Shown piece after piece: positions 1 through 64,000 of a stretch of 64,000 bases of DNA; positions within the stretch are counted from its first letter, which is position 1; each line of letters begins with the position of its first letter. The stretch comes from Chloroflexales bacterium ZM16-3. Its GTDB lineage: Bacteria; Chloroflexota; Chloroflexia; Chloroflexales; Chloroflexaceae. The position numbers and the translations under genes were made by a program. The stretch lies in the NCBI GenBank assembly GCA_004138175.2, contig RYFE02000025.1:1-64000 (forward strand), in the 5' to 3' direction. The notes beneath the pieces were generated by a model, which did not search any database, was not told the DNA's origin, and worked only from the letters and a program-made list of their open reading frames with translations.

Positions 1-94
1 TTTGTCCGAACCGCCGAGAGAAATAAGCGAACGGTAAGTACATGGTGTTGCCTTACCGACCGTTGCGCGTCAGGATGCGGAAGCGGGCGACCGT

Positions 95-358
95 GTGGTC
101 GCCCGTGCGCCCGCGACCGTGGGCCGTGACGGCCCGCTACGGCCCACGGTCGCGGCCGGTGATGAGATCGACCGGGCGGCGACCGCCGCCCGAGCGCACC
201 TGCCCGGCGCCTGGACACGCAGCAAGCTTGAGGCCGTGCTGTCGGTCGAGAAGACCAAGGCGCTGGATCTGATCCGCGTATGGAAAGACCGTGGCTATGT
301 GTACGACATAACCAGGCCGGCGAATCACTACGCCTGGACGAATGCCGAGGAGGCGTGA
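95..358 (+). CDS. small winged-helix-like hypothetical protein
   Basis: Encodes 87 aa from a GTG; there is no ATG between the upstream in-frame stop (35-37) and this point. The second half (about residues 35-85) reads like a small winged helix: a helix around TRSKLEAVLSVEKTKALDLI, then WKDRGYVYDIT resembling a wing. I infer DNA binding. The first 25 residues are low-complexity and lie over a long hairpin (111-155), so the true start could be further in. It ends one base before the next ATG (360), which suggests co-transcription with the two following genes. No specific family recognised. Confidence 0.5.
   Translation: MVARAPATVGRDGPLRPTVAAGDEIDRAATAARAHLPGAWTRSKLEAVLSVEKTKALDLIRVWKDRGYVYDITRPANHYAWTNAEEA
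111..155. repeat. 17-bp perfect inverted repeat
   Basis: Arms 111-127 and 139-155 are perfect reverse complements, starting CCGCGACCGTGG on the left, with an 11-base loop. It lies over the N-terminal codons of the first small gene, so it could be a transcript hairpin that affects translation, or mark that the annotated start is too early. Confidence 0.6.
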
Positions 359-359
359 G

Positions 360-1187
360 ATGGGCTATATCCCCGTGCGTGATGAGCAGGGCCGGATCGT
401 CGATATGGTGCGCAGCGGCCCATTCCAGAGCGACGACGAGCCAACTGAGCTGCGCAGGCCGCCCGCTGCTCCTGATACGACCGCCCCGCCATCAGCGATC
501 CCTCCTTCGCGCGAGCGCCCGCGCCGGCGCTCGCACCTTGGCGATGAGCTTAGCGGGCAGAACCAGCACGCCCAGTGGGGTGGATTGGCTGCCATCGCCG
601 TCGTGGCGATCCTGATCTACCTCGCCTGGCCAACGGTGCAGCGCCAGGTTGCGGCTCCTGCCGCGCCAATTGCTGCGACACCAGCAGCTGAGCAGATCGC
701 AGGAGCTGCGGTGACGGCGTCTTCCTCACCCACGCCGCTGATCCTGGCGCGGGCGGTCATTGCCTATGACGCGCCTGGTGGAGCGCCGCTGGGTGCGCTT
801 GAGCCTGGGCGGCCCTATGAGCGGGCGGAGCAGATCGGCATCTGGCGCAGGCTCCGCTTGGCTATGGGCGACGTGTGGGTGCGCGGGTGGGAGATGGACG
901 GCATGCCGCCGCCGTCACCTACGCCGTCGCCCTTCCCGACGGCCATCCCTGCGCCGGTAGTACTCCCGCCACCCGTTCCGGCCTATGTGCAGCCAACACC
1001 AGCGCCGCAAGCAACCTGCAAGGTCGTCATCCTCGATGGGGACACAATTGGCCAGGCGTGCGGTACATCGGCCGATCAGCTCCAGTCCACCGCCTTCGCG
1101 CTGATGCGCACGCCGCACGGTGGCTTCCCGCTTGAGATCGTCACGCCTACAGCGCTCAATATGACCCCGCCCCCCGCCGCACCATAG
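360..1187 (+). CDS. single-pass membrane protein with SH3-like extracytoplasmic domain
   Basis: Encodes 275 aa. ATG 360 is preferred over an upstream in-frame ATG because GGAGG lies about 10 bases before it and the preceding gene stops at 358. Order: a charged cytoplasmic N-terminus (about 1-70) rich in P and R, one membrane helix (around GLAAIAVVAILIYLAW), an Ala/Pro linker, an SH3b-like stretch (from LILARAVIAYDAPGGAPLG to VWVRGWEMDG), then a Pro-rich region and a small tail with two Cys. The SH3-like region is typical of cell-wall or extracellular binding modules. It sits between a small DNA-binding-like gene and a polytopic membrane gene, in what looks like a mobile-element operon. Function unknown. 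Confidence 0.65.
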   Translation: MGYIPVRDEQGRIVDMVRSGPFQSDDEPTELRRPPAAPDTTAPPSAIPPSRERPRRRSHLGDELSGQNQHAQWGGLAAIAVVAILIYLAWPTVQRQVAAPAAPIAATPAAEQIAGAAVTASSSPTPLILARAVIAYDAPGGAPLGALEPGRPYERAEQIGIWRRLRLAMGDVWVRGWEMDGMPPPSPTPSPFPTAIPAPVVLPPPVPAYVQPTPAPQATCKVVILDGDTIGQACGTSADQLQSTAFALMRTPHGGFPLEIVTPTALNMTPPPAAP

Positions 1188-1199
1188 CAAGGAGTCGAG

Positions 1200-2039
1200 A
1201 TGACACAGGAGACAACGGTGCGCAGCTTCCGGTGGAGCATCGTTTGGGGCTTTATCACGCAGTGGTGGCAGCAGATCGCGATCACCCAGGCCGGGATCTA
1301 CCTGGTGGCCAGCTTCGGCCAGGGCCACGGCATCCTGCCCGGCCCGGCTGCCTGGGTGCTCGCGCTCGGCATGGAGGGCACCTACCTCAAAGGGCTGATC
1401 GACGCAGGCCATGTGCGCGGCCGGGGCCAAGTCTGGGCGGTGGCGCTGATCGTGGCGACCTACGCCACGGTGATCTGCTGGGGCATCGCCCATATTTTGA
1501 GTCTGCCAACGGTTGGCGTCATCCCTGCCGAGGAGCTCGGCCAGCGCTGGGGGGCGTTCATCGCGATCGTCCATGTGCTGCCGATCGCGTTCACCGGGCT
1601 CTGCTCGGCGATGCTGCATCGGGCGCGCACGACCGAGGAGGCTCAGCGCCGGGCCGAGGTGGAGGCTGAGGAGCGCCAGCGGCGGCAGCGCCTGGAGGCC
1701 CAGCTCGACGCCGAGGCGGCTGAGGAGCTCGCCCAGCGGCGGCAGCTCCAGCTGGAGGCGGAGCGTAAGGCGGTCGAGCTTGGCACGTGGGAGTCCGCCC
1801 AGCAGGCGAAAGCGCGCGTGAAGCTGTTCGCGGATAGTGTTCGCGGCGAACAGGTCACGAACAGCGCGACACCTGTTCATACCGCGTTAGAAAGCGATGA
1901 AACACTGAAGCAGCAGATTGTCGCAGCGCTGACTGCGAACAGCCGCGCGAACAGGTCGGAGCTGGCGCGAACGCTGGGCATTGGTCGCACCAAGCTCTAC
2001 ACACTGATCAAGGAACTGGATCAGGAGGGGCGCATCTAG
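1200..2039 (+). CDS. polytopic membrane protein with coiled coil and C-terminal HTH
   Basis: Encodes 279 aa with a clear ribosome-binding site (AAGGAG, about 1190). The first 145 residues hold about four hydrophobic segments (near ITQAGIYLVASFGQG, AAWVLALGMEGTYL, WAVALIVATYATVICWG and AFIAIVHVLPIAFTGL). Residues 148-205 are a charged Glu/Arg/Gln coiled coil. The last 50 residues look like a helix-turn-helix (SELARTLGIGRTKLYTLIKE). This resembles the membrane/Spo0J-like proteins of phages and integrative elements that carry a cytoplasmic DNA-binding tail; the role is inferred. A 42-bp stretch of its coding region (1757-1798) recurs nearly unchanged at 3091-3132 in a degraded region, so a related gene probably once lay there. 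Confidence 0.65.
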   Translation: MTQETTVRSFRWSIVWGFITQWWQQIAITQAGIYLVASFGQGHGILPGPAAWVLALGMEGTYLKGLIDAGHVRGRGQVWAVALIVATYATVICWGIAHILSLPTVGVIPAEELGQRWGAFIAIVHVLPIAFTGLCSAMLHRARTTEEAQRRAEVEAEERQRRQRLEAQLDAEAAEELAQRRQLQLEAERKAVELGTWESAQQAKARVKLFADSVRGEQVTNSATPVHTALESDETLKQQIVAALTANSRANRSELARTLGIGRTKLYTLIKELDQEGRI

Positions 2040-2044
2040 CGGGA

Positions 2045-2101
2045 TGAGACCCACGGGTCTCAGATCACGCCGCCCCGGCTCACGGTTGAGCCGGGGCGGC
2101 G
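2045..2101 (+). terminator. two stacked hairpins, likely terminator
   Basis: A 16-base palindrome (2046-2061, GAGACCC/GGGTCTC) is followed by a 15-bp GC-rich stem (2068-2101, loop CGGT). They separate the plus-strand operon ending at 2039 from the convergent minus-strand gene ending at 2105, so they probably serve both directions. A palindrome of the same type ends the CHAT gene at 53,208. Confidence 0.75.
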
Positions 2102-2104
2102 CTG

Positions 2105-2554
2105 TCATAGCTGCGCTTCGTCTTCAGGCGTCGGCGGCGGGTGCTCGCCAATCGCGTACAGCACGTGCCGCAGGTTGACGACGCCCGCGCGATTGAGCTG
2201 GAGCGCGGCCACGGTCGCCCGGCCGACCGGTGTGATGCCGATGATCAGCGAACAGTCGTCGCTCCAGACGAAGTGCGCCCCCCAGCGATCCTGACGGGGG
2301 TGGTAGAGCCGGACGAGCTGGCCGCTGGCGGGGTCGGGCGCCACAACCTTCTGGTACTTGTGGTTGTTGCAGCCCTGGCAGGCCAGGGCGAGGTTATCGA
2401 GGGTGTTCTGTCCATCGTGGGCGCGGGGGCGGATATGTTCGGCCGAGAAGCGCTGAGTCGCGTAGCGGGCCTGGCTGCGGCAGTACTCGCAGCAGCTATG
2501 GGCGCGCTCGGCAACCTGTCGGCGCTGGGCCTCTGTGACGCGATCATCAGGCAT
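2105..2554 (-). CDS. HNH endonuclease
   Basis: Encodes 149 aa from the ATG at 2554; an in-frame ATG seven codons upstream (2575) is possible. A CEYC zinc knuckle precedes the HNH core (AEHIRPRAHDGQNTLDNLAL, then CQGCNNHK), giving the metal-binding Cys and the catalytic His of the bba-metal fold. The C-terminal third (GAHFVWSDDC to RHVLYAIGEH) is the extension usual in the stand-alone HNH proteins common in Cyanobacteria and Chloroflexota. The start overlaps the stop of the upstream gene by 8 bases, so translation is probably coupled. DNA nicking or cleavage is known for the fold; the target is unknown. Confidence 0.85.
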   Translation of the reverse strand: MPDDRVTEAQRRQVAERAHSCCEYCRSQARYATQRFSAEHIRPRAHDGQNTLDNLALACQGCNNHKYQKVVAPDPASGQLVRLYHPRQDRWGAHFVWSDDCSLIIGITPVGRATVAALQLNRAGVVNLRHVLYAIGEHPPPTPEDEAQL

Positions 2555-2942
2555 GGGAGTGGGGGGGTATCCCAAGGGCGTCCATCAGGTCGGGGACGGT
2601 CATCTGGCGCAGATGCGCCAGATCGCGGAGGGCCTCCAGGCGGAGCGCATCCTGGCGCTCGATCTGGTCGTTGAGCCGAGTAAGCTCCGCAAGCTCATCG
2701 GCACCGATCACCTCGGCCTCGCGCTGGGACACCAGGGTGTCGAGGCGGGCCTGAAGGTCTGGGGGCAGCGCAGCGTTGATCTGGAGGAGCAGCGCCGTCT
2801 CGTCCCGGCTGAGCTGCGGGGCCTCGCGCCGGGCGCGCAGCGCGTTGACCCGCGCGGCAAAGCTGGCAAGCTCGTCGGCGGGGAGTCGCTCGACGGCGCG
2901 CAGCAGTTGTTCGGGGGAGACCTCGATCGGGATCGTGCTCAT
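2547..2942 (-). CDS. helical partner protein upstream of HNH gene
   Basis: Encodes 131 aa. Start ATG 2942 has GGAGC four bases before it, and a TGC-TACAAT -10 box lies about 35 bases upstream. The protein is all-helical and charged (PEQLLRAVERLPADELASF, then LSRDETALLLQINAALPPDL, then a Glu/Leu-rich middle and LMDALGI at the end). Small proteins of this build are commonly encoded directly before HNH genes in Cyanobacteria and Chloroflexota, where they behave like an antitoxin-style or accessory partner; that role is inference. Its stop overlaps the HNH start. Confidence 0.7.
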   Translation of the reverse strand: MSTIPIEVSPEQLLRAVERLPADELASFAARVNALRARREAPQLSRDETALLLQINAALPPDLQARLDTLVSQREAEVIGADELAELTRLNDQIERQDALRLEALRDLAHLRQMTVPDLMDALGIPPHSHA

Positions 2943-2977
2943 AGCTGCTCCATGATCCGATACGCTCACTAGAGCAT

Positions 2978-2983
2978 ATTGTA
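2978..2983 (-). promoter_or_regulatory. extended -10 box TACAAT
   Basis: Minus-strand TACAAT preceded by TGC. No convincing -35. The same TGC-TACAAT string recurs at 3373-3378 upstream of nothing intact, and before hicB (53,752-53,757), so it looks like a preferred extended -10 in this genome. Confidence 0.55.
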
Positions 2984-2998
2984 GCACAGCGCCCTCCG

Positions 2999-3243
2999 CT
3001 ACACACTGCCCAGCACCAGCGCCGCATCATCTAGCGCCGCGCCCCGGGCGAGCAGGGCGTCGCTGGTGCGCAGCAGCTCATCCCAGGCCGGGCGGAGTGT
3101 AAGGCGGTTGAGCTTGGCACGTGGGAGTCTGCGGCAATAAAGCTGGCCTGGTCGTGGCCAACGGTGTATGCAAGCACTCTCTCTGCAAAGCCGATCATAT
3201 CGCTTAAGTAGAAGCCCCACGCACGCTGGCTTGCCTCAGACAT
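2999..3243 (-). pseudogene. HepT/DUF86-type fragment fused to unrelated debris
   Basis: The minus-strand start reads MSEASQRAWGFYLSDMIGFA and continues about 38 residues, matching the opening of HepT-like (DUF86, HEPN-fold) toxins. It then breaks into sequence that is the reverse complement of part of the 1200-2039 gene (42-bp match, 3091-3132). A short second-frame tail (ELLRTSDALLARGAALDDA) ends at 2999. Two frames are needed to read it, so I call it a broken mosaic, not a gene. Confidence 0.6.
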
Positions 3244-3393
3244 GGACGGCCTCGCGCTGCCCGACGAACAGTTGGCTCAGATCGCGGAGGGTCTCCAGAC
3301 GTTGATCATCTCCGCCTCGCGCCGCGCCACGAGGGATAGGATTACCACCGTGTACTGCGCGTGCTGGAGGCTATTGTAGCATAGCACCCAACC

Positions 3394-3582
3394 CTACACA
3401 CAGGACAGCTCTTTGCGCCGGGCAACGATCTGCGTCAGGGCGCGCAGGCGCTCGTTGAGCTAGAAGATCACCGTGCGGTTGGTCTCGGCATCGGCGGCTG
3501 CGCCCTGGATCTGCTAGACACGCTCCGTCAGCATCGTGATCGCCTCCTGCAGGTGCACGATGACCCACTGGTGCTCAAGCAT
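3394..3582 (-). pseudogene. remnant of a small coiled-coil protein with two in-frame TAG stops
   Basis: One minus-strand frame reads coding-like (MLEHQWVIVHLQEAITMLTE, then QIQGAAADAETNRTVIF, then LNERLRALTQIVARRKEL) and is interrupted by TAG at 3514-3516 and 3460-3462 before its terminal TAG at 3394-3396. Both internal stops sit where CAG (Gln) would suit, as from C-to-T decay. The stretch 3244-3393 also carries scraps resembling the 2547-2942 gene and a duplicate of its TACAAT promoter. Confidence 0.55.
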
Positions 3583-3615
3583 CGCGGTCAGGTCGATGGG
3601 GGTTGGAAGCGCAGC

Positions 3616-3648
3616 GGATGCCGCATGCCACGGGGGCATGCGGCATCC
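3616..3648 (-). terminator. 14-bp stem hairpin downstream of lipoprotein gene
   Basis: Arms 3616-3629 and 3635-3648 (GGATGCCGCATGCC and its complement) with a 5-base loop, 22 bases beyond the stop of the minus-strand lipoprotein gene. There is no U-run, so it may act as a transcript-stabilising or weak terminator hairpin. Confidence 0.6.
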
Positions 3649-3670
3649 ATCAGTTCAGCGGGTCGCGGGG

Positions 3671-4849
3671 TTACTCCAGACTGAGGAAGCGCACGTTGGC
3701 GTCGCTGAACTCAAAGATGGGCGCGTAGACCAGGGCGAGGCCAGCCTCACCTACAGGTGCCTGAAGCACCACCCAACCCTCGGCTTGGCCGCCCGGAAAA
3801 AGGTAAGAGCCGAGCTGTGGGTCGGGCGTGACAACGCTTGGCCGATCATAGATGACGTTGGCCGCCCCAGTGACCTTGAAGGCGATCTGGTCGATGTTCG
3901 CTGCCGCATCGGGATCGCCGTCGCCCAGGGAGCGGGCCTGCACGCGGGCGAGGATGTATTCCTGTCCCTCAGGCGCCGGGTCGTTGAACTGGTTCGCCTC
4001 AGTGATGCGCTGGGCGGCATCCGCGCCTCGCACCACCTCGAACACCGTAATCTCCCAGGCTGCGCTCACCGTGGTCGTGCCCAGTGGCGCCGGGTCAGAT
4101 CGTTTCGTCCCCGCGTCAGTTGGTGCGACACTGTCCAGCGTCGGGTCTGGGCTGACTGCGGCGGCATCGTCGATGGCGACAAAACGTCGCGCGTCCACAT
4201 CGAAGGAGAAGCTCTCGGCGACAAAGAACATCAGGTTGGTCTCGTCGGCGGGGACGAGGAAGGCGATCTGGCCCTCGGCCGCGCCCTCAGGGAAGATCTC
4301 ACCCTCAAGCGGCTGCGGCACGACCACCGAGGTCCTGCTGTAGAGTATGTTGCGCGCACCGGTGGCCCGCAGGTCGACGCCGAAGAGCACGCTCTTCGCA
4401 TCCTGATCCGCCGAGATATTGGTCAGCTTCAGCGTGGCCAGAATGTACTGCCAGCCCTCGGGGGCCGGGTCGTTGAACTGGTTCGCGCCGATGATCGCCG
4501 CGGACGCCTCGCCCCCCCGCGTAACCCCCATGATCGTCACTGCCCAGTCGGTAAAGCGGATCTCCGTCCCCAGGGGGAGCGGCGCGCTCCGGCTCGTGCC
4601 GGGCTCAGCCGGGACAGGCGTCGCCGTCGGCTCAGGTGTGGCCGTTGGCACCTCGGTGGCGGTCGGCTCCGGCGTGGCGCTCGCGGCGGGGGCATCAGTG
4701 GGAGCAGGGGCATCGGTCGCTGCGGCGGCGGTCGGAGCGCTCGCGGCGGGCTGACTTTCCGCCGGGGCGGCGGCTGGCGGCGTTGCGCCACAGGCACCCA
4801 GTAGGGCGATGAGGGCGACGATAAGGAGTGGGCGGGAGAGCGCGTGCAT
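3671..4849 (-). CDS. secreted lipoprotein with two DUF4352-like domains
   Basis: Encodes 392 aa from ATG 4849; an in-frame ATG upstream (4912) would push the signal peptide inward. The N-terminus is a classic lipoprotein signal (MHALSRPLLIVALIALLGAC, lipobox LGAC). A long Ala/Pro/Thr/Glu linker (about 25-85) follows, as is usual for surface lipoproteins in this phylum. Two repeats of about 140 residues then occur, each opening with a short LPLGT/APLGT motif and containing ANQFNDPAPEG(W/Q)(Q/E)YI and a terminal FVA/FLS beta edge. This matches tandem DUF4352 (immunoglobulin-like) domains, which bind or scaffold at the cell surface. No defence link is evident. Confidence 0.85.
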   Translation of the reverse strand: MHALSRPLLIVALIALLGACGATPPAAAPAESQPAASAPTAAAATDAPAPTDAPAASATPEPTATEVPTATPEPTATPVPAEPGTSRSAPLPLGTEIRFTDWAVTIMGVTRGGEASAAIIGANQFNDPAPEGWQYILATLKLTNISADQDAKSVLFGVDLRATGARNILYSRTSVVVPQPLEGEIFPEGAAEGQIAFLVPADETNLMFFVAESFSFDVDARRFVAIDDAAAVSPDPTLDSVAPTDAGTKRSDPAPLGTTTVSAAWEITVFEVVRGADAAQRITEANQFNDPAPEGQEYILARVQARSLGDGDPDAAANIDQIAFKVTGAANVIYDRPSVVTPDPQLGSYLFPGGQAEGWVVLQAPVGEAGLALVYAPIFEFSDANVRFLSLE

Positions 4850-5121
4850 GAGCAGTGGCCTTTCGTGTGTAGCGGATAGTGTGTATCTCTGCTTCAGCAT
4901 ACGCACAGGCATGGGCGCAAATGCGCACGCTATCGATCATCGTGCATGCAGATATGATGCTGCGTACATGCGTGCGTATCATTTCGTGGCCGAATCTTCA
5001 CGCATGTGGCATCCATCCTGTGCAGCAGCATGCTATACTTCCGCTGTCTCACCGCATGCATGCCCCGATCTGTGTTCCTGAGCGCCATAGAGGTTTCACC
5101 ACCGTTTTCGCGAGGGTGCGC
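4850..5121. promoter_or_regulatory. divergent intergenic region rich in GCATG/CATGC
   Basis: The gap between the divergent lipoprotein and helicase genes has many overlapping GCATG, CATGC and TGCGTA words (notably 4890-4985 and 5050-5065). Such word density before a large defence operon could be a multi-site operator, but no single palindrome dominates. A plausible promoter is at 5034-5039. Confidence 0.4.
5034..5039 (+). promoter_or_regulatory. extended -10 (TGC-TATACT) for the defence operon
   Basis: TATACT preceded by TGC, about 83 bases before the chosen GTG of the helicase gene. The same TGC-TATACT is found before the first NACHT gene (36,215) and the ClpP gene (59,000). The -35 is not recognisable. 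Confidence 0.5.
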
Positions 5122-8100
5122 GTGGATATTTTTCAGCTTCGTCAGCAGATTATCGACCAGTACGCGGCCTACACCCGCAGCTTCCTCACTATTTACGACT
5201 CCACTATTCAGGCATACGTTGATCGTGCCCTCGCCGATGGTCGCCTCTGGCCCGATGCGCTGATTCAGCTCTCGCCGGCCTATGACCAGGCTGAGACGGT
5301 GGCCGATCTGGTCGATCTCGCGTTGCTCCATCCGCTGTGTGGGGATATCTTCCGCGCCTATCGCAATGGTGTACTCCAGCCCCTCCACCTCTTCCGCCAC
5401 CAGAAGCAAGCAATTGATCTTGCGGCCAGCGGTCGAAACTATATCGTGACCACTGGAACAGGTTCAGGTAAAAGCCTTACCTATATGATCCCGATCGTAA
5501 ATCATATCTTGAGCCACGCGCCGGAGCAGGGAAAGGTGCGCGCGATCATCGTCTATCCGATGAATGCGCTGATTAACTCCCAGGCCAAGGCGATCGAGCG
5601 CTTCTTTGGCAATGTGCCCGGCACCTGCCCGGTGCGCTTTGCCCGCTATACCGGGCAGGAAAGCGAGGCGCGGAAACAGGAGATCCAGGCCAACCCGCCG
5701 CACATCCTCCTGACCAACTACGTCATGCTGGAGCTGATGCTGACCCGCCCCGACGAGTTCACCTTTGTCGATAAGGGCTCCGCTGACCTCCAATTCGTTG
5801 TCCTCGATGAGTTGCATACCTATCGCGGGCGTCAAGGAGCTGATGTGGCACTCCTGATGCGCCGACTTCGCGAGCGCAGCGGGAATGCCCATCTGACCTG
5901 TATTGGCACCAGCGCGACCATGGTGAGCGGCGAGACCGTTCAGGATCGCCGGGCCGCTGTCGCCACGGTTGCATCACGTATCTTCGGCGCACCTTTTGCG
6001 GCGAGCGATATCGTTGAGGAGACGCTGACCTATGCGACCCACAAGCACGCCACACATACCGCTGCCGATCTACGAGCCGCACTGGTAGCAGCGCTCCCCA
6101 CAGCCTTAGATTGGGATAGCTTCCGCAGCCACCCGCTAGCCCATTGGATTGAGCAAACGTTCAGCCTGCGCCCCGAAGGTGGCCGGCTGCGTCGCGCCGA
6201 ACCACGTACCCTGGCCCAAGGCGCCCAGATTCTTGCCACAGAGACTGGGCTTGACCTGGGACGTTGCACTGACCAACTGCGTCGCTTCTTCGAACTCGGG
6301 AGTGCGGTGCGGAACCCTGAGGAGAAACCGGGCTTCACCTTCAAGCTCCATCAGTTCTTCTCGCAGGGCAGCGCGGTCTATAGCACCATTGAGCCACCGG
6401 ACCAGCGACATCTCACCCTGGAAGGGCAGCGGTTTGTCGGTGGTGTACACGGCGACCGGCTGCTGTTTCCGCTCGTCTTCTGCCGCGAGTGCGGCCAGCA
6501 CTATGCCCTCTGCGCCTATGATCAGCAGGCCCATACGGTTACCCCGCGTCACCCGCTCTCACGTGGCGAGGATGTCGATGAGCCGGCCCGGCCTGGCTAT
6601 CTCCTTGTCGATAGCGAGGTGTGGAGCGATGATCTTGATGAGCGGCTACCCGACAGCTGGTTCAATCTGACCCGCAAGGGGCGCAACCTCAAGCGCGAGT
6701 TCCAGGACTATCGACCCAAGCGCCTAGAGGTACAACCCGATGGCCAGGTCGTCCATGGGACGAGCGATACCGCAACAACCGCATGGTTCCTGCCCACGCC
6801 TTTTCTTACCTGCCTGCGTTGTGGCGCAGTCTACACCCGGCGCGAGCGCGATGACTTTCGCAAACTGGCCCGCTTGAGCAGCGAGGGGCGGAGCACGGCA
6901 ACCACGTTGCTCTCGATTACCGCAATTGACGAAATGCGGCGATCAGATCTCGAACCCGAGGCCCAGAAGCTGCTGAGCTTTACCGACAACCGCCAGGACG
7001 CCTCGCTCCAGGCAGGGCATTTCAATGATTTCGCCAATGTCGCGCTGTTGCGCTCGGCCATTGCGGCTGCGATCACGAGCCGCCCAGCGGCCGACCCGCT
7101 GACCCACGTGCATGTCGCGCGAGCGGTACGTGAGGCGCTTGATCTACCACAAGCTGCCTACGCAAAAAATGTAACCAACCGCCCAGGTCCACGGCGCACG
7201 AATGAAGATGCGCTCGCCAGCTACCTGGAGTATCGCATCTATGAAGATCTGCGGCGCTCATGGCGCGTCACACAGCCGAATCTTGAGCAGTGCGGGCTCA
7301 TCCAGATCGACTATCGCTACCTTGACGATCTCTGCGCCGATGATGAGCCATGGCAGACCAATGAGGTGCTCGCCGCCTGCACGCCGGGCCAGCGGGCCTG
7401 GGCGATCCGCGCCATGCTCGACCACATGCGCCGCGACTTGGCTATCGATACGCCAAGCCTCGATCCTGATCGCCAGGTCGAGTTGCTGAAGATGACCAGC
7501 GCATCGCTGAAGGCCCCGTGGACGTTTGCTGAAGAGGAGACTCGCGATCTTCGTGTTGCCTCACGCTTTGTGGTGCCGAGTGACGATCCGGTGAGCGGCC
7601 CGGTTCGTAGCTTTTCTATCCGTGGCCAGCTTGGTCGTTTCCTTCGCTCACCAAAAGCCTGGCCCGTTCTGGATGCGCCACTGGATGGGCCGGCGTATGA
7701 TCGGCTGCTTGCCACCCTTCTTGACGCACTCGTTGCCGAGTTGATCCTGGTCGATGTCGCCGACGACGGGCCACGCGCCGTACAGATTCGCCGCGACGCC
7801 CTGCTTTGGTGCATCGGCGATGACTCTCCGCCGCCGCTCGACCCGGTGCGCTCGCGGAAGATGCATATCACCACAGAGGCACAAAGGCACAAAGACTCTC
7901 AAGACTCTGTGCCTTTGTGCCTCTGTGGTGACCATAGCAATGTGCCAGATCGTCAGGCGAACCGCTTCTTTCGCAACTTCTATCGACAGCCGCCTACCAG
8001 TCTGCGAGGGATTGAGGGCCGTGAACACACCGGCCAGGTGCCGCAGAAAGATCGTGAAGACCGCGAGGATCGCTTTGGGAAGGGCCAGTTGCCAGTGCTC

Positions 8101-10362
8101 TTCTGCTCGCCTACCATGGAGCTTGGCATCGACATCCGCGATCTCAATGTGGTGCATATGCGGAATGTACCGCCCACCCCAGCGAACTATGCGCAGCGAA
8201 GTGGCCGGGCTGGCCGCAGCGGGCAGCCCGCGCTCGTGATGACCTACTGCTCCACGGGCAGTGGCCATGACCAGTACTTCTTCGCGCGCCAGCCCGCCAT
8301 GGTTGCGGGCGCCGTGGCCGCCCCCCAGATCGATCTGGCGAATGAAGATCTTGTGCGTGCACACATGCAGGCGATCTGGCTTGGCACGACCGGCCTCGAT
8401 CTTGGACGCTCGATGCTGTCACTGATTGACACCAGTCGCGACGGCCTACCATTGAAGGCCGAGATCCAGGAGCAGATACAGCTCGACACGCACCAGCAGG
8501 CTGTGTGCATCGAGCGGTGCCGCCGTGTGCTGTCGAGCATCGCGGAAGGGCTCATAAACACAGGCTGGTATCACGAACAGTGGCTAGCCGACATTGTGAT
8601 CCATGCGCCGCACGAGTTTGAGCAATCATGTCGGCGTTGGCGCGAGCTGTATCTTGCGGCCGATGAGCAGTTGCAAGAGGCCCGCCGATCGATTGACTCC
8701 TTTCACCACGGAGCCAGCGACCGCAAGGCACGTGATGAAGCAGTGCGCCACCAGAATGAGGCAATGAGCCAGAAGGACTTGCTCTGTAATACGTCGGCTC
8801 GGGGCGGCGGCGAGGGCGACTTCTACCCCTATCGCTACTTCGCCAGCGAGGGCTTTCTGCCGGGCTATAACTTTCCCCGCCTGCCCATCCGGGCCATGCT
8901 CAAGGTTGATCGTGAAGAAGTCGATTTTCTCTCGCGGTCGCGATTCCTGGCGCTGACCGAGTTTGGGCCACATAACGTGATCTACCACGAGGGACGTAAG
9001 TATCGCATCACGCAGTCAATTAGCCCGGCCGGCGATATCCAACGGCGAATCTCGCGAGCCAAGATCTGCCGGGTCTGTGGCTATTTCCACGATGGCTACA
9101 GCGCGGTGGTCTGCGAGCAGTGCGGCAACCAGCTCTCAGGTCAAGGCGCCGAGCTGCTTCCACAGATCTTTGAGATGACGACGATGAGCGCCCGCCGTAT
9201 CGAGCGGATCACCTGCGAGGAAGAGGAGCGTCTCCGCGAGGGATTCCGGACGACGACCCACTATCACTTTGCCCGGATCGACGGTGCCCTGCGCCGCCAG
9301 GATGCGGAGACGATGTGCTCACCACAAAGGCACAAAGACACAAAGGCCGAAGCAGAGGATGGCCCTGATGCTGTGCCAAAAGAAAGCTCTGTGTCTCCGT
9401 GCCTCTGTGGTTCTTTCCGGCTCTCCTACGGCCCGACCGCGACCCTATGGCGGATTAACCACGGCTGGCTGCGATCAAAGCAGCCCGGCTTTGCGCTCGA
9501 TGTTCGCCGGGGACTCTGGGGTGGTAAACCCGATGGGGCGGATCTTGGTGATGTGGACCCTCTTGAGGGCGAGAGTGTCAAGCAGGGCGTGAAGATTGTT
9601 GTGCGCGATACGCGTAACCTCTTGGTCGTGATGCCAGAGCCTGCTGTGAGTGCCAATGCCGAGCTGATGACTAGCGTGCAATATGCCTTGCAGAAAGGTA
9701 TTGCAGCGGTCTTCCAGCTGGAAGAGCAGGAGTTGAGCTCCGAAGTGCTCGGCGACGGGCCGAGCCGACGGATTGTCTACTGGGAGGCGGCCGAAGGCGG
9801 TGCCGGCGCGCTACGCCGCCTGATTGAGGAGCCCGCTGCGCTGGCCCGGGTTGCTCGCGCCGCCCTGGAGATCTGCCACTTTGACCCGGTCACCGGTGCT
9901 GAGCGCGCTGAGGCCGCCGGCGAGTGTGTCCGCGCCTGCTATCGCTGTCTGCTCTCCTATAGTAATCAGCACTCCCACGCGCTGCTCAACCGCAGGCTGA
10001 TCCATGATACGCTTGTCCAGCTCGCTCAGGCGACCGTCGTTGCTCGCATGAGCACGGCACAGAGCCATCCGGAGGGCCGTTCTCCCTTCGATGCCAGCCT
10101 GCCCCCTGCGACGGCTCGGGTGATTACCTATCTCCACCACGCCGGTGGCCGTTTGCCTGACCATATCCTGCCAGAGCTCAGCGGATTCCGCCCGCACCTG
10201 CTTTATACGGCAGACTACATCTGTCTACTTTGTCCGGAGCTGGACGAGGACGTGCGAGCGATGAAGGCAGGGCTTGAGGCTCAGGGATACACCGTCTACG
10301 TGATTCAGCCTGATCAGGATGTTGCATCACAGCTCGACGAACACCAGTTCTGGAGAGGCTAG
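5122..10362 (+). CDS. giant DEAD/DEAH helicase with C-terminal DUF1998 (DrmA-DrmB or DruE-like)
   Basis: Encodes 1,746 aa from GTG 5122 (GAGGG five bases before; an open frame continues to 4879 but lacks coding character). Domains: Q-region and Walker A (TTGTGSGKS, near residue 112), DELH box (about 229), helicase C-domain with QRSGRAGRSGQ (about 1,022), several Cys-pair zinc ribbons (FCRECG, CLRCG, and CRVCG...CEQCG near 1,315-1,340), and a DUF1998 region near 1,540-1,630 (YWEAAEGGAGALRRL, then CVRACYRCLLSY). In DISARM the helicase (DrmA) and DUF1998 protein (DrmB) are usually separate; in Druantia the single giant DruE carries both. The neighbours (DrmD-like, adenine methylase) favour a DISARM-like system with fused A and B. 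Two family-A repeats are inserted in frame (7869-7930, 9320-9412). Confidence 0.85.
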   Translation: MDIFQLRQQIIDQYAAYTRSFLTIYDSTIQAYVDRALADGRLWPDALIQLSPAYDQAETVADLVDLALLHPLCGDIFRAYRNGVLQPLHLFRHQKQAIDLAASGRNYIVTTGTGSGKSLTYMIPIVNHILSHAPEQGKVRAIIVYPMNALINSQAKAIERFFGNVPGTCPVRFARYTGQESEARKQEIQANPPHILLTNYVMLELMLTRPDEFTFVDKGSADLQFVVLDELHTYRGRQGADVALLMRRLRERSGNAHLTCIGTSATMVSGETVQDRRAAVATVASRIFGAPFAASDIVEETLTYATHKHATHTAADLRAALVAALPTALDWDSFRSHPLAHWIEQTFSLRPEGGRLRRAEPRTLAQGAQILATETGLDLGRCTDQLRRFFELGSAVRNPEEKPGFTFKLHQFFSQGSAVYSTIEPPDQRHLTLEGQRFVGGVHGDRLLFPLVFCRECGQHYALCAYDQQAHTVTPRHPLSRGEDVDEPARPGYLLVDSEVWSDDLDERLPDSWFNLTRKGRNLKREFQDYRPKRLEVQPDGQVVHGTSDTATTAWFLPTPFLTCLRCGAVYTRRERDDFRKLARLSSEGRSTATTLLSITAIDEMRRSDLEPEAQKLLSFTDNRQDASLQAGHFNDFANVALLRSAIAAAITSRPAADPLTHVHVARAVREALDLPQAAYAKNVTNRPGPRRTNEDALASYLEYRIYEDLRRSWRVTQPNLEQCGLIQIDYRYLDDLCADDEPWQTNEVLAACTPGQRAWAIRAMLDHMRRDLAIDTPSLDPDRQVELLKMTSASLKAPWTFAEEETRDLRVASRFVVPSDDPVSGPVRSFSIRGQLGRFLRSPKAWPVLDAPLDGPAYDRLLATLLDALVAELILVDVADDGPRAVQIRRDALLWCIGDDSPPPLDPVRSRKMHITTEAQRHKDSQDSVPLCLCGDHSNVPDRQANRFFRNFYRQPPTSLRGIEGREHTGQVPQKDREDREDRFGKGQLPVLFCSPTMELGIDIRDLNVVHMRNVPPTPANYAQRSGRAGRSGQPALVMTYCSTGSGHDQYFFARQPAMVAGAVAAPQIDLANEDLVRAHMQAIWLGTTGLDLGRSMLSLIDTSRDGLPLKAEIQEQIQLDTHQQAVCIERCRRVLSSIAEGLINTGWYHEQWLADIVIHAPHEFEQSCRRWRELYLAADEQLQEARRSIDSFHHGASDRKARDEAVRHQNEAMSQKDLLCNTSARGGGEGDFYPYRYFASEGFLPGYNFPRLPIRAMLKVDREEVDFLSRSRFLALTEFGPHNVIYHEGRKYRITQSISPAGDIQRRISRAKICRVCGYFHDGYSAVVCEQCGNQLSGQGAELLPQIFEMTTMSARRIERITCEEEERLREGFRTTTHYHFARIDGALRRQDAETMCSPQRHKDTKAEAEDGPDAVPKESSVSPCLCGSFRLSYGPTATLWRINHGWLRSKQPGFALDVRRGLWGGKPDGADLGDVDPLEGESVKQGVKIVVRDTRNLLVVMPEPAVSANAELMTSVQYALQKGIAAVFQLEEQELSSEVLGDGPSRRIVYWEAAEGGAGALRRLIEEPAALARVARAALEICHFDPVTGAERAEAAGECVRACYRCLLSYSNQHSHALLNRRLIHDTLVQLAQATVVARMSTAQSHPEGRSPFDASLPPATARVITYLHHAGGRLPDHILPELSGFRPHLLYTADYICLLCPELDEDVRAMKAGLEAQGYTVYVIQPDQDVASQLDEHQFWRG
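7869..7930. repeat. family-A inverted repeat inserted in frame in the helicase gene
   Basis: CACCACAGAGGCACAAAGGC on the left pairs with the CTCTGTGGTG end on the right. It encodes about 20 residues with the LCLCG signature (TEAQRHKDSQDSVPLCLCG) and keeps the frame open, so the helicase gains a hydrophilic Cys-containing insert between its two RecA-like domains. Confidence 0.85.
9320..9412. repeat. family-A inverted repeat, second in-frame copy in the helicase gene
   Basis: A longer, more diverged copy with the arms CACCACAAAGG and CCTCTGTGGT around an acidic middle (AEAEDGPDAVPKE). It is again read through in frame and lies between the zinc-ribbon region and DUF1998. Confidence 0.8.
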
Positions 10363-10441
10363 CCCTCAAAGCTCAAGAACCTATCGTCATGTACTATGCG
10401 CTAAGCCTTCTGTGTCTTTATGGTATATCCCGAGGCCAACG

Positions 10442-13360
10442 ATGCCCCAGCCTGGCGCTCTCGTCCGCTACCGTCACCGTGATTGGGTGGTCCTTCCCTC
10501 CGAAGACCCAAACGTCATCATGCTGCGGCCGATCGGCGGCGGCGCGAGTGAGGTTTGCGGCGTCGTACTCCCCCTTGCCGATCGCATCGCGGCGAGTCTG
10601 CCACACGAGCGGATGAGCGCAACGGCGTTCCCACTCCCTGCCCCCGATGATGTGCAGGACATTGATGCGGTCCGACTGCTCCTCGACGCGGCTCGCCTGC
10701 TGCTGCGCGATGGCGCGGCCCCTTTCCGTGCCCTTGGCCGACTCTCATTTCGCCCACGCCCCTATCAGTTCGTCCCGCTGCTCATGGCCCTTCGCCAGGA
10801 GACTGTGCGCCTGCTCATCGCCGATGACGTTGGTGTGGGCAAGACCATTGAGGGCGCCCTGATCGCCCGCGAGCTGCTTGACCGTGGTCTAATCCAGCGC
10901 ATCGTGGTGCTCTGTCCGCCCGCGCTCTGCGACCAGTGGCAGCGCGAGCTGGCGGAGAAGGTCAATATCGACGCCACGGTGATCCGCTCTGGCACGATCT
11001 CACGGCTTGAGAAGCAGACCCCGCAGAATCGCAGTATCTTTCGCCACCACCGTCACCTTGTCGCCAGTATTGACCTGGTAAAGAATGACACCTACCGCGC
11101 GGCGTTTCTTGAGCACCTCCCCGATCTGGTTCTCGTCGACGAAGTCCATGGGGCCGCGCGCCCAGCGCATGATCGGGGGGGCGCACAGCAGCAGCGCTAC
11201 GAGCTCCTGCGCGCCATCGCGCAGCGCCCGGGCCAGCACCTGGTGTTGCTGAGCGCGACGCCCCACAGCGGCGTCGAAGAGTCGTTCCGCTCGATACTTG
11301 GCCTGCTGAAGCCGACGTTCGCCGGGCTGAACCTGAGCCAGCTGAGCGAGGGGGAGCGGATTGAGCTGGCGACCTACTTTGTCCAGCGCCGCCGCGCTGA
11401 CGTGCGGCACTGGATGGGCGCGGACACGCCGTTCCCCGAGCGCGTGTCGATCGAGGCCCCCTATCGCTTCTCACCATCCTACGATACGTTCTACCGCGAG
11501 GTCTACGCCTTTGCCCGCGGCGTGGTTGAGACCGCCGAGACGATGGGCGGCTGGAAGCAGCGCATGCGCTACTGGTCAGCGCTGGCCTTGCTCCGCTGTG
11601 TGAGTTCCTCACCAAGCGCTGCTCTTGCCGCACTCCAGTCACGCGGTGGCACTGTTCCGGTCGATGATGCGGAGAGTGGCGATGAGCCGGCAAACCCGCC
11701 GACGACCGACGAGCTTGACGCAGCGGTCGCGCCGCTGGTTGCCGACCCAATGGAACAGGAGCAGGCGCTCGATAGCGCTCCGCCGGCCATGCTCACACTT
11801 GCCGATCGCGCCCCTGATTGGCAGCAAGCGGAGCAGCGTAAGCTCGACGCCCTGGCAAGCATGGCGAAAAACCTGGTGACGCACGCGGACGAGGATGCGA
11901 AGCTGCTCCGCATCGTCGCGATTGTGCGGGATATGCTCCGCGCGGGTTTTCGGCCAATTGTCTGGTGCCGCTATCTGGCGACTGCCGCGTATGTCAAGGC
12001 CGAGATCGAGAAGCGCCTTGGCCGCGATATACCCCACCTCCGGGTAGAGTCAATCACCGGCGACGATCTTGACGATGTGCGACGCACGAGGCTGACCGCG
12101 CTGGCCGAGGCCAAGCAGCGGGTGCTGGTCGCGACCGATTGTCTCAGCGAGGGCGTCAATCTCCAGGCCCACTTCAACGCGGTGATCCACTACGACCTGC
12201 CATGGAACCCGAATCGCCTGGAGCAGCGCGAGGGTCGAGTCGACCGCTTCGGGCAACTGGCGCCGCAGGTGCAGGCGGTGCTGATCTACGGCGAGGACAA
12301 CCCGGTCGACGGCGCGGTGCTCGATGTGCTGCTGCGCAAGGCCCGCGAGATTCAGAGCGCCCTTGGCGTGCGCGTGTCCGTCCCAGTGGATAGCGACACG
12401 GTGATGCAGACGGTGCTCCGCTCGCTGTTCGCCCCTGGCCGCAGCAGCGGCATGCAGCTCTCGCTCTTCGACGTGGGCGGGGATGCCGACACCCAGGTGG
12501 ATGCCCTCCACGCCCGCTGGCGCCGCGGTGCCGAGGAGGAGAAGGAGAGCCGCACGCGCTTCGCCCAGCGCTCGATCAAGCCGGAAGAGGTTGAGCGTGA
12601 GCTGCGCGCCGCCGACACGATCCTCGGCAGCGCCGATGAGGTGCGCGACTTTCTGCTCGCCGCCTGTGGCCGGCTCAACGTCGCCCTCCAGCCGGCAGGC
12701 GAGGCGGGATGGAATCTCCACGTTGGCATGCTTCCGCCGGTGGTGCGCCAGCGCCTCGGCGCCCGGCCTGATATCTGGCCGATCTCCGTTATCTCGCCGA
12801 CGCCGGCGGGGCTCGACTATATCGGCCGTAACCACCCGCTGATCGAGGCGCTGGCCGAGTATCTGATCGATCTGGCATTTCACCCAACCGTCGGCGATCA
12901 CCCGGCCGCGCGCGGCGGCGTGATCCGCACCACCCAGATCAGCCAGCGCACCACCTTGCTGCTCCTCCGCCCGCGCTACCTGGTCGACGAGCCGGGCTCC
13001 GAGCGGCCGGGCCTGGCCGAGGAGACCCTGGTCTGGGGATTCACCGGCACCCCACCCGCAATCACGCCGATCGCCCCCGATGATGCGCGCGCCTTGCTCG
13101 CCACGATCAGCGCGGCGGCAAATATCGCCCCCGAGCAGCAGCGTGCGGCGCTCCAGCTTGCGGTCGAGCAGTGGAACGCGCTCTGCGCGCCTGAGCCCGC
13201 GCCATCACTGCGCGCGCTGCTTGACACACGGGGCACAGAGCTGCAGGAGAGTCATAGCCGTATCCGCCGCCTGCTGCGCCACTCGCGCGCGCGTATCGTA
13301 CCGCAGCTCCCGCCCGACCTGCTGGGGGTAGTGGTGCTGCTGCCGCTGCCGAAGATCTAA
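10442..13360 (+). CDS. drmD: SNF2-family helicase, DrmD-like (DISARM)
   Basis: Encodes 972 aa from ATG 10442. The start fits the family opening (PGALVRYRHRDWVVLPSED), which I recognise from class 1 DISARM DrmD proteins, and an earlier in-frame ATG overlaps the upstream gene without coding character. Motifs: Walker A variant DDVGVGKT (about residue 128), DEVH box (about 231), SATPHSG motif III, and a helicase C-domain with DCLSEGVNLQ (about 562) and QREGRVDRFGQ (about 590). A long C-terminal region carries LSLFD and PTPAGLDYIG. DrmD remodels or translocates on DNA in DISARM. It starts 79 bases after the giant helicase stops. Symbol by similarity only. Confidence 0.85.
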   Translation: MPQPGALVRYRHRDWVVLPSEDPNVIMLRPIGGGASEVCGVVLPLADRIAASLPHERMSATAFPLPAPDDVQDIDAVRLLLDAARLLLRDGAAPFRALGRLSFRPRPYQFVPLLMALRQETVRLLIADDVGVGKTIEGALIARELLDRGLIQRIVVLCPPALCDQWQRELAEKVNIDATVIRSGTISRLEKQTPQNRSIFRHHRHLVASIDLVKNDTYRAAFLEHLPDLVLVDEVHGAARPAHDRGGAQQQRYELLRAIAQRPGQHLVLLSATPHSGVEESFRSILGLLKPTFAGLNLSQLSEGERIELATYFVQRRRADVRHWMGADTPFPERVSIEAPYRFSPSYDTFYREVYAFARGVVETAETMGGWKQRMRYWSALALLRCVSSSPSAALAALQSRGGTVPVDDAESGDEPANPPTTDELDAAVAPLVADPMEQEQALDSAPPAMLTLADRAPDWQQAEQRKLDALASMAKNLVTHADEDAKLLRIVAIVRDMLRAGFRPIVWCRYLATAAYVKAEIEKRLGRDIPHLRVESITGDDLDDVRRTRLTALAEAKQRVLVATDCLSEGVNLQAHFNAVIHYDLPWNPNRLEQREGRVDRFGQLAPQVQAVLIYGEDNPVDGAVLDVLLRKAREIQSALGVRVSVPVDSDTVMQTVLRSLFAPGRSSGMQLSLFDVGGDADTQVDALHARWRRGAEEEKESRTRFAQRSIKPEEVERELRAADTILGSADEVRDFLLAACGRLNVALQPAGEAGWNLHVGMLPPVVRQRLGARPDIWPISVISPTPAGLDYIGRNHPLIEALAEYLIDLAFHPTVGDHPAARGGVIRTTQISQRTTLLLLRPRYLVDEPGSERPGLAEETLVWGFTGTPPAITPIAPDDARALLATISAAANIAPEQQRAALQLAVEQWNALCAPEPAPSLRALLDTRGTELQESHSRIRRLLRHSRARIVPQLPPDLLGVVVLLPLPKI

Positions 13361-13385
13361 CCACAGAGACACAGAGGCACAGAGG
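13361..13385. repeat. half copy of family-A repeat
   Basis: ACCACAGAGACACAGAGGCA and a few more bases fill the gap between the DrmD-like stop and the next ATG. Only the left arm is present, and its GAGG end serves as the apparent ribosome-binding site for the gene at 13,386. Confidence 0.7.
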
Positions 13386-13763
13386 ATGGATGATCAGAGC
13401 CAGTTGAGCCATAACATTATAGGCGCAGCAATCGAGGTTCACCGTGCTCTTGGGCCTGGTCTGCTTGAGTCAGCTTATGAGGTGTGCCTGTGTCATGAGC
13501 TTGGTCTACGCGGGCTGAGCTTTCAGCGCCAGGTTGCGCTACCGCTTACCTACAAGGGGGTTCAGCTTGACTGCGGGTATCGGATTGATGTGATTGTTGC
13601 CGACACTGTATTGCTAGAGCTCAAGGCCGTCGAGCAGATTCTGCCCATCCACGAGGCACAACTTCTGACATACTTGCGCCTCACCAAGATCAAGCTCGGA
13701 CTGATCATCAACTTCAATGTCCCAGTGCTCAAAAGCGGCATCAAGCGCATGGTGAACGGCTAA
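13386..13763 (+). CDS. GxxExxY family protein
   Basis: Encodes 125 aa. The family motif is plain (GPGLLESAYE), and LLELKAVEQILPIHEAQLLTY matches the E-x-K part of the PD-(D/E)xK-like fold assigned to this family. GxxExxY proteins are frequent in Chloroflexota, Planctomycetes and Bacteroidetes and often float between repeat elements; the biochemical role is unproven. It is wedged between family-A repeats, and its last codons are duplicated within the tandem repeat that follows, so it may be a passenger rather than a DISARM component. Confidence 0.8.
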   Translation: MDDQSQLSHNIIGAAIEVHRALGPGLLESAYEVCLCHELGLRGLSFQRQVALPLTYKGVQLDCGYRIDVIVADTVLLELKAVEQILPIHEAQLLTYLRLTKIKLGLIINFNVPVLKSGIKRMVNG

Positions 13764-13922
13764 TGGCATCACGAAGGCACAAAGACCCAAACCAAAAATG
13801 CCCGGCCTTTGTGTCCTTCGTGCCTTTGTGGTGAAAGAGTGAACGGCTAATGGCATCACGAAGGCACAAAGACCCAAACCAAAAATGCCCGGCCTTTGTG
13901 TCCTTCGTGCCTTTGTGGTGAA
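13752..13922. repeat. tandem duplication of an 87-bp unit built on a family-A repeat
   Basis: Units start at 13752 and 13839. Each contains the end of the upstream gene (GTGAACGGCTAA), a hairpin with arms CACGAAGGCACAAAG and CTTCGTGCCTTTGTGGTG, and GCCCGG at the tip. The duplication lies between the GxxExxY stop and the methyltransferase ATG (13,928). Confidence 0.9.
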
Positions 13923-13927
13923 CATAT

Positions 13928-16900
13928 ATGAGCGCACTTACTATCGAGGGCGGCCTGCTCTCTCCCGATATTGTCGAGCGGATCGTTGACCTGGAGGGCC
14001 AGCGCCCCGGCGACTTCGGGCTCAACCCGAACCGCACCATGGCCGATGCCATCGCCGGCGATTTCGCCGCCCTCTGCATGGACTGGCGTAATTTTCAGAG
14101 CCGCCTGGAGGACGCCCGCCCCGGCGACTCGCTGACGACGCTGACCCGCCGCCAGTGGGTCGCCCCCTTGCTCAATCGCCTCGGCTACGAGATAGAGACG
14201 TTGCGCCCGGCCCCAGTGGTGGACGGCCGGGCCTACGCGATCTCGCACCGGGCCGATGGGGCGGAAGATGCCCCGGTTGTGCATATTGTCGCCGTCGACC
14301 AGCCGCTCGGCGAGCGGCCCGCCCCCGGCCGCGGCAGCATCGCGCCTCACGCGCTGGTGCAGGACTATCTCAACCGCACTGAGCAGCTCTGGGGCATTGT
14401 CACGAATGGCCACACCCTGCGCCTGCTGCGTGACTCCTCCTACTTCACCCGGCCCAGCTATATCGAGTTTGACCTACGCCAGATCTTTGGCGGTGAGCAG
14501 CTCGATGAGTTTATCCTCCTCTACCGCCTGGCCCATCGCTCGCGCCTGCCGGCAGATTCACCACAGAGGCACAAAGACACAGAGGGTCGAGAAACAGACG
14601 AATCTCTGCGTCTCCGTGCCTCTGTGGTGAGGCCTGAGCATTGTCTGCTTGAGCGCTACCATCTGCAGGCGCTGGAGCAGGGCGACCGTATCCGCGATGG
14701 CCTGCGCGGCGCAGTGGAGCAGGCTATCCTGGCCCTCGGCAACGGCCTGCTGCGCCACCCGCGCAACGAGGAGCTGCGCGCCGATCTGCGCGCCGGCAGC
14801 ATGACCACCCGCGCCTTCTACCAGCAGCTGCTCTATCTGATCTACCGCTTCCTGTTCCTGCTGGTCGCCGAGGAGCGCGGGCTGCTTATTCACCACAGAG
14901 GCGGAGAGGCACAGAGGCCAGACAAGACAGAAGAATCTCTGCGCCTCCGCGCCTCTGTGGTCAATCCGCTCGACTACTACCGCGCCTACTACAGCCTGGC
15001 CCGCCTGCGCGTGCTTGCCGACGAGCCGCTCACCGCGCCCGAGCGCTTCGATGATCTCTGGCTGGGCCTCCAGACCTTGTTCTACGCCCTGCGCGACGAG
15101 GCTCTGGCAGGCGAGCTGGATCTCCCGCCGCTCAATGGCCCGCTCTTCGCCGAGAACCGGCTCGACCTCACCCTGGTGAGTAACCGCGATCTGCTCCTGG
15201 CGGTGCGGGCCTTCTCGTCGTTCACGCCGCCCGGCGAGAGTGTGCGCCGGCGGGTGAACTATAGCGCCCTCGATGTGGAGGAGCTGGGCAGTGTCTACGA
15301 GGCCCTGCTCGACTACCAGCCGCTGATTGAGCCAGATGCGCTCTACGGCCTGCGCTTCGTCTTCGCCGCTGGCACTGACCGGCGCTCGACCGGCTCCTAC
15401 TACACCGACCGCAAGCTGGTCAATGAGCTGGTCGAGGCCGCGCTGGTGCCGGCCATCCGCGAACGCCTCGCTGAGATCGGGCTTGCACCACAGAGGCACA
15501 GAGGCACCGAGGCTGACGATGCCGAGTCTCTGCGCCTCCGCGCCTCTGTGGTGCAACAAAAAAAGGCTGCACCACAGAGGCACAGAGGCACCGAGGCTGA
15601 CGATGCCGAGTCTCTGCGCCTCCGCGCCTCTGTGGTGAATCAGCAAGAGGCCGCCCTGCTCAGCATCAAGGTGCTCGACCCGGCCTGCGGCAGCGGCCAC
15701 TTCCTGCTCGCCGCCGCCCGCCGGATCGGCCGCGAGCTGGCCCGCGTGCGCGCTGGTGGCGATGAGCCATCCGCTGACGCCGTGCGCGCCGCGACCCGCG
15801 AGGCGATCGCCCACTGCGTCTATGGCGTGGACCGCAATGAGCTGGCGGTGGACCTGTGCAAGGTGGCGCTGTGGATCGAGGGCCAGGCCGAGGGCAAGCC
15901 GCTAAGCTTTCTCGACCACCGCATCCGCCACGGCGACTCGCTGGTGGGCGTGCTGCGCAACCAGCAGCTGCGCGACGGAATCCCCGACGCGGCCTATGAC
16001 GCGGCCCCCGGCGACGATAAGCCCACGGCGCGGGCGCTGAAGAAGCGCAATAAGCAAGAGCGCGAGGGCCAGCAGGAGCTGCCGCTGCTGCGCCTGCGCG
16101 AGGAGCAGGCCCAGCCCGCCGAGGCGGCCCTGCTCTCGCTGCCCGACGACACCCCAGAGATCGTCCGCCGCAAGCGCGCCGCCTTCGCCCAGATGCGCGC
16201 CCTGGGCACGCCCTGGTGGCACAGGCAGCTCGCCAACCACCTCTACACCGCCGCATTCTTCACCCCGCTTGTCCCCGGCGGCCCCGTGCCCACCAGCGCC
16301 ATGCTTGAGGACGTGGACACCGTGCGCGGCGACGTGACCGGCGCGGCCGTCGGCATGGCCGCCGAGCGGGCCTTCTTCCACTGGGAGCAGGAGTTCCCGG
16401 AGGTGTTTCACCATAGAGGCACAAAGGACACAGAGGCCGGGCCGCAGCCCGCAGCCCGCAGCCCGCAGCATGCTTCACCACAGAGGCACAAAGACACAGA
16501 GTCTGCAATTGAAGCCCCCCCTCTCCCGCCGCAGCGGGAGAGGGGGCTGGGGGGTGAGGGCGGTTTCGATGTGGTGCTGGGCAACCCGCCGTTTGTGGGG
16601 GGGCTGAAGATCAGCACGAACTACAGCGACAAGTACCGCGCCTACATCAGCCACGCCTACGATCCGTTCAAGGGTACATCAGACCTCTGCGCCGCTTTCT
16701 TCCGCCGGGTCTTTACTTTGCTGCGCGAGGGCGGGGCTGCCGGCATAGTGGCGACGAACACAATTGGACAGGGCGATACTCGCGAGGCTGGCCTGGGTCA
16801 GATCGTCCAGCAGGGCGGCGTGATCCACTATGCGCGGCGGTTTGTGAAGTGGAGTGGGGATGCGAGCGTGGAGGTAAATCTAGTTGGGTGGAAGAAAGGC

Positions 16901-17953
16901 TCTTGGGATGGCAAGCTCATACTTGACCTTGCAGAAGTCGAGCAAATTTCATCCCGATTGGACAATGAGCCTGAGCAAGAGCCTTTTACTTTACAACAAA
17001 ACGAGAACAAAGCCTTTATTGGGGATTTTGTCCGAGGGATAGGGTTTGTTATCGATAAGGCGGAAGCAGGTGTGCTTTTTGAGGCAGATACCAAAAACAG
17101 TGATTGCATTGCGCCTTATTTAAATGGCCAGGATATCAACAGAGATCCGGATCAGAAACCGAGCAGGTATGTCGTTTGCTTTCGTGATTGGCCTCTTTCC
17201 AAAGCGAAGAAATACCCTGACGCACTGAAAATCGTGATCGAACGAGTAAAGCCAGAGCGAGATAAAGTAAAGGAGAAACATGAGCGCGAGAATTGGTGGT
17301 TATTTGCACGCTATCGAGGTGAAATGCGTACAGCTGTGATTAGTCAGCGCAAAGTTCTGGTTAGGAGCCGTATCTCAGAAACGCATGCTGTTGTCTTTGT
17401 TCCTAATGATTGGGTGTTCAATGAGAAAACAATTGTATTTGCTTTTGACGATGATTATCATTTCGCGCTACTTCAATCTAACCCTCATGAACTTTGGATG
17501 CGTCGTTTCACTTCGACTTTGCGAACAGATATCAACTATGCCCCCTCCGACTGCTTCGAAAACTTCCCCTTCCCGCAGCAGCCCGCCGCCGAGGCGCAGG
17601 AATGGGCGGCGCGGGTCGGCGAGGAGTACCACGAGCAGCGGCGGCAGCTCATGCTGGCCCAGCAGCAGGGGCTAACCAAGACCTACAACCGCTTCCACAA
17701 CCCGGCCGAGACCAGCGAGGAGATCGCGCAGCTGCGGGCGCTGCACGCCGAGCTGGACAAGGCCATCCTGGCCTGCTACGGCTGGGAGGATCTGGAGCCG
17801 GGGCACGGCTTCCACCAGAACGAGCGCGGCCAGACCCGCTACACCGTGAGCGACGCGGCGCGGCGGGAGATCCTGGCCCGGCTGCTCAAGCTTAACCTGG
17901 AGGTGGCGGCACAAGAGGCGAACCACAAAGGCACGAAGGGCACAAAGGGTTGA
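13928..17953 (+). CDS. N6-adenine DNA methyltransferase, DrmMI/Eco57I-like
   Basis: Encodes 1,341 aa. An N-terminal all-alpha/nuclease-like region (to about 300) precedes the methylase core: SAM motif DPACGSGHF (about residue 584) and catalytic NPPF (about 885), the N6-adenine type. A target-recognition region covers about 980-1,205. Class 1 DISARM DrmMI and type IIG Eco57I-like enzymes share this build. Context (giant helicase, DrmD-like) favours a DISARM role, methylating host DNA. Five or more family-A repeats plus one family-B copy are read through in frame, and the last ten residues (NHKGTKGTKG) are repeat-encoded. The recognition region (DNA 16,860-17,545) is visibly more AT-rich than its flanks, which suggests domain exchange. 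Confidence 0.85.
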   Translation: MSALTIEGGLLSPDIVERIVDLEGQRPGDFGLNPNRTMADAIAGDFAALCMDWRNFQSRLEDARPGDSLTTLTRRQWVAPLLNRLGYEIETLRPAPVVDGRAYAISHRADGAEDAPVVHIVAVDQPLGERPAPGRGSIAPHALVQDYLNRTEQLWGIVTNGHTLRLLRDSSYFTRPSYIEFDLRQIFGGEQLDEFILLYRLAHRSRLPADSPQRHKDTEGRETDESLRLRASVVRPEHCLLERYHLQALEQGDRIRDGLRGAVEQAILALGNGLLRHPRNEELRADLRAGSMTTRAFYQQLLYLIYRFLFLLVAEERGLLIHHRGGEAQRPDKTEESLRLRASVVNPLDYYRAYYSLARLRVLADEPLTAPERFDDLWLGLQTLFYALRDEALAGELDLPPLNGPLFAENRLDLTLVSNRDLLLAVRAFSSFTPPGESVRRRVNYSALDVEELGSVYEALLDYQPLIEPDALYGLRFVFAAGTDRRSTGSYYTDRKLVNELVEAALVPAIRERLAEIGLAPQRHRGTEADDAESLRLRASVVQQKKAAPQRHRGTEADDAESLRLRASVVNQQEAALLSIKVLDPACGSGHFLLAAARRIGRELARVRAGGDEPSADAVRAATREAIAHCVYGVDRNELAVDLCKVALWIEGQAEGKPLSFLDHRIRHGDSLVGVLRNQQLRDGIPDAAYDAAPGDDKPTARALKKRNKQEREGQQELPLLRLREEQAQPAEAALLSLPDDTPEIVRRKRAAFAQMRALGTPWWHRQLANHLYTAAFFTPLVPGGPVPTSAMLEDVDTVRGDVTGAAVGMAAERAFFHWEQEFPEVFHHRGTKDTEAGPQPAARSPQHASPQRHKDTESAIEAPPLPPQRERGLGGEGGFDVVLGNPPFVGGLKISTNYSDKYRAYISHAYDPFKGTSDLCAAFFRRVFTLLREGGAAGIVATNTIGQGDTREAGLGQIVQQGGVIHYARRFVKWSGDASVEVNLVGWKKGSWDGKLILDLAEVEQISSRLDNEPEQEPFTLQQNENKAFIGDFVRGIGFVIDKAEAGVLFEADTKNSDCIAPYLNGQDINRDPDQKPSRYVVCFRDWPLSKAKKYPDALKIVIERVKPERDKVKEKHERENWWLFARYRGEMRTAVISQRKVLVRSRISETHAVVFVPNDWVFNEKTIVFAFDDDYHFALLQSNPHELWMRRFTSTLRTDINYAPSDCFENFPFPQQPAAEAQEWAARVGEEYHEQRRQLMLAQQQGLTKTYNRFHNPAETSEEIAQLRALHAELDKAILACYGWEDLEPGHGFHQNERGQTRYTVSDAARREILARLLKLNLEVAAQEANHKGTKGTKG
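14559..14629. repeat. family-A repeat, in frame in methyltransferase gene
   Basis: Arms CACCACAGAGGCACAAAGAC and CCTCTGTGGTG. Encodes PQRHKDTEGRETDESLRLRA and a few more residues inside the N-terminal region, with no frame change. Confidence 0.85.
14891..14961. repeat. family-A repeat, in frame in methyltransferase gene
   Basis: Arms CACCACAGAGGCGGAGAGGC and GCGCCTCTGTGG. Encodes HHRGGEAQRPDKTEESLRLR followed by ASVV. It is read in a different frame phase of the left arm than the 14,559 copy, yet the right arm again gives LRLRASVV. Confidence 0.85.
15486..15637. repeat. two identical tandem family-A repeats, in frame in methyltransferase gene
   Basis: Copies 15486-15553 and 15570-15637 are identical 68-bp hairpins, repeat period 84 bp (28 codons). 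Both encode PQRHRGTEADDAESLRLRAS. They lie just before the SAM-binding motif. Identity implies a recent duplication. Confidence 0.9.
16410..16562. repeat. nested family-A half copies plus a family-B repeat, in frame
   Basis: Two left-arm family-A halves (from 16410 and 16482) flank a short GCAGCCC tandem, followed by a family-B copy (about 16515-16562, CCCTCTCCCGCCGCAGCGGG). All are read through, encoding a Pro/Arg-rich linker immediately before the catalytic NPPF motif region. Confidence 0.8.
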
Positions 17954-17991
17954 GCTGCCCGGCCTTTGTGCCCTTTGTGTCTCTGTGGTGA
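17923..17991. repeat. family-A repeat supplying the methyltransferase stop
   Basis: A hairpin with arms ACCACAAAGGCACGAAGGGC and TCTCTGTGGTG. The methyltransferase reading frame ends inside its left arm, so the last ten residues and the stop come from the repeat. Confidence 0.8.
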
Positions 17992-18043
17992 ATCCAGCTA
18001 TACAATGCAACCCTGGAGATGATATGGTCGGCAGAGGAGATAG

Positions 18044-19531
18044 ATGATGAGTGATGTGCGCGAGATGACAGCTGTGCAGGCGGGCCTGAGCAGCGAGCGA
18101 CAGATCCAGATTGCCCTCCAGGCGATTGATAGCCTGGGCGGACAGGCGACCACTGAGCAGATTTATGCAGCTATCACCCAGGAGCTTCCGCTAGGGATAG
18201 CGCTGTCGCAACAGGGACGCGACACGCTGCGCTCACTAATCAGCCGCGACGCCGTAGAGCGGGGCTATATTGAGCCCTATAACCCGGATCGTCCAGGCTG
18301 GCGGATCGCCCCTGACGGCCATGAATATCTACGTGCGGCACAAGAGTCCCTCGGCGTCGAGGCAGAAAATACGTTTCCGGTTGACATTGAGCCCCCCCAG
18401 CCAACAACGTCTGAGGATCAGACCGTACGTCCATTTGACCCAAAGCTCATCAGAGTTGATCAGCGCATGATGAGCATCTTCCAGGTGATGCTCAAGATAC
18501 AGCGCCATGACATCGACCTTCAGCCAGACTTTCAACGAAACGTGGTCTGGGATCCTACCCGCCAGAGCCGGTTGATCGAGTCGATTCTTCTGCGTATCCC
18601 GCTGCCGGCCTTCTACCTGGATGCAACTGCCGAGGATAAGTGGCTGGTCGTCGATGGGCTCCAGCGCCTTACGACGCTCAAGCGGTTCTACTTTGACAAC
18701 AAAGATCTCCCTGAGGGCGAACTGCCACTGGTGCTCACCAACCTCGAATTCCTGGACGACCTTGAGGGCAAGCAATTTAAACAGTTGCCGCGTAACCTTC
18801 AGCGGCTGATCGAAGACACCGAGCTAAATTTATACGTGATCCGGCCAGAGACGCCGCCAGAGGTTAAGTTCACCATTTTCAGCCGGGTGAATACAGGTGG
18901 CCTGGTGCTGACCCCACAGGAGATCCGCCACGCACTCTTCCAGGGGTGGGCCACCCACTTCCTTGAGGAGCTAACAAGGTTGCCCGAGTTCTTAAGCGCC
19001 ACCACTGGGTCGATAAGCTCGCGGCGTATGGATGATCGCGAGTGTGCCCTGCGCTTTCTCGCCTTCCATATGACAGACTATACGTTGTACGGCCGGCGCG
19101 AGCAGCGCGACAAGAGCGGGCGGATCATCAAACAGAGCCTTGATGGCTTCCTGAGCGAGGCAATGGAGCAGATCAATGCCCTTGGAAAAGCGGGTAATGA
19201 GGATCGCCTCGCCGAGTTACGTGAGGCGTTTCGCCAGGCAATGCTGAATGCGGAGGCTATCTTCGGGCCGTATGCCTTCCGCAAGATGTATAAGCGTGGC
19301 ACCAAACGCACCCAGATCAGTAAGCCGCTTTTCGAGGTATGGTCAGCACTACTTCAACAATACGACCGATCAGCGCTTGAAAGCAAGCGTGAGGCGATCA
19401 TTGATGGCTTCATTGCGCTTATGAATGACTCAGACTTTAACAAGGCGGTCTCACTCGGTACGGGCAGTATATGGAGTGTTCACACTCGTTTCGAGCGGGT
19501 GGCCGTGCTGCTTGAGGAGGTCGTCGGATGA
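18044..19531 (+). CDS. DUF262 protein with N-terminal Mrr-like winged helix
   Basis: Encodes 495 aa; start ATG-ATG after AGGAGAT. Residues about 18-95 resemble the Mrr N-terminal winged helix (IQIALQAIDSLGGQATTEQI to GWRIAPDGHEYL). The rest is a DUF262 (ParB/Srx-like, GmrSD N-terminal) domain with PDFQRNVVWD (about 165) and the diagnostic VDGLQRLTTL (about 203), plus FSRVNTGG. DUF262 domains in GmrS and BrxU use this motif for nucleotide hydrolysis or DNA nicking. The HNH DUF1524 partner of GmrSD is absent; instead the next two genes overlap by 4 and 1 bases, making a tight trio. I infer a separate defence module. Confidence 0.85.
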   Translation: MMSDVREMTAVQAGLSSERQIQIALQAIDSLGGQATTEQIYAAITQELPLGIALSQQGRDTLRSLISRDAVERGYIEPYNPDRPGWRIAPDGHEYLRAAQESLGVEAENTFPVDIEPPQPTTSEDQTVRPFDPKLIRVDQRMMSIFQVMLKIQRHDIDLQPDFQRNVVWDPTRQSRLIESILLRIPLPAFYLDATAEDKWLVVDGLQRLTTLKRFYFDNKDLPEGELPLVLTNLEFLDDLEGKQFKQLPRNLQRLIEDTELNLYVIRPETPPEVKFTIFSRVNTGGLVLTPQEIRHALFQGWATHFLEELTRLPEFLSATTGSISSRRMDDRECALRFLAFHMTDYTLYGRREQRDKSGRIIKQSLDGFLSEAMEQINALGKAGNEDRLAELREAFRQAMLNAEAIFGPYAFRKMYKRGTKRTQISKPLFEVWSALLQQYDRSALESKREAIIDGFIALMNDSDFNKAVSLGTGSIWSVHTRFERVAVLLEEVVG

Positions 19532-20625
19532 TTACCGATCTGCGCGTCCAAAATTTTAAGTGCTTCGAGGATATGACACTACACCTCGGGCCGCTAACCT
19601 TGATGGCGGGAACAAATGCCTCGGGTAAATCATCCACCATTCAATCGCTGCTCCTTCTGCGCCAGTCTTACCTCCGCGGCCTGCTCCAGCGTGGCGAGCT
19701 GCTGCTCAACGGATCGCTCGCAAGCCTTGGCGCAGCTCGTGATGTGCTCTACGAAGATGCCGCAACAAATGAGATCGCATTTGCCATACGGGCAAATAGC
19801 CAGGCGGATCTGAGCTTCACCTTCTCGGTCCAGCCTGGCAAGAGCGACATCTACCGCCTGCGGGCAAGTGAGGCTCCTGTCTTATCACCAGGGGGGCCGC
19901 TCTTTGCGACCGCCTTCAACTATCTGAATGCAGAGCGTATCGGGCCACGCCTCACCTACCCAATGGCTGAACTACGCGACGAGAACATCGACATTGGCCC
20001 CCAGGGAGAGTACACCCTTGACGTTCTATCACGTCACCGCGATCAGCCGGTAGCCACTGCGGGAATGACCTATCGCGACCCGGAGTCCGGCTCGACACCG
20101 AGCAGCATCGAGTACCAAGTTCGCTATTGGATGCAGACGATCATCCCAAACTTTGACTTTGAGCTTGACTCGATCAACGCAGCGGATCAGGTGCGGGTTG
20201 GCTTTCGCATCGGCACGCGAGAATACCTGCGCCCGACCAACATCGGCTTTGGCCTCATCTACACCTTGCCAATTGTCGTCGGCGCGCTTGTGGCACCTGC
20301 GGGATCGCTGTTCATTGTCGAGAACCCTGAGGCACACCTACACCCAGCCGGACAGTCACGTATCGGACACTTTCTGGCCCGCGCAGCGGCGGCTGGCGTT
20401 CAGGTACTGATCGAAACGCACAGTGATCATGTGCTTAATGGTATACGTCGGGCGGTTCGCGACAAAGCTCTCCTCCCCGGGCAGGTATCGCTCGCATTCT
20501 TCAGCACGAGCGAAGACAGTGCAACAAAAGTTATCCAGCCGAAAATATACGCGAGCGGCGGCATTCGGCCCTGGCCCAAAGGCTTCTTCGATCAATTTGA
20601 GCGCGATCTGCGGGAGTTGCTCTGA
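19528..20625 (+). CDS. AAA ATPase of OLD/SMC-like (DUF3696/AAA_15) type
   Basis: Encodes 365 aa. The ATG overlaps the DUF262 stop (ATGA). Opening LRVQNFKCFEDMTLHLGPLT, Walker A AGTNASGKSS (about residue 27), and Walker B plus H-loop FIVENPEAHLHPAGQ (about 266) are typical ABC-type ATPases of the OLD/PtuA/DUF3696 group. A final ETHSDHVLNGIRRAV is the D-loop/H-loop segment. No Toprim nuclease follows, so it probably powers or senses while another gene of the trio acts. Such ATPases pair with nucleases in Septu, Gabija and retron Ec78; the partner here would be DUF262. Confidence 0.88.
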   Translation: MITDLRVQNFKCFEDMTLHLGPLTLMAGTNASGKSSTIQSLLLLRQSYLRGLLQRGELLLNGSLASLGAARDVLYEDAATNEIAFAIRANSQADLSFTFSVQPGKSDIYRLRASEAPVLSPGGPLFATAFNYLNAERIGPRLTYPMAELRDENIDIGPQGEYTLDVLSRHRDQPVATAGMTYRDPESGSTPSSIEYQVRYWMQTIIPNFDFELDSINAADQVRVGFRIGTREYLRPTNIGFGLIYTLPIVVGALVAPAGSLFIVENPEAHLHPAGQSRIGHFLARAAAAGVQVLIETHSDHVLNGIRRAVRDKALLPGQVSLAFFSTSEDSATKVIQPKIYASGGIRPWPKGFFDQFERDLRELL

Positions 20626-21485
20626 TGGACATCTTGATCAACGAGCGCTCCTTTGTTGGCCAGGCGCGCTACTACAACGCCCGCAATGCGATGAGGGCCA
20701 TGGCCGACACCATTGAGGCATTGAAGCCAACCTGTTGCGGCGGCCAGGTGCTTATTCACAGCAGCCTTGTCCACCGGCCCTTTATAGAGGCGCAAGCCCT
20801 CAGCCTGTGGCTCCGCTCAGAGGATCACACCCGCGAGGATGCGCCAATCGAAGACTTGCCGACTCAGGCGCTGATAGGCATTATCCTCGACGCTTTCTCG
20901 CGCGGGCCGTACATCGATGAACTGCTCGCCGACATTGCCCACCTTTGTGCGTATGCTGAAGAGCAAGACCTTGAGGGCAGCGCGCTTGCCGGGGCGATCT
21001 GCTTACAGGGCCTGCTGGTGAGCCTTGATGGCTGTGCTGCCTTCCCGGATGGTGAGCTCAAGGTGCATTTCTGCCAGGGTGACGACCCCATTAAACCGCA
21101 TGAGGTAAAACACTTTACGAGCCCCCGCTCGGCCCGTCGTACTCGTCGGCGCTACGTGCCACACAAGAAACACCACCCGGCAAGGGCTAAGCCGCCTGCA
21201 TCACCAATGCCCCTCGATCTGGCCTACGACCCCATTGACGACACAAAACGGGCATGGCTTCGCAACCCCGAAAACCCGGCACCTGACACAGAGGCTCAAC
21301 GCTTGCTCGACTGTGCTGAGCCTGGCGAGAAACAATTCTATGCGCGCACCTATGACCGCCGACGGCGTATCGAGACGTTCTATGAATTCCAGCCCGATGC
21401 TGCCGGAGGCTACCACGGCTATCCTGTGCCCATGTCTGAAGTGTTGACGGCCGAAGTGGTGCGGCGACTGCGTGAGCGTGAGTAG
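20625..21485 (+). CDS. unknown third member of the DUF262-ATPase trio
   Basis: Encodes 286 aa; its ATG shares a base with the ATPase stop. Residues 1-130 are helical with no motif I know (RSFVGQARYYNARNAMRAMA, HLCAYAEEQDLEG). A basic linker (ARRTRRRYVPHKKHHPARAK, about 166) leads to an about 85-residue C-terminal domain with conserved-looking AYDPIDDTKRAWL, GEKQFYARTYDRRRRIETFY and YHGYPVP. The C-terminal part has the feel of a small nuclease or toxin domain, but I see no catalytic motif and do not assign one. Strict overlap with the ATPase argues for a shared complex. Confidence 0.7.
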   Translation: MDILINERSFVGQARYYNARNAMRAMADTIEALKPTCCGGQVLIHSSLVHRPFIEAQALSLWLRSEDHTREDAPIEDLPTQALIGIILDAFSRGPYIDELLADIAHLCAYAEEQDLEGSALAGAICLQGLLVSLDGCAAFPDGELKVHFCQGDDPIKPHEVKHFTSPRSARRTRRRYVPHKKHHPARAKPPASPMPLDLAYDPIDDTKRAWLRNPENPAPDTEAQRLLDCAEPGEKQFYARTYDRRRRIETFYEFQPDAAGGYHGYPVPMSEVLTAEVVRRLRERE

Positions 21486-21554
21486 TGTGTTGGCACCTCA
21501 TCTCTGTGCTTCAGGTGTATAGCAATATGTTCGTTAGGAACTAAAGGGGGGGCC

Positions 21555-22330
21555 ATGTCAGAGCCAGTACAGATCGCACTCATCGGCCTGGCGAGCGCTG
21601 TCATCGTCGCGCTGATCACCGCAGTGATCGGGCCAGTTGTCACCAATCGCATCACGAAATCATCTGGGTCAGGCTCGGTAACGGCACCAGGCGGCCTCAA
21701 CTGGCGATTCGGCATCCTTGGCGCGGTCATCGGCGCGTTGATCGCGGTTGTGCCGCTTGTCACCTACGCCTAGCCTACCTCAACCGCGATGCCGCGACAC
21801 GGCCGATCTATGCAAACGCGGTCGCATACTACGACTTCGAGCAGCCAGGCGACCTCGTGCTCTGGTCGCAGGGGGAGGGCGCGTCGCCAAACCAGGAGAT
21901 CAAGATCAGCGGGCCGGGCTTTACCGGGAACGGCGCGCTCACCCTTTCAGCACCGATCTCATCAACCGAGCAGTTCGACCTGCACGCAGTTCATGTCTTA
22001 AAAAACCTGCCCCAGCCACCGCTCTTTCAAGCCAACGCCATCATTGCGCGGGTACGCTGGCCTGAGCTCAAAGGGGTGAAAGTTCAATACGCCGTGCTCT
22101 GCGTGCGCCCCAACGAACGCGAGTACATCTGCGAAGGCATCCCACAGACACCAGGGCACTGGCAGACGATGGCTTTCAGCCTACGGAAACCAGGCGAGTC
22201 ATCGGCTGATGAGACCAAGACCGATTTGCTGGGTCTGGCGATCCTGGCGAAGTTCGAGAAGACGAGCAGCGAGGCCCCACTGACTGCCAGCTTCCAGATC
22301 GACGACATCGAGATCTGGTCGGAACGTTGA
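21555..22330 (+). pseudogene. membrane-anchored protein broken by a 5-bp tandem duplication
   Basis: ATG 21555 (AAGGGGGGG before it) opens 72 codons with two hydrophobic segments (IALIGLASAVIVALITAVIG and GILGAVIGALIAVVPLV) and stops at 21771. A second frame then continues without break to 22330, encoding a beta-rich domain (YYDFEQPGDLVLWSQGEG to FQIDDIEIW). The junction holds GCCTAGCCTA, a tandem duplication of GCCTA (21768-21777). Removing one copy restores one 258-residue frame reading VTYAYLNRDA. It therefore looks like a recent frameshift, or a contingency switch. Anchor plus jelly-roll-like domain; function unknown. It sits between the trio and the McrB-like gene. Confidence 0.75.
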
Positions 22331-22396
22331 TATACAGCTGTCGTACCTCAATAAACCTTTGGGCCTCTGTGCCTCTATGGCAAAGAAAGAGGATCT

Positions 22397-25165
22397 ATGG
22401 CCCGCGTCAATCTCCCCACGTCCGAGCCGATCTACCACGCCGCCGGGCGCTTTGTCGATGCGGCGCTGCGCGGCGACGACTCGCTGTTCACACCTGGTCA
22501 TCCAATCTGGACAGTAGCGCATATTGAAGAACTGCATCGCCGCTTCGTCGAGACTCCAGATACATCGAGCCGCAGCTTCCTGGAGAAATTCCAGGATCAA
22601 CTTGATGGCACCGCATCAGCAGTGTACCAACTTGCCGGCGAGCTGATCTATGTCCACCTGCTCGTGGCCGTGGGCAATATCGGTGGCCACGCCAAACGCG
22701 AGCTTATCCGTACCGTGCTCAGCTGGTCGTCTGCGCCCGTCGTGATACCGCCTGATCTCGACCGAGCCCTCGACACGGGCCTGGCCCGCGTTGGCACCGC
22801 CTACCTCACCTACCGCCCCTTTCAACTTACCTTCCTGCTGCGCTTTGTGCGCGCGTGGAAACGACGGCTGGAGCCGGATGATCGTGCCAAACTCCTGCGT
22901 GACCCCTGGCGCTTTAAGGAGATGCTCTTTGATCTGAAGATCAGCCACGCCTACGCCCAGCGCGAGGCGATCCTGCACATCGTCCACCCCGATACCTTTG
23001 AGGCGATCGTCTCGCGTGAACACAAACGGCGATTCGCCCGCGAGTGGGCGATCTACCTCGCCACCCCTGAGCCCGATGTCGACCGTGCGCTTCTGGCGAT
23101 CCGCCGAGGCTACGAGCTCCAGCATGGCGTCCCGATCAACTTCTACGGGCTTGGCCGCACCAGCGTGGAGCGAAGCACAACCAGCCCCCTGCCCCGATCA
23201 CTTGGCCACCGCCTGAGCGCCTATACCGAACTGGTTGAGCGCCTGAGCGGAGACAGCTACACACCAGTGGGCATCCTCGACCAGTTCGAGACCTCGTCGC
23301 AAGCGGATCATCTGGCCAGCCCGCCCTCCCCCGAGGCGCTCGTCGCCGATCTCCGGGTACTCCGCCTGCTGCGCGCCAACCCTGCGGATGGCACCTTCCG
23401 GCGCTGGCCGCACCTCGACGGCGCTGGCGGGCCGCTCCTGCTGCGCTACACCGCGTTGACCCTCGTGATCGCGGATGACGCTGGCGGCTATAGCTTGCCG
23501 ATCCTGCGCGCACTCGCGCTCCTTGATGGCGGTAGCTATCCCGAGAGCGTCTGGCCGATCGGGCGGGAGTTGATCGACTGGTATGTCGCGGCTGGCCTGA
23601 TCGAGGAGGCCGGTACCGGACACTGGCGCGCGAAGCCCGATGCGCTCGCGCCCACGACGGCCTCGGGGCACACCGCCGAGGCGATAAACACCTTCCTCGC
23701 GCACCTCCAGCGCGTTCGCGCCAGCAGTGGCGAGCTGCCGCCACTCAAGACCGACAGCCTGAGGGTGCTCGACCCAGCCGTGCTCGACGCCAGGATCGCC
23801 GAGATCCAGCGCGAGCTGCTGATTGATCGTGCGATCATCCTGCGGATCTACCGCGCACTGATCGCTGGGCACCACGTCATCCTCAGCGGGCCGCCTGGCA
23901 CAGGAAAGACCCACCTCGCCCGCATCCTGCCGCGCATCCTCTGGCGCGACGACGACCCTACCATACTCCTGATCATGCCGACCGACCCTACCCTCCCGCC
24001 GATGGAACCGCCCATCGCGCAGCACCTCTTCCGGGAAGGCTATGTGGTCGATGTCGTTACCGCGACCGAGGATTGGGGCGTGCGCAATGTGATCGGCGGG
24101 ATCACACCGCAACTCATGCGCGAGGGTGAGAAGCGTACGCTCGTCTATCGCGTCCGGCGCGGTCACCTCACCCGCGCCGTCCTGAGCAACTACGGCATCA
24201 ATGACGAGGATGCCATCCCCGATCCGGACGACCTACGTCGCCAGGAGGTCACGCAGGGACGGGCACGCCACCACGGGCGATGGCTTGTGATTGACGAGTT
24301 CACCCGCGCACCAATCGACGCGGCCTTCGGCAGCCTGCTGACAACCCTGGGCGGGCAGCGCAGCCCGCTCAGCGTCCCGACGGACGATGGCGATGTGGAG
24401 GTGCCACTGCCGCGCGACTTCCGCATGATCGGCACCCTCAATAGCTTCGACCGGCACTTCTTAAACCAGATCAGCGAGGCAATGAAGCGGCGCTTTACCT
24501 TTATCGATGTTCTGCCGCCTGGGCCGGAGCTGGCGACGCACGAGCTTGCGATGGCGGTTTACCGGGCGCTGCTGCGGCTCGACGAACAGGGGCTGTTCGA
24601 TATCAGCGCCGAGGCGGGGAGCGCCGAGGCAGTGTGGGAAGGTATGCTTCGCGTAGCACCCGCGGAAGATGGCAGGCTCACGCTCACCTTCGAGGAGGGC
24701 GAGGACGGCGCCGCAGCCCAGACGCTCGCCAGCTTCTGGCGCATCTTTCAGGCGGTGCGGGTCTACCGCCAGCTCGGCACAGCCCAAGCTGAGACCGTCT
24801 GTAGCGCCCTATTCAGCGGACAGATGATCGGCATGAGCTGGGAAGACGCCCTCGACAGCGCCCTGGCCGACACCCTCGCCGACCAGCTCCAGGTGCTGAG
24901 CCGCGATGAGCAGCGAGCGCTCTGGGTCTATCTCCGCTACGCCGGCGATGGTGAGGCATTCACGAATCGCATCACGTCTGTGCTTGCAGAAATGCCCGTT
25001 GCCCGCCAGCGTCATCACCTTGACCGGTTGGGATTAGAGGCACCAGCGCAGCTTAGCCCCGATGCCCTGGGTGCGCGCTTTGCGCTTGGGCAGCCACTCA
25101 GCATCTCAGCCGATGGGGTATTTGGACGCCGGATCGAGGCTTTCATTCACGAACGGGGGCTGTGA
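22397..25165 (+). CDS. McrB-like AAA+ GTPase/ATPase
   Basis: Encodes 922 aa, ribosome-binding site AGAGGA before ATG 22397. The N-terminal 470 residues are a helical recognition region without a clear known DNA-binding fold. The AAA+ module follows: Walker A SGPPGTGKTHLA (about 497), Walker B WLVIDEFTRAPID (about 629), and sensor TLNSFDRHFLNQ with the MKRRFTFIDV arginine segment (about 680-700). The MoxR/McrB clade shows this ID(E)(F/L)xR arrangement. It is followed at 80 bp by a McrC-like nuclease gene, with a family-A repeat between. McrBC cuts modified DNA; here the long N-terminus would define the target. Classical McrB NxxD was not identified. Confidence 0.8.
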   Translation: MARVNLPTSEPIYHAAGRFVDAALRGDDSLFTPGHPIWTVAHIEELHRRFVETPDTSSRSFLEKFQDQLDGTASAVYQLAGELIYVHLLVAVGNIGGHAKRELIRTVLSWSSAPVVIPPDLDRALDTGLARVGTAYLTYRPFQLTFLLRFVRAWKRRLEPDDRAKLLRDPWRFKEMLFDLKISHAYAQREAILHIVHPDTFEAIVSREHKRRFAREWAIYLATPEPDVDRALLAIRRGYELQHGVPINFYGLGRTSVERSTTSPLPRSLGHRLSAYTELVERLSGDSYTPVGILDQFETSSQADHLASPPSPEALVADLRVLRLLRANPADGTFRRWPHLDGAGGPLLLRYTALTLVIADDAGGYSLPILRALALLDGGSYPESVWPIGRELIDWYVAAGLIEEAGTGHWRAKPDALAPTTASGHTAEAINTFLAHLQRVRASSGELPPLKTDSLRVLDPAVLDARIAEIQRELLIDRAIILRIYRALIAGHHVILSGPPGTGKTHLARILPRILWRDDDPTILLIMPTDPTLPPMEPPIAQHLFREGYVVDVVTATEDWGVRNVIGGITPQLMREGEKRTLVYRVRRGHLTRAVLSNYGINDEDAIPDPDDLRRQEVTQGRARHHGRWLVIDEFTRAPIDAAFGSLLTTLGGQRSPLSVPTDDGDVEVPLPRDFRMIGTLNSFDRHFLNQISEAMKRRFTFIDVLPPGPELATHELAMAVYRALLRLDEQGLFDISAEAGSAEAVWEGMLRVAPAEDGRLTLTFEEGEDGAAAQTLASFWRIFQAVRVYRQLGTAQAETVCSALFSGQMIGMSWEDALDSALADTLADQLQVLSRDEQRALWVYLRYAGDGEAFTNRITSVLAEMPVARQRHHLDRLGLEAPAQLSPDALGARFALGQPLSISADGVFGRRIEAFIHERGL

Positions 25166-25168
25166 TGA

Positions 25169-25243
25169 ACCATAGAGACACAGAGACACAGAGACCGAGC
25201 AGCATTGAAAGCTCTGTGCCTCTGTGTCTCTGTGGTGAAGGAT
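25169..25243. repeat. family-A repeat between mcrB-like and mcrC-like genes
   Basis: Hairpin with arms ACCATAGAGACACAGAGACA and TGTGTCTCTGTGGTG. Its right end (GTGGTGAAGGATC) provides the GAAGGA ribosome-binding site for the ATG at 25,245. Confidence 0.85.
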
Positions 25244-25244
25244 C

Positions 25245-27539
25245 ATGAACCAGCCAACTCCGGCCGAGCAGCGTGCCTTTACCGAGATGCAGGCGCGCCT
25301 CGTCGCGCTCCTGCTGCGCTTCAATGAGGCTGACTTTGCCCGACGCTATGGGCAGCGCGATGGGTCTCCTCCCGGCGAGGCGATCCGTGAGCTCCAGCCC
25401 TACCGTGATCTTGCGGCGCTTGCCCTGCTCCGCGACGAGCTGTTCGACGATATCATGCCGCGTATCGTGCGGCGGCTGAGCTTTGAGGCGCCGAGGCAAA
25501 CCCTGCGTGAGGAACCGCCGCCCCGTGGTCGAGTTGACTGGGAGCGAACGCTCGATGCGACATGGGCCAGCACGCCAGGCGAGCCGCCCTTACAGCTGCA
25601 CACACGCCAGCGGCGACGTGACTTTACCACCCCCGAGAATGTATACGTCGTTGCTGCACTCCTGGAGTATCGCGCGGACATCCTGCGGGTCCTCTGGGAT
25701 GAGCGCCTCATCGCCCAGGCCGATGCGCTACGCCACCCGCTGAATGCAATGGTAGACCAGTGCGAGCGTGAGTTGGCCTTTCCGCAGTTTGCCGGAATTC
25801 GTACGATCGCAGACCAAGCACTCGACGCGGGTGAGATCGACCTGCTCATCGAACAGATCCAAGAGCGAAGCATTCCCGGCGGGAACAGCGCCTATGATGA
25901 CCTGATCGCGTGGCGTCAGCGCCGCCTGATGCTCCCGCTGCTCCAGCGTGACCTGCAGACTCCCGTCATCGCGTTGGGAGCAGATCCCCAGCGCGACAAC
26001 TACCTCTATCAGCTCTGGATCTTCTACGAGCTGGCGGCACTCCTACGTGAGCGTGAGGCGATGGAGCCGGATGATCTCACGCTCCAGCCGATGCGGTTGC
26101 GCTTCCGCTGGAAGGGCTGCACCTATGAACTACAGCACGATCAGGAGGTGCGGCCCCAAGTTGCGATGTGGTCTGCCCAGCCAGACACGACCTCTCGTGT
26201 GCCACGCGTGCGGCCAGACTTCTACCTATGGCGCTGCGACCCGCAGCGTCAGGAGGTACATGCTGGCGACACCCTCATCTGGCGTGAGCCGGGAGTCATC
26301 TGGGATGCCAAATACTACCGTGAGCGGGAGAGCCCGAACGCGCCCGCGTCGCCGATCAAACGGATGATCGCAGATCTTACCTTGATCGGCGAGCCCTACG
26401 GCGTGCTCCTCTTCGCGTTCCTCACGGGTAGTCAGAGCAGCGACACACGCTACACGATCTCCCCAGACGCGACGCGCAATCAGCCTCTCGCCCCAGGCCA
26501 GAGCGTAGTCGTGCAGCCACTGACTCCAGCATTACCAGGCGAACAGAGCGATGTCTCGCTGTCGCTCGCTAAGCTCCTCGACGAAGCCCATGCCCGGCTG
26601 CATGAACCACGCCAGCCGCGCTGCCAGGGCGTGTTCCTCGACACGCTAAGCCTGTGTGAGCACGGCGCGCTGCTCGGCCGAGACGGCGCGCACCTCCCCG
26701 ACAACGACGTGCTCGCCTGCCCCAAGCTCCATATCGGCCCGTGGCGCGTCGATCTGGTGAGCCGGACAGCGCACTGCTGCCGCGACGGACGGCTCTGCCA
26801 TATTATCAACCAACCTGGTGCTGCGCCGCCGGTGCGCCCACCTCGCAACGCCCGAGAGCTGCTCAGAGAGCTGGAGCGCCTCTTCGAGTCCGGCGACCTT
26901 GGTGCGCTCGACGAGAATGAGGCGGCGGTCGAGGCCGTGATCAGCCGGATCGAGGCACTGACCCGCCGCTTCGCTGAGATCACCGGGGCGCTCAACGACC
27001 TGGGACGCTATGAGGCCAAGCTGGGAGACATCGGGCTCGACCGCACCCTGCACCTGCTCGGGCCGACCGAGCGCGAGTCGCTGGCGCTGGCAATCTACCT
27101 GCGAGACCAGCTCGACGAGGTGGGGGCCAACGATTATTCGGCCTCGATCATCCACGTCGCACGCGTGCTGGAGTGCGAGCTGCAGCGGCGTATGCTGGCC
27201 ATCCCCGGAGTCAGCGGCAGCGACTTCCCGCATGGGAAGCCGACGCTGGGCACGCTCGGGGGTGTGCGGCGCAGGAACCCGGCGCTGTGGGGGCGGATCG
27301 ATGCGCACCTGATCCAGGTCTGGGCAGGCAATGTGGACCCCGAAGACGCGACCTTCGCCGTCACGGTGGGGCAGCTCATCGACGAGGTTGAGCAGCTGGT
27401 GCGCGTGCGCAACCAGGCCGCCCACACCACGCCCATCCCGCGCGACCGCTTCCGCACCCTCTTGCGATCACTCTGCGACGGCGGCCCCCTGCGTGTCGGC
27501 GCGCTCAATGTGCTGCTCACCGCCTGGCCAGCAGCATAG
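25245..27539 (+). CDS. McrC-like protein with PD-(D/E)xK nuclease (DUF2357-like)
   Basis: Encodes 764 aa. Residues about 60-200 fit the DUF2357-like N-terminal region that accompanies McrB-type ATPases (FTTPENVYVVAALLEYRADI). The nuclease core has RVRPDFYLW (about 321) and VIWDAKYY (about 351), the PD...DxK pattern of McrC. A C-terminal region of about 180 residues (LLRELERLFESGDLG onward, with a late VRNQAAHTTPIPRDRF resembling the HEPN Rx4-6H motif) is additional. If that RNxxxH-like motif is real, the protein would carry both DNase and HEPN-type RNase modules; this is inference. It pairs with the preceding AAA+ gene. Confidence 0.78.
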   Translation: MNQPTPAEQRAFTEMQARLVALLLRFNEADFARRYGQRDGSPPGEAIRELQPYRDLAALALLRDELFDDIMPRIVRRLSFEAPRQTLREEPPPRGRVDWERTLDATWASTPGEPPLQLHTRQRRRDFTTPENVYVVAALLEYRADILRVLWDERLIAQADALRHPLNAMVDQCERELAFPQFAGIRTIADQALDAGEIDLLIEQIQERSIPGGNSAYDDLIAWRQRRLMLPLLQRDLQTPVIALGADPQRDNYLYQLWIFYELAALLREREAMEPDDLTLQPMRLRFRWKGCTYELQHDQEVRPQVAMWSAQPDTTSRVPRVRPDFYLWRCDPQRQEVHAGDTLIWREPGVIWDAKYYRERESPNAPASPIKRMIADLTLIGEPYGVLLFAFLTGSQSSDTRYTISPDATRNQPLAPGQSVVVQPLTPALPGEQSDVSLSLAKLLDEAHARLHEPRQPRCQGVFLDTLSLCEHGALLGRDGAHLPDNDVLACPKLHIGPWRVDLVSRTAHCCRDGRLCHIINQPGAAPPVRPPRNARELLRELERLFESGDLGALDENEAAVEAVISRIEALTRRFAEITGALNDLGRYEAKLGDIGLDRTLHLLGPTERESLALAIYLRDQLDEVGANDYSASIIHVARVLECELQRRMLAIPGVSGSDFPHGKPTLGTLGGVRRRNPALWGRIDAHLIQVWAGNVDPEDATFAVTVGQLIDEVEQLVRVRNQAAHTTPIPRDRFRTLLRSLCDGGPLRVGALNVLLTAWPAA

Positions 27540-27620
27540 CGCGCATTTGCGCGCCATACCCGCACTATACTGAGAATCCTGGGGCAGATGGCTGCCCACC
27601 ATACCTGGTGGATTCAAGCG

Positions 27621-27914
27621 ATGGCACCGGATGAACAGATCATACCGATAGATCAGTCGATCTGGAAATGGCCGACCGAGCAACAGCGATTGCTAGAGGG
27701 CTGGCTTCCACTGGCGCAGGATGCAAACCAACGCTACGGATGGCAGCTAAATGCTCCTGCCCTGGAGGCATTGGTTCTCGCTGCTGCACCTACGCTCTTG
27801 CATGCGTCGAGCGCCCTCGCGGCCCGCGCCATCTTGTGGCGAGCCTACTACAAAGGCAAACCTTGGGATGTGATCGATATGGGGAATGTACCGTGCAGTG
27901 CTTCTCGCCCGTGA
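27621..27914 (+). CDS. hypothetical protein, probably frameshifted at its 3' end
   Basis: Encodes 97 aa from ATG 27621 (an in-frame ATG at 27588 also exists). Opening MAPDEQIIPIDQSIWKWPTE, helical, ending KPWDVIDMGNVPCSASRP. At the junction GGGGAATGTACC the +1 frame continues with coding-like sequence (MYRAVLLARDGFSSQETTG, WPKYWNAALRDQL) for roughly 70 codons to about 28,100, so the intact protein was probably near 170 aa and lost frame at about 27,885. No family recognised. Confidence 0.45.
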   Translation: MAPDEQIIPIDQSIWKWPTEQQRLLEGWLPLAQDANQRYGWQLNAPALEALVLAAAPTLLHASSALAARAILWRAYYKGKPWDVIDMGNVPCSASRP

Positions 27915-28230
27915 CGGTTTTAGCTCTCAAGAAACCACAGGTGCCCCATGTTGGCCCAAGTACTGGAATGCGGCGCTACGTGATCAACTGACAAGCGATC
28001 CCGCATCACAGATCTGTCGTCGCTTACGTCTTGATATGGTAGCGTTCGTTCAGCACGACCTGCGCGGCATCACCCTACCCGCCGCCGGATCTGTGATACA
28101 GCCATGGCCGATACTACCTCATATCGGCAATGCCCGGCAGCGAAACGAGCCGAGCATTGCCGATATTGCGTTGACGCGAGAGCCCATTCGTGCTATCCTT
28201 GCATTGCCGATATTATGCAAGGATAGCTCT
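27915..28230. promoter_or_regulatory. leader region of integrase with three 13-bp repeats and a hairpin over the RBS
   Basis: GCATTGCCGATAT occurs at 28154-28166 and 28201-28213 and inverted at 28121-28133. A perfect 12-bp inverted repeat (28192-28203 with 28216-28227, GCTATCCTTGCA and its complement) ends three bases before the integrase ATG; its right arm contains AAGGA, the only Shine-Dalgarno-like word. The first half of the stretch holds the out-of-frame remnant of the preceding gene. Confidence 0.65.
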
Positions 28231-29244
28231 ATGGATACCCTCCACCCTGACCTCGATGCCTACCTGGCTACGCTCAACGGCGTCAGCGCCAACACCCGCC
28301 GAGCGCGGCGGGCCGACCTCGCTGGTATGATCCGCTGGTGGGAGGATGTCCACGATCTCGCCTTCGACCCGGCCCTGCTCGCCGAGCGCGATGTCCGCGC
28401 CTACCTGCAGCGGCGACAGGTCGATGACGGTGCCGCACCGGCCAGTATCAACCGGGCGCTGTCCACCGGCGGCCGCTGCTGGGCCTGGCTGGTGCGGACT
28501 GGCCGAGCCCGAGAGAATCCCTTCGCCGCCGTCGGCGCGGTGCCCCAAGATCCGCCGGCCCCACGCAAACTCGACCCCGGCGCGATCGATGCGCTGCTTC
28601 GCGCTGCCAGCGACGAGCCCGACCTGACGCTGCGCCGCTGCAATGAGGCCCTGCTGTCCCTGCTGATCTACGCCGGGCTGCGATCACAGGAGGCTGCCGA
28701 TGTGCAGATGCGCGACCTCGACCTCGACGGGCGTACGGTGACAGTGCGCGCCGGCAAGGCCGGGAAGTTCGGCCGCGTCCCGCTCCACGCCGATGCAGTC
28801 CGCCTGCTGCGGCGCTACCTGACCGAGGTGCGCTACCCCGACGGCATGCCCGCCCCTGGCAGTCCAGCCGAGCGCGAGCTACTGCTTGGAGTGGTCGAAT
28901 CGACCCGTCCCGGTCGCCCTTTCCGCGCTGGCGTTAGCACCCGCACTATCCGCCACCGCTTCACCGTGATCGCCACCCGCGCCGCCGCCCAACTGCGCGC
29001 CGCTGCCCAGAAGGAGCCGCGCATGGACAAGGCCGCCAGGCTCCTGGAGGCCGCCGACGACCTGGTGACCGCATCACCGCACGCCTTACGCCACAGCCTG
29101 GCCTACCGGCTTCTCGACGACGGCACCAGCCTGGCCGCCGTCCAGCGGATCATGCGCCACAGCCGCGGCGAGCAGACCCTGCGCTACGCCACGCCGAACG
29201 AGCGCGACCTGAAGGATGTGATCGACCGGTCAGGCGGGGTGTAA
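28231..29244 (+). CDS. tyrosine recombinase (XerC/D-like integrase)
   Basis: Encodes 337 aa from ATG 28231. A SAM-like core-binding domain (about 1-100, YLATLNGVSANTRRARRADL) precedes the catalytic domain with Arg in AGLRSQEA (about 150), HxxR in HALRHSLAYRL (about 286), His in RIMRHSRGEQ (about 309) and the nucleophile Tyr at residue 319 (TLRYATP). All catalytic positions are present. An insertion between the first Arg and the HxxR box is longer than in XerC/D. The frame stays open upstream to 27,886, but the hairpin with AAGGA before 28231 supports this start. It may mobilise a nested element inside the island or resolve it. Confidence 0.9.
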   Translation: MDTLHPDLDAYLATLNGVSANTRRARRADLAGMIRWWEDVHDLAFDPALLAERDVRAYLQRRQVDDGAAPASINRALSTGGRCWAWLVRTGRARENPFAAVGAVPQDPPAPRKLDPGAIDALLRAASDEPDLTLRRCNEALLSLLIYAGLRSQEAADVQMRDLDLDGRTVTVRAGKAGKFGRVPLHADAVRLLRRYLTEVRYPDGMPAPGSPAERELLLGVVESTRPGRPFRAGVSTRTIRHRFTVIATRAAAQLRAAAQKEPRMDKAARLLEAADDLVTASPHALRHSLAYRLLDDGTSLAAVQRIMRHSRGEQTLRYATPNERDLKDVIDRSGGV

Positions 29245-29551
29245 GCCAGCACTAGCTCTAGACCACCGCCGCAGGTGCCGCGCCGCTGTAGACATCAGAT
29301 CCGTGCGGCCAGCGGGATCTGCTCGCCGGCTAGGCGGCAGGGTAGCCCCTGCCATCTCATCGCTCGTGGTGCCCCCACCGAAAAGAACCCGCGTGGGAGC
29401 TGCGGGGTTTTAACCCCGGCAGAGGAAACGCGGGCGCGGCGCATGGAGGACTCGTACGGCTCGACTGAGCTCGCCGAAGTCCTCGCATCAGCGCGCCGCG
29501 AACAACTGGTCTACTATGACGAAATGTTGTGATATATGGTATAATACTCAT
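29245..29551. other. region between integrase and TnpB with two hairpins
   Basis: No gene seen. It contains a strong hairpin (29388-29434: outer CCCGCG/CGCGGG, inner CTGCGGGGTT/AACCCCGGCAG) and a second inverted repeat (about 29442-29488, GAGGACT/AGTCCTC with an inner CGGCTCGA/GAGCTCGCC part). Hairpins here would suit the left end of an IS200/IS605-group element. Confidence 0.55.
29540..29545 (+). promoter_or_regulatory. TATAAT -10 box for tnpB
   Basis: A perfect TATAAT lies only 6 bases before the chosen GTG (29552), so transcription would begin at or next to the start codon, giving a leaderless message. A weak -35 (TGACGA, about 29517) is 17 bases upstream. Confidence 0.55.
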
Positions 29552-30709
29552 GTGCAAAGAACTATCCGCGTGAAACTCACCCCCTCCACGGCACAAGCCG
29601 GGCTGCTGGCAGAAACCAGTCGCCTGTTCACGGCTGCCTTTAATGCCGTGTGCCGGGTGGGATGGGAACAGCAGATCACCAACGGGGTCGATCTGCATCA
29701 CGCGACGTACTACCCGACCCAGGCCGACTATCCCGCCCTCGTCTCGGATCTGTTGGTGCAGGCACGGGTTAAGGCAACCGAAGCCGTCAAAAGCGCGTTC
29801 GCCTTGCAGAAGGCTGGGCGAAAGGTCGGGATGCCGCAATCGGACGCCTGCCCACCGCGCTACAATCTGCATACCTACCGCGTCGATTGGGAGAGTCAGA
29901 CGGTGCGGATGTCTACGACCGGCGGGCGGCAGACGATCCGCTTTGCCGTGCCTGACTACTGCACACACTACGCGGGCTATCCGGTCGATACCGCCGACCT
30001 GATCCACCGCAACGGCGTCTGGTGGCTGCATGTCGTCGTGAGCGTGCCTGCGCCTGCCGTGGAGCCGACGGACGAGATCGTGGGCGTAGACCTGGGCATC
30101 GCGCAGCCTGCCGTCACGAGTACCAACCGCTTCCTGGGCAAGCCCGCGTGGAAGGCGATTGAGGGGCGACGCTTTTACCTGAAGCGTCAGCTGCAGCGGA
30201 AGGGCACCAAGAGTGCCAAGCGGCATCTGCGGAAGATGCGCGGGACGCAGGCCCGCTTTCGGCGTGATTGTGATCACGTCCTCTCCAAGCAGATTGTCCA
30301 GTCGGCTTCTCCCGGTGCGACGATTGTGCTGGAGAACTTGAAGGACATCCGTAAGCGGTCGAAGATCCGCAAGCAGACCAAAACGAGCCGCCGCGTGCAT
30401 AGCTGGTCGTTCGCGCAAATCAAGTCGTTCGTGCAGTACAAAGCCGAGGAACGGGGGTGTACGGTGGCTGGGGTTGATCCCCGGCATACCTCGCAAGCCT
30501 GTAGCTGCTGTGGGCATACCGCCCGCAACAACCGCCGTTCCCGTGGCCGGTTCGTGTGTCGTGTGTGTGGCTTCGAGCTACATGCCGACCTCAACGCGGC
30601 GCGGAATATTGCGGCCAAGTACCATGCCAGCGAGGGTAGATCTCCTGCTGGCGGGCTGCCCGTCAACCAGCCAATCGTATCCGTCCCGGTGCCTCGGCAT
30701 CAGGAGTGA
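29552..30709 (+). CDS. tnpB: TnpB RNA-guided nuclease (IS200/IS605 OrfB)
   Basis: Encodes 385 aa from GTG 29552 (VQRTIRVKLTPS matches the family opening); an ATG at 29516 lies upstream of the promoter. RuvC-like catalytic residues are all seen: Asp in VGVDLGIAQP (about 180), Glu in IVLENLKD (about 260) and Asp in LHADLNAARN (about 345). The zinc finger CSCCGH...CRVCG is intact. TnpB is the RNA-guided endonuclease ancestral to Cas12; its guide RNA comes from the 3' end of the gene and the element's right end. Full-length and apparently functional. No TnpA is nearby. Confidence 0.93.
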   Translation: MQRTIRVKLTPSTAQAGLLAETSRLFTAAFNAVCRVGWEQQITNGVDLHHATYYPTQADYPALVSDLLVQARVKATEAVKSAFALQKAGRKVGMPQSDACPPRYNLHTYRVDWESQTVRMSTTGGRQTIRFAVPDYCTHYAGYPVDTADLIHRNGVWWLHVVVSVPAPAVEPTDEIVGVDLGIAQPAVTSTNRFLGKPAWKAIEGRRFYLKRQLQRKGTKSAKRHLRKMRGTQARFRRDCDHVLSKQIVQSASPGATIVLENLKDIRKRSKIRKQTKTSRRVHSWSFAQIKSFVQYKAEERGCTVAGVDPRHTSQACSCCGHTARNNRRSRGRFVCRVCGFELHADLNAARNIAAKYHASEGRSPAGGLPVNQPIVSVPVPRHQE

Positions 30710-30745
30710 GGTACAAGCCGTGGGGCTTGAGCCCCTGCGGTATGT
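30600..30745 (+). ncRNA. candidate omega (guide) RNA of TnpB
   Basis: In known systems the reRNA/omegaRNA spans the 3' end of tnpB and ends at the element's right boundary, with the adjoining host DNA as guide. Here the region ends with a hairpin (30719-30741). The assignment rests on this general rule and on position; the scaffold was not folded. Confidence 0.35.
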
Positions 30746-30758
30746 TGACATCAGACTA

Positions 30759-30787
30759 TTGAGATACCCGTCCAAATGTGCTATGCT
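30759..30787 (+). promoter_or_regulatory. promoter TTGAGA-N17-TATGCT
   Basis: The -35 TTGAGA (30759-30764) and -10 TATGCT (30782-30787) are separated by 17 bases. It lies about 100 bases before the small gene at 30,890 and just beyond the TnpB element. Confidence 0.6.
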
Positions 30788-30889
30788 GCTGCTAGAATTT
30801 AGCGCCCGCCGGTGGCACACACCATGGCGACCTCGATGCACTCCAAGCGTCTGCATCGTCGGTCGCCTTTTTGCTTGTTGGGGAAGGTC

Positions 30890-31087
30890 ATGAAGCGAGA
30901 GACCCCATTCGATGATCAGCGCACGCTTGACACTGAGGACTGCGTGCGGCTGCCGCGCCGCCGGCTCGCTCATTGGCTCCGCACGCTGCAGCAGTCTCAG
31001 GAGCGTATCAGCAGAAGGGAGGTACGACACATCCTCATCGATATGAATCGCGTTCTCGATTCCGATTCTTCCGACCAATCATCCTAA
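30890..31087 (+). CDS. small charged hypothetical protein
   Basis: Encodes 65 aa from ATG 30890 (GGGGAAGG before it). Highly charged, helical, with RLPRRRLAHWLRTLQQSQER in the middle and an acidic Ser-rich tail (LDSDSSDQSS). No known family. A promoter lies upstream and a strong terminator-like palindrome directly downstream, so it appears to be its own transcription unit before the conjugation genes. Confidence 0.5.
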   Translation: MKRETPFDDQRTLDTEDCVRLPRRRLAHWLRTLQQSQERISRREVRHILIDMNRVLDSDSSDQSS

Positions 31088-31120
31088 CGTAATCGCCCTG
31101 CCCTCGGCAGTCTCAGGAGG

Positions 31121-31172
31121 AGCGGTGTGCGGCAGACCCACATATGTGGGTCTGCCGTAGCACCGCTTTTGT
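31121..31172 (+). terminator. 26-base palindrome with U-run
   Basis: GGCAGACCCACAT and its exact complement (31131-31156) are extended by AGCGGTG/CACCGCT and followed by TTTTGTT. This is a classic intrinsic terminator. It ends only a few bases before the TraD-like ATG (31174), so it could also act as an attenuator for that gene. Confidence 0.8.
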
Positions 31173-31173
31173 T

Positions 31174-34100
31174 ATGCAGAACTTCTTCAAAACCACATCA
31201 AACATCCAGCCGCCGCTCCCGCCGCACCCGGACATGCCGCTGTGGGCGCTGCGGGCCATCCTCGCCGCGATCATCACGGTGATCATCATCAGCTATACCT
31301 TCCAGACGCCTCTCGTGGCGTGGGCCTCGCTCTATGTGCCCCAGCCGCTCTGGCTGGCCCCGGCCCCGGCCCGCCTGGCCGCGCAGTGGCGGGCCGAGGA
31401 GGCGGCCGCACGCGCGGCCCTGGATCCCGCTGAGCGCACGGCCGCCGACCTCCAGGCGGGGCTGGCGAAGCCATTCCAGCGCATCGGTGCGGCCGTGCTG
31501 CTCGCGGCGCTCCGGCCGGATGCCCAGCGCATCCTGCGCCAGGTCGCCGCCGGCGGCCTCGGGCTGCTGGGCATGGAGCTGGTGGCCGCCCTAGCGGTCT
31601 TGGCATCGTCGCATCGCCGCTCGCGTGGGCTGCGCCCGCTCTATCTCCAGCTGCGCACGCTCCACCCCCAGAACCGGGGCGGCGTCCCGCCGACCGACGC
31701 CGCCGCGCTCTGGCGGCGTCTGCACGCCTCCCTGTCTACGGCGGAGGCGATGCCCCTGCCGCTCACCTTCACCCTGACCCGCACCGCCGGCGCGCCGGCG
31801 ACGCTGGGCGTTGTGCTGCCCGATGGTGCCCCACCGCCGCCGAACCCGCGTGACCCGCGCTTTCTCTTTCGCCGGATCGGCGCTGCCCCCACGCCGCGCA
31901 TGGTGCTGCCCCCGCTCCAGCCGCCGCTCACGCTGCCCGGCGCGCACGCGCCGCTCCCGCGCCTAGTCGCGGTTCTGACCGGCATCCTCGCCCAGGATGA
32001 CTCCAGCGTTGTGCTGGATATGGTGCCCGACCCGATCACGGCGGCGTTGGCGTCCCATCCCCAGGCCATACTCCACACCACAGAGTTTCAGCTGCACGCC
32101 AGCGCCCTGCTGCCCCTCCGCCTCGCCGAGGCCCGCAGCCCCGGCGCGCTGCCCGAGCTGCTCACCGCCCTGGGCTGCCCCGAGGACGTGCTCGTCAGCG
32201 AGCTCCAGATCATTGCCGCGCCGCACCGGATTATGGCCGGCGGCCCACGCCACGATGGCCTGGCCCAGCGGCTGCTGGCCCGGCTGCGCCGCGCCTCCGC
32301 CGCCCCTGGCCGGGCCGCCGCCATCGCCGCGATTGAGGCTCGCCGCAGCGACCACTGGTTCCGCGTGTCGCTCCGCCTGGCCCTGGTCGTCGCCGACCGG
32401 GCCGCCCTCCCGACCGCCCGCACCCACGCCCGCGCCGTCGCCCACGCCCTGGAGAGCCTCCAGGCGAACTACACGAGCCCCGTCGGCCTCCCCATGCGCC
32501 AGACGCTTGCCGCCGGTACCTTCACGACCACGCCGGCGACGAGCGACCCCGCCCGCCTGCGCCTGCCGCGCCCGACCCCGCCGCCCGCGCTGCTGCTGCC
32601 CCGCGCGCGCTGGCGCGGCCCGCTCCTCCTCAGCGCCGCCGAGCTCGGCGCGCTCTGGCAGCTGCCCGACGCCCGCGCCGGCGCGCAGCTCGCCTGGCTC
32701 CCGAACCGGCGGCTGCCCGCCCCGCCCGAGGCCCGTCTGCCGCATGATGCCCGCGACTCCGTCACGCTAGGTTGGGCGCCCGGCCCGGACGGAGAGCTCG
32801 GCCCGGTCGGCATCCCGCTGCGTAAATTGCATGAGATTTTGCATGTCACCGCCGGGATGGGCGCGGGCAAATCGCAGTTTGCCGCCGCCCTCTGCCACCA
32901 GCTGCACAGCCGGGGCTTCATCGTTCTCGACGGCAAGGGCGATGACGAGGGTGGCAGCCTTGTCGCCGCCATCAGCCGGGGCATCCCCGATCATCTGCTG
33001 CCCTCCGTCGTGCTGCTCGACCTGCTCGATACCGCTTGGCCCGTCGGCCTCAACCCGCTCTACGCCTTCGCCCTCGGCATGGAGCATGCCGCCACCGTCG
33101 GCGACCGCGAGCGCATGTTCTCGGCCGGCCTCGGCGCGGCGCTGGCGATCTTTGCGCGCCTCGATCCGACCCGCTGGAGCGAGTCGCCGGGCATGCAGCA
33201 GTTCGCCCTCTACGGCACCGCCCTGGTGTTGCGCACTGGCTCGACCCAGCCCGGCGAGGTGCCCTCGATTCTGCGCATCAAGCGTGCGATGGAGCATGAC
33301 GGCTTCCGCGCCGAGCTGCTGGCCCGCTACCCCGACCCGCACGACGATGTTGCCCAGTTCTGGACGCAGCGCTACCCCGCGATGGGCGATGCCCAGAAGT
33401 CGAGCCTCCAGGCGCTGCTGCGCCGCATCGATCTGCTCCTCGTGGATCCCATCACGCGCTCATTGATCACCATCGAGCGGCCGACGATCGCCATGGCCGA
33501 TGTCCTGGAGGTCGGGCGAATTCTGCTTATCCCGCTGCCACACCGCCAGCTCGGCGGGCTGGCCGAGCTGATCAGCATGATCATCCTCCAGACGATCATC
33601 GGCGCCGCCTACCTGCGCCCCGGCAACGCGCAGTCCCGCCCGACCGTCCCGTTCGTCGTCGATGAGCTCCAGTCGTTCCTGGTCGATGGTCGCTCCCAGG
33701 ATTTTGAGCAGGCGATCACCCAGCTGCGCGGCTTCGCCATCGGGGGTATCTACCTGCACCAGGCCCTCGATCAGCTCGGCGACCTGCGGAGCAGCTTCCT
33801 GAGCAATGCGGCCAACCGGATCATCCTGCGCACCGAGGAGCCGGACGCGTCGGTCTACGCGCGGCAGTACCCGCAGGCGGGGCTTAGCCCGGCCGACATC
33901 TCGAACCAGCCGGCCCGCGCGCACCAGTACGCCGTGCTGGCGCTCGACTCCGGGGCCAAGACGGTGATCTCGATGCACCCTAATCCCTGGCCCGATTCTA
34001 TCCCTGACGGGCCGGCGACGTCGCCGGCCCGCCCGTGGTGGAGCCAGCCAGTGGCGCAGACGCTGCCGCAGCTGGCGGCGGTCGCGCCCGAGCAGCCGGA

Positions 34101-34638
34101 TGCGGTGGCAACGCTCATCCCCATGGTGTGCCGCTTTGTCTATGCGAATCACACCCCCGCCTTTATGGCGCATCTCATCCAGCAGTTCTCCCTGATGCCG
34201 GATGATCTGTGGACGTGCTTCCTGGAGCTGTGGGCGCGGCTGCGCGCCGCGCACCGGCAGCTGCTGATCGAGACCCCGGCGCTCATCCCCAACCGCATGG
34301 AGCGCATGGCCTGGCTCTCGCGCCTGGAGACGCGCATCCCCGGCCTGATCGCCGACGCGCAGCTCCAGCGGCTGGCCCTGCGGGGCGGGGCGGTCGCGGC
34401 CATCCCGGAGCCGCCCCGACGTAGCGGGCGGCTCCCCGCGCCGGCGGCGACCGGCCCGCGCCCCGCACGGACGGCGATCATCCCCGGGCTGGCCCCCGAG
34501 GGCGACGTGGTGATCGCGGGCGTCCACGGCCCGAGCGCCGAGGAGCTGCTGCGCCAGCGCGGGCGCCGCCCGAGCAGCGCCGACATTGCCGATGGCTTCG
34601 CCTTCGGCTCATCGCAGGAGGCCCCCCGTGAAGATTGA
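31174..34638 (+). CDS. TraD/VirD4-HerA-like conjugation ATPase
   Basis: Encodes 1,154 aa from ATG 31174. A membrane helix lies near residues 17-40 (LRAILAAIITVIIISYTFQT) and a second hydrophobic stretch near 130-145. The motor domain begins near 550: Walker A TAGMGAGKSQF, then FIVLDGKGDDEGG, Walker B FVVDELQSFLVDG (about 827) and HQALDQLGDLRSSFLSNAAN. This is the FtsK/HerA/VirD4 fold of type IV coupling proteins. Its stop overlaps the start of a replication-relaxation gene, a pair common in Chloroflexota integrative elements. No relaxase or pilus genes are seen in the window. The N-terminal 500 residues (Ala/Arg-rich) are not assigned. Confidence 0.82.
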   Translation: MQNFFKTTSNIQPPLPPHPDMPLWALRAILAAIITVIIISYTFQTPLVAWASLYVPQPLWLAPAPARLAAQWRAEEAAARAALDPAERTAADLQAGLAKPFQRIGAAVLLAALRPDAQRILRQVAAGGLGLLGMELVAALAVLASSHRRSRGLRPLYLQLRTLHPQNRGGVPPTDAAALWRRLHASLSTAEAMPLPLTFTLTRTAGAPATLGVVLPDGAPPPPNPRDPRFLFRRIGAAPTPRMVLPPLQPPLTLPGAHAPLPRLVAVLTGILAQDDSSVVLDMVPDPITAALASHPQAILHTTEFQLHASALLPLRLAEARSPGALPELLTALGCPEDVLVSELQIIAAPHRIMAGGPRHDGLAQRLLARLRRASAAPGRAAAIAAIEARRSDHWFRVSLRLALVVADRAALPTARTHARAVAHALESLQANYTSPVGLPMRQTLAAGTFTTTPATSDPARLRLPRPTPPPALLLPRARWRGPLLLSAAELGALWQLPDARAGAQLAWLPNRRLPAPPEARLPHDARDSVTLGWAPGPDGELGPVGIPLRKLHEILHVTAGMGAGKSQFAAALCHQLHSRGFIVLDGKGDDEGGSLVAAISRGIPDHLLPSVVLLDLLDTAWPVGLNPLYAFALGMEHAATVGDRERMFSAGLGAALAIFARLDPTRWSESPGMQQFALYGTALVLRTGSTQPGEVPSILRIKRAMEHDGFRAELLARYPDPHDDVAQFWTQRYPAMGDAQKSSLQALLRRIDLLLVDPITRSLITIERPTIAMADVLEVGRILLIPLPHRQLGGLAELISMIILQTIIGAAYLRPGNAQSRPTVPFVVDELQSFLVDGRSQDFEQAITQLRGFAIGGIYLHQALDQLGDLRSSFLSNAANRIILRTEEPDASVYARQYPQAGLSPADISNQPARAHQYAVLALDSGAKTVISMHPNPWPDSIPDGPATSPARPWWSQPVAQTLPQLAAVAPEQPDAVATLIPMVCRFVYANHTPAFMAHLIQQFSLMPDDLWTCFLELWARLRAAHRQLLIETPALIPNRMERMAWLSRLETRIPGLIADAQLQRLALRGGAVAAIPEPPRRSGRLPAPAATGPRPARTAIIPGLAPEGDVVIAGVHGPSAEELLRQRGRRPSSADIADGFAFGSSQEAPRED

Positions 34639-35725
34639 CCCCCAGACCGGCCAGGGAACCTTCGGCATGACGATCTACCCCGGCCTGCCGCCGCTCGACG
34701 CGCGCCAGCTGGCCCTGCTGCGCCTGCTCGGCCGGATCGAGGTCGCCGATAGCACGATCATCGGCCAGGCGATCTACCGCGACCACTCGGCGACGACCTG
34801 CAAGCGCGACCTGCTGCACCTCCACGAGCACCGGCTGATCTGGCGCACGCCGGCTCCGCCCACGGCGCACGCCCTGGCCGCGACGACGCAGGGGCGCACC
34901 GGGCGGGTCGGCGGCCGGCGACGCTACGTGTACGGCCTGAGCCACGAGGGCAAGTCGGTGCTGGAGCAGCTCGACGCCGAGCCGGACGCGCGCAGCCTGG
35001 ACGCGCTGAAGGCCCGCGACGCCCGCGGGCGCTACCCGTCGCCGAGCACGCTGGGCCACGACCTGCAAGTTGCCTGGTGGTGCGCGTCGGCGCTGGAGGG
35101 GCTGCGCCGGCTGCCCTGGTGCCACAGCGTCTTCTGCCAGACCGAGTTTGTGGTCAGCGCGCAGCAGCGCATGGACGCGGCGCTGGTGGCGCGCTTCGAC
35201 CTGACCACGCCCCGGCCCGAGCTGGCCCAGCTGCCCTGGTTCGACGGCTCGCCGCTGCGACCGGGCCAGGTCGAGCTGCGCTGGGCGCTGGAGCTCGACA
35301 CGGGCACCGAGGCGATCCCGGTGCTGCTGCGCAAGTTCGTCTGCTACCGCGACCACCACGCCGACGGGGTCTACGCGCAGATCTTCGGCGGGCCGGTGCA
35401 GCTGGTGCTGGTGGTTCAAACCGAGCGGCGGGCCGGGCTGCTGGCCAGCGAGTTTCAGCGGGCCTGGCCAGCGGGCTGGGGGCTGGTCTCGCTGCCGCAT
35501 GCGAGCGCGGCCGACCACCCGCTTCACGGGGCGCTGTGGGGGGTGTACCGGCGGCTGCGCGACAGCCAGGTGCAGCCGCTGCTGAGCACGGTCGCCCCGG
35601 GGGCGGGCGGGCGGGCCGAGGAGCGGGCGCTGCTCAGCCTGGCCCAGTGGGAGGCGTACTTGGCCCAGGCGGCGGCGGGCCGGGCGCCGCGCCGGCCGCC
35701 GCCGGAGCCGGGCGCGGCGGGCTGA
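34628..35725 (+). CDS. replication-relaxation family protein
   Basis: Encodes 365 aa from GTG 34628, with GGAGG 6 bases before it, overlapping the ATPase gene by 11 bases. An N-terminal winged helix (LDARQLALLRLLGRIEVADS, RDLLHLHEHRLIWRT, then YVYGLSHEGKSVL) and a central domain (LGHDLQVAWWCASALEG, VELRWALELDTGTEAIPVLL) match the Replic_Relax family, thought to act in plasmid or integrative-element DNA relaxation. The C-terminus is Ala/Pro-rich. Translational coupling with the TraD-like gene supports a transfer or replication module. Confidence 0.8.
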   Translation: MKIDPQTGQGTFGMTIYPGLPPLDARQLALLRLLGRIEVADSTIIGQAIYRDHSATTCKRDLLHLHEHRLIWRTPAPPTAHALAATTQGRTGRVGGRRRYVYGLSHEGKSVLEQLDAEPDARSLDALKARDARGRYPSPSTLGHDLQVAWWCASALEGLRRLPWCHSVFCQTEFVVSAQQRMDAALVARFDLTTPRPELAQLPWFDGSPLRPGQVELRWALELDTGTEAIPVLLRKFVCYRDHHADGVYAQIFGGPVQLVLVVQTERRAGLLASEFQRAWPAGWGLVSLPHASAADHPLHGALWGVYRRLRDSQVQPLLSTVAPGAGGRAEERALLSLAQWEAYLAQAAAGRAPRRPPPEPGAAG

Positions 35726-36315
35726 GCTGCGGGGTGAGCCGGGGACGCAGGCGCGCGTGCAGGCGTGACCCGATACCCCGGCGCAGGCGGGGCCAAGGCG
35801 GGACGAAACCGGGGCCGTCGGTGTGCCGGGCAGGGCGTCCTGCTGCCCTGCGGCCCCGGACAAGAATCGTCCCGTTCCGCATCCTGCCCGGCGCGGGCGC
35901 GAGGGAGAAGGGCGCAGCAGAAACGTAAGGGCGCAGCAGCGCTCCGCAGACATCTTGAGGATGCGCCAACTCCCCTGGCGCTGCTGCGCCCCCGATGAAG
36001 AGGCCAGCGCGCAGGCGGGGCCAGCGCGGGCGCGGCGGGGGGGGCCGCGCGGGCGCGGCGGGGGGGGGGCCGCGCGGGCGCGGCGGGCGGGCGCGAGGAG
36101 GGGCGGCGCGCGGGGGCGCGCCGGGGGAGGAAGGGAGAAGGGAGGCCGCACGAGCGGGCATAGATATGGCCTGCGCGCAACGGAAGAGCCTGTGACGGAT
36201 GGGGTGGGAGCTGCTATACTTTACGCATCTGTCAGCCGATCTGCCCCGCGCGCCGCGCCCTGGCCGATCCTCGGCGGAGCCACAACAACCTGCCAAGCCG
36301 GGAGATGCCCCCGCT
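35726..36315. other. non-coding gap with inverted repeat, G-rich low-complexity tract and promoter
   Basis: No credible gene; long frames here are products of extreme GC. Contents: a 14-bp perfect inverted repeat with a 35-base spacer (35929-35942/35978-35991, GGGCGCAGCAGCGC), a G-rich tract with imperfect CCGCGCGGGCGCGGCGGG units (about 36005-36130, runs of 8-10 G), and a promoter before the first NACHT gene. Confidence 0.7.
36191..36220 (+). promoter_or_regulatory. promoter TGTGAC-N18-TATACT for the NACHT/DGR cluster
   Basis: -35-like TGTGAC (36191-36196) and extended -10 TGC-TATACT (36215-36220), 95 bases before the first NACHT ATG. No comparable promoter is seen before the later paralogues, so the cluster may be read from here. 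Confidence 0.55.
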
Positions 36316-39174
36316 ATGTCCGACATCGCTGCCAAGATCGCCGCCCTCGAAGCGCAGATCGCCGCCCTGCGCGCCGAGGCCCCGCCGCCCGCCCAGCGGA
36401 TCGAGGCCGACACCGCCAGCGACAACATCCAGGCCAGCGCCGGCCGCGACGCCCTGGTGCTACGTGAGATCACGATTGCGCCCGGCGGCACCCTGGTGGT
36501 CGGCGGCCAGCCGCTCGACCTGCCGCCCGACCCTGCGGACATCCAGGCGGCCCTGGTCGCCTACCTCCACTCCCTCTTCGAGCGCTACTGCTTCCTCAAC
36601 CTGACGGGCCTCGCCGGCGGCGCCCGCCAGGCCCGCGTCGAGCTGCGCTCGGTCTTCGTCAGCGTGCGGACGGACTATACGATCCCAGACCTGGGCGCGC
36701 TCCTCGGCGAGCAGGCTGATGATGCGCCGCGCCGCAGTACACGAATGACCCTGAAGTCCCCCGCGCAGCTCAGCGACGACCTGCGCCGCTGGCTGGATGA
36801 GCTGCTTCCGCCGGAAGATCGCCAGTGGCTGGTTGCCGCCGATGCTGCGCCGCAGCCTGACTCTGGCCGCGCTGCGCCGGACGATCACCGCGAGCAGGTC
36901 GTTCGTATGCTCCAGGCCCGGCGCACCGCCCTGGAGTTGATCCGCCACGAGCCGGCCCTGGTGCTGCTGGGCGACCCCGGCAGCGGCAAGACCACGGTGC
37001 TGCGCCACCTGGCCCTCGGCTTCGCCCACGCCCGCCTGCACGCTGACGCCCCGGGCGCGGCCCTCGACCCCGAGCTGGCCTGGGACGGCCCGCTGCCGCT
37101 GCCCATCCTGGTGCAGCTGCGCCGCTTTGCCGAGGGCCTATCCGGCCCGCCCGCCAGCGCCGACCCGCTGCTGCGCCATATCGAGGGCGTGCTAGCCGAC
37201 GACCGGCTCGACGCCCTGGCCCGCCACCTGCTGGCCCGCCTGGAGGCGGGCTCGGTCATTCTGCTGCTCGACGGCCTTGATGAGGTGGCCGACGACACAC
37301 GGCGGGCCTGGGTCAGCCAGGCCGCCGCCCGCTTCCAGAGCCGTTTCCCAAAGAGCCGGGTGGTGCTCACCAGCCGGATCTACGCCTACCGCGATACCTG
37401 CATGCTGCCGCCGCCCTTTCGCGTCGTCACCATCCAGCCGCTGGAGCAGCCGGCCCAGGACGACTTCCTGCTGCGCTGGTATCGCGCCGCCCTGCTCCAG
37501 GGCAGCGAGCTGGCCGGCGACGAGCAGGAGCGCGCCGCCCAGGAGCGCAGCCGCGAGCTGATCGACGCCCTGAGTCGCCGGCCGCGCCTGCGCGAGATCG
37601 CCGCCAACCCGCTGCTGCTCACGATGATCGCCCTGGTCCACCAGCACCGCTATCGGTTACCCCAGCAGCGGGCCGACCTCTACAAAGAGTGCCTGCTGCT
37701 CCTGCTGGATCAGTGGGAGCAGCGCCGCGCCGAGGGCGAGCCGGCCGGCCTGGCCGTCGAGCTGGGCGTGCCCGACCAGACCGACCGGCTGGCGCTGATT
37801 CAGCCGATCGCCTACGAGCTGCAGCTCTGCGGGCGCGAGGAGGCCAGCAACCGCGAGGCCCGCCGCTGGCTGCTGGAGCGCTTCCTCGACCTGGCCAACG
37901 GCGATGGCGAGCGGGCCAAGGCGCTGATCGGGCGCTTCCTCGACTTCCTCGAAGGGCGCAGCGGCCTGCTGATCGCCCGCGATATCAAGGAGCGCTACGC
38001 CTTCCCGCACAAGACCTTCCAGGAGTACCTGGCCGCCCGCGAGCTGATCCGCAGCGAGCGCATGCTGGAGGAGATCGTGGATCACCGCCACGCCGCCACC
38101 TGGCGCGAGGTGATCCTGCTGGTGGCCGGGCAGCTGGTGGCCGGCGGGCTGGTGCGCGAGGCCAGGGCGATCGCCTGGAAGCTGCTCGACGCCGACCCCG
38201 AGGGCAGCGAAGGCTTCTACCGCAGCGCGGCCCTGGCCGGCGAGATCCTGGAGGAGCTAGGCGGCGTGCTCGGCCGCGAGGGTCAGTCCCTGAAGGAACA
38301 GGTGGTCACGGCCCTGGTGCAGCTGGTGCAGGGCGGCGCGCTGGGCGCGAATGAGCGGGTCGATGCGGCCTTCCTGCTCGCCCGGCTGGGCGACCCGCGC
38401 CTGCCCGCGCCGAAACACCCGGCCTACTGGTGCGATGTTGCGCCCGGCCCGTTCTGGTACAGCGATGATCAGAAGGGCGAGCTGAAGCAGGTGTGCCTTG
38501 ACTACGCCTACAAGATCGCCCGCTTCCCCGTGACCAACGCCGCGTTCGCCGACTTCATGGAGGCGGGTGGCTACGAGCGCGAGGCGTGGTGGACGCCGGA
38601 GGGCTGGAAATACAGCCAGCGTTCGCGCTGGTCTGAGCCGCGCTACTGGCGCGACTCGCGCTATAACGAGCCGACCCAGCCGGTCGTTGGGGTGAGCTGG
38701 TACGAGGCGGCGGCCTACTGTATCTGGCTGACCGAGCACGGCCACCGCGAGCGCTGGCTTCCAGCGGATGCCGAGATCCGCCTGCCGACCTCGCTGGAGT
38801 GGGAGCGGGCTGCGCGCGGCGACGACAGTAAACGTCGCTACCCCTGGGGCGATGATCCGCCCACGCCGGAACACAGCAACTACGGCGAGACCGGGATCGG
38901 CCAGCCTGCGCCAGTGGGCTGCTTCCCGCTGGGCGCGGCGGGGTGTGGGGGTGAGGATATGGCCGGGAATGTCTACGAGTGGATGTGTTCGACCGGCGAA
39001 CAGCCTGAGCGAGCACAAAAAGACTTTACACCTGACACCGGTGCTTTGCTCTCTTGGAGCTACTTTGGTGATAGTTCAGAATATTTGTGCTGCGGCTCCC
39101 GCATCAGGTACAGCCCGTGCAACTGGAACTACAGCTGGTCATTTCGGGTACTCTGGTCCCCGCGCTCAACATAG
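36316..39174 (+). CDS. DGR target 1: NACHT NTPase with FGE-like C-type lectin domain
   Basis: Encodes 952 aa; ATG 36316 is the conserved start (MSDIAAKIAALEAQIAALRA, a short coiled coil) shared by all four paralogues. A helical N-terminal domain (about 60-190, YLHSLFERYCFLNLTGL) is followed by NACHT: Walker A LLGDPGSGKTT (about 219), Walker B LLLDGLDEVAD (about 316) and LTSRIYAYRD sensor. Winged-helix/helical regions follow (FPHKTFQEYLAARELI). The last 250 residues are an FGE-sulfatase/C-type lectin domain (PVVGVSWYEAAAYC, RLPTSLEWERAARG, DMAGNVYEWM) ending FRVLWSPRST. Its variable tail (39103-39135) bears the DGR pattern. Predicted intracellular NLR-like sensor with a diversified ligand site. 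Confidence 0.9.
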   Translation: MSDIAAKIAALEAQIAALRAEAPPPAQRIEADTASDNIQASAGRDALVLREITIAPGGTLVVGGQPLDLPPDPADIQAALVAYLHSLFERYCFLNLTGLAGGARQARVELRSVFVSVRTDYTIPDLGALLGEQADDAPRRSTRMTLKSPAQLSDDLRRWLDELLPPEDRQWLVAADAAPQPDSGRAAPDDHREQVVRMLQARRTALELIRHEPALVLLGDPGSGKTTVLRHLALGFAHARLHADAPGAALDPELAWDGPLPLPILVQLRRFAEGLSGPPASADPLLRHIEGVLADDRLDALARHLLARLEAGSVILLLDGLDEVADDTRRAWVSQAAARFQSRFPKSRVVLTSRIYAYRDTCMLPPPFRVVTIQPLEQPAQDDFLLRWYRAALLQGSELAGDEQERAAQERSRELIDALSRRPRLREIAANPLLLTMIALVHQHRYRLPQQRADLYKECLLLLLDQWEQRRAEGEPAGLAVELGVPDQTDRLALIQPIAYELQLCGREEASNREARRWLLERFLDLANGDGERAKALIGRFLDFLEGRSGLLIARDIKERYAFPHKTFQEYLAARELIRSERMLEEIVDHRHAATWREVILLVAGQLVAGGLVREARAIAWKLLDADPEGSEGFYRSAALAGEILEELGGVLGREGQSLKEQVVTALVQLVQGGALGANERVDAAFLLARLGDPRLPAPKHPAYWCDVAPGPFWYSDDQKGELKQVCLDYAYKIARFPVTNAAFADFMEAGGYEREAWWTPEGWKYSQRSRWSEPRYWRDSRYNEPTQPVVGVSWYEAAAYCIWLTEHGHRERWLPADAEIRLPTSLEWERAARGDDSKRRYPWGDDPPTPEHSNYGETGIGQPAPVGCFPLGAAGCGGEDMAGNVYEWMCSTGEQPERAQKDFTPDTGALLSWSYFGDSSEYLCCGSRIRYSPCNWNYSWSFRVLWSPRST
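39103..39135 (+). other. DGR variable region of target 1
   Basis: Eleven codons between invariant TGCGGCTCCCGC and TGGTCATTTCGGGTAC. Relative to targets 2 and 4, differences fall only on first and second bases of NNC codons and the first base of one NGG codon. The 39 bases that follow, to the stop, are identical in targets 1, 2 and 4 and would act as the GC-rich initiation site (IMH). Confidence 0.88.
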
Positions 39175-39725
39175 GTTTCTGGCTTCTGGATGCTGAATTC
39201 TGGCTTCTGTCGTGCTGAATCCTCTGCCCGGAAGGGGGTCTGGGGCGCAGCCCCAGCCGCGCATATTTTTTGGGGAGGGGTGTAAGGGGTTTTCGGGGGT
39301 GGATGGCCCTCACCCCCTGTCCCCCTCGCCCGCTGCGGCGGGCGAGGGGGGACGCAGTTGGAATGCCACCTGCGATCTGACTGCACCTAGATACAGTTGC
39401 GCCGTCCCTGGCGCAACGGGGAGACGCAGTTGGAATGCCACCTGCGATCTGACTGCACCTAGATATAGTTGCGCCGTCCCTGGCGCAACGGGGGGACACA
39501 GTTGGAATTGCCACCTGCGATCTGACTGCACCTGACTGCATGTGGCAACCAAACCTCCAGAAGTGCGCGCAGCCCATCTCCCGCCGCAGCGGGAGCGCAC
39601 AAACACCTATCGAAACGACGAGCATTGTAAACGCGTTCCCCCTCTCCCGCCGCAGCGGGAGAGGGGGACAGGGGGTGAGGGCCAATAGCTCACTCCAATA
39701 CCCTAAATCGCTGCGAGGTAGCCCC
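39175..39725. repeat. repeat-rich gap after DGR target 1
   Basis: No gene. Contains a CTGGGGC/GCCCCAG hairpin (39240-39256) 66 bases beyond the variable-gene stop, a family-B repeat (39308-39352), a tandem array of a 72-bp unit (starts 39351, 39423 and about 39495, GACGCAGTTGGAATGCCACC) holding TGCGCC/GGCGCA hairpins, and another family-B copy at 39636-39683. The hairpin is repeated after target 4. Confidence 0.8.
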
Positions 39726-40094
39726 TTGTCTAACACAGAATCACGTCGGCGTATTGAGCGTGCGCATCGTGAGCGTGCGCGTGAGCTACGGCGGGCGCAG
39801 ACGCCAGCAGAGCAGCTACTCTGGCAGGAGTTGCGCGGGGGCAAGCTGGATGTGCGCTTTCGTCGGCAGCACCCAATTGATCGCTTCATTGCCGACTTCT
39901 GCTGCATCGAGCGCCGCCTGATCATCGAGATCGACGGCGCTATCCATGCCGATCAGGTCGAGTATGATCAGGAGCGCACCGTCTATCTTGTCGCCGAGGG
40001 CTACACTGTCCTTCGTTTTAGCAATCAGCAGGTGCTCCACGAGCGTAACGCCGTACTTACCCGTATCCAAGCTGCACTCGAAGCCAATGCATAA
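39726..40094 (+). CDS. DUF559 (Vsr-like PD-(D/E)xK) protein
   Basis: Encodes 122 aa from TTG 39726 with GCGAGG about 10 bases before; an open frame extends to 39540 but that part is translated family-B repeat. Core: RARELRRAQTPAEQLLWQEL, LDVRFRRQHPIDRFIADFCC and LIIEIDGAIHADQVEYDQER, then VLRFSNQQVL. This is DUF559, an endonuclease-like fold related to Vsr, with the D...E-x-D pattern present. DUF559 genes are common single-gene cargo near repeats in this phylum. A role in the neighbouring DGR is not known. Confidence 0.82.
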   Translation: MSNTESRRRIERAHRERARELRRAQTPAEQLLWQELRGGKLDVRFRRQHPIDRFIADFCCIERRLIIEIDGAIHADQVEYDQERTVYLVAEGYTVLRFSNQQVLHERNAVLTRIQAALEANA

Positions 40095-40248
40095 GTATCG
40101 AGTATTATCGAAACGACGCGCATTGTAACCGCGTCCCCCCTCACCCGCCGCAGCGGGAGCGCACAAACATCTATTGAAACAACGAGCATTGTAACCGCGT
40201 CCCCCCTCGCCCGCCGCAGCGGGAGAGGGGGACAGGGGGTGAGGGCCA
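40095..40248. repeat. family-B repeats; distal copy supplies RBS of target 2
   Basis: Half copy at about 40135-40160 and full copy 40201-40248 (CCCTCGCCCGCCGCAGCGGG, then GACAGGGGGTGAGGGCC). The end GGGGGTGAGGG lies 5-12 bases before ATG 40250. Confidence 0.85.
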
Positions 40249-40249
40249 C

Positions 40250-43204
40250 ATGTCCGACATCGCCGCTAAGATCGCCCGGTTGGAAGCGCAGCGCCCCGAT
40301 CTGGGTGACGCCGCCGTAGACGCTGCTATCGCCGCCCTGCGCGCCGAATCCGCCGCCCAGTCCCGCCAGGAGATGCGCGCCGAGCGGATCGAGCACGCTA
40401 GGCAGATCGTCGCCGAGAACTATTACGAGGCCCCGCCCGACCCGACCGTCGCCCCGCGCGCGGCGGCCATGAGCGCCTACCTGCGCCGCACGGTGGCCGA
40501 GTGCAACGCCCTGCCGCTCGGCCAGATCGACCGCACCGACGCCGCCCACACCCGCCCGCTGCTGCTCTCGCAGCTCTACATCGGGCTTGATACGACGGAG
40601 CAGGTTGAGCTGAGCGAGGCTGAGCGGGCTGAGTTGGAGGCTGATCAGACGCGCCGCCCGCGCGCACCCGGCGAGCGGCCGACCCGCCCGCTCAGCGCTC
40701 TGGAGGCCCTGTCCCACGATGATCGCCGGCGCACTATGTTGCTCGGCGCGCCGGGCAGCGGCAAGAGCACCTTCGTCAGCCATCTAGCCCTCTGCCTGGC
40801 CGGCGCGGCCCTCTGTGAGCGTAGCCGGGACGAGGCGCAGCCCGAAAGCGGCTGGCTGGCATGCCTGCCGCGCTGGGGTCTCGGCGATCTCCTGCCGGTG
40901 CGGGTCGTCCTGCGCGACCTGGCCGCCTTCGCGCCCCTGGCCGCCGCGCCGCGTGGCTCGGTCCGCCTGCTGGAGGAGTTCCTCGCCGCGACCCTGGCCG
41001 ACGCCGGATGTCCCGACGCCCTGGCCGAGCTGACCGCCGCGCTGCGCGACGGTGGCGCTCTCCTGCTGCTCGACGGCCTCGACGAGGTGGTCGGCTCGCC
41101 GGTGCTCCAGCGGGTCGCCGAGACCATCCGCGACGCCGACAAGGGCTACCGCGCGCCCATCCTGGTCACATGTCGGCCGCTCGACTACCGGGAGGAGCCG
41201 CTGCGCCAGATCGCGGGCTTCCCCACCTTCACCCTGGCCGAGCTGGACGACGCGCAGATCCAGCGCTTCGTCGGCGACTGGTACCGCGAGCTGGCCGAGA
41301 GCGGGCGGCGCCCCGCCGCCCAGACCGAGGCCGACACCCAGGCCCTGCGCGACGCGGTCGCCAGCCGGCCCGAGCTGCGCGCCCTGGCCGGCACGCCGCT
41401 GCTGCTCACCGTGATGGCGCTGGTTCACGCCTTTCGCGGCACCCTGCCCGACGCCCGCGCCCTGCTCTACTACGAGTGTATCGAGCTGCTGCTGCTGCGC
41501 TGGCGTCAGCCGCGCGGCGAGAGCGACCTGCTGGAGAAATTGGGCCTGCCGCAGTTCCGCAGCTCCGATCTGCTGGCGCTCATGGCCCAGCTCGGCTACG
41601 AGGCCCACCTGCGCGCCGAGCGCGACAAGGGCCAGTCTGGCCCGGCCGACCTCGACGAGCCGCTGGTGATGCACATCCTGGCCGAGGGCTTCGCCCGCTA
41701 CGATGAGCCGCGCCGCTTCGCGCTGGCCGAGCTGGTGCTGGCCGCCCTGACGCGCGGGAACGGTCTGCTGCTCAAGCGCGGGCCGAGCGTCTACACCTTT
41801 GCCCACCGCACCTTCCAGGAGTTCCTGGCCGGCTACCACCTGAAGGGCCAGCGCGACTACCGCAAGCTCTGCGGCGAGCGGGCGCCCCAGGCCCACTGGC
41901 ACGAGGTACTGACCCTGATGGTCGGCTACCAGGTGCTCCAGGATCGCGATCTGGACAAGCCGCTGAGCCTGGCCGAGCAGCTGATCACGCGCACGCCGCT
42001 GGAGCAGGCCCTGGCCGGCGAGCTTCTGGTGCTGATCGGCCAGGAGCGGGCCGCCGCCTACGACCAGGGGCTGCTGAAGATCCCCGGCGGGCTCTGGCCA
42101 CGCGCCCGCCAGGTGCTGCTGCGCCTGCTGACCCAGGGCTGCACCCCAGAGGCCCCCGCGCCGCTGCGCCACCGGGCCGGGCTGGCCCTCGGCCAGCTCT
42201 GCTACGGCCCGCTGGAGAGCCTGTGCCGCACGGCGGCCCAGGTGCCCATGCCCGACCCGCGCCTGCCCCTGGCGGTGATCGGCCTGCCCGCCCAGCGCTC
42301 GGCCGGCTGGCAGAAGGCCCAGGATTACTACTGGCGGCCGCTCGCCGCCGGCCCGTTCTGGTATGGCGATGATAACGGGAGCCGTGCGCAGCCCGAGGAC
42401 GAAGGCCCGCTGCGCCGCGCCGCATCGGCGCTGGGCCGCGCCCTGCGCGGGCAGGAGCAGACGCAGGAGCAATCGGGGCTACTACAACGTATGCAGATCG
42501 CGCAGCCCTGCAAGATCGCTCGCTTCCCGGTGACCAACGCCGACTACGCCCGCTTCGTGGCCGCCGACGGCTATGCGGAGCAGCACTGGTGGACGCCGGA
42601 GGGCTGGACGTTCCTCCAGCCCGGCGGGCACCCCTACGATGATCAAGAACAGATCATCACCTGTCCGCGTTTATGGAATTCATTGCGCTATAATAGCCCT
42701 ATCCAGCCAGTCGTTGGGGTAAGTTGGTATGAGGCGGCGGCCTACTGCATCTGGCTGACCGAGCAGGGGCACCAGGATGGCTGGCTGCCGGTGCAGGACG
42801 AGATCCGCCTGCCAACCTCGCTGGAGTGGGAGCGGGCCGCCCGCCATACTGATCAGCGCCGCCACCCCTGGGGCGACGATCCGCCACAACCGGAGCGCGC
42901 AAATTATGACCAGACAGGGATCAATCTACCCTCGCCGGTAGGATGCTTCTCGGCTGGGGCGGCGGTGTGCGGGGCCGAGGATCTGGCGGGGAATGTGCTG
43001 GAGTGGATGGCCACACCGAATGATAGGCCAGAGCAGAATACGCCCGAAAAAGACTTTACACGTAGAGATAGGGTTTTGCTTTCCGGTAGTGCGTTTTGGC
43101 AGGAAATCGAACAATTGTGCTGCGGCTCCCGCGTCAGGGACGACCCGGACAACAGGAACGACTACTGGTCATTTCGGGTACTCTGGTCCCCGCGCTCAAC
43201 ATAG
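40250..43204 (+). CDS. DGR target 2: NACHT NTPase with FGE-like C-type lectin domain
   Basis: Encodes 984 aa. Same plan as target 1 but with a distinct N-terminal helical domain that it shares with target 4 (SRQEMRAERIEHARQI, then CNALPLGQIDRTDAAHTRPL). NACHT: Walker A LLGAPGSGKST (about 165), Walker B LLLDGLDEVVG (about 275), VTCRPLDYRE sensor. FPHRTFQEFLAGYH-type motif is present as TFAHRTFQEFLAGYHLKG. FGE-like domain from about 693 (AAGPFWYGDD, PVVGVSWYEAAAYC, DLAGNVLEWMAT) ending FRVLWSPRST. Its variable codons (43133-43165) differ from targets 1 and 4 in the adenine-type pattern. Family-B repeat directly before its ATG. Confidence 0.9.
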   Translation: MSDIAAKIARLEAQRPDLGDAAVDAAIAALRAESAAQSRQEMRAERIEHARQIVAENYYEAPPDPTVAPRAAAMSAYLRRTVAECNALPLGQIDRTDAAHTRPLLLSQLYIGLDTTEQVELSEAERAELEADQTRRPRAPGERPTRPLSALEALSHDDRRRTMLLGAPGSGKSTFVSHLALCLAGAALCERSRDEAQPESGWLACLPRWGLGDLLPVRVVLRDLAAFAPLAAAPRGSVRLLEEFLAATLADAGCPDALAELTAALRDGGALLLLDGLDEVVGSPVLQRVAETIRDADKGYRAPILVTCRPLDYREEPLRQIAGFPTFTLAELDDAQIQRFVGDWYRELAESGRRPAAQTEADTQALRDAVASRPELRALAGTPLLLTVMALVHAFRGTLPDARALLYYECIELLLLRWRQPRGESDLLEKLGLPQFRSSDLLALMAQLGYEAHLRAERDKGQSGPADLDEPLVMHILAEGFARYDEPRRFALAELVLAALTRGNGLLLKRGPSVYTFAHRTFQEFLAGYHLKGQRDYRKLCGERAPQAHWHEVLTLMVGYQVLQDRDLDKPLSLAEQLITRTPLEQALAGELLVLIGQERAAAYDQGLLKIPGGLWPRARQVLLRLLTQGCTPEAPAPLRHRAGLALGQLCYGPLESLCRTAAQVPMPDPRLPLAVIGLPAQRSAGWQKAQDYYWRPLAAGPFWYGDDNGSRAQPEDEGPLRRAASALGRALRGQEQTQEQSGLLQRMQIAQPCKIARFPVTNADYARFVAADGYAEQHWWTPEGWTFLQPGGHPYDDQEQIITCPRLWNSLRYNSPIQPVVGVSWYEAAAYCIWLTEQGHQDGWLPVQDEIRLPTSLEWERAARHTDQRRHPWGDDPPQPERANYDQTGINLPSPVGCFSAGAAVCGAEDLAGNVLEWMATPNDRPEQNTPEKDFTRRDRVLLSGSAFWQEIEQLCCGSRVRDDPDNRNDYWSFRVLWSPRST
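43133..43165 (+). other. DGR variable region of target 2
   Basis: Eleven codons, with more A-containing AAC/GAC codons than target 1, so nearer to the inferred template. Flanks identical to targets 1 and 4. Confidence 0.88.
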
Positions 43205-43634
43205 GTTTCTGGCTTCTGGATGCTGAAGGAGCCCTCACCCCCTGTCCCCCTCTCCCGCTGCGGCGGGAGAGGGGGGACGCGATTGGAATGCTGCCTGCGA
43301 CCTCCAACTCCTGCTGCAGCGAGCGAGGGGGGACGCAGTTGGAGTGTTAGTGGGCTATGCCAACTGCTCCCGCTGCGGTGGGAGAGGGGGGGACGCGATT
43401 GGAATGTCACCTGCGACCTTCAACTCCCGCTGCGGCGGGAGAGGGGGGACGCGGTTGGAATGTCACCTGCGACCTGACATGCGCGTGGCAATCAAACCCT
43501 CAGGAGTGCGTGTACCCCCTCGTCCGCCACAGTGGGAGAGCATAAGATTCTATCGGAACAACGAGCATTGTAAACGCGTCCCCCCTCGCCCGCCGCAGCG
43601 GGAGAGGGGGACAGGGGGTGAGGGCCACTGCGCT
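43205..43634. repeat. repeat-rich gap before the reverse transcriptase
   Basis: No gene and no template repeat seen. Composed of family-B arms (43231-43277, further halves near 43310-43335, 43365-43395 and 43425-43455) separated by GACGCRRTTGGAATGTCACC-like spacers, then a full copy at 43580-43626 whose GGGGGTGAGGG precedes ATG 43635. Confidence 0.8.
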
Positions 43635-44852
43635 ATGCCAACCACGTACCGCCATCTCTACGCGCAGATCTACAGCTTCGAGCACCTGCTCGCGGCCTAC
43701 CGGCGAGCGCGGCGCGGCAAGCGCTCGCGGCCGGATGTGGCGGCGTTCGAGTTTCGCTACGAGGACGAGCTGCTCCAGCTCCGCGATGAGCTGCGCGACG
43801 GGGTCTACCAGCCTGGCCCCTACCGCCGCTTCGCCGTCACCGAGAACGGCAAGCGCCGGGTGATCAGCGCGGCGCCCTTCCGCGACCGGGTGGTTCACCA
43901 CGCCCTCTGCGCAATTATTGAACCTCTGTTTGAGCGCCGCTTCATCTTCGACTCATACGCGAGCCGGCCGGGCAAGGGATCGCACGCCGCCCTGCGCCGC
44001 GCCCAGCACTTCGCCCGCGGCCACCGCTACGCCCTACAGCTGGACGTGCGCGAGTTCTTTCCCTCAATCGATCACTCCATCCTGCGCGGCATCCTGGCCC
44101 GCCACATCGCCGACCCGCGCATCCTCGATCTGATCGAGCGCATCCTGGCCGGCGGGGCCAGCGAGCTGCGCGACACCTACACCCCGGTCTACTTCCCCGG
44201 CGACGACCTCTTCGCGATCAGCCGGCCGCGCGGCCTGCCGATCGGCAACCAGACCAGCCAGTTCTGGGCGAACTGCCTGCTGCACCCGCTGGACATGTTC
44301 ATCAAGCAGGAGCTGGGCTGTCGCGGCTATGTGCGCTACTGCGACGATCTGCTGCTCTTCGCGAACGACACGCCAACCCTGCACCGCTGGCGCGCGCAGG
44401 TCATCGCCTTCGCCGCCACGCTGCGCCTAACCCTGCACGAAGGGCGCGCCCAGGTGGTGCCGGTCGAGACCGGGCTACCCTTCCTGGGGTGGCGGGTCTA
44501 CCCCTACCGGCTGCGCCTAAAGCGGCGCAACGTGCTGGCCTTCGCCCGCCGCTACCGGCGCATGCGCGCGCGCTACGCCGCCGGTCGCTGCACCCTGGCT
44601 GACATCGACACCCGTATCCAAGGCTGGCTCGGCCACGCCCGCCAGGGCCACACCCTGGCCCTGCGCCGCTCGCTGCTCAGGAAGCTGCTGCCCAAACAAC
44701 AAAAGAACAAGATCCCATCGGAGCGACGAGCATACCAATCGCGTCCCCCCTCGCCCGCCGCAGCGGGAGCGCGCACGATCCCATCGGAGCAACGAGCATA
44801 CCAATCGCGTCCCCCCTCGCCCGCCGCAGCGGGAGAGGGGGACAGGGGGTGA
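43635..44852 (+). CDS. DGR-type reverse transcriptase
   Basis: Encodes 405 aa from ATG 43635 (upstream open frame is repeat). RT motifs in order: LDVREFFPSIDHS (motif with first Asp, about 136), LPIGNQTSQFWAN (about 202-213) and YCDDLLLF (about 235), then FLGWRVYPYRLRL. GNQTSQ replaces the QGxxxSP of group II intron and retroviral RTs and is the hallmark of diversity-generating retroelements. A thumb/maturase-like helical tail follows (RYRRMRARYAAGRCTLADID). The last about 45 residues (IPSERRAYQSRPPSPAAAGA and a repeat of it) are encoded by two family-B copies and probably dispensable. It copies an RNA template with errors at A, to rewrite variable regions. Confidence 0.93.
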   Translation: MPTTYRHLYAQIYSFEHLLAAYRRARRGKRSRPDVAAFEFRYEDELLQLRDELRDGVYQPGPYRRFAVTENGKRRVISAAPFRDRVVHHALCAIIEPLFERRFIFDSYASRPGKGSHAALRRAQHFARGHRYALQLDVREFFPSIDHSILRGILARHIADPRILDLIERILAGGASELRDTYTPVYFPGDDLFAISRPRGLPIGNQTSQFWANCLLHPLDMFIKQELGCRGYVRYCDDLLLFANDTPTLHRWRAQVIAFAATLRLTLHEGRAQVVPVETGLPFLGWRVYPYRLRLKRRNVLAFARRYRRMRARYAAGRCTLADIDTRIQGWLGHARQGHTLALRRSLLRKLLPKQQKNKIPSERRAYQSRPPSPAAAGARTIPSEQRAYQSRPPSPAAAGEGDRG

Positions 44853-44858
44853 GGGCCA
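44730..44858. repeat. two family-B copies at the RT gene end and before target 3
   Basis: A truncated copy (about 44738-44772) and a full one (44811-44858) are joined by GATCCCATCGGAGCRACGAG spacers. The first copy and the second as far as the stop are read as the RT C-terminus; GGGGGTGAGGG then precedes ATG 44862. Confidence 0.85.
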
Positions 44859-44861
44859 CCA

Positions 44862-47780
44862 ATGTCCGACATCGCCGCCAAGATCGCTGAGCTAGAGGCC
44901 CAGATCGCCGCCCTGCGCGCGGGGGTCTCGCAGGGCATGGAGGCGCAGACGATCACGAACGCCTCGCAGACGACGGTGCTGGGCGACCAGCACATCCACG
45001 AGGCCCCGCCCGACGAGGCCCACGCCCGCGCCGAGCGCGCCCTGAATGGCTACCTGCGCGCCATCAGCCATAGCTGCAACACCGTGCAGCTGGCCCGGAT
45101 CGACCCGCGCGATGGCCGCCACCACGCCGAGATGCGCCTGGAGCAGGTTTACATTGATCTCTACTCTGAGCGAGAGCGTGAGCTATCACACGAAGAGCAT
45201 TTCGAGCGAGAGCGTCACAAACTAGGCGTTCAGCTACAGCTATTCCCTGTTGGGCGAATACACATGCTGGAGGCGTTGGATCGCCCCCACCCCGCGCGCG
45301 TGCTGCTCCTCGGTGGTCCAGGCAGCGGCAAGAGCACCTTCGTCAACCACCTGGCCCTCTGCCTAGCCGGGGCCTGCCTGGGCGAGCGCGACCCCGCCGA
45401 TGCGACCCACGGCGCCGCGCTGCTTGCTCGTCTGGCCCCGCACTGGAGCCACGGTGCCCTGCTTCCCGTGCGGGTGGTGCTGCGCGAGTTGGCCGCCTTC
45501 CCGGCGCTGCGCAATGCTTCTGTAGGTAGCCTCGCGCTGCTGCACGAATTTCTTGGCCATACTATCGCCCCCCACGCTGAGGCAATGGATCTTATCGTCG
45601 AAGCCCTCAGCGCTGGGCGCGCCCTGCTGCTTTTCGATGGACTCGACGAGGTCGAGGCCGGGCCGAATCTGGTCCACGTCAGCGAGTGCATCTCGGCGGC
45701 GGCCGGGGTCTACACCCGCAGCCCAGTGCTCGTCACCTGCCGCGTGCTCGACTACCAAGCCAACCCGCAGCGCCAGATCCCCGGCTTTCAGATCGAGTCC
45801 CTAGCCCCTCTCAACGACGACCAGATCAACGCCTTCGTCGACGCCTGGCACGCCGAGGTCGCCGCCACTGGTCGGACGATGCTCGGCGACGCCGCCGGGC
45901 TGCGTCAGGCTCTCGCCTCTAGCGCCGACCTGCGCGACATGGCCCGCCAGCCCCTGCTGCTGACCATGATGGCGATCGTCCACGCCGGCAAGGGCCGGCT
46001 GCCCGACGCCCGCGCTCTGCTCTACAGCGAGTGCATCGAGTTGCTGCTGCTGCGCTGGCGCAAGGAGCCTGACGAGCCCGACCTGCTGTCCCAGCTGGGC
46101 CTGCCCGACTTCAAGGAGCCCGACCTGATCAAGGTCATGGCCCGCATCGGCTTCGCGGCACATAACCGCTCGGCCCAGCAGCCCGAAGAGGCCGCCCAAC
46201 CGGCCGACCTCAGCCGCAACGCGGTGCGCGACGAGCTGGACGCCGCCTTCACCTACTACCAGCCCGACGAGGAGCGCCGGGCGGCCCTGGTGGTGCGTCT
46301 GCTCAACGCGATCGCCACCCGCAACGGCCTGCTGCTCAAGCAGAGCGGCGAGGCCGGCGAGGTTTATACCTTCCCGCACCGTAGCTTCCAGGAGTTCCTG
46401 GCCGGCTACTACATCAGCCTCCAGGGCGACTTCGACCTGCTGGTGTGGGATCGGGCCGGCCAGGTGGGCTGGCACGAGTCCCTACGCCTGATGGTGAGCT
46501 ACCAGGCCCTAACCCAGGCATCGCTCGGCCCGGCGCTCCAGGTGATCCACAACCTGCTGCGCGACGGCGCGCCGCTGGAGCAGGCCCTGGCCGGCGAGCT
46601 GCTGGCCATGGTGGGCTACGCCCGCGCCGCGAACTACCACAGCAAGTGGGCCGGCCCGAACGGCTGGTGGGCCAATGCCTGCGCCACCCTGCGCGCCGTC
46701 TCCATCGCGCCAAGCGATGTGGCCGACGCGCCGCTGCGCGCCCGCGCCGGCATGGCCCTCGGCCAGCTCTGCTACGGTTCGCTGGAGTCGCTGGCCCAGC
46801 TTGGCGTCACCCCAGTAGCGCACGACCCACGCCTGCTCGACCCAGCCACCGGCGACTCGCCTGACGGGGGCTACTGGTGCTCAATCGAGTCAGGGCTGTT
46901 CTGGTATGGCGATGATTTTGAAGCGGATGACGAAGAGGATAGCGGCGAGGATGTGGATGACGAAGAGGATAGCGGCGAGGATGTGGATGAGGAGGACAAA
47001 AATGAAAGGGACGAGGAGTCAGTGGATCATCATATGACCTTACGAGTAAAGGAACCTCTCCAGCAGAAAAGCCTTCAGTACGACTTCGAGATCGCCCGCC
47101 ACCCGGTAACTAACGCCGAGTACGCCCGCTTTATCGCCGTTGGCGGCTACCACGATCAGCGCTGGTGGACGAACGAGGGCTGGAGATACATTGAGCCGGG
47201 TGGCTATCGGGCTAAAGACGAGTCTGAGCGGATTATCCTACCGCGCTTCTGGGGCAACCCTGATCTCAATAGTCCGCTCCAGCCGGTTGTTGGCGTCTCG
47301 TGGTACGAGGCGGCGGCCTACTGCATCTGGCTGAATGAACGAGGACACACAGAGGGATGGCTGCCACAGGAAGAGGAGATTCGTCTGCCAACCTCCTTGG
47401 AATGGGAGCGAGCCGCCCGTGGTGATGATCAGCGCCACTACCCCTGGGGCGATGATATCCCAACAGTGGAGCGAGCAAACTATGCCGAGACCGCCCTTGG
47501 CACGACCTCGCCGATCGGCTGTTTTCCAACCGGCGCAGCGGTGTGCGGGGCCGAGGATATGGCCGGGAATGTCTATGAGTGGATGTGTTCGGTCAATGAG
47601 CAGCCTAAACGAGCGCAAAAAGACTTTACACCTGGCAATAGAGTATTGCTTTCAGGAAGTACCTTTTGGTGTGAATCAGAATATTTATCCTGCGGTCTTC
47701 GCTTCGACAGCAACCTCTTCCCGAGCATTTGGGACCGCGGTATGTCATTTCGGATACTCTGGTCCCCGCGCTCAACATAG
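44862..47780 (+). CDS. DGR-family target 3: NACHT NTPase with FGE-like domain, diverged tail
   Basis: Encodes 972 aa. Coiled-coil start as in target 1, an N-terminal helical domain with CNTVQLARIDPRDGRHH, NACHT Walker A LLGGPGSGKST (about 151) and Walker B LLFDGLDEVEAG (about 258), and FPHRSFQEFLAGYYI. FGE-like domain from about 670 (PVVGVSWYEAAAYC, DMAGNVYEWMCS). Between the first strand and the rest of that domain lies a unique acidic insertion (DEEDSGEDVD repeated). The tail ends FRILWSPRST and its variable stretch is two codons longer and does not fit the A-pattern of the others. It starts 10 bases after the RT stop. Confidence 0.88.
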   Translation: MSDIAAKIAELEAQIAALRAGVSQGMEAQTITNASQTTVLGDQHIHEAPPDEAHARAERALNGYLRAISHSCNTVQLARIDPRDGRHHAEMRLEQVYIDLYSERERELSHEEHFERERHKLGVQLQLFPVGRIHMLEALDRPHPARVLLLGGPGSGKSTFVNHLALCLAGACLGERDPADATHGAALLARLAPHWSHGALLPVRVVLRELAAFPALRNASVGSLALLHEFLGHTIAPHAEAMDLIVEALSAGRALLLFDGLDEVEAGPNLVHVSECISAAAGVYTRSPVLVTCRVLDYQANPQRQIPGFQIESLAPLNDDQINAFVDAWHAEVAATGRTMLGDAAGLRQALASSADLRDMARQPLLLTMMAIVHAGKGRLPDARALLYSECIELLLLRWRKEPDEPDLLSQLGLPDFKEPDLIKVMARIGFAAHNRSAQQPEEAAQPADLSRNAVRDELDAAFTYYQPDEERRAALVVRLLNAIATRNGLLLKQSGEAGEVYTFPHRSFQEFLAGYYISLQGDFDLLVWDRAGQVGWHESLRLMVSYQALTQASLGPALQVIHNLLRDGAPLEQALAGELLAMVGYARAANYHSKWAGPNGWWANACATLRAVSIAPSDVADAPLRARAGMALGQLCYGSLESLAQLGVTPVAHDPRLLDPATGDSPDGGYWCSIESGLFWYGDDFEADDEEDSGEDVDDEEDSGEDVDEEDKNERDEESVDHHMTLRVKEPLQQKSLQYDFEIARHPVTNAEYARFIAVGGYHDQRWWTNEGWRYIEPGGYRAKDESERIILPRFWGNPDLNSPLQPVVGVSWYEAAAYCIWLNERGHTEGWLPQEEEIRLPTSLEWERAARGDDQRHYPWGDDIPTVERANYAETALGTTSPIGCFPTGAAVCGAEDMAGNVYEWMCSVNEQPKRAQKDFTPGNRVLLSGSTFWCESEYLSCGLRFDSNLFPSIWDRGMSFRILWSPRST
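46920..47000. repeat. 30-bp tandem repeat coding an acidic insert in target 3
   Basis: GACGAAGAGGATAGCGGCGA and ten further bases are repeated twice in tandem with a partial third, encoding DEEDSGEDVD units. Exact duplication of 10 codons suggests a recent slip event. Confidence 0.85.
47703..47744 (+). other. diverged variable region of target 3
   Basis: Aligned between CGLR and SFRILWSPRST. Codons here include CTC, TTC, ATT and ATG, so third-base changes are present and length differs. It either derives from another template or has drifted after losing retrohoming. Confidence 0.6.
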
Positions 47781-47806
47781 ATTTCTGGCTTCTGGATGCG
47801 GAGAAG

Positions 47807-48030
47807 GCCCTCACCTCCTGTCCCCCTCTCCCACTTCGTGGGAAGAGGGGGGACGCAATTGAAATGCCACCTGCGACCTGACATGCGCGTGGCAACCAAA
47901 CCCTCAGGAGTGCGTGTGCCCCCTCGCCCGCCGCAGCGGGAGCGCACAAAATCTTATCGGAGCGACGAGCATTGTAAACGCGTCCCCCCTCGCCCGCCGC
48001 AGCGGGAGAGGGGGACAGGGGGTGAGGGCC
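47807..48030. repeat. composite family-B repeats before target 4
   Basis: Copies at 47807-47853 and 47983-48030 with a half copy near 47925-47945, joined by the shared spacer CACCTGCGACCTGACATGCG. The same composite occurs before the RT and before the CHAT gene. The last copy supplies GGGGGTGAGGG ahead of ATG 48033. Confidence 0.85.
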
Positions 48031-48032
48031 AC

Positions 48033-50870
48033 ATGTCCGACATCGCCGCCAGGACCGCCCACATCGAGTCGATGCGCCCGCTGATCGGCGACGCGGCGGC
48101 CGACGCTGCCCTCGCCGCCCTGCGCGGCGAGCCGCCGACCGTACACCAGGAGATGCGCGCCGAGCGCATCGACCAGGCCCGCCAGATAAACGCCACCAAC
48201 TACTACGAGACGGGCGAGGACCCGGCCCTGGCCCGCGAGGGGGGCGCGCTGGCCGGCTTCCTCGGCCGCATGCGCCGCGAGTGCAACGCCCTGCCCCTCG
48301 GCCAGATCGACACCGCCGACGCCGCCCACCGGCCGATGCAGCTGGCCCAGGTCTATATCCGCCTGAACACCAGCGCCCAGACGCCGCTCAGCGACGCGGA
48401 GATCGCCGCCCTGCCCGCCGGGAGCCGCCCGCCCGCCCGCGATGGCGAGCGGCCGACCCGCCCGCTCAGCGCGGTTGAGGCCTTCGACCGCACCGAGGGC
48501 GGCCGCCTGATGCTGCTCGGCGCGCCGGGCAGCGGCAAGAGCACCTTCACCCTGCACCTGGCCCACTGCCTGGCCGCCGCCGCTTCCGCTGATGCCGCCG
48601 GCCAGGCCGAGGCGGCCGCCCGCGCGCTGGCCGAGATCCCGGGCTGGGGCCGCGGCCCCCTGCTGCCCGTGCGGGTCGTCCTGCGCGACCTGGCGGCCTT
48701 CCAGCCGCTGCTCAGCGCCGTGCAAGGCACAGCCAGCCACCTGCTCGACTTTATCGGCGAGACCCTCACATCCACTGGGCTGGCCGAGGCCCGCGCGCCG
48801 ATCGAGGACGCCCTGCGGGCCGGGCGGGCCGCGCTGTTGCTCGACGGTCTCGACGAGGTCGTCGGCCGCCCGGCCCTGGAGCGGGTCGGCGAGGCGATCG
48901 CCGACGCCACCGAGAGCTTCGGTGCCTGCCAGACCCTGGTCACCTGCCGCATCCTCGACTACGAGGCCGAGCCCCTGCGCCACCTGCCCGGCTTCGCCCC
49001 GCACGCCCTGGCCGATCTCGACGACGCGCAGATCGACCAGTTTATCGCCGGCTGGTACGCCGAGCTGGCCGCCAGCGGTCGGCGCGGCCCCGAGCACATG
49101 CGCGAGGACACCGCCGCGCTCCAGCAGGCGATCGCCGCCCGCCCCGAGCTGCGCGCCCTGGCCCGCCTGCCCCTGCTGCTCACGGTGATGGCCCTGGTTC
49201 ACGCCAGCCGGGGCGCCCTGCCCGACGCCCGCGCCCTACTCTACAAGGAGTGCATCGACCTGCTGCTGCTGCGCTGGCGTCAGCCGCGCGGCGCGCCCGA
49301 CCTGCTGACCCGCCTGGGCCTGCCCCAGTTCCGCAGCTCCGACCTGCTGGCGATCATGGCCCGCCTGGGCTTCCTGGCCCACGAGCAGGTCCACACCGAT
49401 GACGAGCCGCGCCCGGCCGACCTGAGCGAGGTCCAGGTGATGGCGCTGCTGGCCGAGGAGTTCGCCCGCTACGACAAGGAGCGGCGCTACGCCCTGGCCC
49501 AGACCGTGCTCGACGCCCTGGCCGGCACGAACGGCCTGCTGCTCCAGCGCGGGCCGGGGATCTACGCCTTCCCCCACCGCACCTTCCAGGAGTTCCTGGC
49601 CGGCTACCACCTGAAGGCCCAGAAGGACTACCAGAAGCTCTGCCGCGAGCGGGCCGCCCAGGCCCACTGGCACGAGTCGCTGAGCCTGATGGTCGGCTAC
49701 CAGGTGCTGGAGGACCGCGAGCTGGAGCGGCCGATCGGCCTGTGCCGCGAGCTGCTGCGGCGCGGGCCGGGTGAGCAGGCCCTGGCCGGCGAGCTGCTGG
49801 CCCTGATCGGCGCCGAGCGCGTCGCCCAGTACGACGCCGAGCTGCTCGGGCCGGGCGAGCTCTGGCAGCAGGCCCGCGACCTGCTGCTGGCCCTGGCGAC
49901 TGAGGGCCAGGCCCCCGAGCGCCCGGCGCCGCTGCGCTGCCGGGCCGGCCTGGCCCTGGGCCAGATCGCCTATGGCCCCGTCGCCGGCCTGATCGCCGGC
50001 CAGTCCCCGTCCCTGCCCGACCCGCGCTTGCTCAACCTGGCCAGCGGCGACTCGCCCGACGGGCGCTACTGGTGTGGGGTTGAGTCGGGGCCGTTCTGGC
50101 ACAGCCCCAGTCCTGATCCCGACAAACAGCAGACAGCATCGCTTGTTCAAATGACGCTGGACTACGGCTTCAAGATCGCCCGCTTCCCGGTGACCAACGC
50201 CGAGTACGCCGCCTTCATCGCTGCCGGCGGCTACCAGGAGCGGAGCTGGTGGACGGACGAGGGCTGGAGGTATATCGAGCCAGGTGGCCAGCGCTGGGGA
50301 AGCGATGAGCCAGAGCGCATCACGCTCCCGCGCTACTGGACTAACCTGGAGTTCAACAGCCCGCTCCAGCCGGTCGTCGGGGTAAGCTGGTACGAGGCGG
50401 CGGCCTACTGCATCTGGCTGACGGCAGAGGGCCATGCTGCGGGATGGCTGCCGCAGGATCAGGAGATCCGCCTGCCAACCTCGCTAGAGTGGGAGCAAGC
50501 CGCCCGGAGCGATGGCCGGCGGCGCTACCCCTGGGGCGATGACGAACCGGACGGCGAGCGAGCGAACTTCGCGCCTGCCAAGCTCGGGCGCACCTCACCA
50601 GCCGGCTGCTTCCCTCGTGATCTCGCGCCAACCGGCGCGCTCGATATGGCTGGGAATGTGTGTGAGTGGATGGCGACACCATACAAGAAGATAGGGCAAC
50701 ACCTGCCAGAAAAAGACTTTACAGCTATAGCCATGGTTGCCCTTTCATACGGCTCCTGGTATGCGTCAAGATTAGAACAGATATTCTGCGGCTCCCGCGG
50801 CAGGTTCGACCCGGACGACGGGGACAACAACTGGTCATTTCGGGTACTCTGGTCCCCGCGCTCAACATAG
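48033..50870 (+). CDS. DGR target 4: NACHT NTPase with FGE-like C-type lectin domain
   Basis: Encodes 945 aa. The N-terminal domain resembles that of target 2 (HQEMRAERIDQARQINATNY, CNALPLGQIDTADAAH). NACHT: Walker A LLGAPGSGKST (about 163), Walker B LLLDGLDEVVG (about 270), VTCRILDYEA sensor, then FPHRTFQEFLAGYHLKA. FGE-like domain from about 679 (SGPFWHSPSP, PVVGVSWYEAAAYC, DMAGNVCEWMAT) ending FRVLWSPRST. Variable codons at 50799-50831 carry Gly, Phe and Asp choices explained by A substitutions. Downstream flank keeps the GGGGC hairpin seen after target 1. Confidence 0.9.
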   Translation: MSDIAARTAHIESMRPLIGDAAADAALAALRGEPPTVHQEMRAERIDQARQINATNYYETGEDPALAREGGALAGFLGRMRRECNALPLGQIDTADAAHRPMQLAQVYIRLNTSAQTPLSDAEIAALPAGSRPPARDGERPTRPLSAVEAFDRTEGGRLMLLGAPGSGKSTFTLHLAHCLAAAASADAAGQAEAAARALAEIPGWGRGPLLPVRVVLRDLAAFQPLLSAVQGTASHLLDFIGETLTSTGLAEARAPIEDALRAGRAALLLDGLDEVVGRPALERVGEAIADATESFGACQTLVTCRILDYEAEPLRHLPGFAPHALADLDDAQIDQFIAGWYAELAASGRRGPEHMREDTAALQQAIAARPELRALARLPLLLTVMALVHASRGALPDARALLYKECIDLLLLRWRQPRGAPDLLTRLGLPQFRSSDLLAIMARLGFLAHEQVHTDDEPRPADLSEVQVMALLAEEFARYDKERRYALAQTVLDALAGTNGLLLQRGPGIYAFPHRTFQEFLAGYHLKAQKDYQKLCRERAAQAHWHESLSLMVGYQVLEDRELERPIGLCRELLRRGPGEQALAGELLALIGAERVAQYDAELLGPGELWQQARDLLLALATEGQAPERPAPLRCRAGLALGQIAYGPVAGLIAGQSPSLPDPRLLNLASGDSPDGRYWCGVESGPFWHSPSPDPDKQQTASLVQMTLDYGFKIARFPVTNAEYAAFIAAGGYQERSWWTDEGWRYIEPGGQRWGSDEPERITLPRYWTNLEFNSPLQPVVGVSWYEAAAYCIWLTAEGHAAGWLPQDQEIRLPTSLEWEQAARSDGRRRYPWGDDEPDGERANFAPAKLGRTSPAGCFPRDLAPTGALDMAGNVCEWMATPYKKIGQHLPEKDFTAIAMVALSYGSWYASRLEQIFCGSRGRFDPDDGDNNWSFRVLWSPRST
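50799..50831 (+). other. DGR variable region of target 4
   Basis: Eleven codons aligned without gaps to targets 1 and 2. Third bases all match. Followed by the same 39 identical bases up to the stop. Confidence 0.88.
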
Positions 50871-51255
50871 GTTTCTGGCTTCTGGATGCTGAATTCTGGT
50901 TTCTGTCGTGCTGAATCCTCTGCCCGGAAGGGGGCCTGGGGCGCAGCCCCAGCCGCGCATATTTTTTTGAGGTGGATGTAAAGAGTTTATGGGATGACCG
51001 GCCCTCACCCCCTGTCCCCCTCTCCCACTTCGTGGGAAGAGGGGGGACGCGGTTAGAATGCCACCTGCGACCTGACATGCGCGTGGCAATCAAACCCTCA
51101 GGAGTGCGTGTGCCCCCTCGCCCGCCGCAGCGAGAGAGCATAAGATTCTATCGGAACAACGAGCATTGTAAACGCGTCCCCCCTCGCCCGCCGCAGCGGG
51201 AGAGGGGGACAGGGGGTGAGGGCCATATGATGCCTGCACCCTGATGGGGGATACC
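50871..51255. repeat. gap after target 4: post-IMH hairpin and family-B repeats
   Basis: Starts with the same block as the gap after target 1 (CTGGATGCTGAATTCTGG, then CTGGGGC/GCCCCAG hairpin at 50936-50952). Family-B copies at 51001-51048 and 51178-51224 follow. No template repeat or Avd-like gene found here. Confidence 0.8.
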
Positions 51256-53211
51256 ATGACCGATCTCTTACGTCGCCTGAAGACCTACCTCGACGCGCCG
51301 ACGACCATCCAGCTCGCCCAGGCCGTGCCGCTTGGCGTGCTGGCCGGGGCCAGCGCCGCCACCATCGCCGCGATCATCGGCATGCCCGCCTTCGCCACCA
51401 GCTGCCTGGGGATCATCTTTGGCGGGCTGGCGGTCAACTTCACCTCCTCGCTGATTGACAAGATCGTCCACGCCGGCAGCGAGCGCGAGCAGGTCAAGCT
51501 GATCGAGCAGGGCCTTAAGGACGGCGACAAGGATGTCCAGACCCTGGTAGCAGGGGCGCTGACCCACGCCGGGCCAGAGGTTTCTGCCGCCCTGCCCCCC
51601 GCCGACCGCGACGAGCTGATCATTGCCTTCGAGGCGGCCATGCGCAGGGCCGGCGGCCCGCTGGTCGGCATCGCCGGGCGCTACGCCGCCGCCCTGCGCG
51701 ACCCGTCCGCCGACTGGGGTGTGCTCCAGCGCGACGTGCGCGAGGATGCGGCGACGCTCACCCAGGAGATCCGCGGCGTCGATCTGGTTGAGGACGCAAT
51801 GCAGGAGGCCCGCGACGTTGATGGCCGGGTCAAGCAGCTGATCGAGGCAAAGACGGTTCGCGGAGTCTCGCAGGTGGCGAGCGGAGTGCGGGGCACAAAG
51901 CCTACACCTCCCACACCCACTCGCCCCTGCCCCGACTGCGGCATGGCCGTGCCAGTCGGCGCGGCGGCCTGCCCGAGCTGCGGGATGCGTCTGGGCGGTG
52001 CCCAGGGCGCCGCTGCCCCACCCGCCACCACGCCCATCCCGCTCACCCTCACTCTCGCGCCGACCACCTACGGCGCCCAGGTCAGCTGGGAGAGCGACCT
52101 GATTGGCCGGCGGGAGAGCCGCTTTGTCAGCCCCTTCGCCGGGGCCGACCTCGACCTGGTCATCCGCGCCCTGGACGTATTACAGTATCCCTCGTCCGGC
52201 TTCACCGCCGCCGAGGCGGATCGCCTCACTGCCCTGGGCATCCCCCACCACGACGGGCTGCTCCGTAACGAGGCCCACCGGGCGGTCGGCCAGATCCTCT
52301 ACCGCGCCCTGGCGGCAGACTTGCCGGGGGCCGCATCCCTCACCAGCGTGCGCAACTTCGCCACCAACCAGGGCCGCCCGCTCAGCCTGCACATCCACCT
52401 GCCCCCGGACGCCGTGGCCCTGGCCGCGCTGCCCTGGGAGCTGCTCTGGGCGCCCGACGAGCCGACCCCGCTGCTGCTCAGCCGGGGGCACCCGGCCAGC
52501 CTGACCCGCCACCTCGACCTGGCCCAGGCCCTGCCGGCGCCGCGCCCGGGCGGCCGGCCGCTGCGCGTGCTGACCATCGCCCCCCAGGCCCTGCTCGACC
52601 CGGCCATGCACTCCGCCGAGCGCCAGGCCCGCGCCGCCGCCTGGGCGCCGCTCGTCGCCAGCGGCGCGGTCGAGCTGCTCCCCGACATCAGCCCGGCCAC
52701 CCGCGAGGCGATCTCGGACACGCTGCGCCGCGCGGGGCCGATCGACGTGCTGCACTACATCGGCCACGGGCGCTTCGAGAAGGGCGAGGGCCAGCTTGCC
52801 CTCGACCGGGCCGACGGCAAGCTGGCGATTACCCCGATCAGCCAGCTGGCCCCGGCCCTGGCGGCGGCCCAGGTGCGCCTGGCCGTGCTCACCGCCTGCC
52901 AGGGCGCGATGGTCGGCGCGGCCGAGACGGGCGCCAGCGTCCTCGGCGGCGTGGCCCCGGCCCTGATCGCCCAGGGCGTGCCGCTGGTGGTGGCCATGCA
53001 GCTCACCGTGCGCCAGACGGCGGCCAACCGGGCCACCCGCGTGATCTACGAGGAGCTGGCAGCCGGGCGCAGCGTGCAGGCCGCCGTCGCCGCCGCCCGC
53101 CTGGCCCTCTACACCGAGGAGCAGGACCGGGCCTCCTGGTACGTGCCGGCGCTCTATGTGCGCTCGGCCGAGGCGGGCGAGGCGTATCTGGTGGGGGGGA
53201 CAAAAAAGTGA
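51256..53211 (+). CDS. CHAT protease with membrane helices and zinc ribbon
   Basis: Encodes 651 aa from ATG 51256 (GGGGG five bases before; ATG 51244 is also in frame). An N-terminal pair of hydrophobic segments (about 25-62, LGVLAGASAATIAAIIGMPA and LGIIFGGLAVNF) is followed by a helical region, a zinc ribbon (CPDCG...CPSCG, about 225-240), then a CHAT caspase-like peptidase: catalytic His in HYIGHGR (about 502) and Cys in LTACQGAMVG (about 547). CHAT proteases execute abortive responses in gasdermin, TPR-CHAT and type III-E systems. It follows four NACHT sensors with no other effector nearby, so it is the probable effector of the cluster. Confidence 0.9.
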   Translation: MTDLLRRLKTYLDAPTTIQLAQAVPLGVLAGASAATIAAIIGMPAFATSCLGIIFGGLAVNFTSSLIDKIVHAGSEREQVKLIEQGLKDGDKDVQTLVAGALTHAGPEVSAALPPADRDELIIAFEAAMRRAGGPLVGIAGRYAAALRDPSADWGVLQRDVREDAATLTQEIRGVDLVEDAMQEARDVDGRVKQLIEAKTVRGVSQVASGVRGTKPTPPTPTRPCPDCGMAVPVGAAACPSCGMRLGGAQGAAAPPATTPIPLTLTLAPTTYGAQVSWESDLIGRRESRFVSPFAGADLDLVIRALDVLQYPSSGFTAAEADRLTALGIPHHDGLLRNEAHRAVGQILYRALAADLPGAASLTSVRNFATNQGRPLSLHIHLPPDAVALAALPWELLWAPDEPTPLLLSRGHPASLTRHLDLAQALPAPRPGGRPLRVLTIAPQALLDPAMHSAERQARAAAWAPLVASGAVELLPDISPATREAISDTLRRAGPIDVLHYIGHGRFEKGEGQLALDRADGKLAITPISQLAPALAAAQVRLAVLTACQGAMVGAAETGASVLGGVAPALIAQGVPLVVAMQLTVRQTAANRATRVIYEELAAGRSVQAAVAAARLALYTEEQDRASWYVPALYVRSAEAGEAYLVGGTKK

Positions 53212-53227
53212 GACCCGTGGGTCTCAC
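53208..53227 (+). terminator. palindromic hairpin at CHAT gene stop
   Basis: GTGAGACCC/GGGTCTCAC overlaps the stop codon. Matches the GAGACCC palindrome at 2046-2061, so it is a recurring terminator type here. Confidence 0.65.
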
Positions 53228-53263
53228 GAAGGGTACGCTGTTGGCAGAGAGGTTGTCCACACA

Positions 53264-53485
53264 CTATCTGAGGGCGAGGAACTGCTCCACCGTTAACCCC
53301 GCTTGGCGAATGATCGCTCGCAGTGTGCCACGATCAAGCTCGGTATGATCGGGAACGCTGATCGTCGTGGCAGGATCGGCGCGCTGGAGGATCATATGGC
53401 TGCCACGTTGACGGATGAGCACAAAGCCGACGTTAGCGAGCGTAGCAACACACTGGCGACCGGAAATAATAGGAAGGGGCGGCAT
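53264..53485 (-). CDS. hicA: HicA mRNA interferase toxin
   Basis: Encodes 73 aa. Shows the dsRBD-like HicA fold: SGRQCVATLANVGFVLIRQR, GSHMILQR with the catalytic His, VPDHTELDRGTLRAIIRQAG. HicA cleaves mRNA when free of HicB. The ATG follows the HicB stop by one base, so translation is coupled. Antitoxin-first order is one of the two known arrangements. Confidence 0.92.
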   Translation of the reverse strand: MPPLPIISGRQCVATLANVGFVLIRQRGSHMILQRADPATTISVPDHTELDRGTLRAIIRQAGLTVEQFLALR

Positions 53486-53486
53486 G

Positions 53487-53714
53487 CTATACCACCACCA
53501 GCTGTCGATCCAGCGTGTCCTCAGGCACAGGTTTCCCTTGCTCCTCCAGCACCTCGATCATCAGCATAATGGCCTCACGAATATTGGCGATGGCCTCGGC
53601 ACGAGTGTGCCCTTGGCTGATACAGCCGGGCAGACTTGGCACCTCAGCCACAAACCAGCCGTCCTCGCCGGGGGTGATCACCACCTGGCGAAGCGTGTAT
53701 GCAGGCGTGCTCAT
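53487..53714 (-). CDS. hicB: HicB antitoxin
   Basis: Encodes 75 aa from ATG 53714 (GAAAGGA before it). The HicB RNase-H-like fold is plain: VVITPGEDGWFVAEVPSLPG, CISQGHTRAEAIANIREAI. It lacks an additional C-terminal DNA-binding domain (ends DTLDRQLVVV), so repression may depend on the HicAB complex. Promoter TGC-TACAAT about 40 bases upstream. Probably stabilises the island. Confidence 0.9.
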   Translation of the reverse strand: MSTPAYTLRQVVITPGEDGWFVAEVPSLPGCISQGHTRAEAIANIREAIMLMIEVLEEQGKPVPEDTLDRQLVVV

Positions 53715-53751
53715 TGCTGATCCTTTCAGGAGTAAAGAGCGTATGCCTGGC

Positions 53752-53757
53752 ATTGTA
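53752..53757 (-). promoter_or_regulatory. extended -10 TACAAT of hicBA
   Basis: Minus-strand TACAAT preceded by TGC, about 38 bases before hicB. Same form as the box at 2978-2983. Confidence 0.5.
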
Positions 53758-53942
53758 GCACGCGCTGTGCCCCCACTCAGCGCCACGTATCATGCTCGCT
53801 TCACTGAAAATAATCTGTGACGCTAGGCATCGCAACACCGTCATTATGGCGAACAAAAAGGCGAATAAAAAGGCTCGCAGCATGCGAGCCTATGATATAC
53901 TATCATATTGGGAACAGTCGTTCGCTTATCTGGAGTTGCCTC

Positions 53943-54623
53943 ATGCTCGCTCTACGCCCCAATCCCGCACCGGTCTGGTTCCAAAATACCGCTTTACTCG
54001 CCCTCAAATTAGCATGCACTGCCGTCATTATTATGCTTGGTGTGGAACTGATCGCCACAAGCATGGTGGCTATCCTTATCGGCGTCGATATGACTATCAC
54101 TTACAGCTCTACCACGCCATTCGGGATCGGCATGGCTATTTTGATCCTATTTGTGGGCGGTACGGCCAAACTCTGGGAACATAGCGTACATCCCCTGAAG
54201 GAGGTTTGGGCGGCGCAATGGCAACCTGTTTCTACAACAGCCTCACGGCAACGATCAGCAGCGAACTATATAGTCGCCCTTGCCCAACGATTTCTGAAAG
54301 GCTATCTCGCTGTTTGGCTCCTGGGAGGCGTGACTATGATAGTCGCACTGGCCCCCCTACTGCTCACAGCTGTGGGAGGATTTGGCACCTTCATTCCTGC
54401 CGCAATCATCCATTTGGGTGTCGTCGCATGGTTGGGGTTGGATGCGATCCGTCACTGGTATGAGCAGAGGTTGGCCCGCGAGCGGGAGCAGATTAGAGCC
54501 GAGTGGGAAGCCGAGCGCGAGCATGAACGATTAGAAGAGCGTAAGGCTATGGCTGCTGCAGTGCGCGTCGGGCTGCATCTTGGGGGGAAACTCCCGCAGC
54601 CACCAGATTCAGAAACTCATTAA
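53943..54623 (+). CDS. polytopic membrane protein with C-terminal coiled coil
   Basis: Encodes 226 aa from ATG 53943; a longer open frame starts at 53817 but its first 42 codons overlap hicBA control sequence and look non-coding. About four hydrophobic segments (ALLALKLACTAVIIMLGVEL, GIGMAILILFVGGTA, GYLAVWLLGGVTMIVALAPL, FIPAAIIHLGVVAWLGL) and a charged tail (EQRLAREREQIRAEWEAERE). The plan mirrors the gene at 1200-2039 (four helices plus coiled coil) without its HTH. Its 3' end overlaps the convergent XRE gene by 77 bases. Locally lower GC than the cluster to the left. Confidence 0.6.
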   Translation: MLALRPNPAPVWFQNTALLALKLACTAVIIMLGVELIATSMVAILIGVDMTITYSSTTPFGIGMAILILFVGGTAKLWEHSVHPLKEVWAAQWQPVSTTASRQRSAANYIVALAQRFLKGYLAVWLLGGVTMIVALAPLLLTAVGGFGTFIPAAIIHLGVVAWLGLDAIRHWYEQRLAREREQIRAEWEAEREHERLEERKAMAAAVRVGLHLGGKLPQPPDSETH

Positions 54624-54960
54624 ACGCTTCTGAATCTGCGGGTCTAGCGCCAGTGACTTGCACCTCTCTAAGAACTTCCTCTAGTGGATCTGGCTCTGAA
54701 GTTGCCAACCGCTTTTGAGCGAGAGTGACACCCTCTTCTTCAGGCACATTCTCAGCAAGCAGCTGAGCAAGATCTTCATAAGCACCCTGTAACACACCTA
54801 ATAGGGCGGGAACATAGCCGATCTTCGGCTGGTTCTCGCCCTTTTCCCAGTTTGCCACCTGACGATCAGAGACCCCAACGGCTGCCCCTACTTGCTTTTG
54901 GGAGAGCTTGCGCCCCTCTCGTAAGGTGAACAGATAACGTGCTACAGCTCCCATACTCAT
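54547..54960 (-). CDS. XRE-family transcriptional regulator (CI-like)
   Basis: Encodes 137 aa. N-terminal helix-turn-helix LREGRKLSQKQVGAAVGVSD, then RQVANWEKGENQPKI (about 14-45). The C-terminal part (NVPEEEGVTLAQKRLATSEP onward) is helical with no peptidase signature, so it is not a LexA-type self-cleaving repressor. It is divergent from a small second HTH gene, with operators between and beyond them, the layout of a phage or integrative-element lysogeny switch. Confidence 0.88.
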   Translation of the reverse strand: MSMGAVARYLFTLREGRKLSQKQVGAAVGVSDRQVANWEKGENQPKIGYVPALLGVLQGAYEDLAQLLAENVPEEEGVTLAQKRLATSEPDPLEEVLREVQVTGARPADSEAFNEFLNLVAAGVSPQDAARRALQQP

Positions 54961-54995
54961 GCCCCAAACTATACACGATACCGAAGAAAATTTCT

Positions 54996-55049
54996 AGCGA
55001 AGAAATATACCATTTACTAATTGATAAGCGAACTTTAATTCGCTAAGAT
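54996..55049 (+). promoter_or_regulatory. promoter P1 with operator O1 and an upstream half-site
   Basis: TTGATA (55021-55026), 17-base spacer, TAAGAT (55044-55049). O1, AGCGAA-N6-TTCGCT (55027-55044), fills the spacer exactly. An AGCGAA half-site is at 54996-55001. Drives the small HTH gene at 55,085. Confidence 0.75.
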
Positions 55050-55084
55050 AAAGAACAAAACCGAGTGAATAGTCCAGGAGTTAT

Positions 55085-55297
55085 ATGTCACTAGAAAATT
55101 TCTTCGCCGCCATCGAAAGTTTAGGCACTACTCAAGTAGAACGCGCCCAAGCACTCGGGATAACAGATCGCCAGCTTTTAACCTGGCGAAAAGGTAAGTT
55201 GCCGCGCTTAATTAAGCACTTGGTTCAGAACCCGGATCTCTTGCATGCTCTGGCTGAAGATAGTCGGGTATCGATAAATTCTTCGCCAAGCCCTTGA
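55085..55297 (+). CDS. small HTH protein (Cro-like)
   Basis: Encodes 70 aa; CAGGAG before ATG 55085. A single helix-turn-helix (TTQVERAQALGITDRQLLTW, then RKGKLPRLIKHLV). The position, opposite an XRE repressor with shared operators, fits a Cro-type partner or an activator of the downstream operon. Which of the two proteins binds AGCGAA-N6-TTCGCT cannot be told from sequence. Its 3' end overlaps promoter P2. Confidence 0.75.
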   Translation: MSLENFFAAIESLGTTQVERAQALGITDRQLLTWRKGKLPRLIKHLVQNPDLLHALAEDSRVSINSSPSP

Positions 55298-55343
55298 CTT
55301 GCGAATAATTCTTCGCTATAATACGAGCGAAGATTAGTTCGCT
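55294..55343 (+). promoter_or_regulatory. promoter P2 with operators O2 and O3
   Basis: TTGACT (55294-55299), 17-base spacer, TATAAT (55317-55322). O2 (TGCGAA-N6-TTCGCT, 55300-55317) fills the spacer as in P1; O3 (AGCGAA-N6-TTCGCT, 55326-55343) covers the start of transcription. Drives the operon starting at 55,529. Confidence 0.85.
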
Positions 55344-55528
55344 TATTTGTCAAGCGGGCACTTCCTACCAAGCTTATCACCGCCAACTCACACCCAGTGA
55401 CGCCGAACCGGCGTCAGCATTGCCGTGCCCTCCGGCCTGATCATATCACAAAATGGGCCACGGCCGCCGGCCGCCCGAACGGCGGGAGCGGAGAGATCAA
55501 TCAGCTATCTGTAAATGAAGGAGGATGA
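55344..55528 (+). other. 185-base leader of the replication/excision operon
   Basis: No gene. Contains a short GACGCCG/CGGCGTC hairpin (about 55397-55415) and a GGCCGCCGGCCG stretch near 55462. The leader ends with AAGGAGGATGA at the start of the next gene. Could hold attenuation, not shown. Confidence 0.45.
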
Positions 55529-56539
55529 ATGAGTAAGTGGAAAGGGATCAGTCATGGCCGCATGACACGAGCGATGGAACAATCGTTATCTCCAGCCGAG
55601 TTCAAAGTCCTCGCTGTAGTCCGTCGAATCATCCCCGACGGCCAGCGGCGCATGATCAGCCAATTTGAGATTGCCAGGCGCGCGCGCGTTAGCGAATCGA
55701 CGGTCAGCGCCACTATGCGTAAGGTCGACGGAATATTCACCCGCCGCTTTCTCATCGGCATAGGGCGCGGCAGAGGCTACGAGATCGAGATGATCCCGCC
55801 AGCTGAGCAACTCCGAATGCCTCTCAGCTCGCCTAGAAAAGGATCGCTCACAGATCCTTCATCAGAAACTAGCGTTGAGGGCATAGAGACGGCGCAAACC
55901 GCCTCAAAAGAAGGATCGCTCACAGATCCCGCCATCTTCTATGATCATAATCATGAGCAGCAGCAGCAGGCGGCTGCGCAAACCGGCGCGGAGCGCAATG
56001 CCGGCCAGGCTGATCAGCTTGCCCCTGAGACAATCGCCGCCCTTGAAAAGGCCGGAGCCCACCCCAAGCTGATCGCTCGGATCGCCGCGAACAATCCGAA
56101 TTGCAGCCCCGCCCAGGTCGCCGAGGCGCTCCTGGCAGCCGAGCAGAAATCCAACTGCCATACGCTGCCGGGCCTGGCCCTGGAGTGCCTGGCCCGCGCC
56201 CAGCGAGTTGTCGTGCCGCGCGCCCGCGCCGAGTCCCGCAGCGATATGCTCGCGCCAATCGATTGGGCGGCGCGAAATCGAGCTGCCGAGGGCGACATGC
56301 CCGACGATGCCGAAGATGATCTTCCGCCCCCACGCGACCCGCATGCCGAGGCGATTTTGCTCCTCGGCGAGTGTCCGCCCAGCCATGCCGAGCAAATTTT
56401 TCTCGCACAGCGGATTTTCGCTGGCGACAGCCCCGAGGCCGCTGCCGATGCGCTACGGACTGAGCGATCCCGCAGGCCCCGGCCCGAGGATCGCGTTGTC
56501 CCGACAATGCGACGCCGACAGGGGCGGAGCAATGATTGA
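55529..56539 (+). CDS. winged-helix DNA-binding protein, replication-initiator-like
   Basis: Encodes 336 aa with an ideal AAGGAGG. Residues about 20-95 form a winged helix (SPAEFKVLAVVRRIIPDGQR, ISQFEIARRARVSESTVSAT). A duplicated linker element KGSLTDP occurs twice (about 105 and 130). The C-terminal half is helical (LAPETIAALEKAGAHPKLIA, HTLPGLALECLARAQRVV) and acidic at the end. Resembles phage/ICE replication initiator or DnaD-like proteins in plan; not a confident family match. Overlaps the next gene by 8 bases and is under the P2 operators. Confidence 0.6.
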   Translation: MSKWKGISHGRMTRAMEQSLSPAEFKVLAVVRRIIPDGQRRMISQFEIARRARVSESTVSATMRKVDGIFTRRFLIGIGRGRGYEIEMIPPAEQLRMPLSSPRKGSLTDPSSETSVEGIETAQTASKEGSLTDPAIFYDHNHEQQQQAAAQTGAERNAGQADQLAPETIAALEKAGAHPKLIARIAANNPNCSPAQVAEALLAAEQKSNCHTLPGLALECLARAQRVVVPRARAESRSDMLAPIDWAARNRAAEGDMPDDAEDDLPPPRDPHAEAILLLGECPPSHAEQIFLAQRIFAGDSPEAAADALRTERSRRPRPEDRVVPTMRRRQGRSND

Positions 56540-57413
56540 ACCACTATCGCTCGCCGAGTCCACCGCCCGCGAGCGCTGCGAGCGCCAGATCGCCGATGGC
56601 CTCAGCACGTTTATCGCTGTCGGCGAGGCGCTGCTGACCATCCGCGAGCAGCGCCTCTACCGCTCGACCCACCGCTCGTTTGCCGACTATCTGGCCGAGC
56701 GCTGGCCGCAGCTCGGCTCGCGCCGCCAGGCCGACCGCCTGATCAATGCAGCCATTGTCGACGCCAATGTACGACCCACGGGCCTCACTATTCCCAGCGA
56801 GCGCGTGGCTCGCGAGCTGGCTGGCCTGGAGCCGCAGGCCCAGCGGGCCGCGCTGCGCCAGGCGGTGAGCGCCGCCGGCGACCGTGCCCCAACCGCCGCC
56901 CAGGTGCGCGCGGCGGCCCGCCCGGAGCTGCCCGCGCCACCCACGCCTACCCACGATCCGGCGAAACCGGAGCCAGCGCCGCTGGCTGTCTTCCCGCCCG
57001 GCCATATCGATGCCGGCACCTGCGTGATCGAGTGTCGCTTGGCCGAGGGCCGCCCAGAGCCTGGCGATAGGCTCTGGGCCGAGGAGCTACAGCGCAAGCT
57101 GGAGCAGGCGCGATCAGGGATGCAGCCCGCCGTCTACGCGCACTGGCGGGCCAGGCTGGACGTGGCTGCGCAGCTGCTCAACGATCCCGCCCGCGCCCAG
57201 CGCTACGCCCTGGCCGCGCGGCGGCTCACTGCGGCGGTCGACAGCGTCGCCCGATCTCCACCCCAGCTGCGCGTACTCTGCCTGGTCTGTGGCGTCGAGC
57301 TGCTCGCCGACGCCGACAGCCGGGATGTCCGCAACTGGCTGTGGAAGCAGCTCTTGATCCGTCTGTTCGCCTGCGACCTTGATCCGCTGTGTCAGGCGCT
57401 GGGAGAGGAATAG
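56532..57413 (+). CDS. hypothetical protein of integrative-element operon
   Basis: Encodes 293 aa from ATG 56532, overlapping the previous stop. N-terminal helical region (ARERCERQIADGLSTFIAVG, then ALLTIREQRLYRSTHRSFAD and YLAERWPQLGSRRQADRLIN) resembles the helical N-terminus found in many phage proteins that precede ParB-like or methyltransferase domains. A Pro-rich linker (about 130-155) joins a C-terminal region with CLVCGVELLADADSRDVRNW. No catalytic motif recognised. Likely plasmid/ICE maintenance. Confidence 0.6.
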   Translation: MIEPLSLAESTARERCERQIADGLSTFIAVGEALLTIREQRLYRSTHRSFADYLAERWPQLGSRRQADRLINAAIVDANVRPTGLTIPSERVARELAGLEPQAQRAALRQAVSAAGDRAPTAAQVRAAARPELPAPPTPTHDPAKPEPAPLAVFPPGHIDAGTCVIECRLAEGRPEPGDRLWAEELQRKLEQARSGMQPAVYAHWRARLDVAAQLLNDPARAQRYALAARRLTAAVDSVARSPPQLRVLCLVCGVELLADADSRDVRNWLWKQLLIRLFACDLDPLCQALGEE

Positions 57414-57415
57414 CT

Positions 57416-57697
57416 ATGATCGAGCCGACCTACACCCTCCAGGAGATTGCCGAGCTGGCCAAGATCAGCCTGGCCTCGGTCAAGCGTGCCGTGCGTGATG
57501 ATCGTTTGCGCGCCATCAAGCTCGGTCGGCTCTGGCGCGTTCGCGCTGCGGATGCGCAGCGCTGGCTTAGCGAAGGAGATCATCCATGCCCGCCAAAAAA
57601 CGTCGCTCCCCGGGCCAGGGCTCGTACTCCAAAACCGCCAGCGGATGGCGCTACCGCGTACCCGTGGGAGAAACGCCGTCAGGCAAGGCGATCCTGA
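57416..57697 (+). CDS. excisionase-type HTH protein
   Basis: Encodes 93 aa from ATG 57416. The MerR-like HTH_17 fold is clear (YTLQEIAELAKISLASVKRA, VRDDRLRAIKLGRLWRVRAA), as in recombination directionality factors. The last 37 residues overlap the integrase start in another frame. Context (directly before an integrase at a tRNA gene) strongly suggests an Xis function. Confidence 0.85.
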   Translation: MIEPTYTLQEIAELAKISLASVKRAVRDDRLRAIKLGRLWRVRAADAQRWLSEGDHPCPPKNVAPRARARTPKPPADGATAYPWEKRRQARRS

Positions 57698-58827
57698 AGG
57701 ATTTCTATGGCCCGACGAAGGCCGAGGTTACGGCCAAGGCCGACGCCTACCGCGCCGCCCACCCCGAGGGGCCGCCAAGCGTTGACGCGACCCAGCTGCT
57801 GCTTGAGTTCTTGGCGATCTGGCTCAATCTGGTGGTCAAGAAGCACAACGCGGAGAGCACCTACGAGTCCTATCTGGCGACCATCGACCTGTACATTGTC
57901 GACAGCATCGGCCAGCGCCCGCTCTGCGACCTGACCCCGCTGATCATCCAGTCCTGGGTAAACGCGATTGCTGCGACGGGCAAGGGCCGCACGGCCGAGC
58001 TGGCGCTGGCCATCCTGCATACCGCGCTGAATGACGCGGTGGCCTGGGAAATCCTGAAGCGCAACCCGGCGGCGCATGTCAGCGCGCCCACGTTCGAGCG
58101 GAAGAAAGCCCAGGCCATGACGCTGGCGCAGGCCCAGGCGTTTATGGCCGCCGCCGGCGGTCGGCAGGACCTGCGCAAGCCGATCATGCGTAAGAACGGC
58201 AAGAAGATGACCCCGATCGCGATCAACCCGCGCCTAGAGCCGCTTTACCTGCTCTATGCGATAATCGGCTTTCGGCGCGGGGAGCTGCTGGCGTTGCGCT
58301 GGTCGGACATCAACCTGGAGACTGGGGAGATCACGATCACCAAGTCGCTCGATAAGCACCGGCGCGAGAAAGGGCCAAAGACGGAGAGCAGCATCCGCAC
58401 CGTCTATGCCGATGAGACGGCGCGGGAAGCCCTCAAGGCGCATCGGGAGCGTATGCAGGCTGAGCACCACCAGGAGGGCTGGAAACACGATGGGCTAGTG
58501 TTTTGTACTGAGGAGGGCACCTCGATCAGCCCACGCAACCTGCTGCGCCATTTCAAGACGGTTCTGGCGGCGGCTGGGCTGCCAAGCACGTTCACCTTGC
58601 ATGGGCTGCGCCACTCGGCAGGCTCGCTGATGCTGGCCGAGGGCGCGAAGCTGACCGACGTGAGCAAGACGCTGGGCCACTCCTCGGTGGCGATCACGGG
58701 GAAGGTCTACGCGCACGGCTACGAGGAGGGCAAGCGCGCGGCGGTGGCCGGGGTGGGCCGGAAGTTCCGGCGCACTACGGACTCTGGGGAGGGCGATGCG
58801 CCGCGAAAGGGTGGTGATGGGGTATGA
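57586..58827 (+). CDS. int: tyrosine integrase of the island
   Basis: Encodes 413 aa. Arm-type binding domain (about 1-65, GQGSYSKTASGWRYRVPVGE), SAM-like core-binding domain (about 70-155), and catalytic domain with Arg in GFRRGELLALRW (about 228), HxxR in HGLRHSAGSLM (about 340), His in LGHSSVAI (about 366) and nucleophile Tyr in GKVYAHGYEE (about 375). This is the phage/ICE-type integrase that targets tRNA genes. It overlaps the excisionase gene and lies 50 bases from tRNA-Lys, the probable attachment site. Confidence 0.93.
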   Translation: MPAKKRRSPGQGSYSKTASGWRYRVPVGETPSGKAILKDFYGPTKAEVTAKADAYRAAHPEGPPSVDATQLLLEFLAIWLNLVVKKHNAESTYESYLATIDLYIVDSIGQRPLCDLTPLIIQSWVNAIAATGKGRTAELALAILHTALNDAVAWEILKRNPAAHVSAPTFERKKAQAMTLAQAQAFMAAAGGRQDLRKPIMRKNGKKMTPIAINPRLEPLYLLYAIIGFRRGELLALRWSDINLETGEITITKSLDKHRREKGPKTESSIRTVYADETAREALKAHRERMQAEHHQEGWKHDGLVFCTEEGTSISPRNLLRHFKTVLAAAGLPSTFTLHGLRHSAGSLMLAEGAKLTDVSKTLGHSSVAITGKVYAHGYEEGKRAAVAGVGRKFRRTTDSGEGDAPRKGGDGV

Positions 58828-58833
58828 ACATGT

Positions 58834-58870
58834 CAGAGGCTCAGGGGCTGATAGCGCCCCTGAGCCTCTG
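58834..58870 (+). terminator. integrase terminator hairpin
   Basis: 15-bp perfect stem (CAGAGGCTCAGGGGC and its complement), 7-base loop, between the integrase stop and the tRNA 3' end. Confidence 0.8.
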
Positions 58871-58876
58871 TGATGC

Positions 58877-58951
58877 TGGTGAGCCGGGTGGGGATCGAAC
58901 CCACGACCCTCTGATTAAAAGTCAGGTGCTCTACCACTGAGCTACCGGCCC
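58877..58951 (-). tRNA. tRNA-Lys(TTT)
   Basis: Reading the minus strand: acceptor GGGCCGG pairs with CCGGCTC, D-loop GCTCAGTGGTAGAGC, anticodon loop CTTTTAA (anticodon TTT), T-loop GGGTTCGATCCCC, and an encoded CCA. All arms fold, with one weak pair (C-A) at the base of the anticodon stem. The 3' end faces the integrase, so this is the likely attB of the island. Its 3' half was not found repeated elsewhere in the window, so the other island end lies outside. Confidence 0.95.
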
Positions 58952-58999
58952 CTACTCGCATTATAGCCGAGGTGATCGGCAGCGTCAAAGCAGGTGTGC

Positions 59000-59005
59000 T
59001 ATACT
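59000..59005 (+). promoter_or_regulatory. extended -10 TGC-TATACT of the clpP-like gene
   Basis: TATACT preceded by TGC, 39 bases before ATG 59045. The -35 is weak. Confidence 0.5.
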
Positions 59006-59044
59006 TCCCCTGATGACGCAGCCGATCTAAATAGAGGGGGCTCT

Positions 59045-59638
59045 ATGCCGTCCGTTCCCGTCCCAACGATTATTGAGCGCACCGCCCGCGGCGAGCGCAG
59101 CTGGGATATCTTCTCGCGCCTGCTTCAGGAGCGCGTGATCATGATCGGTACGCCGATTGATGATGATATGGCCTCCTCGGTGATCGCCCAGCTGCTGGTG
59201 CTTCAGCATCAGGACCCTGAGCGCGATATTTGGCTCTATATTAATAGCCCTGGCGGTGTGGTGCGCGCCGGTCTGGCGATCTATGACACGATGCAGCTGA
59301 TTACCCCCGATGTGGCTACGGTCTGCATCGGCCGGGCGGCGAGCATGGCGACGGTGCTGCTCTGCGGCGGTGCCAAGGGGAAGCGTTTCTCTCTACCCCA
59401 CTCGACGATCCACTCGCACCCGGCTGGCGGTGGCGCTGAGGGTAATGCTCCGGATGTCTTGATCGCGGTCAATGAGATGCTGCGCCTCCAGCGTATGCTC
59501 CGTGAGATTATGGCTGAGCATTCTGGGCAGACGATTGAGCGGATTGAGCAGGATTTTAGCCGCGATGCGTACCTTAACGCGCAGCAGGCGATTGAGTATG
59601 GCTTGATTGATGCGATCCTTGAGCCGACCGCTGCGTGA
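59045..59638 (+). CDS. clpP: ClpP-family ATP-dependent protease subunit
   Basis: Encodes 197 aa from ATG 59045 (AGAGGGGG before it; an upstream in-frame ATG at 58994 lies in the promoter). Catalytic Ser in GRAASMATVLL (about 100), His in LPHSTIHSHP (about 123) and Asp in the RDAYLNAQQAIEYG region (about 174). YINSPGGVV forms the oxyanion strand. Normal length for ClpP. It degrades proteins unfolded by ClpX/ClpC in the cytoplasm. First chromosomal gene right of the island. No Clp ATPase is adjacent. Confidence 0.96.
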   Translation: MPSVPVPTIIERTARGERSWDIFSRLLQERVIMIGTPIDDDMASSVIAQLLVLQHQDPERDIWLYINSPGGVVRAGLAIYDTMQLITPDVATVCIGRAASMATVLLCGGAKGKRFSLPHSTIHSHPAGGGAEGNAPDVLIAVNEMLRLQRMLREIMAEHSGQTIERIEQDFSRDAYLNAQQAIEYGLIDAILEPTAA

Positions 59639-59641
59639 TGC

Positions 59642-59697
59642 AATGTTGAATGCTGAATGTTGAATGCCAGACATTCAGCATTCAGCATTCAACATTT
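59642..59697. repeat. TGAATG/CATTCA inverted repeat
   Basis: Arms made of ATGTTGAATGCTGAATG-type words (about 24 bp) around CCAGA. It lies between convergent genes and may terminate both; the stop and last six codons of the hydrolase gene (MLNAEC) lie inside its right arm. Confidence 0.8.
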
Positions 59698-60739
59698 GTT
59701 TTAGCCACGCCGCTGTGATGGCGATTGTCTCCGGCTCGATTGGTAGCGAGAGGTGGGTGGCCCTCGGCAGCAGGTGGAACTCGCCCCAGCTCGCTGTCGC
59801 CGCCCGCACCTCGCTGTCTGCCCCCTTGGGCAGCACGGCGTCGCGCCCGCCGTAGATGAGCAGGAGCGGAGGGCGGCTCTCGCTTGTTCCCACGCGCCTT
59901 AGGCTGCCCAGGAGGTCGAGCGCGTCGAAGAGGTCCCAGGTGCCGATGCGCGCCCGGATGCCGCTGGTCCGCCAGCCCATGATGATGTGGTAGGCTGTGC
60001 CGTCGCGGAAGAGGTGGGTGAGTGTCGGTCGGGCGACCCGTAGCGCCTCTGCGATCTGCGCCCGCCGGTACGCTTTGCTGTTTAGGCGTAGCCTCGGCGG
60101 GGCTTCCCAGAGCGCTAGGGCGTCGCACGGCGCGCCATCGGCTACGGCCCGCGCTGTCACTGCGCCGCCGAGGCTCATGCCGAGCAGCCCCACCTTATCG
60201 TAGCGCTCGCTGAGCCAGCGCGCTGGCCCTGCTACGCTCTCGATGATGTCGGGGTATGCTTGTGGGCGCGGGCTCTCGCCGTGGCCGTCGAGGTCGATCA
60301 GCAGGGCGGATAGCCCCTGCGCCATGAGGGCGTCGGCCAGCCGCCATGCGTAGAAGGTTTTGTCGCAGCCTGAGCCGTGCGCTACGCAGATGGCTGCCCG
60401 CGCGCCGCCTTTGGGCGCGATATGCAGCGCTGGCACCAGCCCGTATTTTGTGGGTATATCGATGTACTGCACTGTCCGATCCGCCTGATCGCCCGGCTGT
60501 AGCTGTCGCTTGGGGTTGAGCTCGGATCGCGCCAGGGATGCCAGCCCTGCCTGGAGTGGGATGGCTAGCGGTAGCATTGCTAGCAGCGCGATGGGCCTCG
60601 GTCGCCCGCGCAGCGCCGCTATGGCGAGCAGCGGCCCTAGTGCGCCGCCGCCCCAGCTTAGCCCGCGCAGCTCCGCCCGGTCGGCTAGTGTGTCGAGCAG
60701 GCCAAGCCAGAGGGCGAGGGCGCTGAGGGTGTGTTTCAT
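59675..60739 (-). CDS. alpha/beta hydrolase with N-terminal membrane helices
   Basis: Encodes 354 aa. Residues 1-75 are hydrophobic (LSALALWLGLLDTLADRAEL, LGPLLAIAALRGR, LLAMLPLAIPLQAGL), so membrane anchored. The hydrolase fold follows: oxyanion region VAHGSGCDKTFYAW, nucleophile Ser in LLGMSLGGAV (about 190), Asp in YGGRDAVLP (about 301) and His in RATHLSLP (about 331). Substrate unknown; similar to lysophospholipase/serine aminopeptidase-like proteins. The final MLNAEC is repeat-derived. Divergent from mnmE. Confidence 0.85.
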   Translation of the reverse strand: MKHTLSALALWLGLLDTLADRAELRGLSWGGGALGPLLAIAALRGRPRPIALLAMLPLAIPLQAGLASLARSELNPKRQLQPGDQADRTVQYIDIPTKYGLVPALHIAPKGGARAAICVAHGSGCDKTFYAWRLADALMAQGLSALLIDLDGHGESPRPQAYPDIIESVAGPARWLSERYDKVGLLGMSLGGAVTARAVADGAPCDALALWEAPPRLRLNSKAYRRAQIAEALRVARPTLTHLFRDGTAYHIIMGWRTSGIRARIGTWDLFDALDLLGSLRRVGTSESRPPLLLIYGGRDAVLPKGADSEVRAATASWGEFHLLPRATHLSLPIEPETIAITAAWLKQMLNAEC

Positions 60740-60740
60740 A

Positions 60741-60888
60741 GGGGTTGGGGGTTGGGGGTTGGGGGTTGGGGTGTGTTCAGGTGAAGCTGCTCAGTTGCTA
60801 AAATATTGTACAATACATCTAGAATGCTGCGGGTGTTCGCACCCAACCTCCAACCCCTAACCCCTAACCCCTAACCCCTAACCCCCAC
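60741..60888. repeat. telomere-like GGGGTTG and CCCCTAA arrays flanking the mnmE promoter region
   Basis: About four GGGGTTG units (60742-60772) and about five CCCCTAA units (60848-60888) lie in inverted orientation around an AT-rich core (AAATATTGTACAATACAT, about 60800). The core probably holds the divergent promoters. Confidence 0.85.
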
Positions 60889-60889
60889 T

Positions 60890-62263
60890 ATGGACGAAGA
60901 TACTATCGCGGCGATCGCCACGCCTCCCGGCGAGGGTGGCCTGGGGGTGATCCGCCTGAGCGGCCCGGGTGCGCTGCCTATTGCGGGGGTGATCTTTCGT
61001 CCCGCCCGCCCTGGCCCGCTGCGGCCCTACCGCCTGCGCTATGGCCATGTGGTGGGCGCGGACGGCGGCGCGGTGGATGAGGCGCTCTGCGCGTTTATGC
61101 GCGGGCCGCGCAGCTTCACCCGTGAGGATGTGGTTGAGATATCGTGCCACGGCGGCCCGCTGCCGGTGCAGATGACGCTCTCGCTGGCGCTGGCCGCCGG
61201 GGCGCGCCTGGCTCGCCCTGGCGAGTTTACGCTGCGCGCATTCCTGAATGGCCGGATTGACCTGACCCAGGCTGAGGCGACCCTGGATGTCGTGCGCGCC
61301 CAGACCTCGGCGGGCCTGGCGCTGGCTCAGGCGCAGCTGGGCGGCTGGCTGGCCCGCGAGGTGCGCGCCGCTCGGGCCGGGCTGCTAGAGTGTCTGGCGT
61401 ATGTGACTGCTGTGGTGGACTTCCCTGAGGACGAGGTGCCCGCCCAGGATATTGGCCCGCAGCTGCGCGGCGGGCTGGCCGCCGCTGAGGCGCTGCTGGC
61501 CGGCGCCGACCAGGGCATGGTCTATCGGCAGGGCGCGCGCGCCGCCCTGGTCGGCCGCCCCAATGTGGGCAAGTCGTCGCTGCTCAACGCGCTGCTGCGC
61601 GCCGACCGGGCGATTGTGACGCCTATCCCTGGCACGACCCGCGACACGCTGGAGGAGACCGCGAACCTGGCCGGTATCCCGGTGGTGCTGATCGATACGG
61701 CTGGTATCCACGATAGCGCCGACCCGGTTGAGCGGCTGGGGGTTGAGCGCTCGCGCCAGGCGCTCCGGGGGGCGGACCTGGCTCTGCTTGTGCTCGACGC
61801 CGCGCAGCCGGTTGGCCCCGGCGACCGGGCTATTGCCGCGCTGACGCTGGAGAAGCCGACGATTATTGTGTGGAATAAAGCGGACTCTGCTCACGTAACA
61901 TTCAATATTGAATATGCACCATTCAATATTCACCCCGCGCCCCTGGCGCGTGTGGCAACCTCGGCACACTCCGGTGTGGGTATTGAAGATCTGACTCAGG
62001 CTATCGCCCGCGCCCTGCTGGGCGGCGCGCCCCCGGCGGCGGGCGAGGCCCACCTGGTGAGCAGCCCGCGCCACCGCGACGCCCTCCGTCGCGCGGTTGA
62101 CCACGTGCGGGTGGCGGCGGAGAGCTGGGATGCGGGCCGCCCCGCCGATCTGCTGGCCGGCGACCTGACGGTGGCCCTGAATGCGCTCGGTGAGATCACT
62201 GGCGAGACGGTGGGCGATGACTTGCTCGACCTGATCTTCTCGCGCTTCTGTATCGGGAAGTAG
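60890..62263 (+). CDS. mnmE: tRNA modification GTPase MnmE (TrmE)
   Basis: Encodes 457 aa. N-terminal folate-binding domain (TIAAIATPPGEGGLGVIRLS), helical domain with the embedded G domain: G1 GRPNVGKSS (about 223), PGTTRD switch, DTAG (about 265), NKAD (about 330) and C-terminal FCIGK with the catalytic Cys. It installs cmnm5 at the wobble U of several tRNAs with MnmG. An insert of about 20 residues after NKAD (TFNIEYAPFNIHPAPLAR) comes from an ATTCAATATTGAAT-type repeat and lengthens the G5 approach, while SAHSG is kept. Confidence 0.95.
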   Translation: MDEDTIAAIATPPGEGGLGVIRLSGPGALPIAGVIFRPARPGPLRPYRLRYGHVVGADGGAVDEALCAFMRGPRSFTREDVVEISCHGGPLPVQMTLSLALAAGARLARPGEFTLRAFLNGRIDLTQAEATLDVVRAQTSAGLALAQAQLGGWLAREVRAARAGLLECLAYVTAVVDFPEDEVPAQDIGPQLRGGLAAAEALLAGADQGMVYRQGARAALVGRPNVGKSSLLNALLRADRAIVTPIPGTTRDTLEETANLAGIPVVLIDTAGIHDSADPVERLGVERSRQALRGADLALLVLDAAQPVGPGDRAIAALTLEKPTIIVWNKADSAHVTFNIEYAPFNIHPAPLARVATSAHSGVGIEDLTQAIARALLGGAPPAAGEAHLVSSPRHRDALRRAVDHVRVAAESWDAGRPADLLAGDLTVALNALGEITGETVGDDLLDLIFSRFCIGK

Positions 62264-62581
62264 GCGGCGATTTGTCGCCCCCGAAGGCGGTTCTTGGCAA
62301 TACCGCAAAACTTACACTGTCACCCTGAGCGCCCGGCCCGTAAACGGGCGGGCTACGGATCGACAAAGGCCGCCTTCGCGGGCGGTTCCGGCGTCGGCGC
62401 AGGCCGACGCCCGGCGCAACGCGCCCCGCCGACGCGACTTCCAGTCGCAAGCTGTGGGGCGCTCAGGACGTTGCAACAGCCCACGTGCGCATCAGCCGTC
62501 GCCAGGCTATTGGTAGAGAGTGTGCTACACTGGCCTGAGTACCCGTCAGCGGGCAGGCCCCGCCTAACCTCTCAGAGAGCC
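62264..62581. other. intergenic region with GC-rich inverted repeats
   Basis: No gene. Contains GCGGCGA/TCGCC (62265-62280), CCCGGCCCGTAAACGGGCGGG (hairpin, about 62331-62351) and GGCGTCGGC/GCCGACGCC (about 62390-62412). A TGC-TACACT extended -10 (62526-62531) lies 51 bases before the PHP gene. Confidence 0.55.
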
Positions 62582-63628
62582 ATGAGCAACAGCTTCGCCT
62601 ACCCCGGCGCACTACATATCCACACCACCTACTCCGACGGCACCGGCACCTACCCCGAGGTGATCGCCGCCGCCCGCGCGGCTGGCCTGCGCTGGATCAT
62701 CGTCACCGACCACGACACCCTGGAGGGCACGCCATTCGCCGGATGGCACGATGGCCTCCTCGTGATCGTCGGCCACGAGATTACCCCCGACCGCAACCAT
62801 TTTCTGGCCCTGAATGTGGACTCTGTGGTGAGCAACGCGCGCGCGCCCCAGGACTTTGTGGACGAGGTCTACGCTTGCGGGGGATTCGGCGTGATTGCCC
62901 ACCCCGATGAGCGGGTGAAGAACAGCTTCAAAGAGATCTACCGCTGGGATGACTGGACGGTGGATGGCCCCCGCCAGCGCGAGGGTCGCGTGGTGGGCCT
63001 GGAGCTCTGGAACTTGATGAGCGACTGGGGCGAGCACCTGACCGCGCGCAACAAGCTGCTGAACTTCCTTGTGCCGCGCCTGGGCATGAGCGGGCCGAGC
63101 CCGGCGACCATGGCATGGTGGGACCGGCTAAATATCGCTGGGCGGCGCACCTTCGGCGTGGGCGGGGTCGATGCGCATGCCTTCAGGCAGCGCGTGCCCT
63201 GGGGCGAGGTCGAGGTATTCCCCTACCAGTGGATGTTCGGCACCCTGACGAACTACCTGCTCATGGGCGCGCCGCTCAGCACTGACGCCCATACGGCGAC
63301 CGACCAGGTCTACGCGGCGCTGGCGGGCGGGCGCAGCTACTTCGTGAACCGCCTCGACGGCGCAGCCCCGGCGATTGTGTTTACGGCCCGCCGGGGCGAT
63401 CAGGTCTATGGCGTCGGCGATGACGCATCGCTGGCCGATGGCCCCCTGCTGATCGAGGCGGACGTGGGCGCTGACGCCTACATCCGCCTGATCGCCGACG
63501 GCGAGGTGCTCACCAGCGGGGTGCGCCGCATCCGCCAGACCATCGCCGAGCCCGGCGTCTACCGCCTGGAGGGCTACTGGGGCGGTAAGCCGTGGCTTTT
63601 CAGCAACCCGATCTTTGTGGGCGATTAG
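62582..63628 (+). CDS. PHP-domain metal-dependent phosphoesterase
   Basis: Encodes 348 aa from ATG 62582 (AGAGAGCC before it; the longer open frame is intergenic). PHP motifs: [10 protein letters not shown] (motif I), VTDHDTLEG (II), GHEI (about 66), VIAHPDE (III) and GGVDAHAF (IV), giving the metal-binding His/Asp set. A C-terminal beta-sandwich (about 260-348, [10 protein letters not shown] to [10 protein letters not shown]) is usual for this PHP subgroup with CehA-like features. Predicted cytosolic phosphoesterase; natural substrate unknown. Confidence 0.9.
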
Positions 63629-63927
63629 CCGCCCGCCATCGCCCCCACGATCATAAATGGCTCGGTGCCAGACAGAACCGCCTCGGGCAGCGGGGCGTCT
63701 GGCGGCTCGTGGGACAGATCCTCCTCGCAGGCGAAGAACCGCACGAAGGGTCGGCGCTGCTTCGTCACATGGTCGCGGATTGTCCCGCGCAGCATCGGGT
63801 ACTGCGCCTCTAGGGCGTCGAGGATGGAGCGCTGGGTGACTGGCCCATCCACCTGCATCGTCACCTCGCCATTGCCGAGGCGGGCCAGCATGCGCAGGTG
63901 GGCCGGGAGCATGATGCGGATCCTCAT
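63625..63927 (-). CDS. MoaD/ThiS-like ubiquitin-fold protein
   Basis: Encodes 100 aa. The beta-grasp plan is visible ([57 protein letters not shown]) and it ends GAMAGG, close to the GG tail of MoaD/ThiS sulfur carriers. Start overlaps the upstream gene stop (ATGA) and the 3' end overlaps the PHP gene by 4 bases. Likely sulfur carrier or a structural relative. Confidence 0.85.
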
Positions 63928-64000
63928 GGCAGCGTCTGAACCTCGACCGAGAGCACGGCCGGCAGGTCGCGCACGATCGCCGACCAGGTGTCGCCGCCAT
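63924..64000 (-). CDS. 3' end of a BNR/sialidase-repeat-like gene (partial)
   Basis: Only the last codons are in the window: [19 protein letters not shown] then QTLP and TGA. GDTW is the Asp-box (BNR) signature. In Chloroflexota such exo-alpha-sialidase-like propeller genes often precede a MoaD-like gene, as here. Runs off the right edge. Confidence 0.65.

Follow-up and report, generated by a model that had tools for sequence, protein, structure and literature searches.

The control region at positions 54500-55600 of the window, by which we mean the whole 64,000-nucleotide stretch of Chloroflexales bacterium ZM16-3 DNA analyzed here (contig RYFE02000025.1), is probably an immunity switch of the lambda/N15 cI-cro type, belonging to a small integrative element that targets a tRNA-Lys gene, with a promoter designated P2 controlling a replication, excisionase and integrase operon. 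The sites, the promoter positions, the gene order, the conservation of the arrangement in a family of loci, and the co-variation of recognition helices with operators can all be read from the sequences themselves. A preliminary description of the region had interpreted three operators of the form AGCGAA-N6-TTCGCT as the control circuit of a mobile island, and comparison with related loci partly supports that interpretation.

Two short genes diverge from the region. The leftward gene (54547..54960, minus strand) encodes an XRE repressor of 137 residues, with a match to HTH_3 (PF01381, E=2.7e-9), a predicted recognition helix DRQVANWE, and an N-terminal domain that, as modeled, resembles the P22 c2 repressor. 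The rightward gene (55085..55297, plus strand) encodes a small Cro-like protein of 70 residues. A promoter scan of 54500-55600 finds exactly three sigma-70-like promoters, compared to 0.8 in shuffled sequence. P1, the promoter of the small gene (55021-55049, plus strand), consists of TTGATA (55021-55026), a 17-bp spacer, and TAAGAT (55044-55049). P2 (55294-55322, plus strand), whose -35 hexamer includes the small gene's TGA stop codon, consists of TTGACT (55294-55299), likewise a 17-bp spacer, and TATAAT (55317-55322). The promoter of the XRE gene (54996-54968, minus strand) consists of TAGAAA (54996-54991), again a 17-bp spacer, and TATAGT (54973-54968).

The operators are fitted closely to these elements. 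O1 (55027-55044, AGCGAACTTTAATTCGCT) is a perfect copy of the palindrome and occupies the P1 spacer, while O2 (55300-55317, TGCGAATAATTCTTCGCT) differs from it only in the outermost base and occupies the P2 spacer. The register of the two is identical, since in both the palindrome begins with the base that follows the -35 hexamer, and its last base is the first T of the -10 hexamer. O3 (55326-55343), a second perfect copy, lies across the expected start of P2 transcription. Everything the preliminary description had said of the three sites, their 17-bp spacers, their common register, and the position of O3 is thus found in the sequence. O2 and O3 are spaced by 26 bp, about 2.5 helical turns, which is not ideal for cooperation side by side. 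The XRE promoter has half-sites only; one of these, AGCGAAGAA (54996-55004, plus strand), adjoins its -35 hexamer and shows three mismatches to the full palindrome.

The -10 hexamer of the XRE promoter ends 7 nt upstream of the XRE start codon. A -10-like hexamer ends 5-9 nt upstream of the XRE start codon in 15 of the 20 loci with an XRE partner, the window included, a count made with no control set and with start codons partly picked among candidates. Because of this spacing, the XRE mRNA probably begins at the start codon itself and is leaderless.

A free palindrome search, allowing any 6-bp half-site and gap over the 420-bp regulatory region, picked AGCGAA-N6-TTCGCT as the best motif, with a score of 11.97 against 4.55 +/- 1.17 for 150 dinucleotide shuffles, one of which scored higher (12.20). 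For the divergent region alone the result is borderline, as one of 60 shuffles reached its score. The genome of the organism (6.27 Mb) has three perfect sites, two of them at the O1/O3 locus and the third within an ORF; with up to one mismatch there are 14 places genome-wide, about the number that simple arithmetic gives for a uniform chance expectation, so that the signal resides in the cluster rather than in the motif alone. Within the 64-kb window, the search for further sites suggested by the preliminary description returned no other copy with one mismatch or fewer. At up to three mismatches the window has 27 matches where 28 are expected, and matches this weak are therefore uninformative. 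The one higher-scoring shuffle, the borderline divergent region, and the chance level of weak matches are what might be seen if the palindromes had simply arisen at random in AT-rich promoter DNA. We regard such an origin as extremely improbable, because the placement recurs independently in relatives that have other operator sequences, and because the operators co-vary with the helices that would read them, as described below.

Members of the small protein family were sought with a profile built from 12 small proteins (A1). In the class, 21 loci were found, in 14 of 158 genomes. A divergent XRE gene of the same family lies beside the small gene in 20 of these 21 loci, and in eight of nine when only loci outside the seed are counted. 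The named relatives are uncultured Oscillochloris metagenome-assembled genomes plus one Chloroflexi metagenome-assembled genome. In a sample of 400 genomes from the phylum, the profile matched in ten genomes, only two of them outside the class and both weakly (L082 and L083, E values 5e-4 and 7e-4); these two were not used as family members. A search of 50,697 phage records found no relative of the small protein, and a search of viral contigs found no relative of the window integrase or of the A3 small proteins. One IMG/VR match to a small protein (L089) lies within a large unrelated protein and was rejected as coincidental. Among the matches listed for a plasmid collection, only the tRNA gene was covered.

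Relatives also have a strong promoter ahead of the small gene, at the corresponding place; in 17 of 21 loci the spacer of the best-scoring candidate is 17 bp long. In L072-L074 that candidate has a 15-bp spacer, and the analysis took the 17-bp alternative. Every relative with an assigned operator carries a palindrome of its own, giving 11 distinct half-sites in 17 loci. Half-sites were assigned by eye: TTGCA (L066, L068, L076), CCGCA (L075, L064, L065), TCCAA (L062, L063), TTCCG (L080, L081), and, in one locus each, GGAAA (L070), AGACA (L069), CTTCA (L067), TACCA (L079), TTTCA (L072), TTCCA (L077), and CGAAG (the window). A free search for 5-4-5 motifs returns the half-site assigned by eye as the best in 13 of the 17 loci, the four where it is not best being L069, L062, L076, and L081. 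No clear operator was found in L071.

When 16 representative loci are aligned on the -10 hexamer of the small gene, palindromicity peaks at dyad offsets -7, the center of the spacer, and +15, in the start region. These are the two highest of 115 offsets in all three arm settings, with p values of 2e-5 to 6e-4 each, uncorrected. In the set of all 20 loci, offsets -30 and -27 are also among the top ranks. Relative to 43 unrelated promoter-like sequences, the palindrome excess has z scores of 1.8-3.8 at -7, 3.3-4.1 at +15, and 2.6-4.5 at -30, ranges that depend on the choice of arms and on a 2-bp correction for L077, whose best spacer is 15 bp; by this comparison the excess at -7 is moderate. Operators of the window have offset -8, one base off the family peak, and the family as a whole shows no excess at -8.

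The P2 type of device, in which a -35 hexamer, a spacer operator, a -10 hexamer, and a second operator over the start follow one another, is found again in L070 and L067. Its operator dyads lie at about -8 and +18 in the window, -8 and +16 in L070, and -7 and +14 in L067. In both the window and L070, the P2 -10 hexamer lies 232 bp past the start of the small gene and the stop codon falls within the -35 hexamer. Motif scores for the P2 region are 11.97 in the window, 12.34 in L070, and 8.46 in L067, against shuffle maxima of 12.20, 12.04, and 6.79, respectively. In most relatives no P2 was seen, and the downstream gene often comes immediately after the small one.

Distances between half-sites track distances between recognition helices, which were taken from alignments guided by models. 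Across 17 loci, a small number in which kinship was partly controlled, the Mantel correlation of half-site with XRE recognition helix is rho 0.67, and 0.60 (p 0.0003) as a partial correlation given the rest of the XRE protein. With half-sites assigned by machine, the values are 0.56 and 0.44 (p 0.0007 and 0.002). Half-site and small-protein helix correlate with rho 0.55, partial 0.46-0.47. The set leaves out L071, with its lack of a clear operator, L078, where the XRE partner was not found, and L073 and L074, which are near-copies of L072. Sequence comparison thus supports the view that operators and DNA-reading helices changed together while the promoter layout stayed constant. The preliminary description's claim that an XRE repressor and a Cro-like protein share the circuit gains support from this comparison, in that both helices co-vary with the operators in 17 loci and the placement is repeated.

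The small protein received no family assignment in Pfam, NCBIfam, or PHROG. It is modeled as a five-helix HTH protein with pLDDT 92, and its structural matches are weak (best Z 3.5, Foldseek E 0.9), with cII, CI-MOR, Cro, and the ImmR DNA-binding domain (7t8i) among them. Judged against the small proteins of the window, L032, L033, and L035, seven short forms (L034, L037, L040, L042, L045, L048, L039) lack 6-9 residues around the first HTH helix. The co-variation of its helix with the operator is the argument that the small protein reads DNA, an argument that could be indirect, since the XRE and small-protein helices co-vary as well (rho 0.49). It is possible, and we put it forward tentatively, that the small proteins are minimal Cro-type regulators of a new family, a good number of which have lost the first HTH helix and yet recognize operator DNA with one helix only, possibly paired with XRE in heterodimers. 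On this view the family would have split into a series of distinct immunity types whose repressor helix, Cro helix, and operators evolved in concert within a fixed promoter layout.

In the main rival to a pair of DNA-reading regulators, XRE is the sole DNA-binding repressor of the operators, and the small protein attaches to XRE as an antirepressor or co-regulator, on the model of MOR and CI in phage TP901-1. Such a role would suit the shortness of the small protein, the absence of those residues around the first HTH helix in many relatives, and the presence of the TP901-1 CI-MOR complex among its structural matches. What makes the role rather unlikely, in our judgment, is that the helix of the small protein co-varies with the half-site even after control for background (partial p 0.002-0.003), with the reservation that this signal could be indirect.

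The operon behind P2 begins with a leader of about 200 nt (55329..55528, plus strand) that matches nothing in Rfam and is not unusually structured (fold z -0.71). All of its genes are on the plus strand. The first (55529..56539) encodes a putative replication initiator of 336 residues with an N-terminal winged helix; its matches to the replication initiation protein family PHROG_2149 (E=0.0089) and to MarR_2 (E=0.008, below cut-off) are both weak. The second (56544..57413) belongs to no family, TilS at E 0.057 being its only match in the Pfam scan. An ORF from an ATG at 57413 (57413..57697) encodes an excisionase-type HTH protein, matching TIGR01764 (36.2 bits against a cut-off of 28.8), PF12728, and the excisionase family PHROG_1840. 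The tyrosine integrase (57586..58827) matches PF00589 (E=8.8e-23) and PHROG_1 (E=4e-64). The earlier assignment of a replication, excisionase, and integrase operon to P2 therefore stands for its excisionase and integrase parts, while its replication part is weak.

The operon ends about 50 bp before a gene for tRNA-Lys(TTT) (58877..58951, minus strand), the likely attachment site. The adjoining of integrase and excisionase genes to a tRNA gene is as in integrative elements that target tRNA genes, and DNA similarity to several relatives ends at or near the tRNA-Lys 3' end. The same tRNA-Lys occurs with an integrase, near clpP, in L095, and L140 has a 69% identical integrase at that tRNA-Lys. G004 has a cluster of NACHT genes close to the same tRNA-Lys; in a 13-kb stretch there, tblastn detected nothing similar to the window integrase, and the tRNA flank offered no alignable left border. 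Because G004 has the NACHT cluster with no integrase match, the comparison suggests that the insert lies between the CHAT-domain gene ending at 53211 and the tRNA-Lys gene. No exact 13-mer of the tRNA 3' end is shared with the rest of the window as an attL candidate; the core may be shorter or degenerate, or lie outside the window. The left border of the proposed mobile island was not found. Among the Pfam-scanned ORFs of 53264-58827, some of them without a family, there was no FtsK-like transfer gene, as in an actinomycete-type ICE, and no packaging or capsid-interference gene, as in a phage satellite (PICI).

Leftward of these genes the window has several other features. A HicA/HicB toxin-antitoxin pair (53264-53786) lies to the left of the neighbor of the XRE gene and may or may not belong to the element. 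The CHAT-domain gene (51244-53211) has a zinc ribbon and adjoins NACHT genes. Four NACHT-FGE-sulfatase C-terminal repeats (39020-39174, 43050-43204, 47620-47780, and 50710-50870) differ at clustered positions and share a nearly identical 37-bp end, and a reverse-transcriptase ORF (RVT_1, 43344-44852) is found beside such repeats. The combination resembles a diversity-generating retroelement whose targets would be the NACHT proteins; a template repeat was looked for and not found.

Recombinase genes were found near 11 of the 21 modules, on DNA fetched around each locus. They are of tyrosine type in the window, L092, L093, L095, and L097, and of serine type in L094, L101, L102, L103, L104, and L105. 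Calls were made by Pfam on genes, or near-copies of genes, from L092, L095, L101, L102, L093, L094, L097, and L105, and the recombinases of L103 and L104 were assigned by near-identity to L102. L090 has only an integrase fragment, and several other loci are on contigs shorter than 5 kb. Matches to tRNA genes (tRNA-Lys in L102, L103, and L104; tRNA-Gly in L101) fall inside the 3' part of serine recombinase ORFs, as if the gene carried the attachment site, or as a spurious tRNA call. Other neighbors of the modules are a KilA-N protein, a P22_AR_N protein, and primase/helicase proteins (D5_N, VapE-like).

This company bears on a further reading, in which the divergent pair would be a toxin-antitoxin-like module whose antitoxin regulates itself through the palindromes, with no switch of mobility involved. 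Some weak family matches are indeed to antitoxins (Xre-like-HTH, Y4mF/HipB, HigA). The two genes are divergent, however, rather than co-transcribed, the predicted P2 with its two operators leads into xis and int, and the relatives have recombinases, primases or helicases, and KilA-N or P22_AR_N proteins for neighbors, so that a self-contained module of this kind seems very unlikely.

For the working of the proposed immunity switch we infer binding, repression, a leaderless transcript, an order of affinities, and bistability. XRE dimers would bind palindromes of 14-18 bp. Bound at O1, XRE would obstruct the P1 spacer and silence the small Cro-like gene; bound at O2 and O3, it would obstruct both the spacer and the start of P2, silencing the operon of the replication gene, the unassigned gene, xis, and int, and the element would stay integrated. 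XRE itself would be made at a low level, from a transcript starting at its own start codon. Should the level of XRE fall, P1 and P2 would fire together, and the small HTH protein, reading the same operators, would lower XRE, temper P1 and P2, or do both. Its action would commit the element to excision and probably to replication.

Parts of this arrangement are familiar from other systems. In phage lambda, OR1 lies in the spacer of PR and overlaps its -10 hexamer, the cI mRNA from PRM is leaderless, and two HTH proteins share the operators; lambda OR comprises three adjoining sites, and a C-terminal domain of CI serves cleavage and cooperativity. The window resembles lambda OR in having an operator in the promoter spacer that overlaps the -10 hexamer and two HTH regulators whose operators are predicted to be shared. 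It differs in that the space between the genes holds a single full site and one half-site, and a cleavage or cooperativity domain was not seen in its repressor. ImmR of ICEBs1 and similar repressors of small integrative elements are XRE proteins whose genes lie next to a divergent operon that leads to excision, and the XRE gene of the window likewise adjoins such an operon. Unlike ICEBs1, the window has no ImmA-type protease and no conjugation genes among the ORFs scanned.

The telomere phages N15, phiKO2, and PY54 have a primary immunity region with cB or cI, cro, and OR and OL operators; in N15, the operators recognized by the repressor CB lie both in the cB-cro interval and at the promoter of repA, and the cI and cro mRNAs of PY54 are both reported to be leaderless (PMC4488713). 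The window is like these phages in its divergent repressor and cro-like genes and its palindromic operators of 16-18 bp, like N15 in having operators in two places, between the gene pair (O1) and at the promoter of the putative replication gene (O2 and O3, where N15 has OL at repA), and like PY54 in the leaderless XRE mRNA predicted here. In contrast to the phages, the second promoter of the window comes immediately after the small gene and points the same way, with the stop codon within its -35 hexamer; the operon ends in xis and int; the repressor has 137 residues; integration is probably at tRNA genes; and the small protein fits no described family. The literature searched showed, by title or opening abstract, no Chloroflexia element of this kind.

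To our knowledge, few regulatory circuits of mobile elements in the Chloroflexota have been described. The loci presented here form a natural series, in which 11 distinct half-sites from 17 loci are matched to two co-varying recognition helices within a fixed promoter frame. Such a series would open the co-evolution of repressor and Cro specificity to experiments on small proteins and short stretches of DNA, and it bears on whether elements of this type exclude or ignore one another. The layout of gene pair and operators may, in addition, serve as a search rule for unannotated integrative elements in the class.
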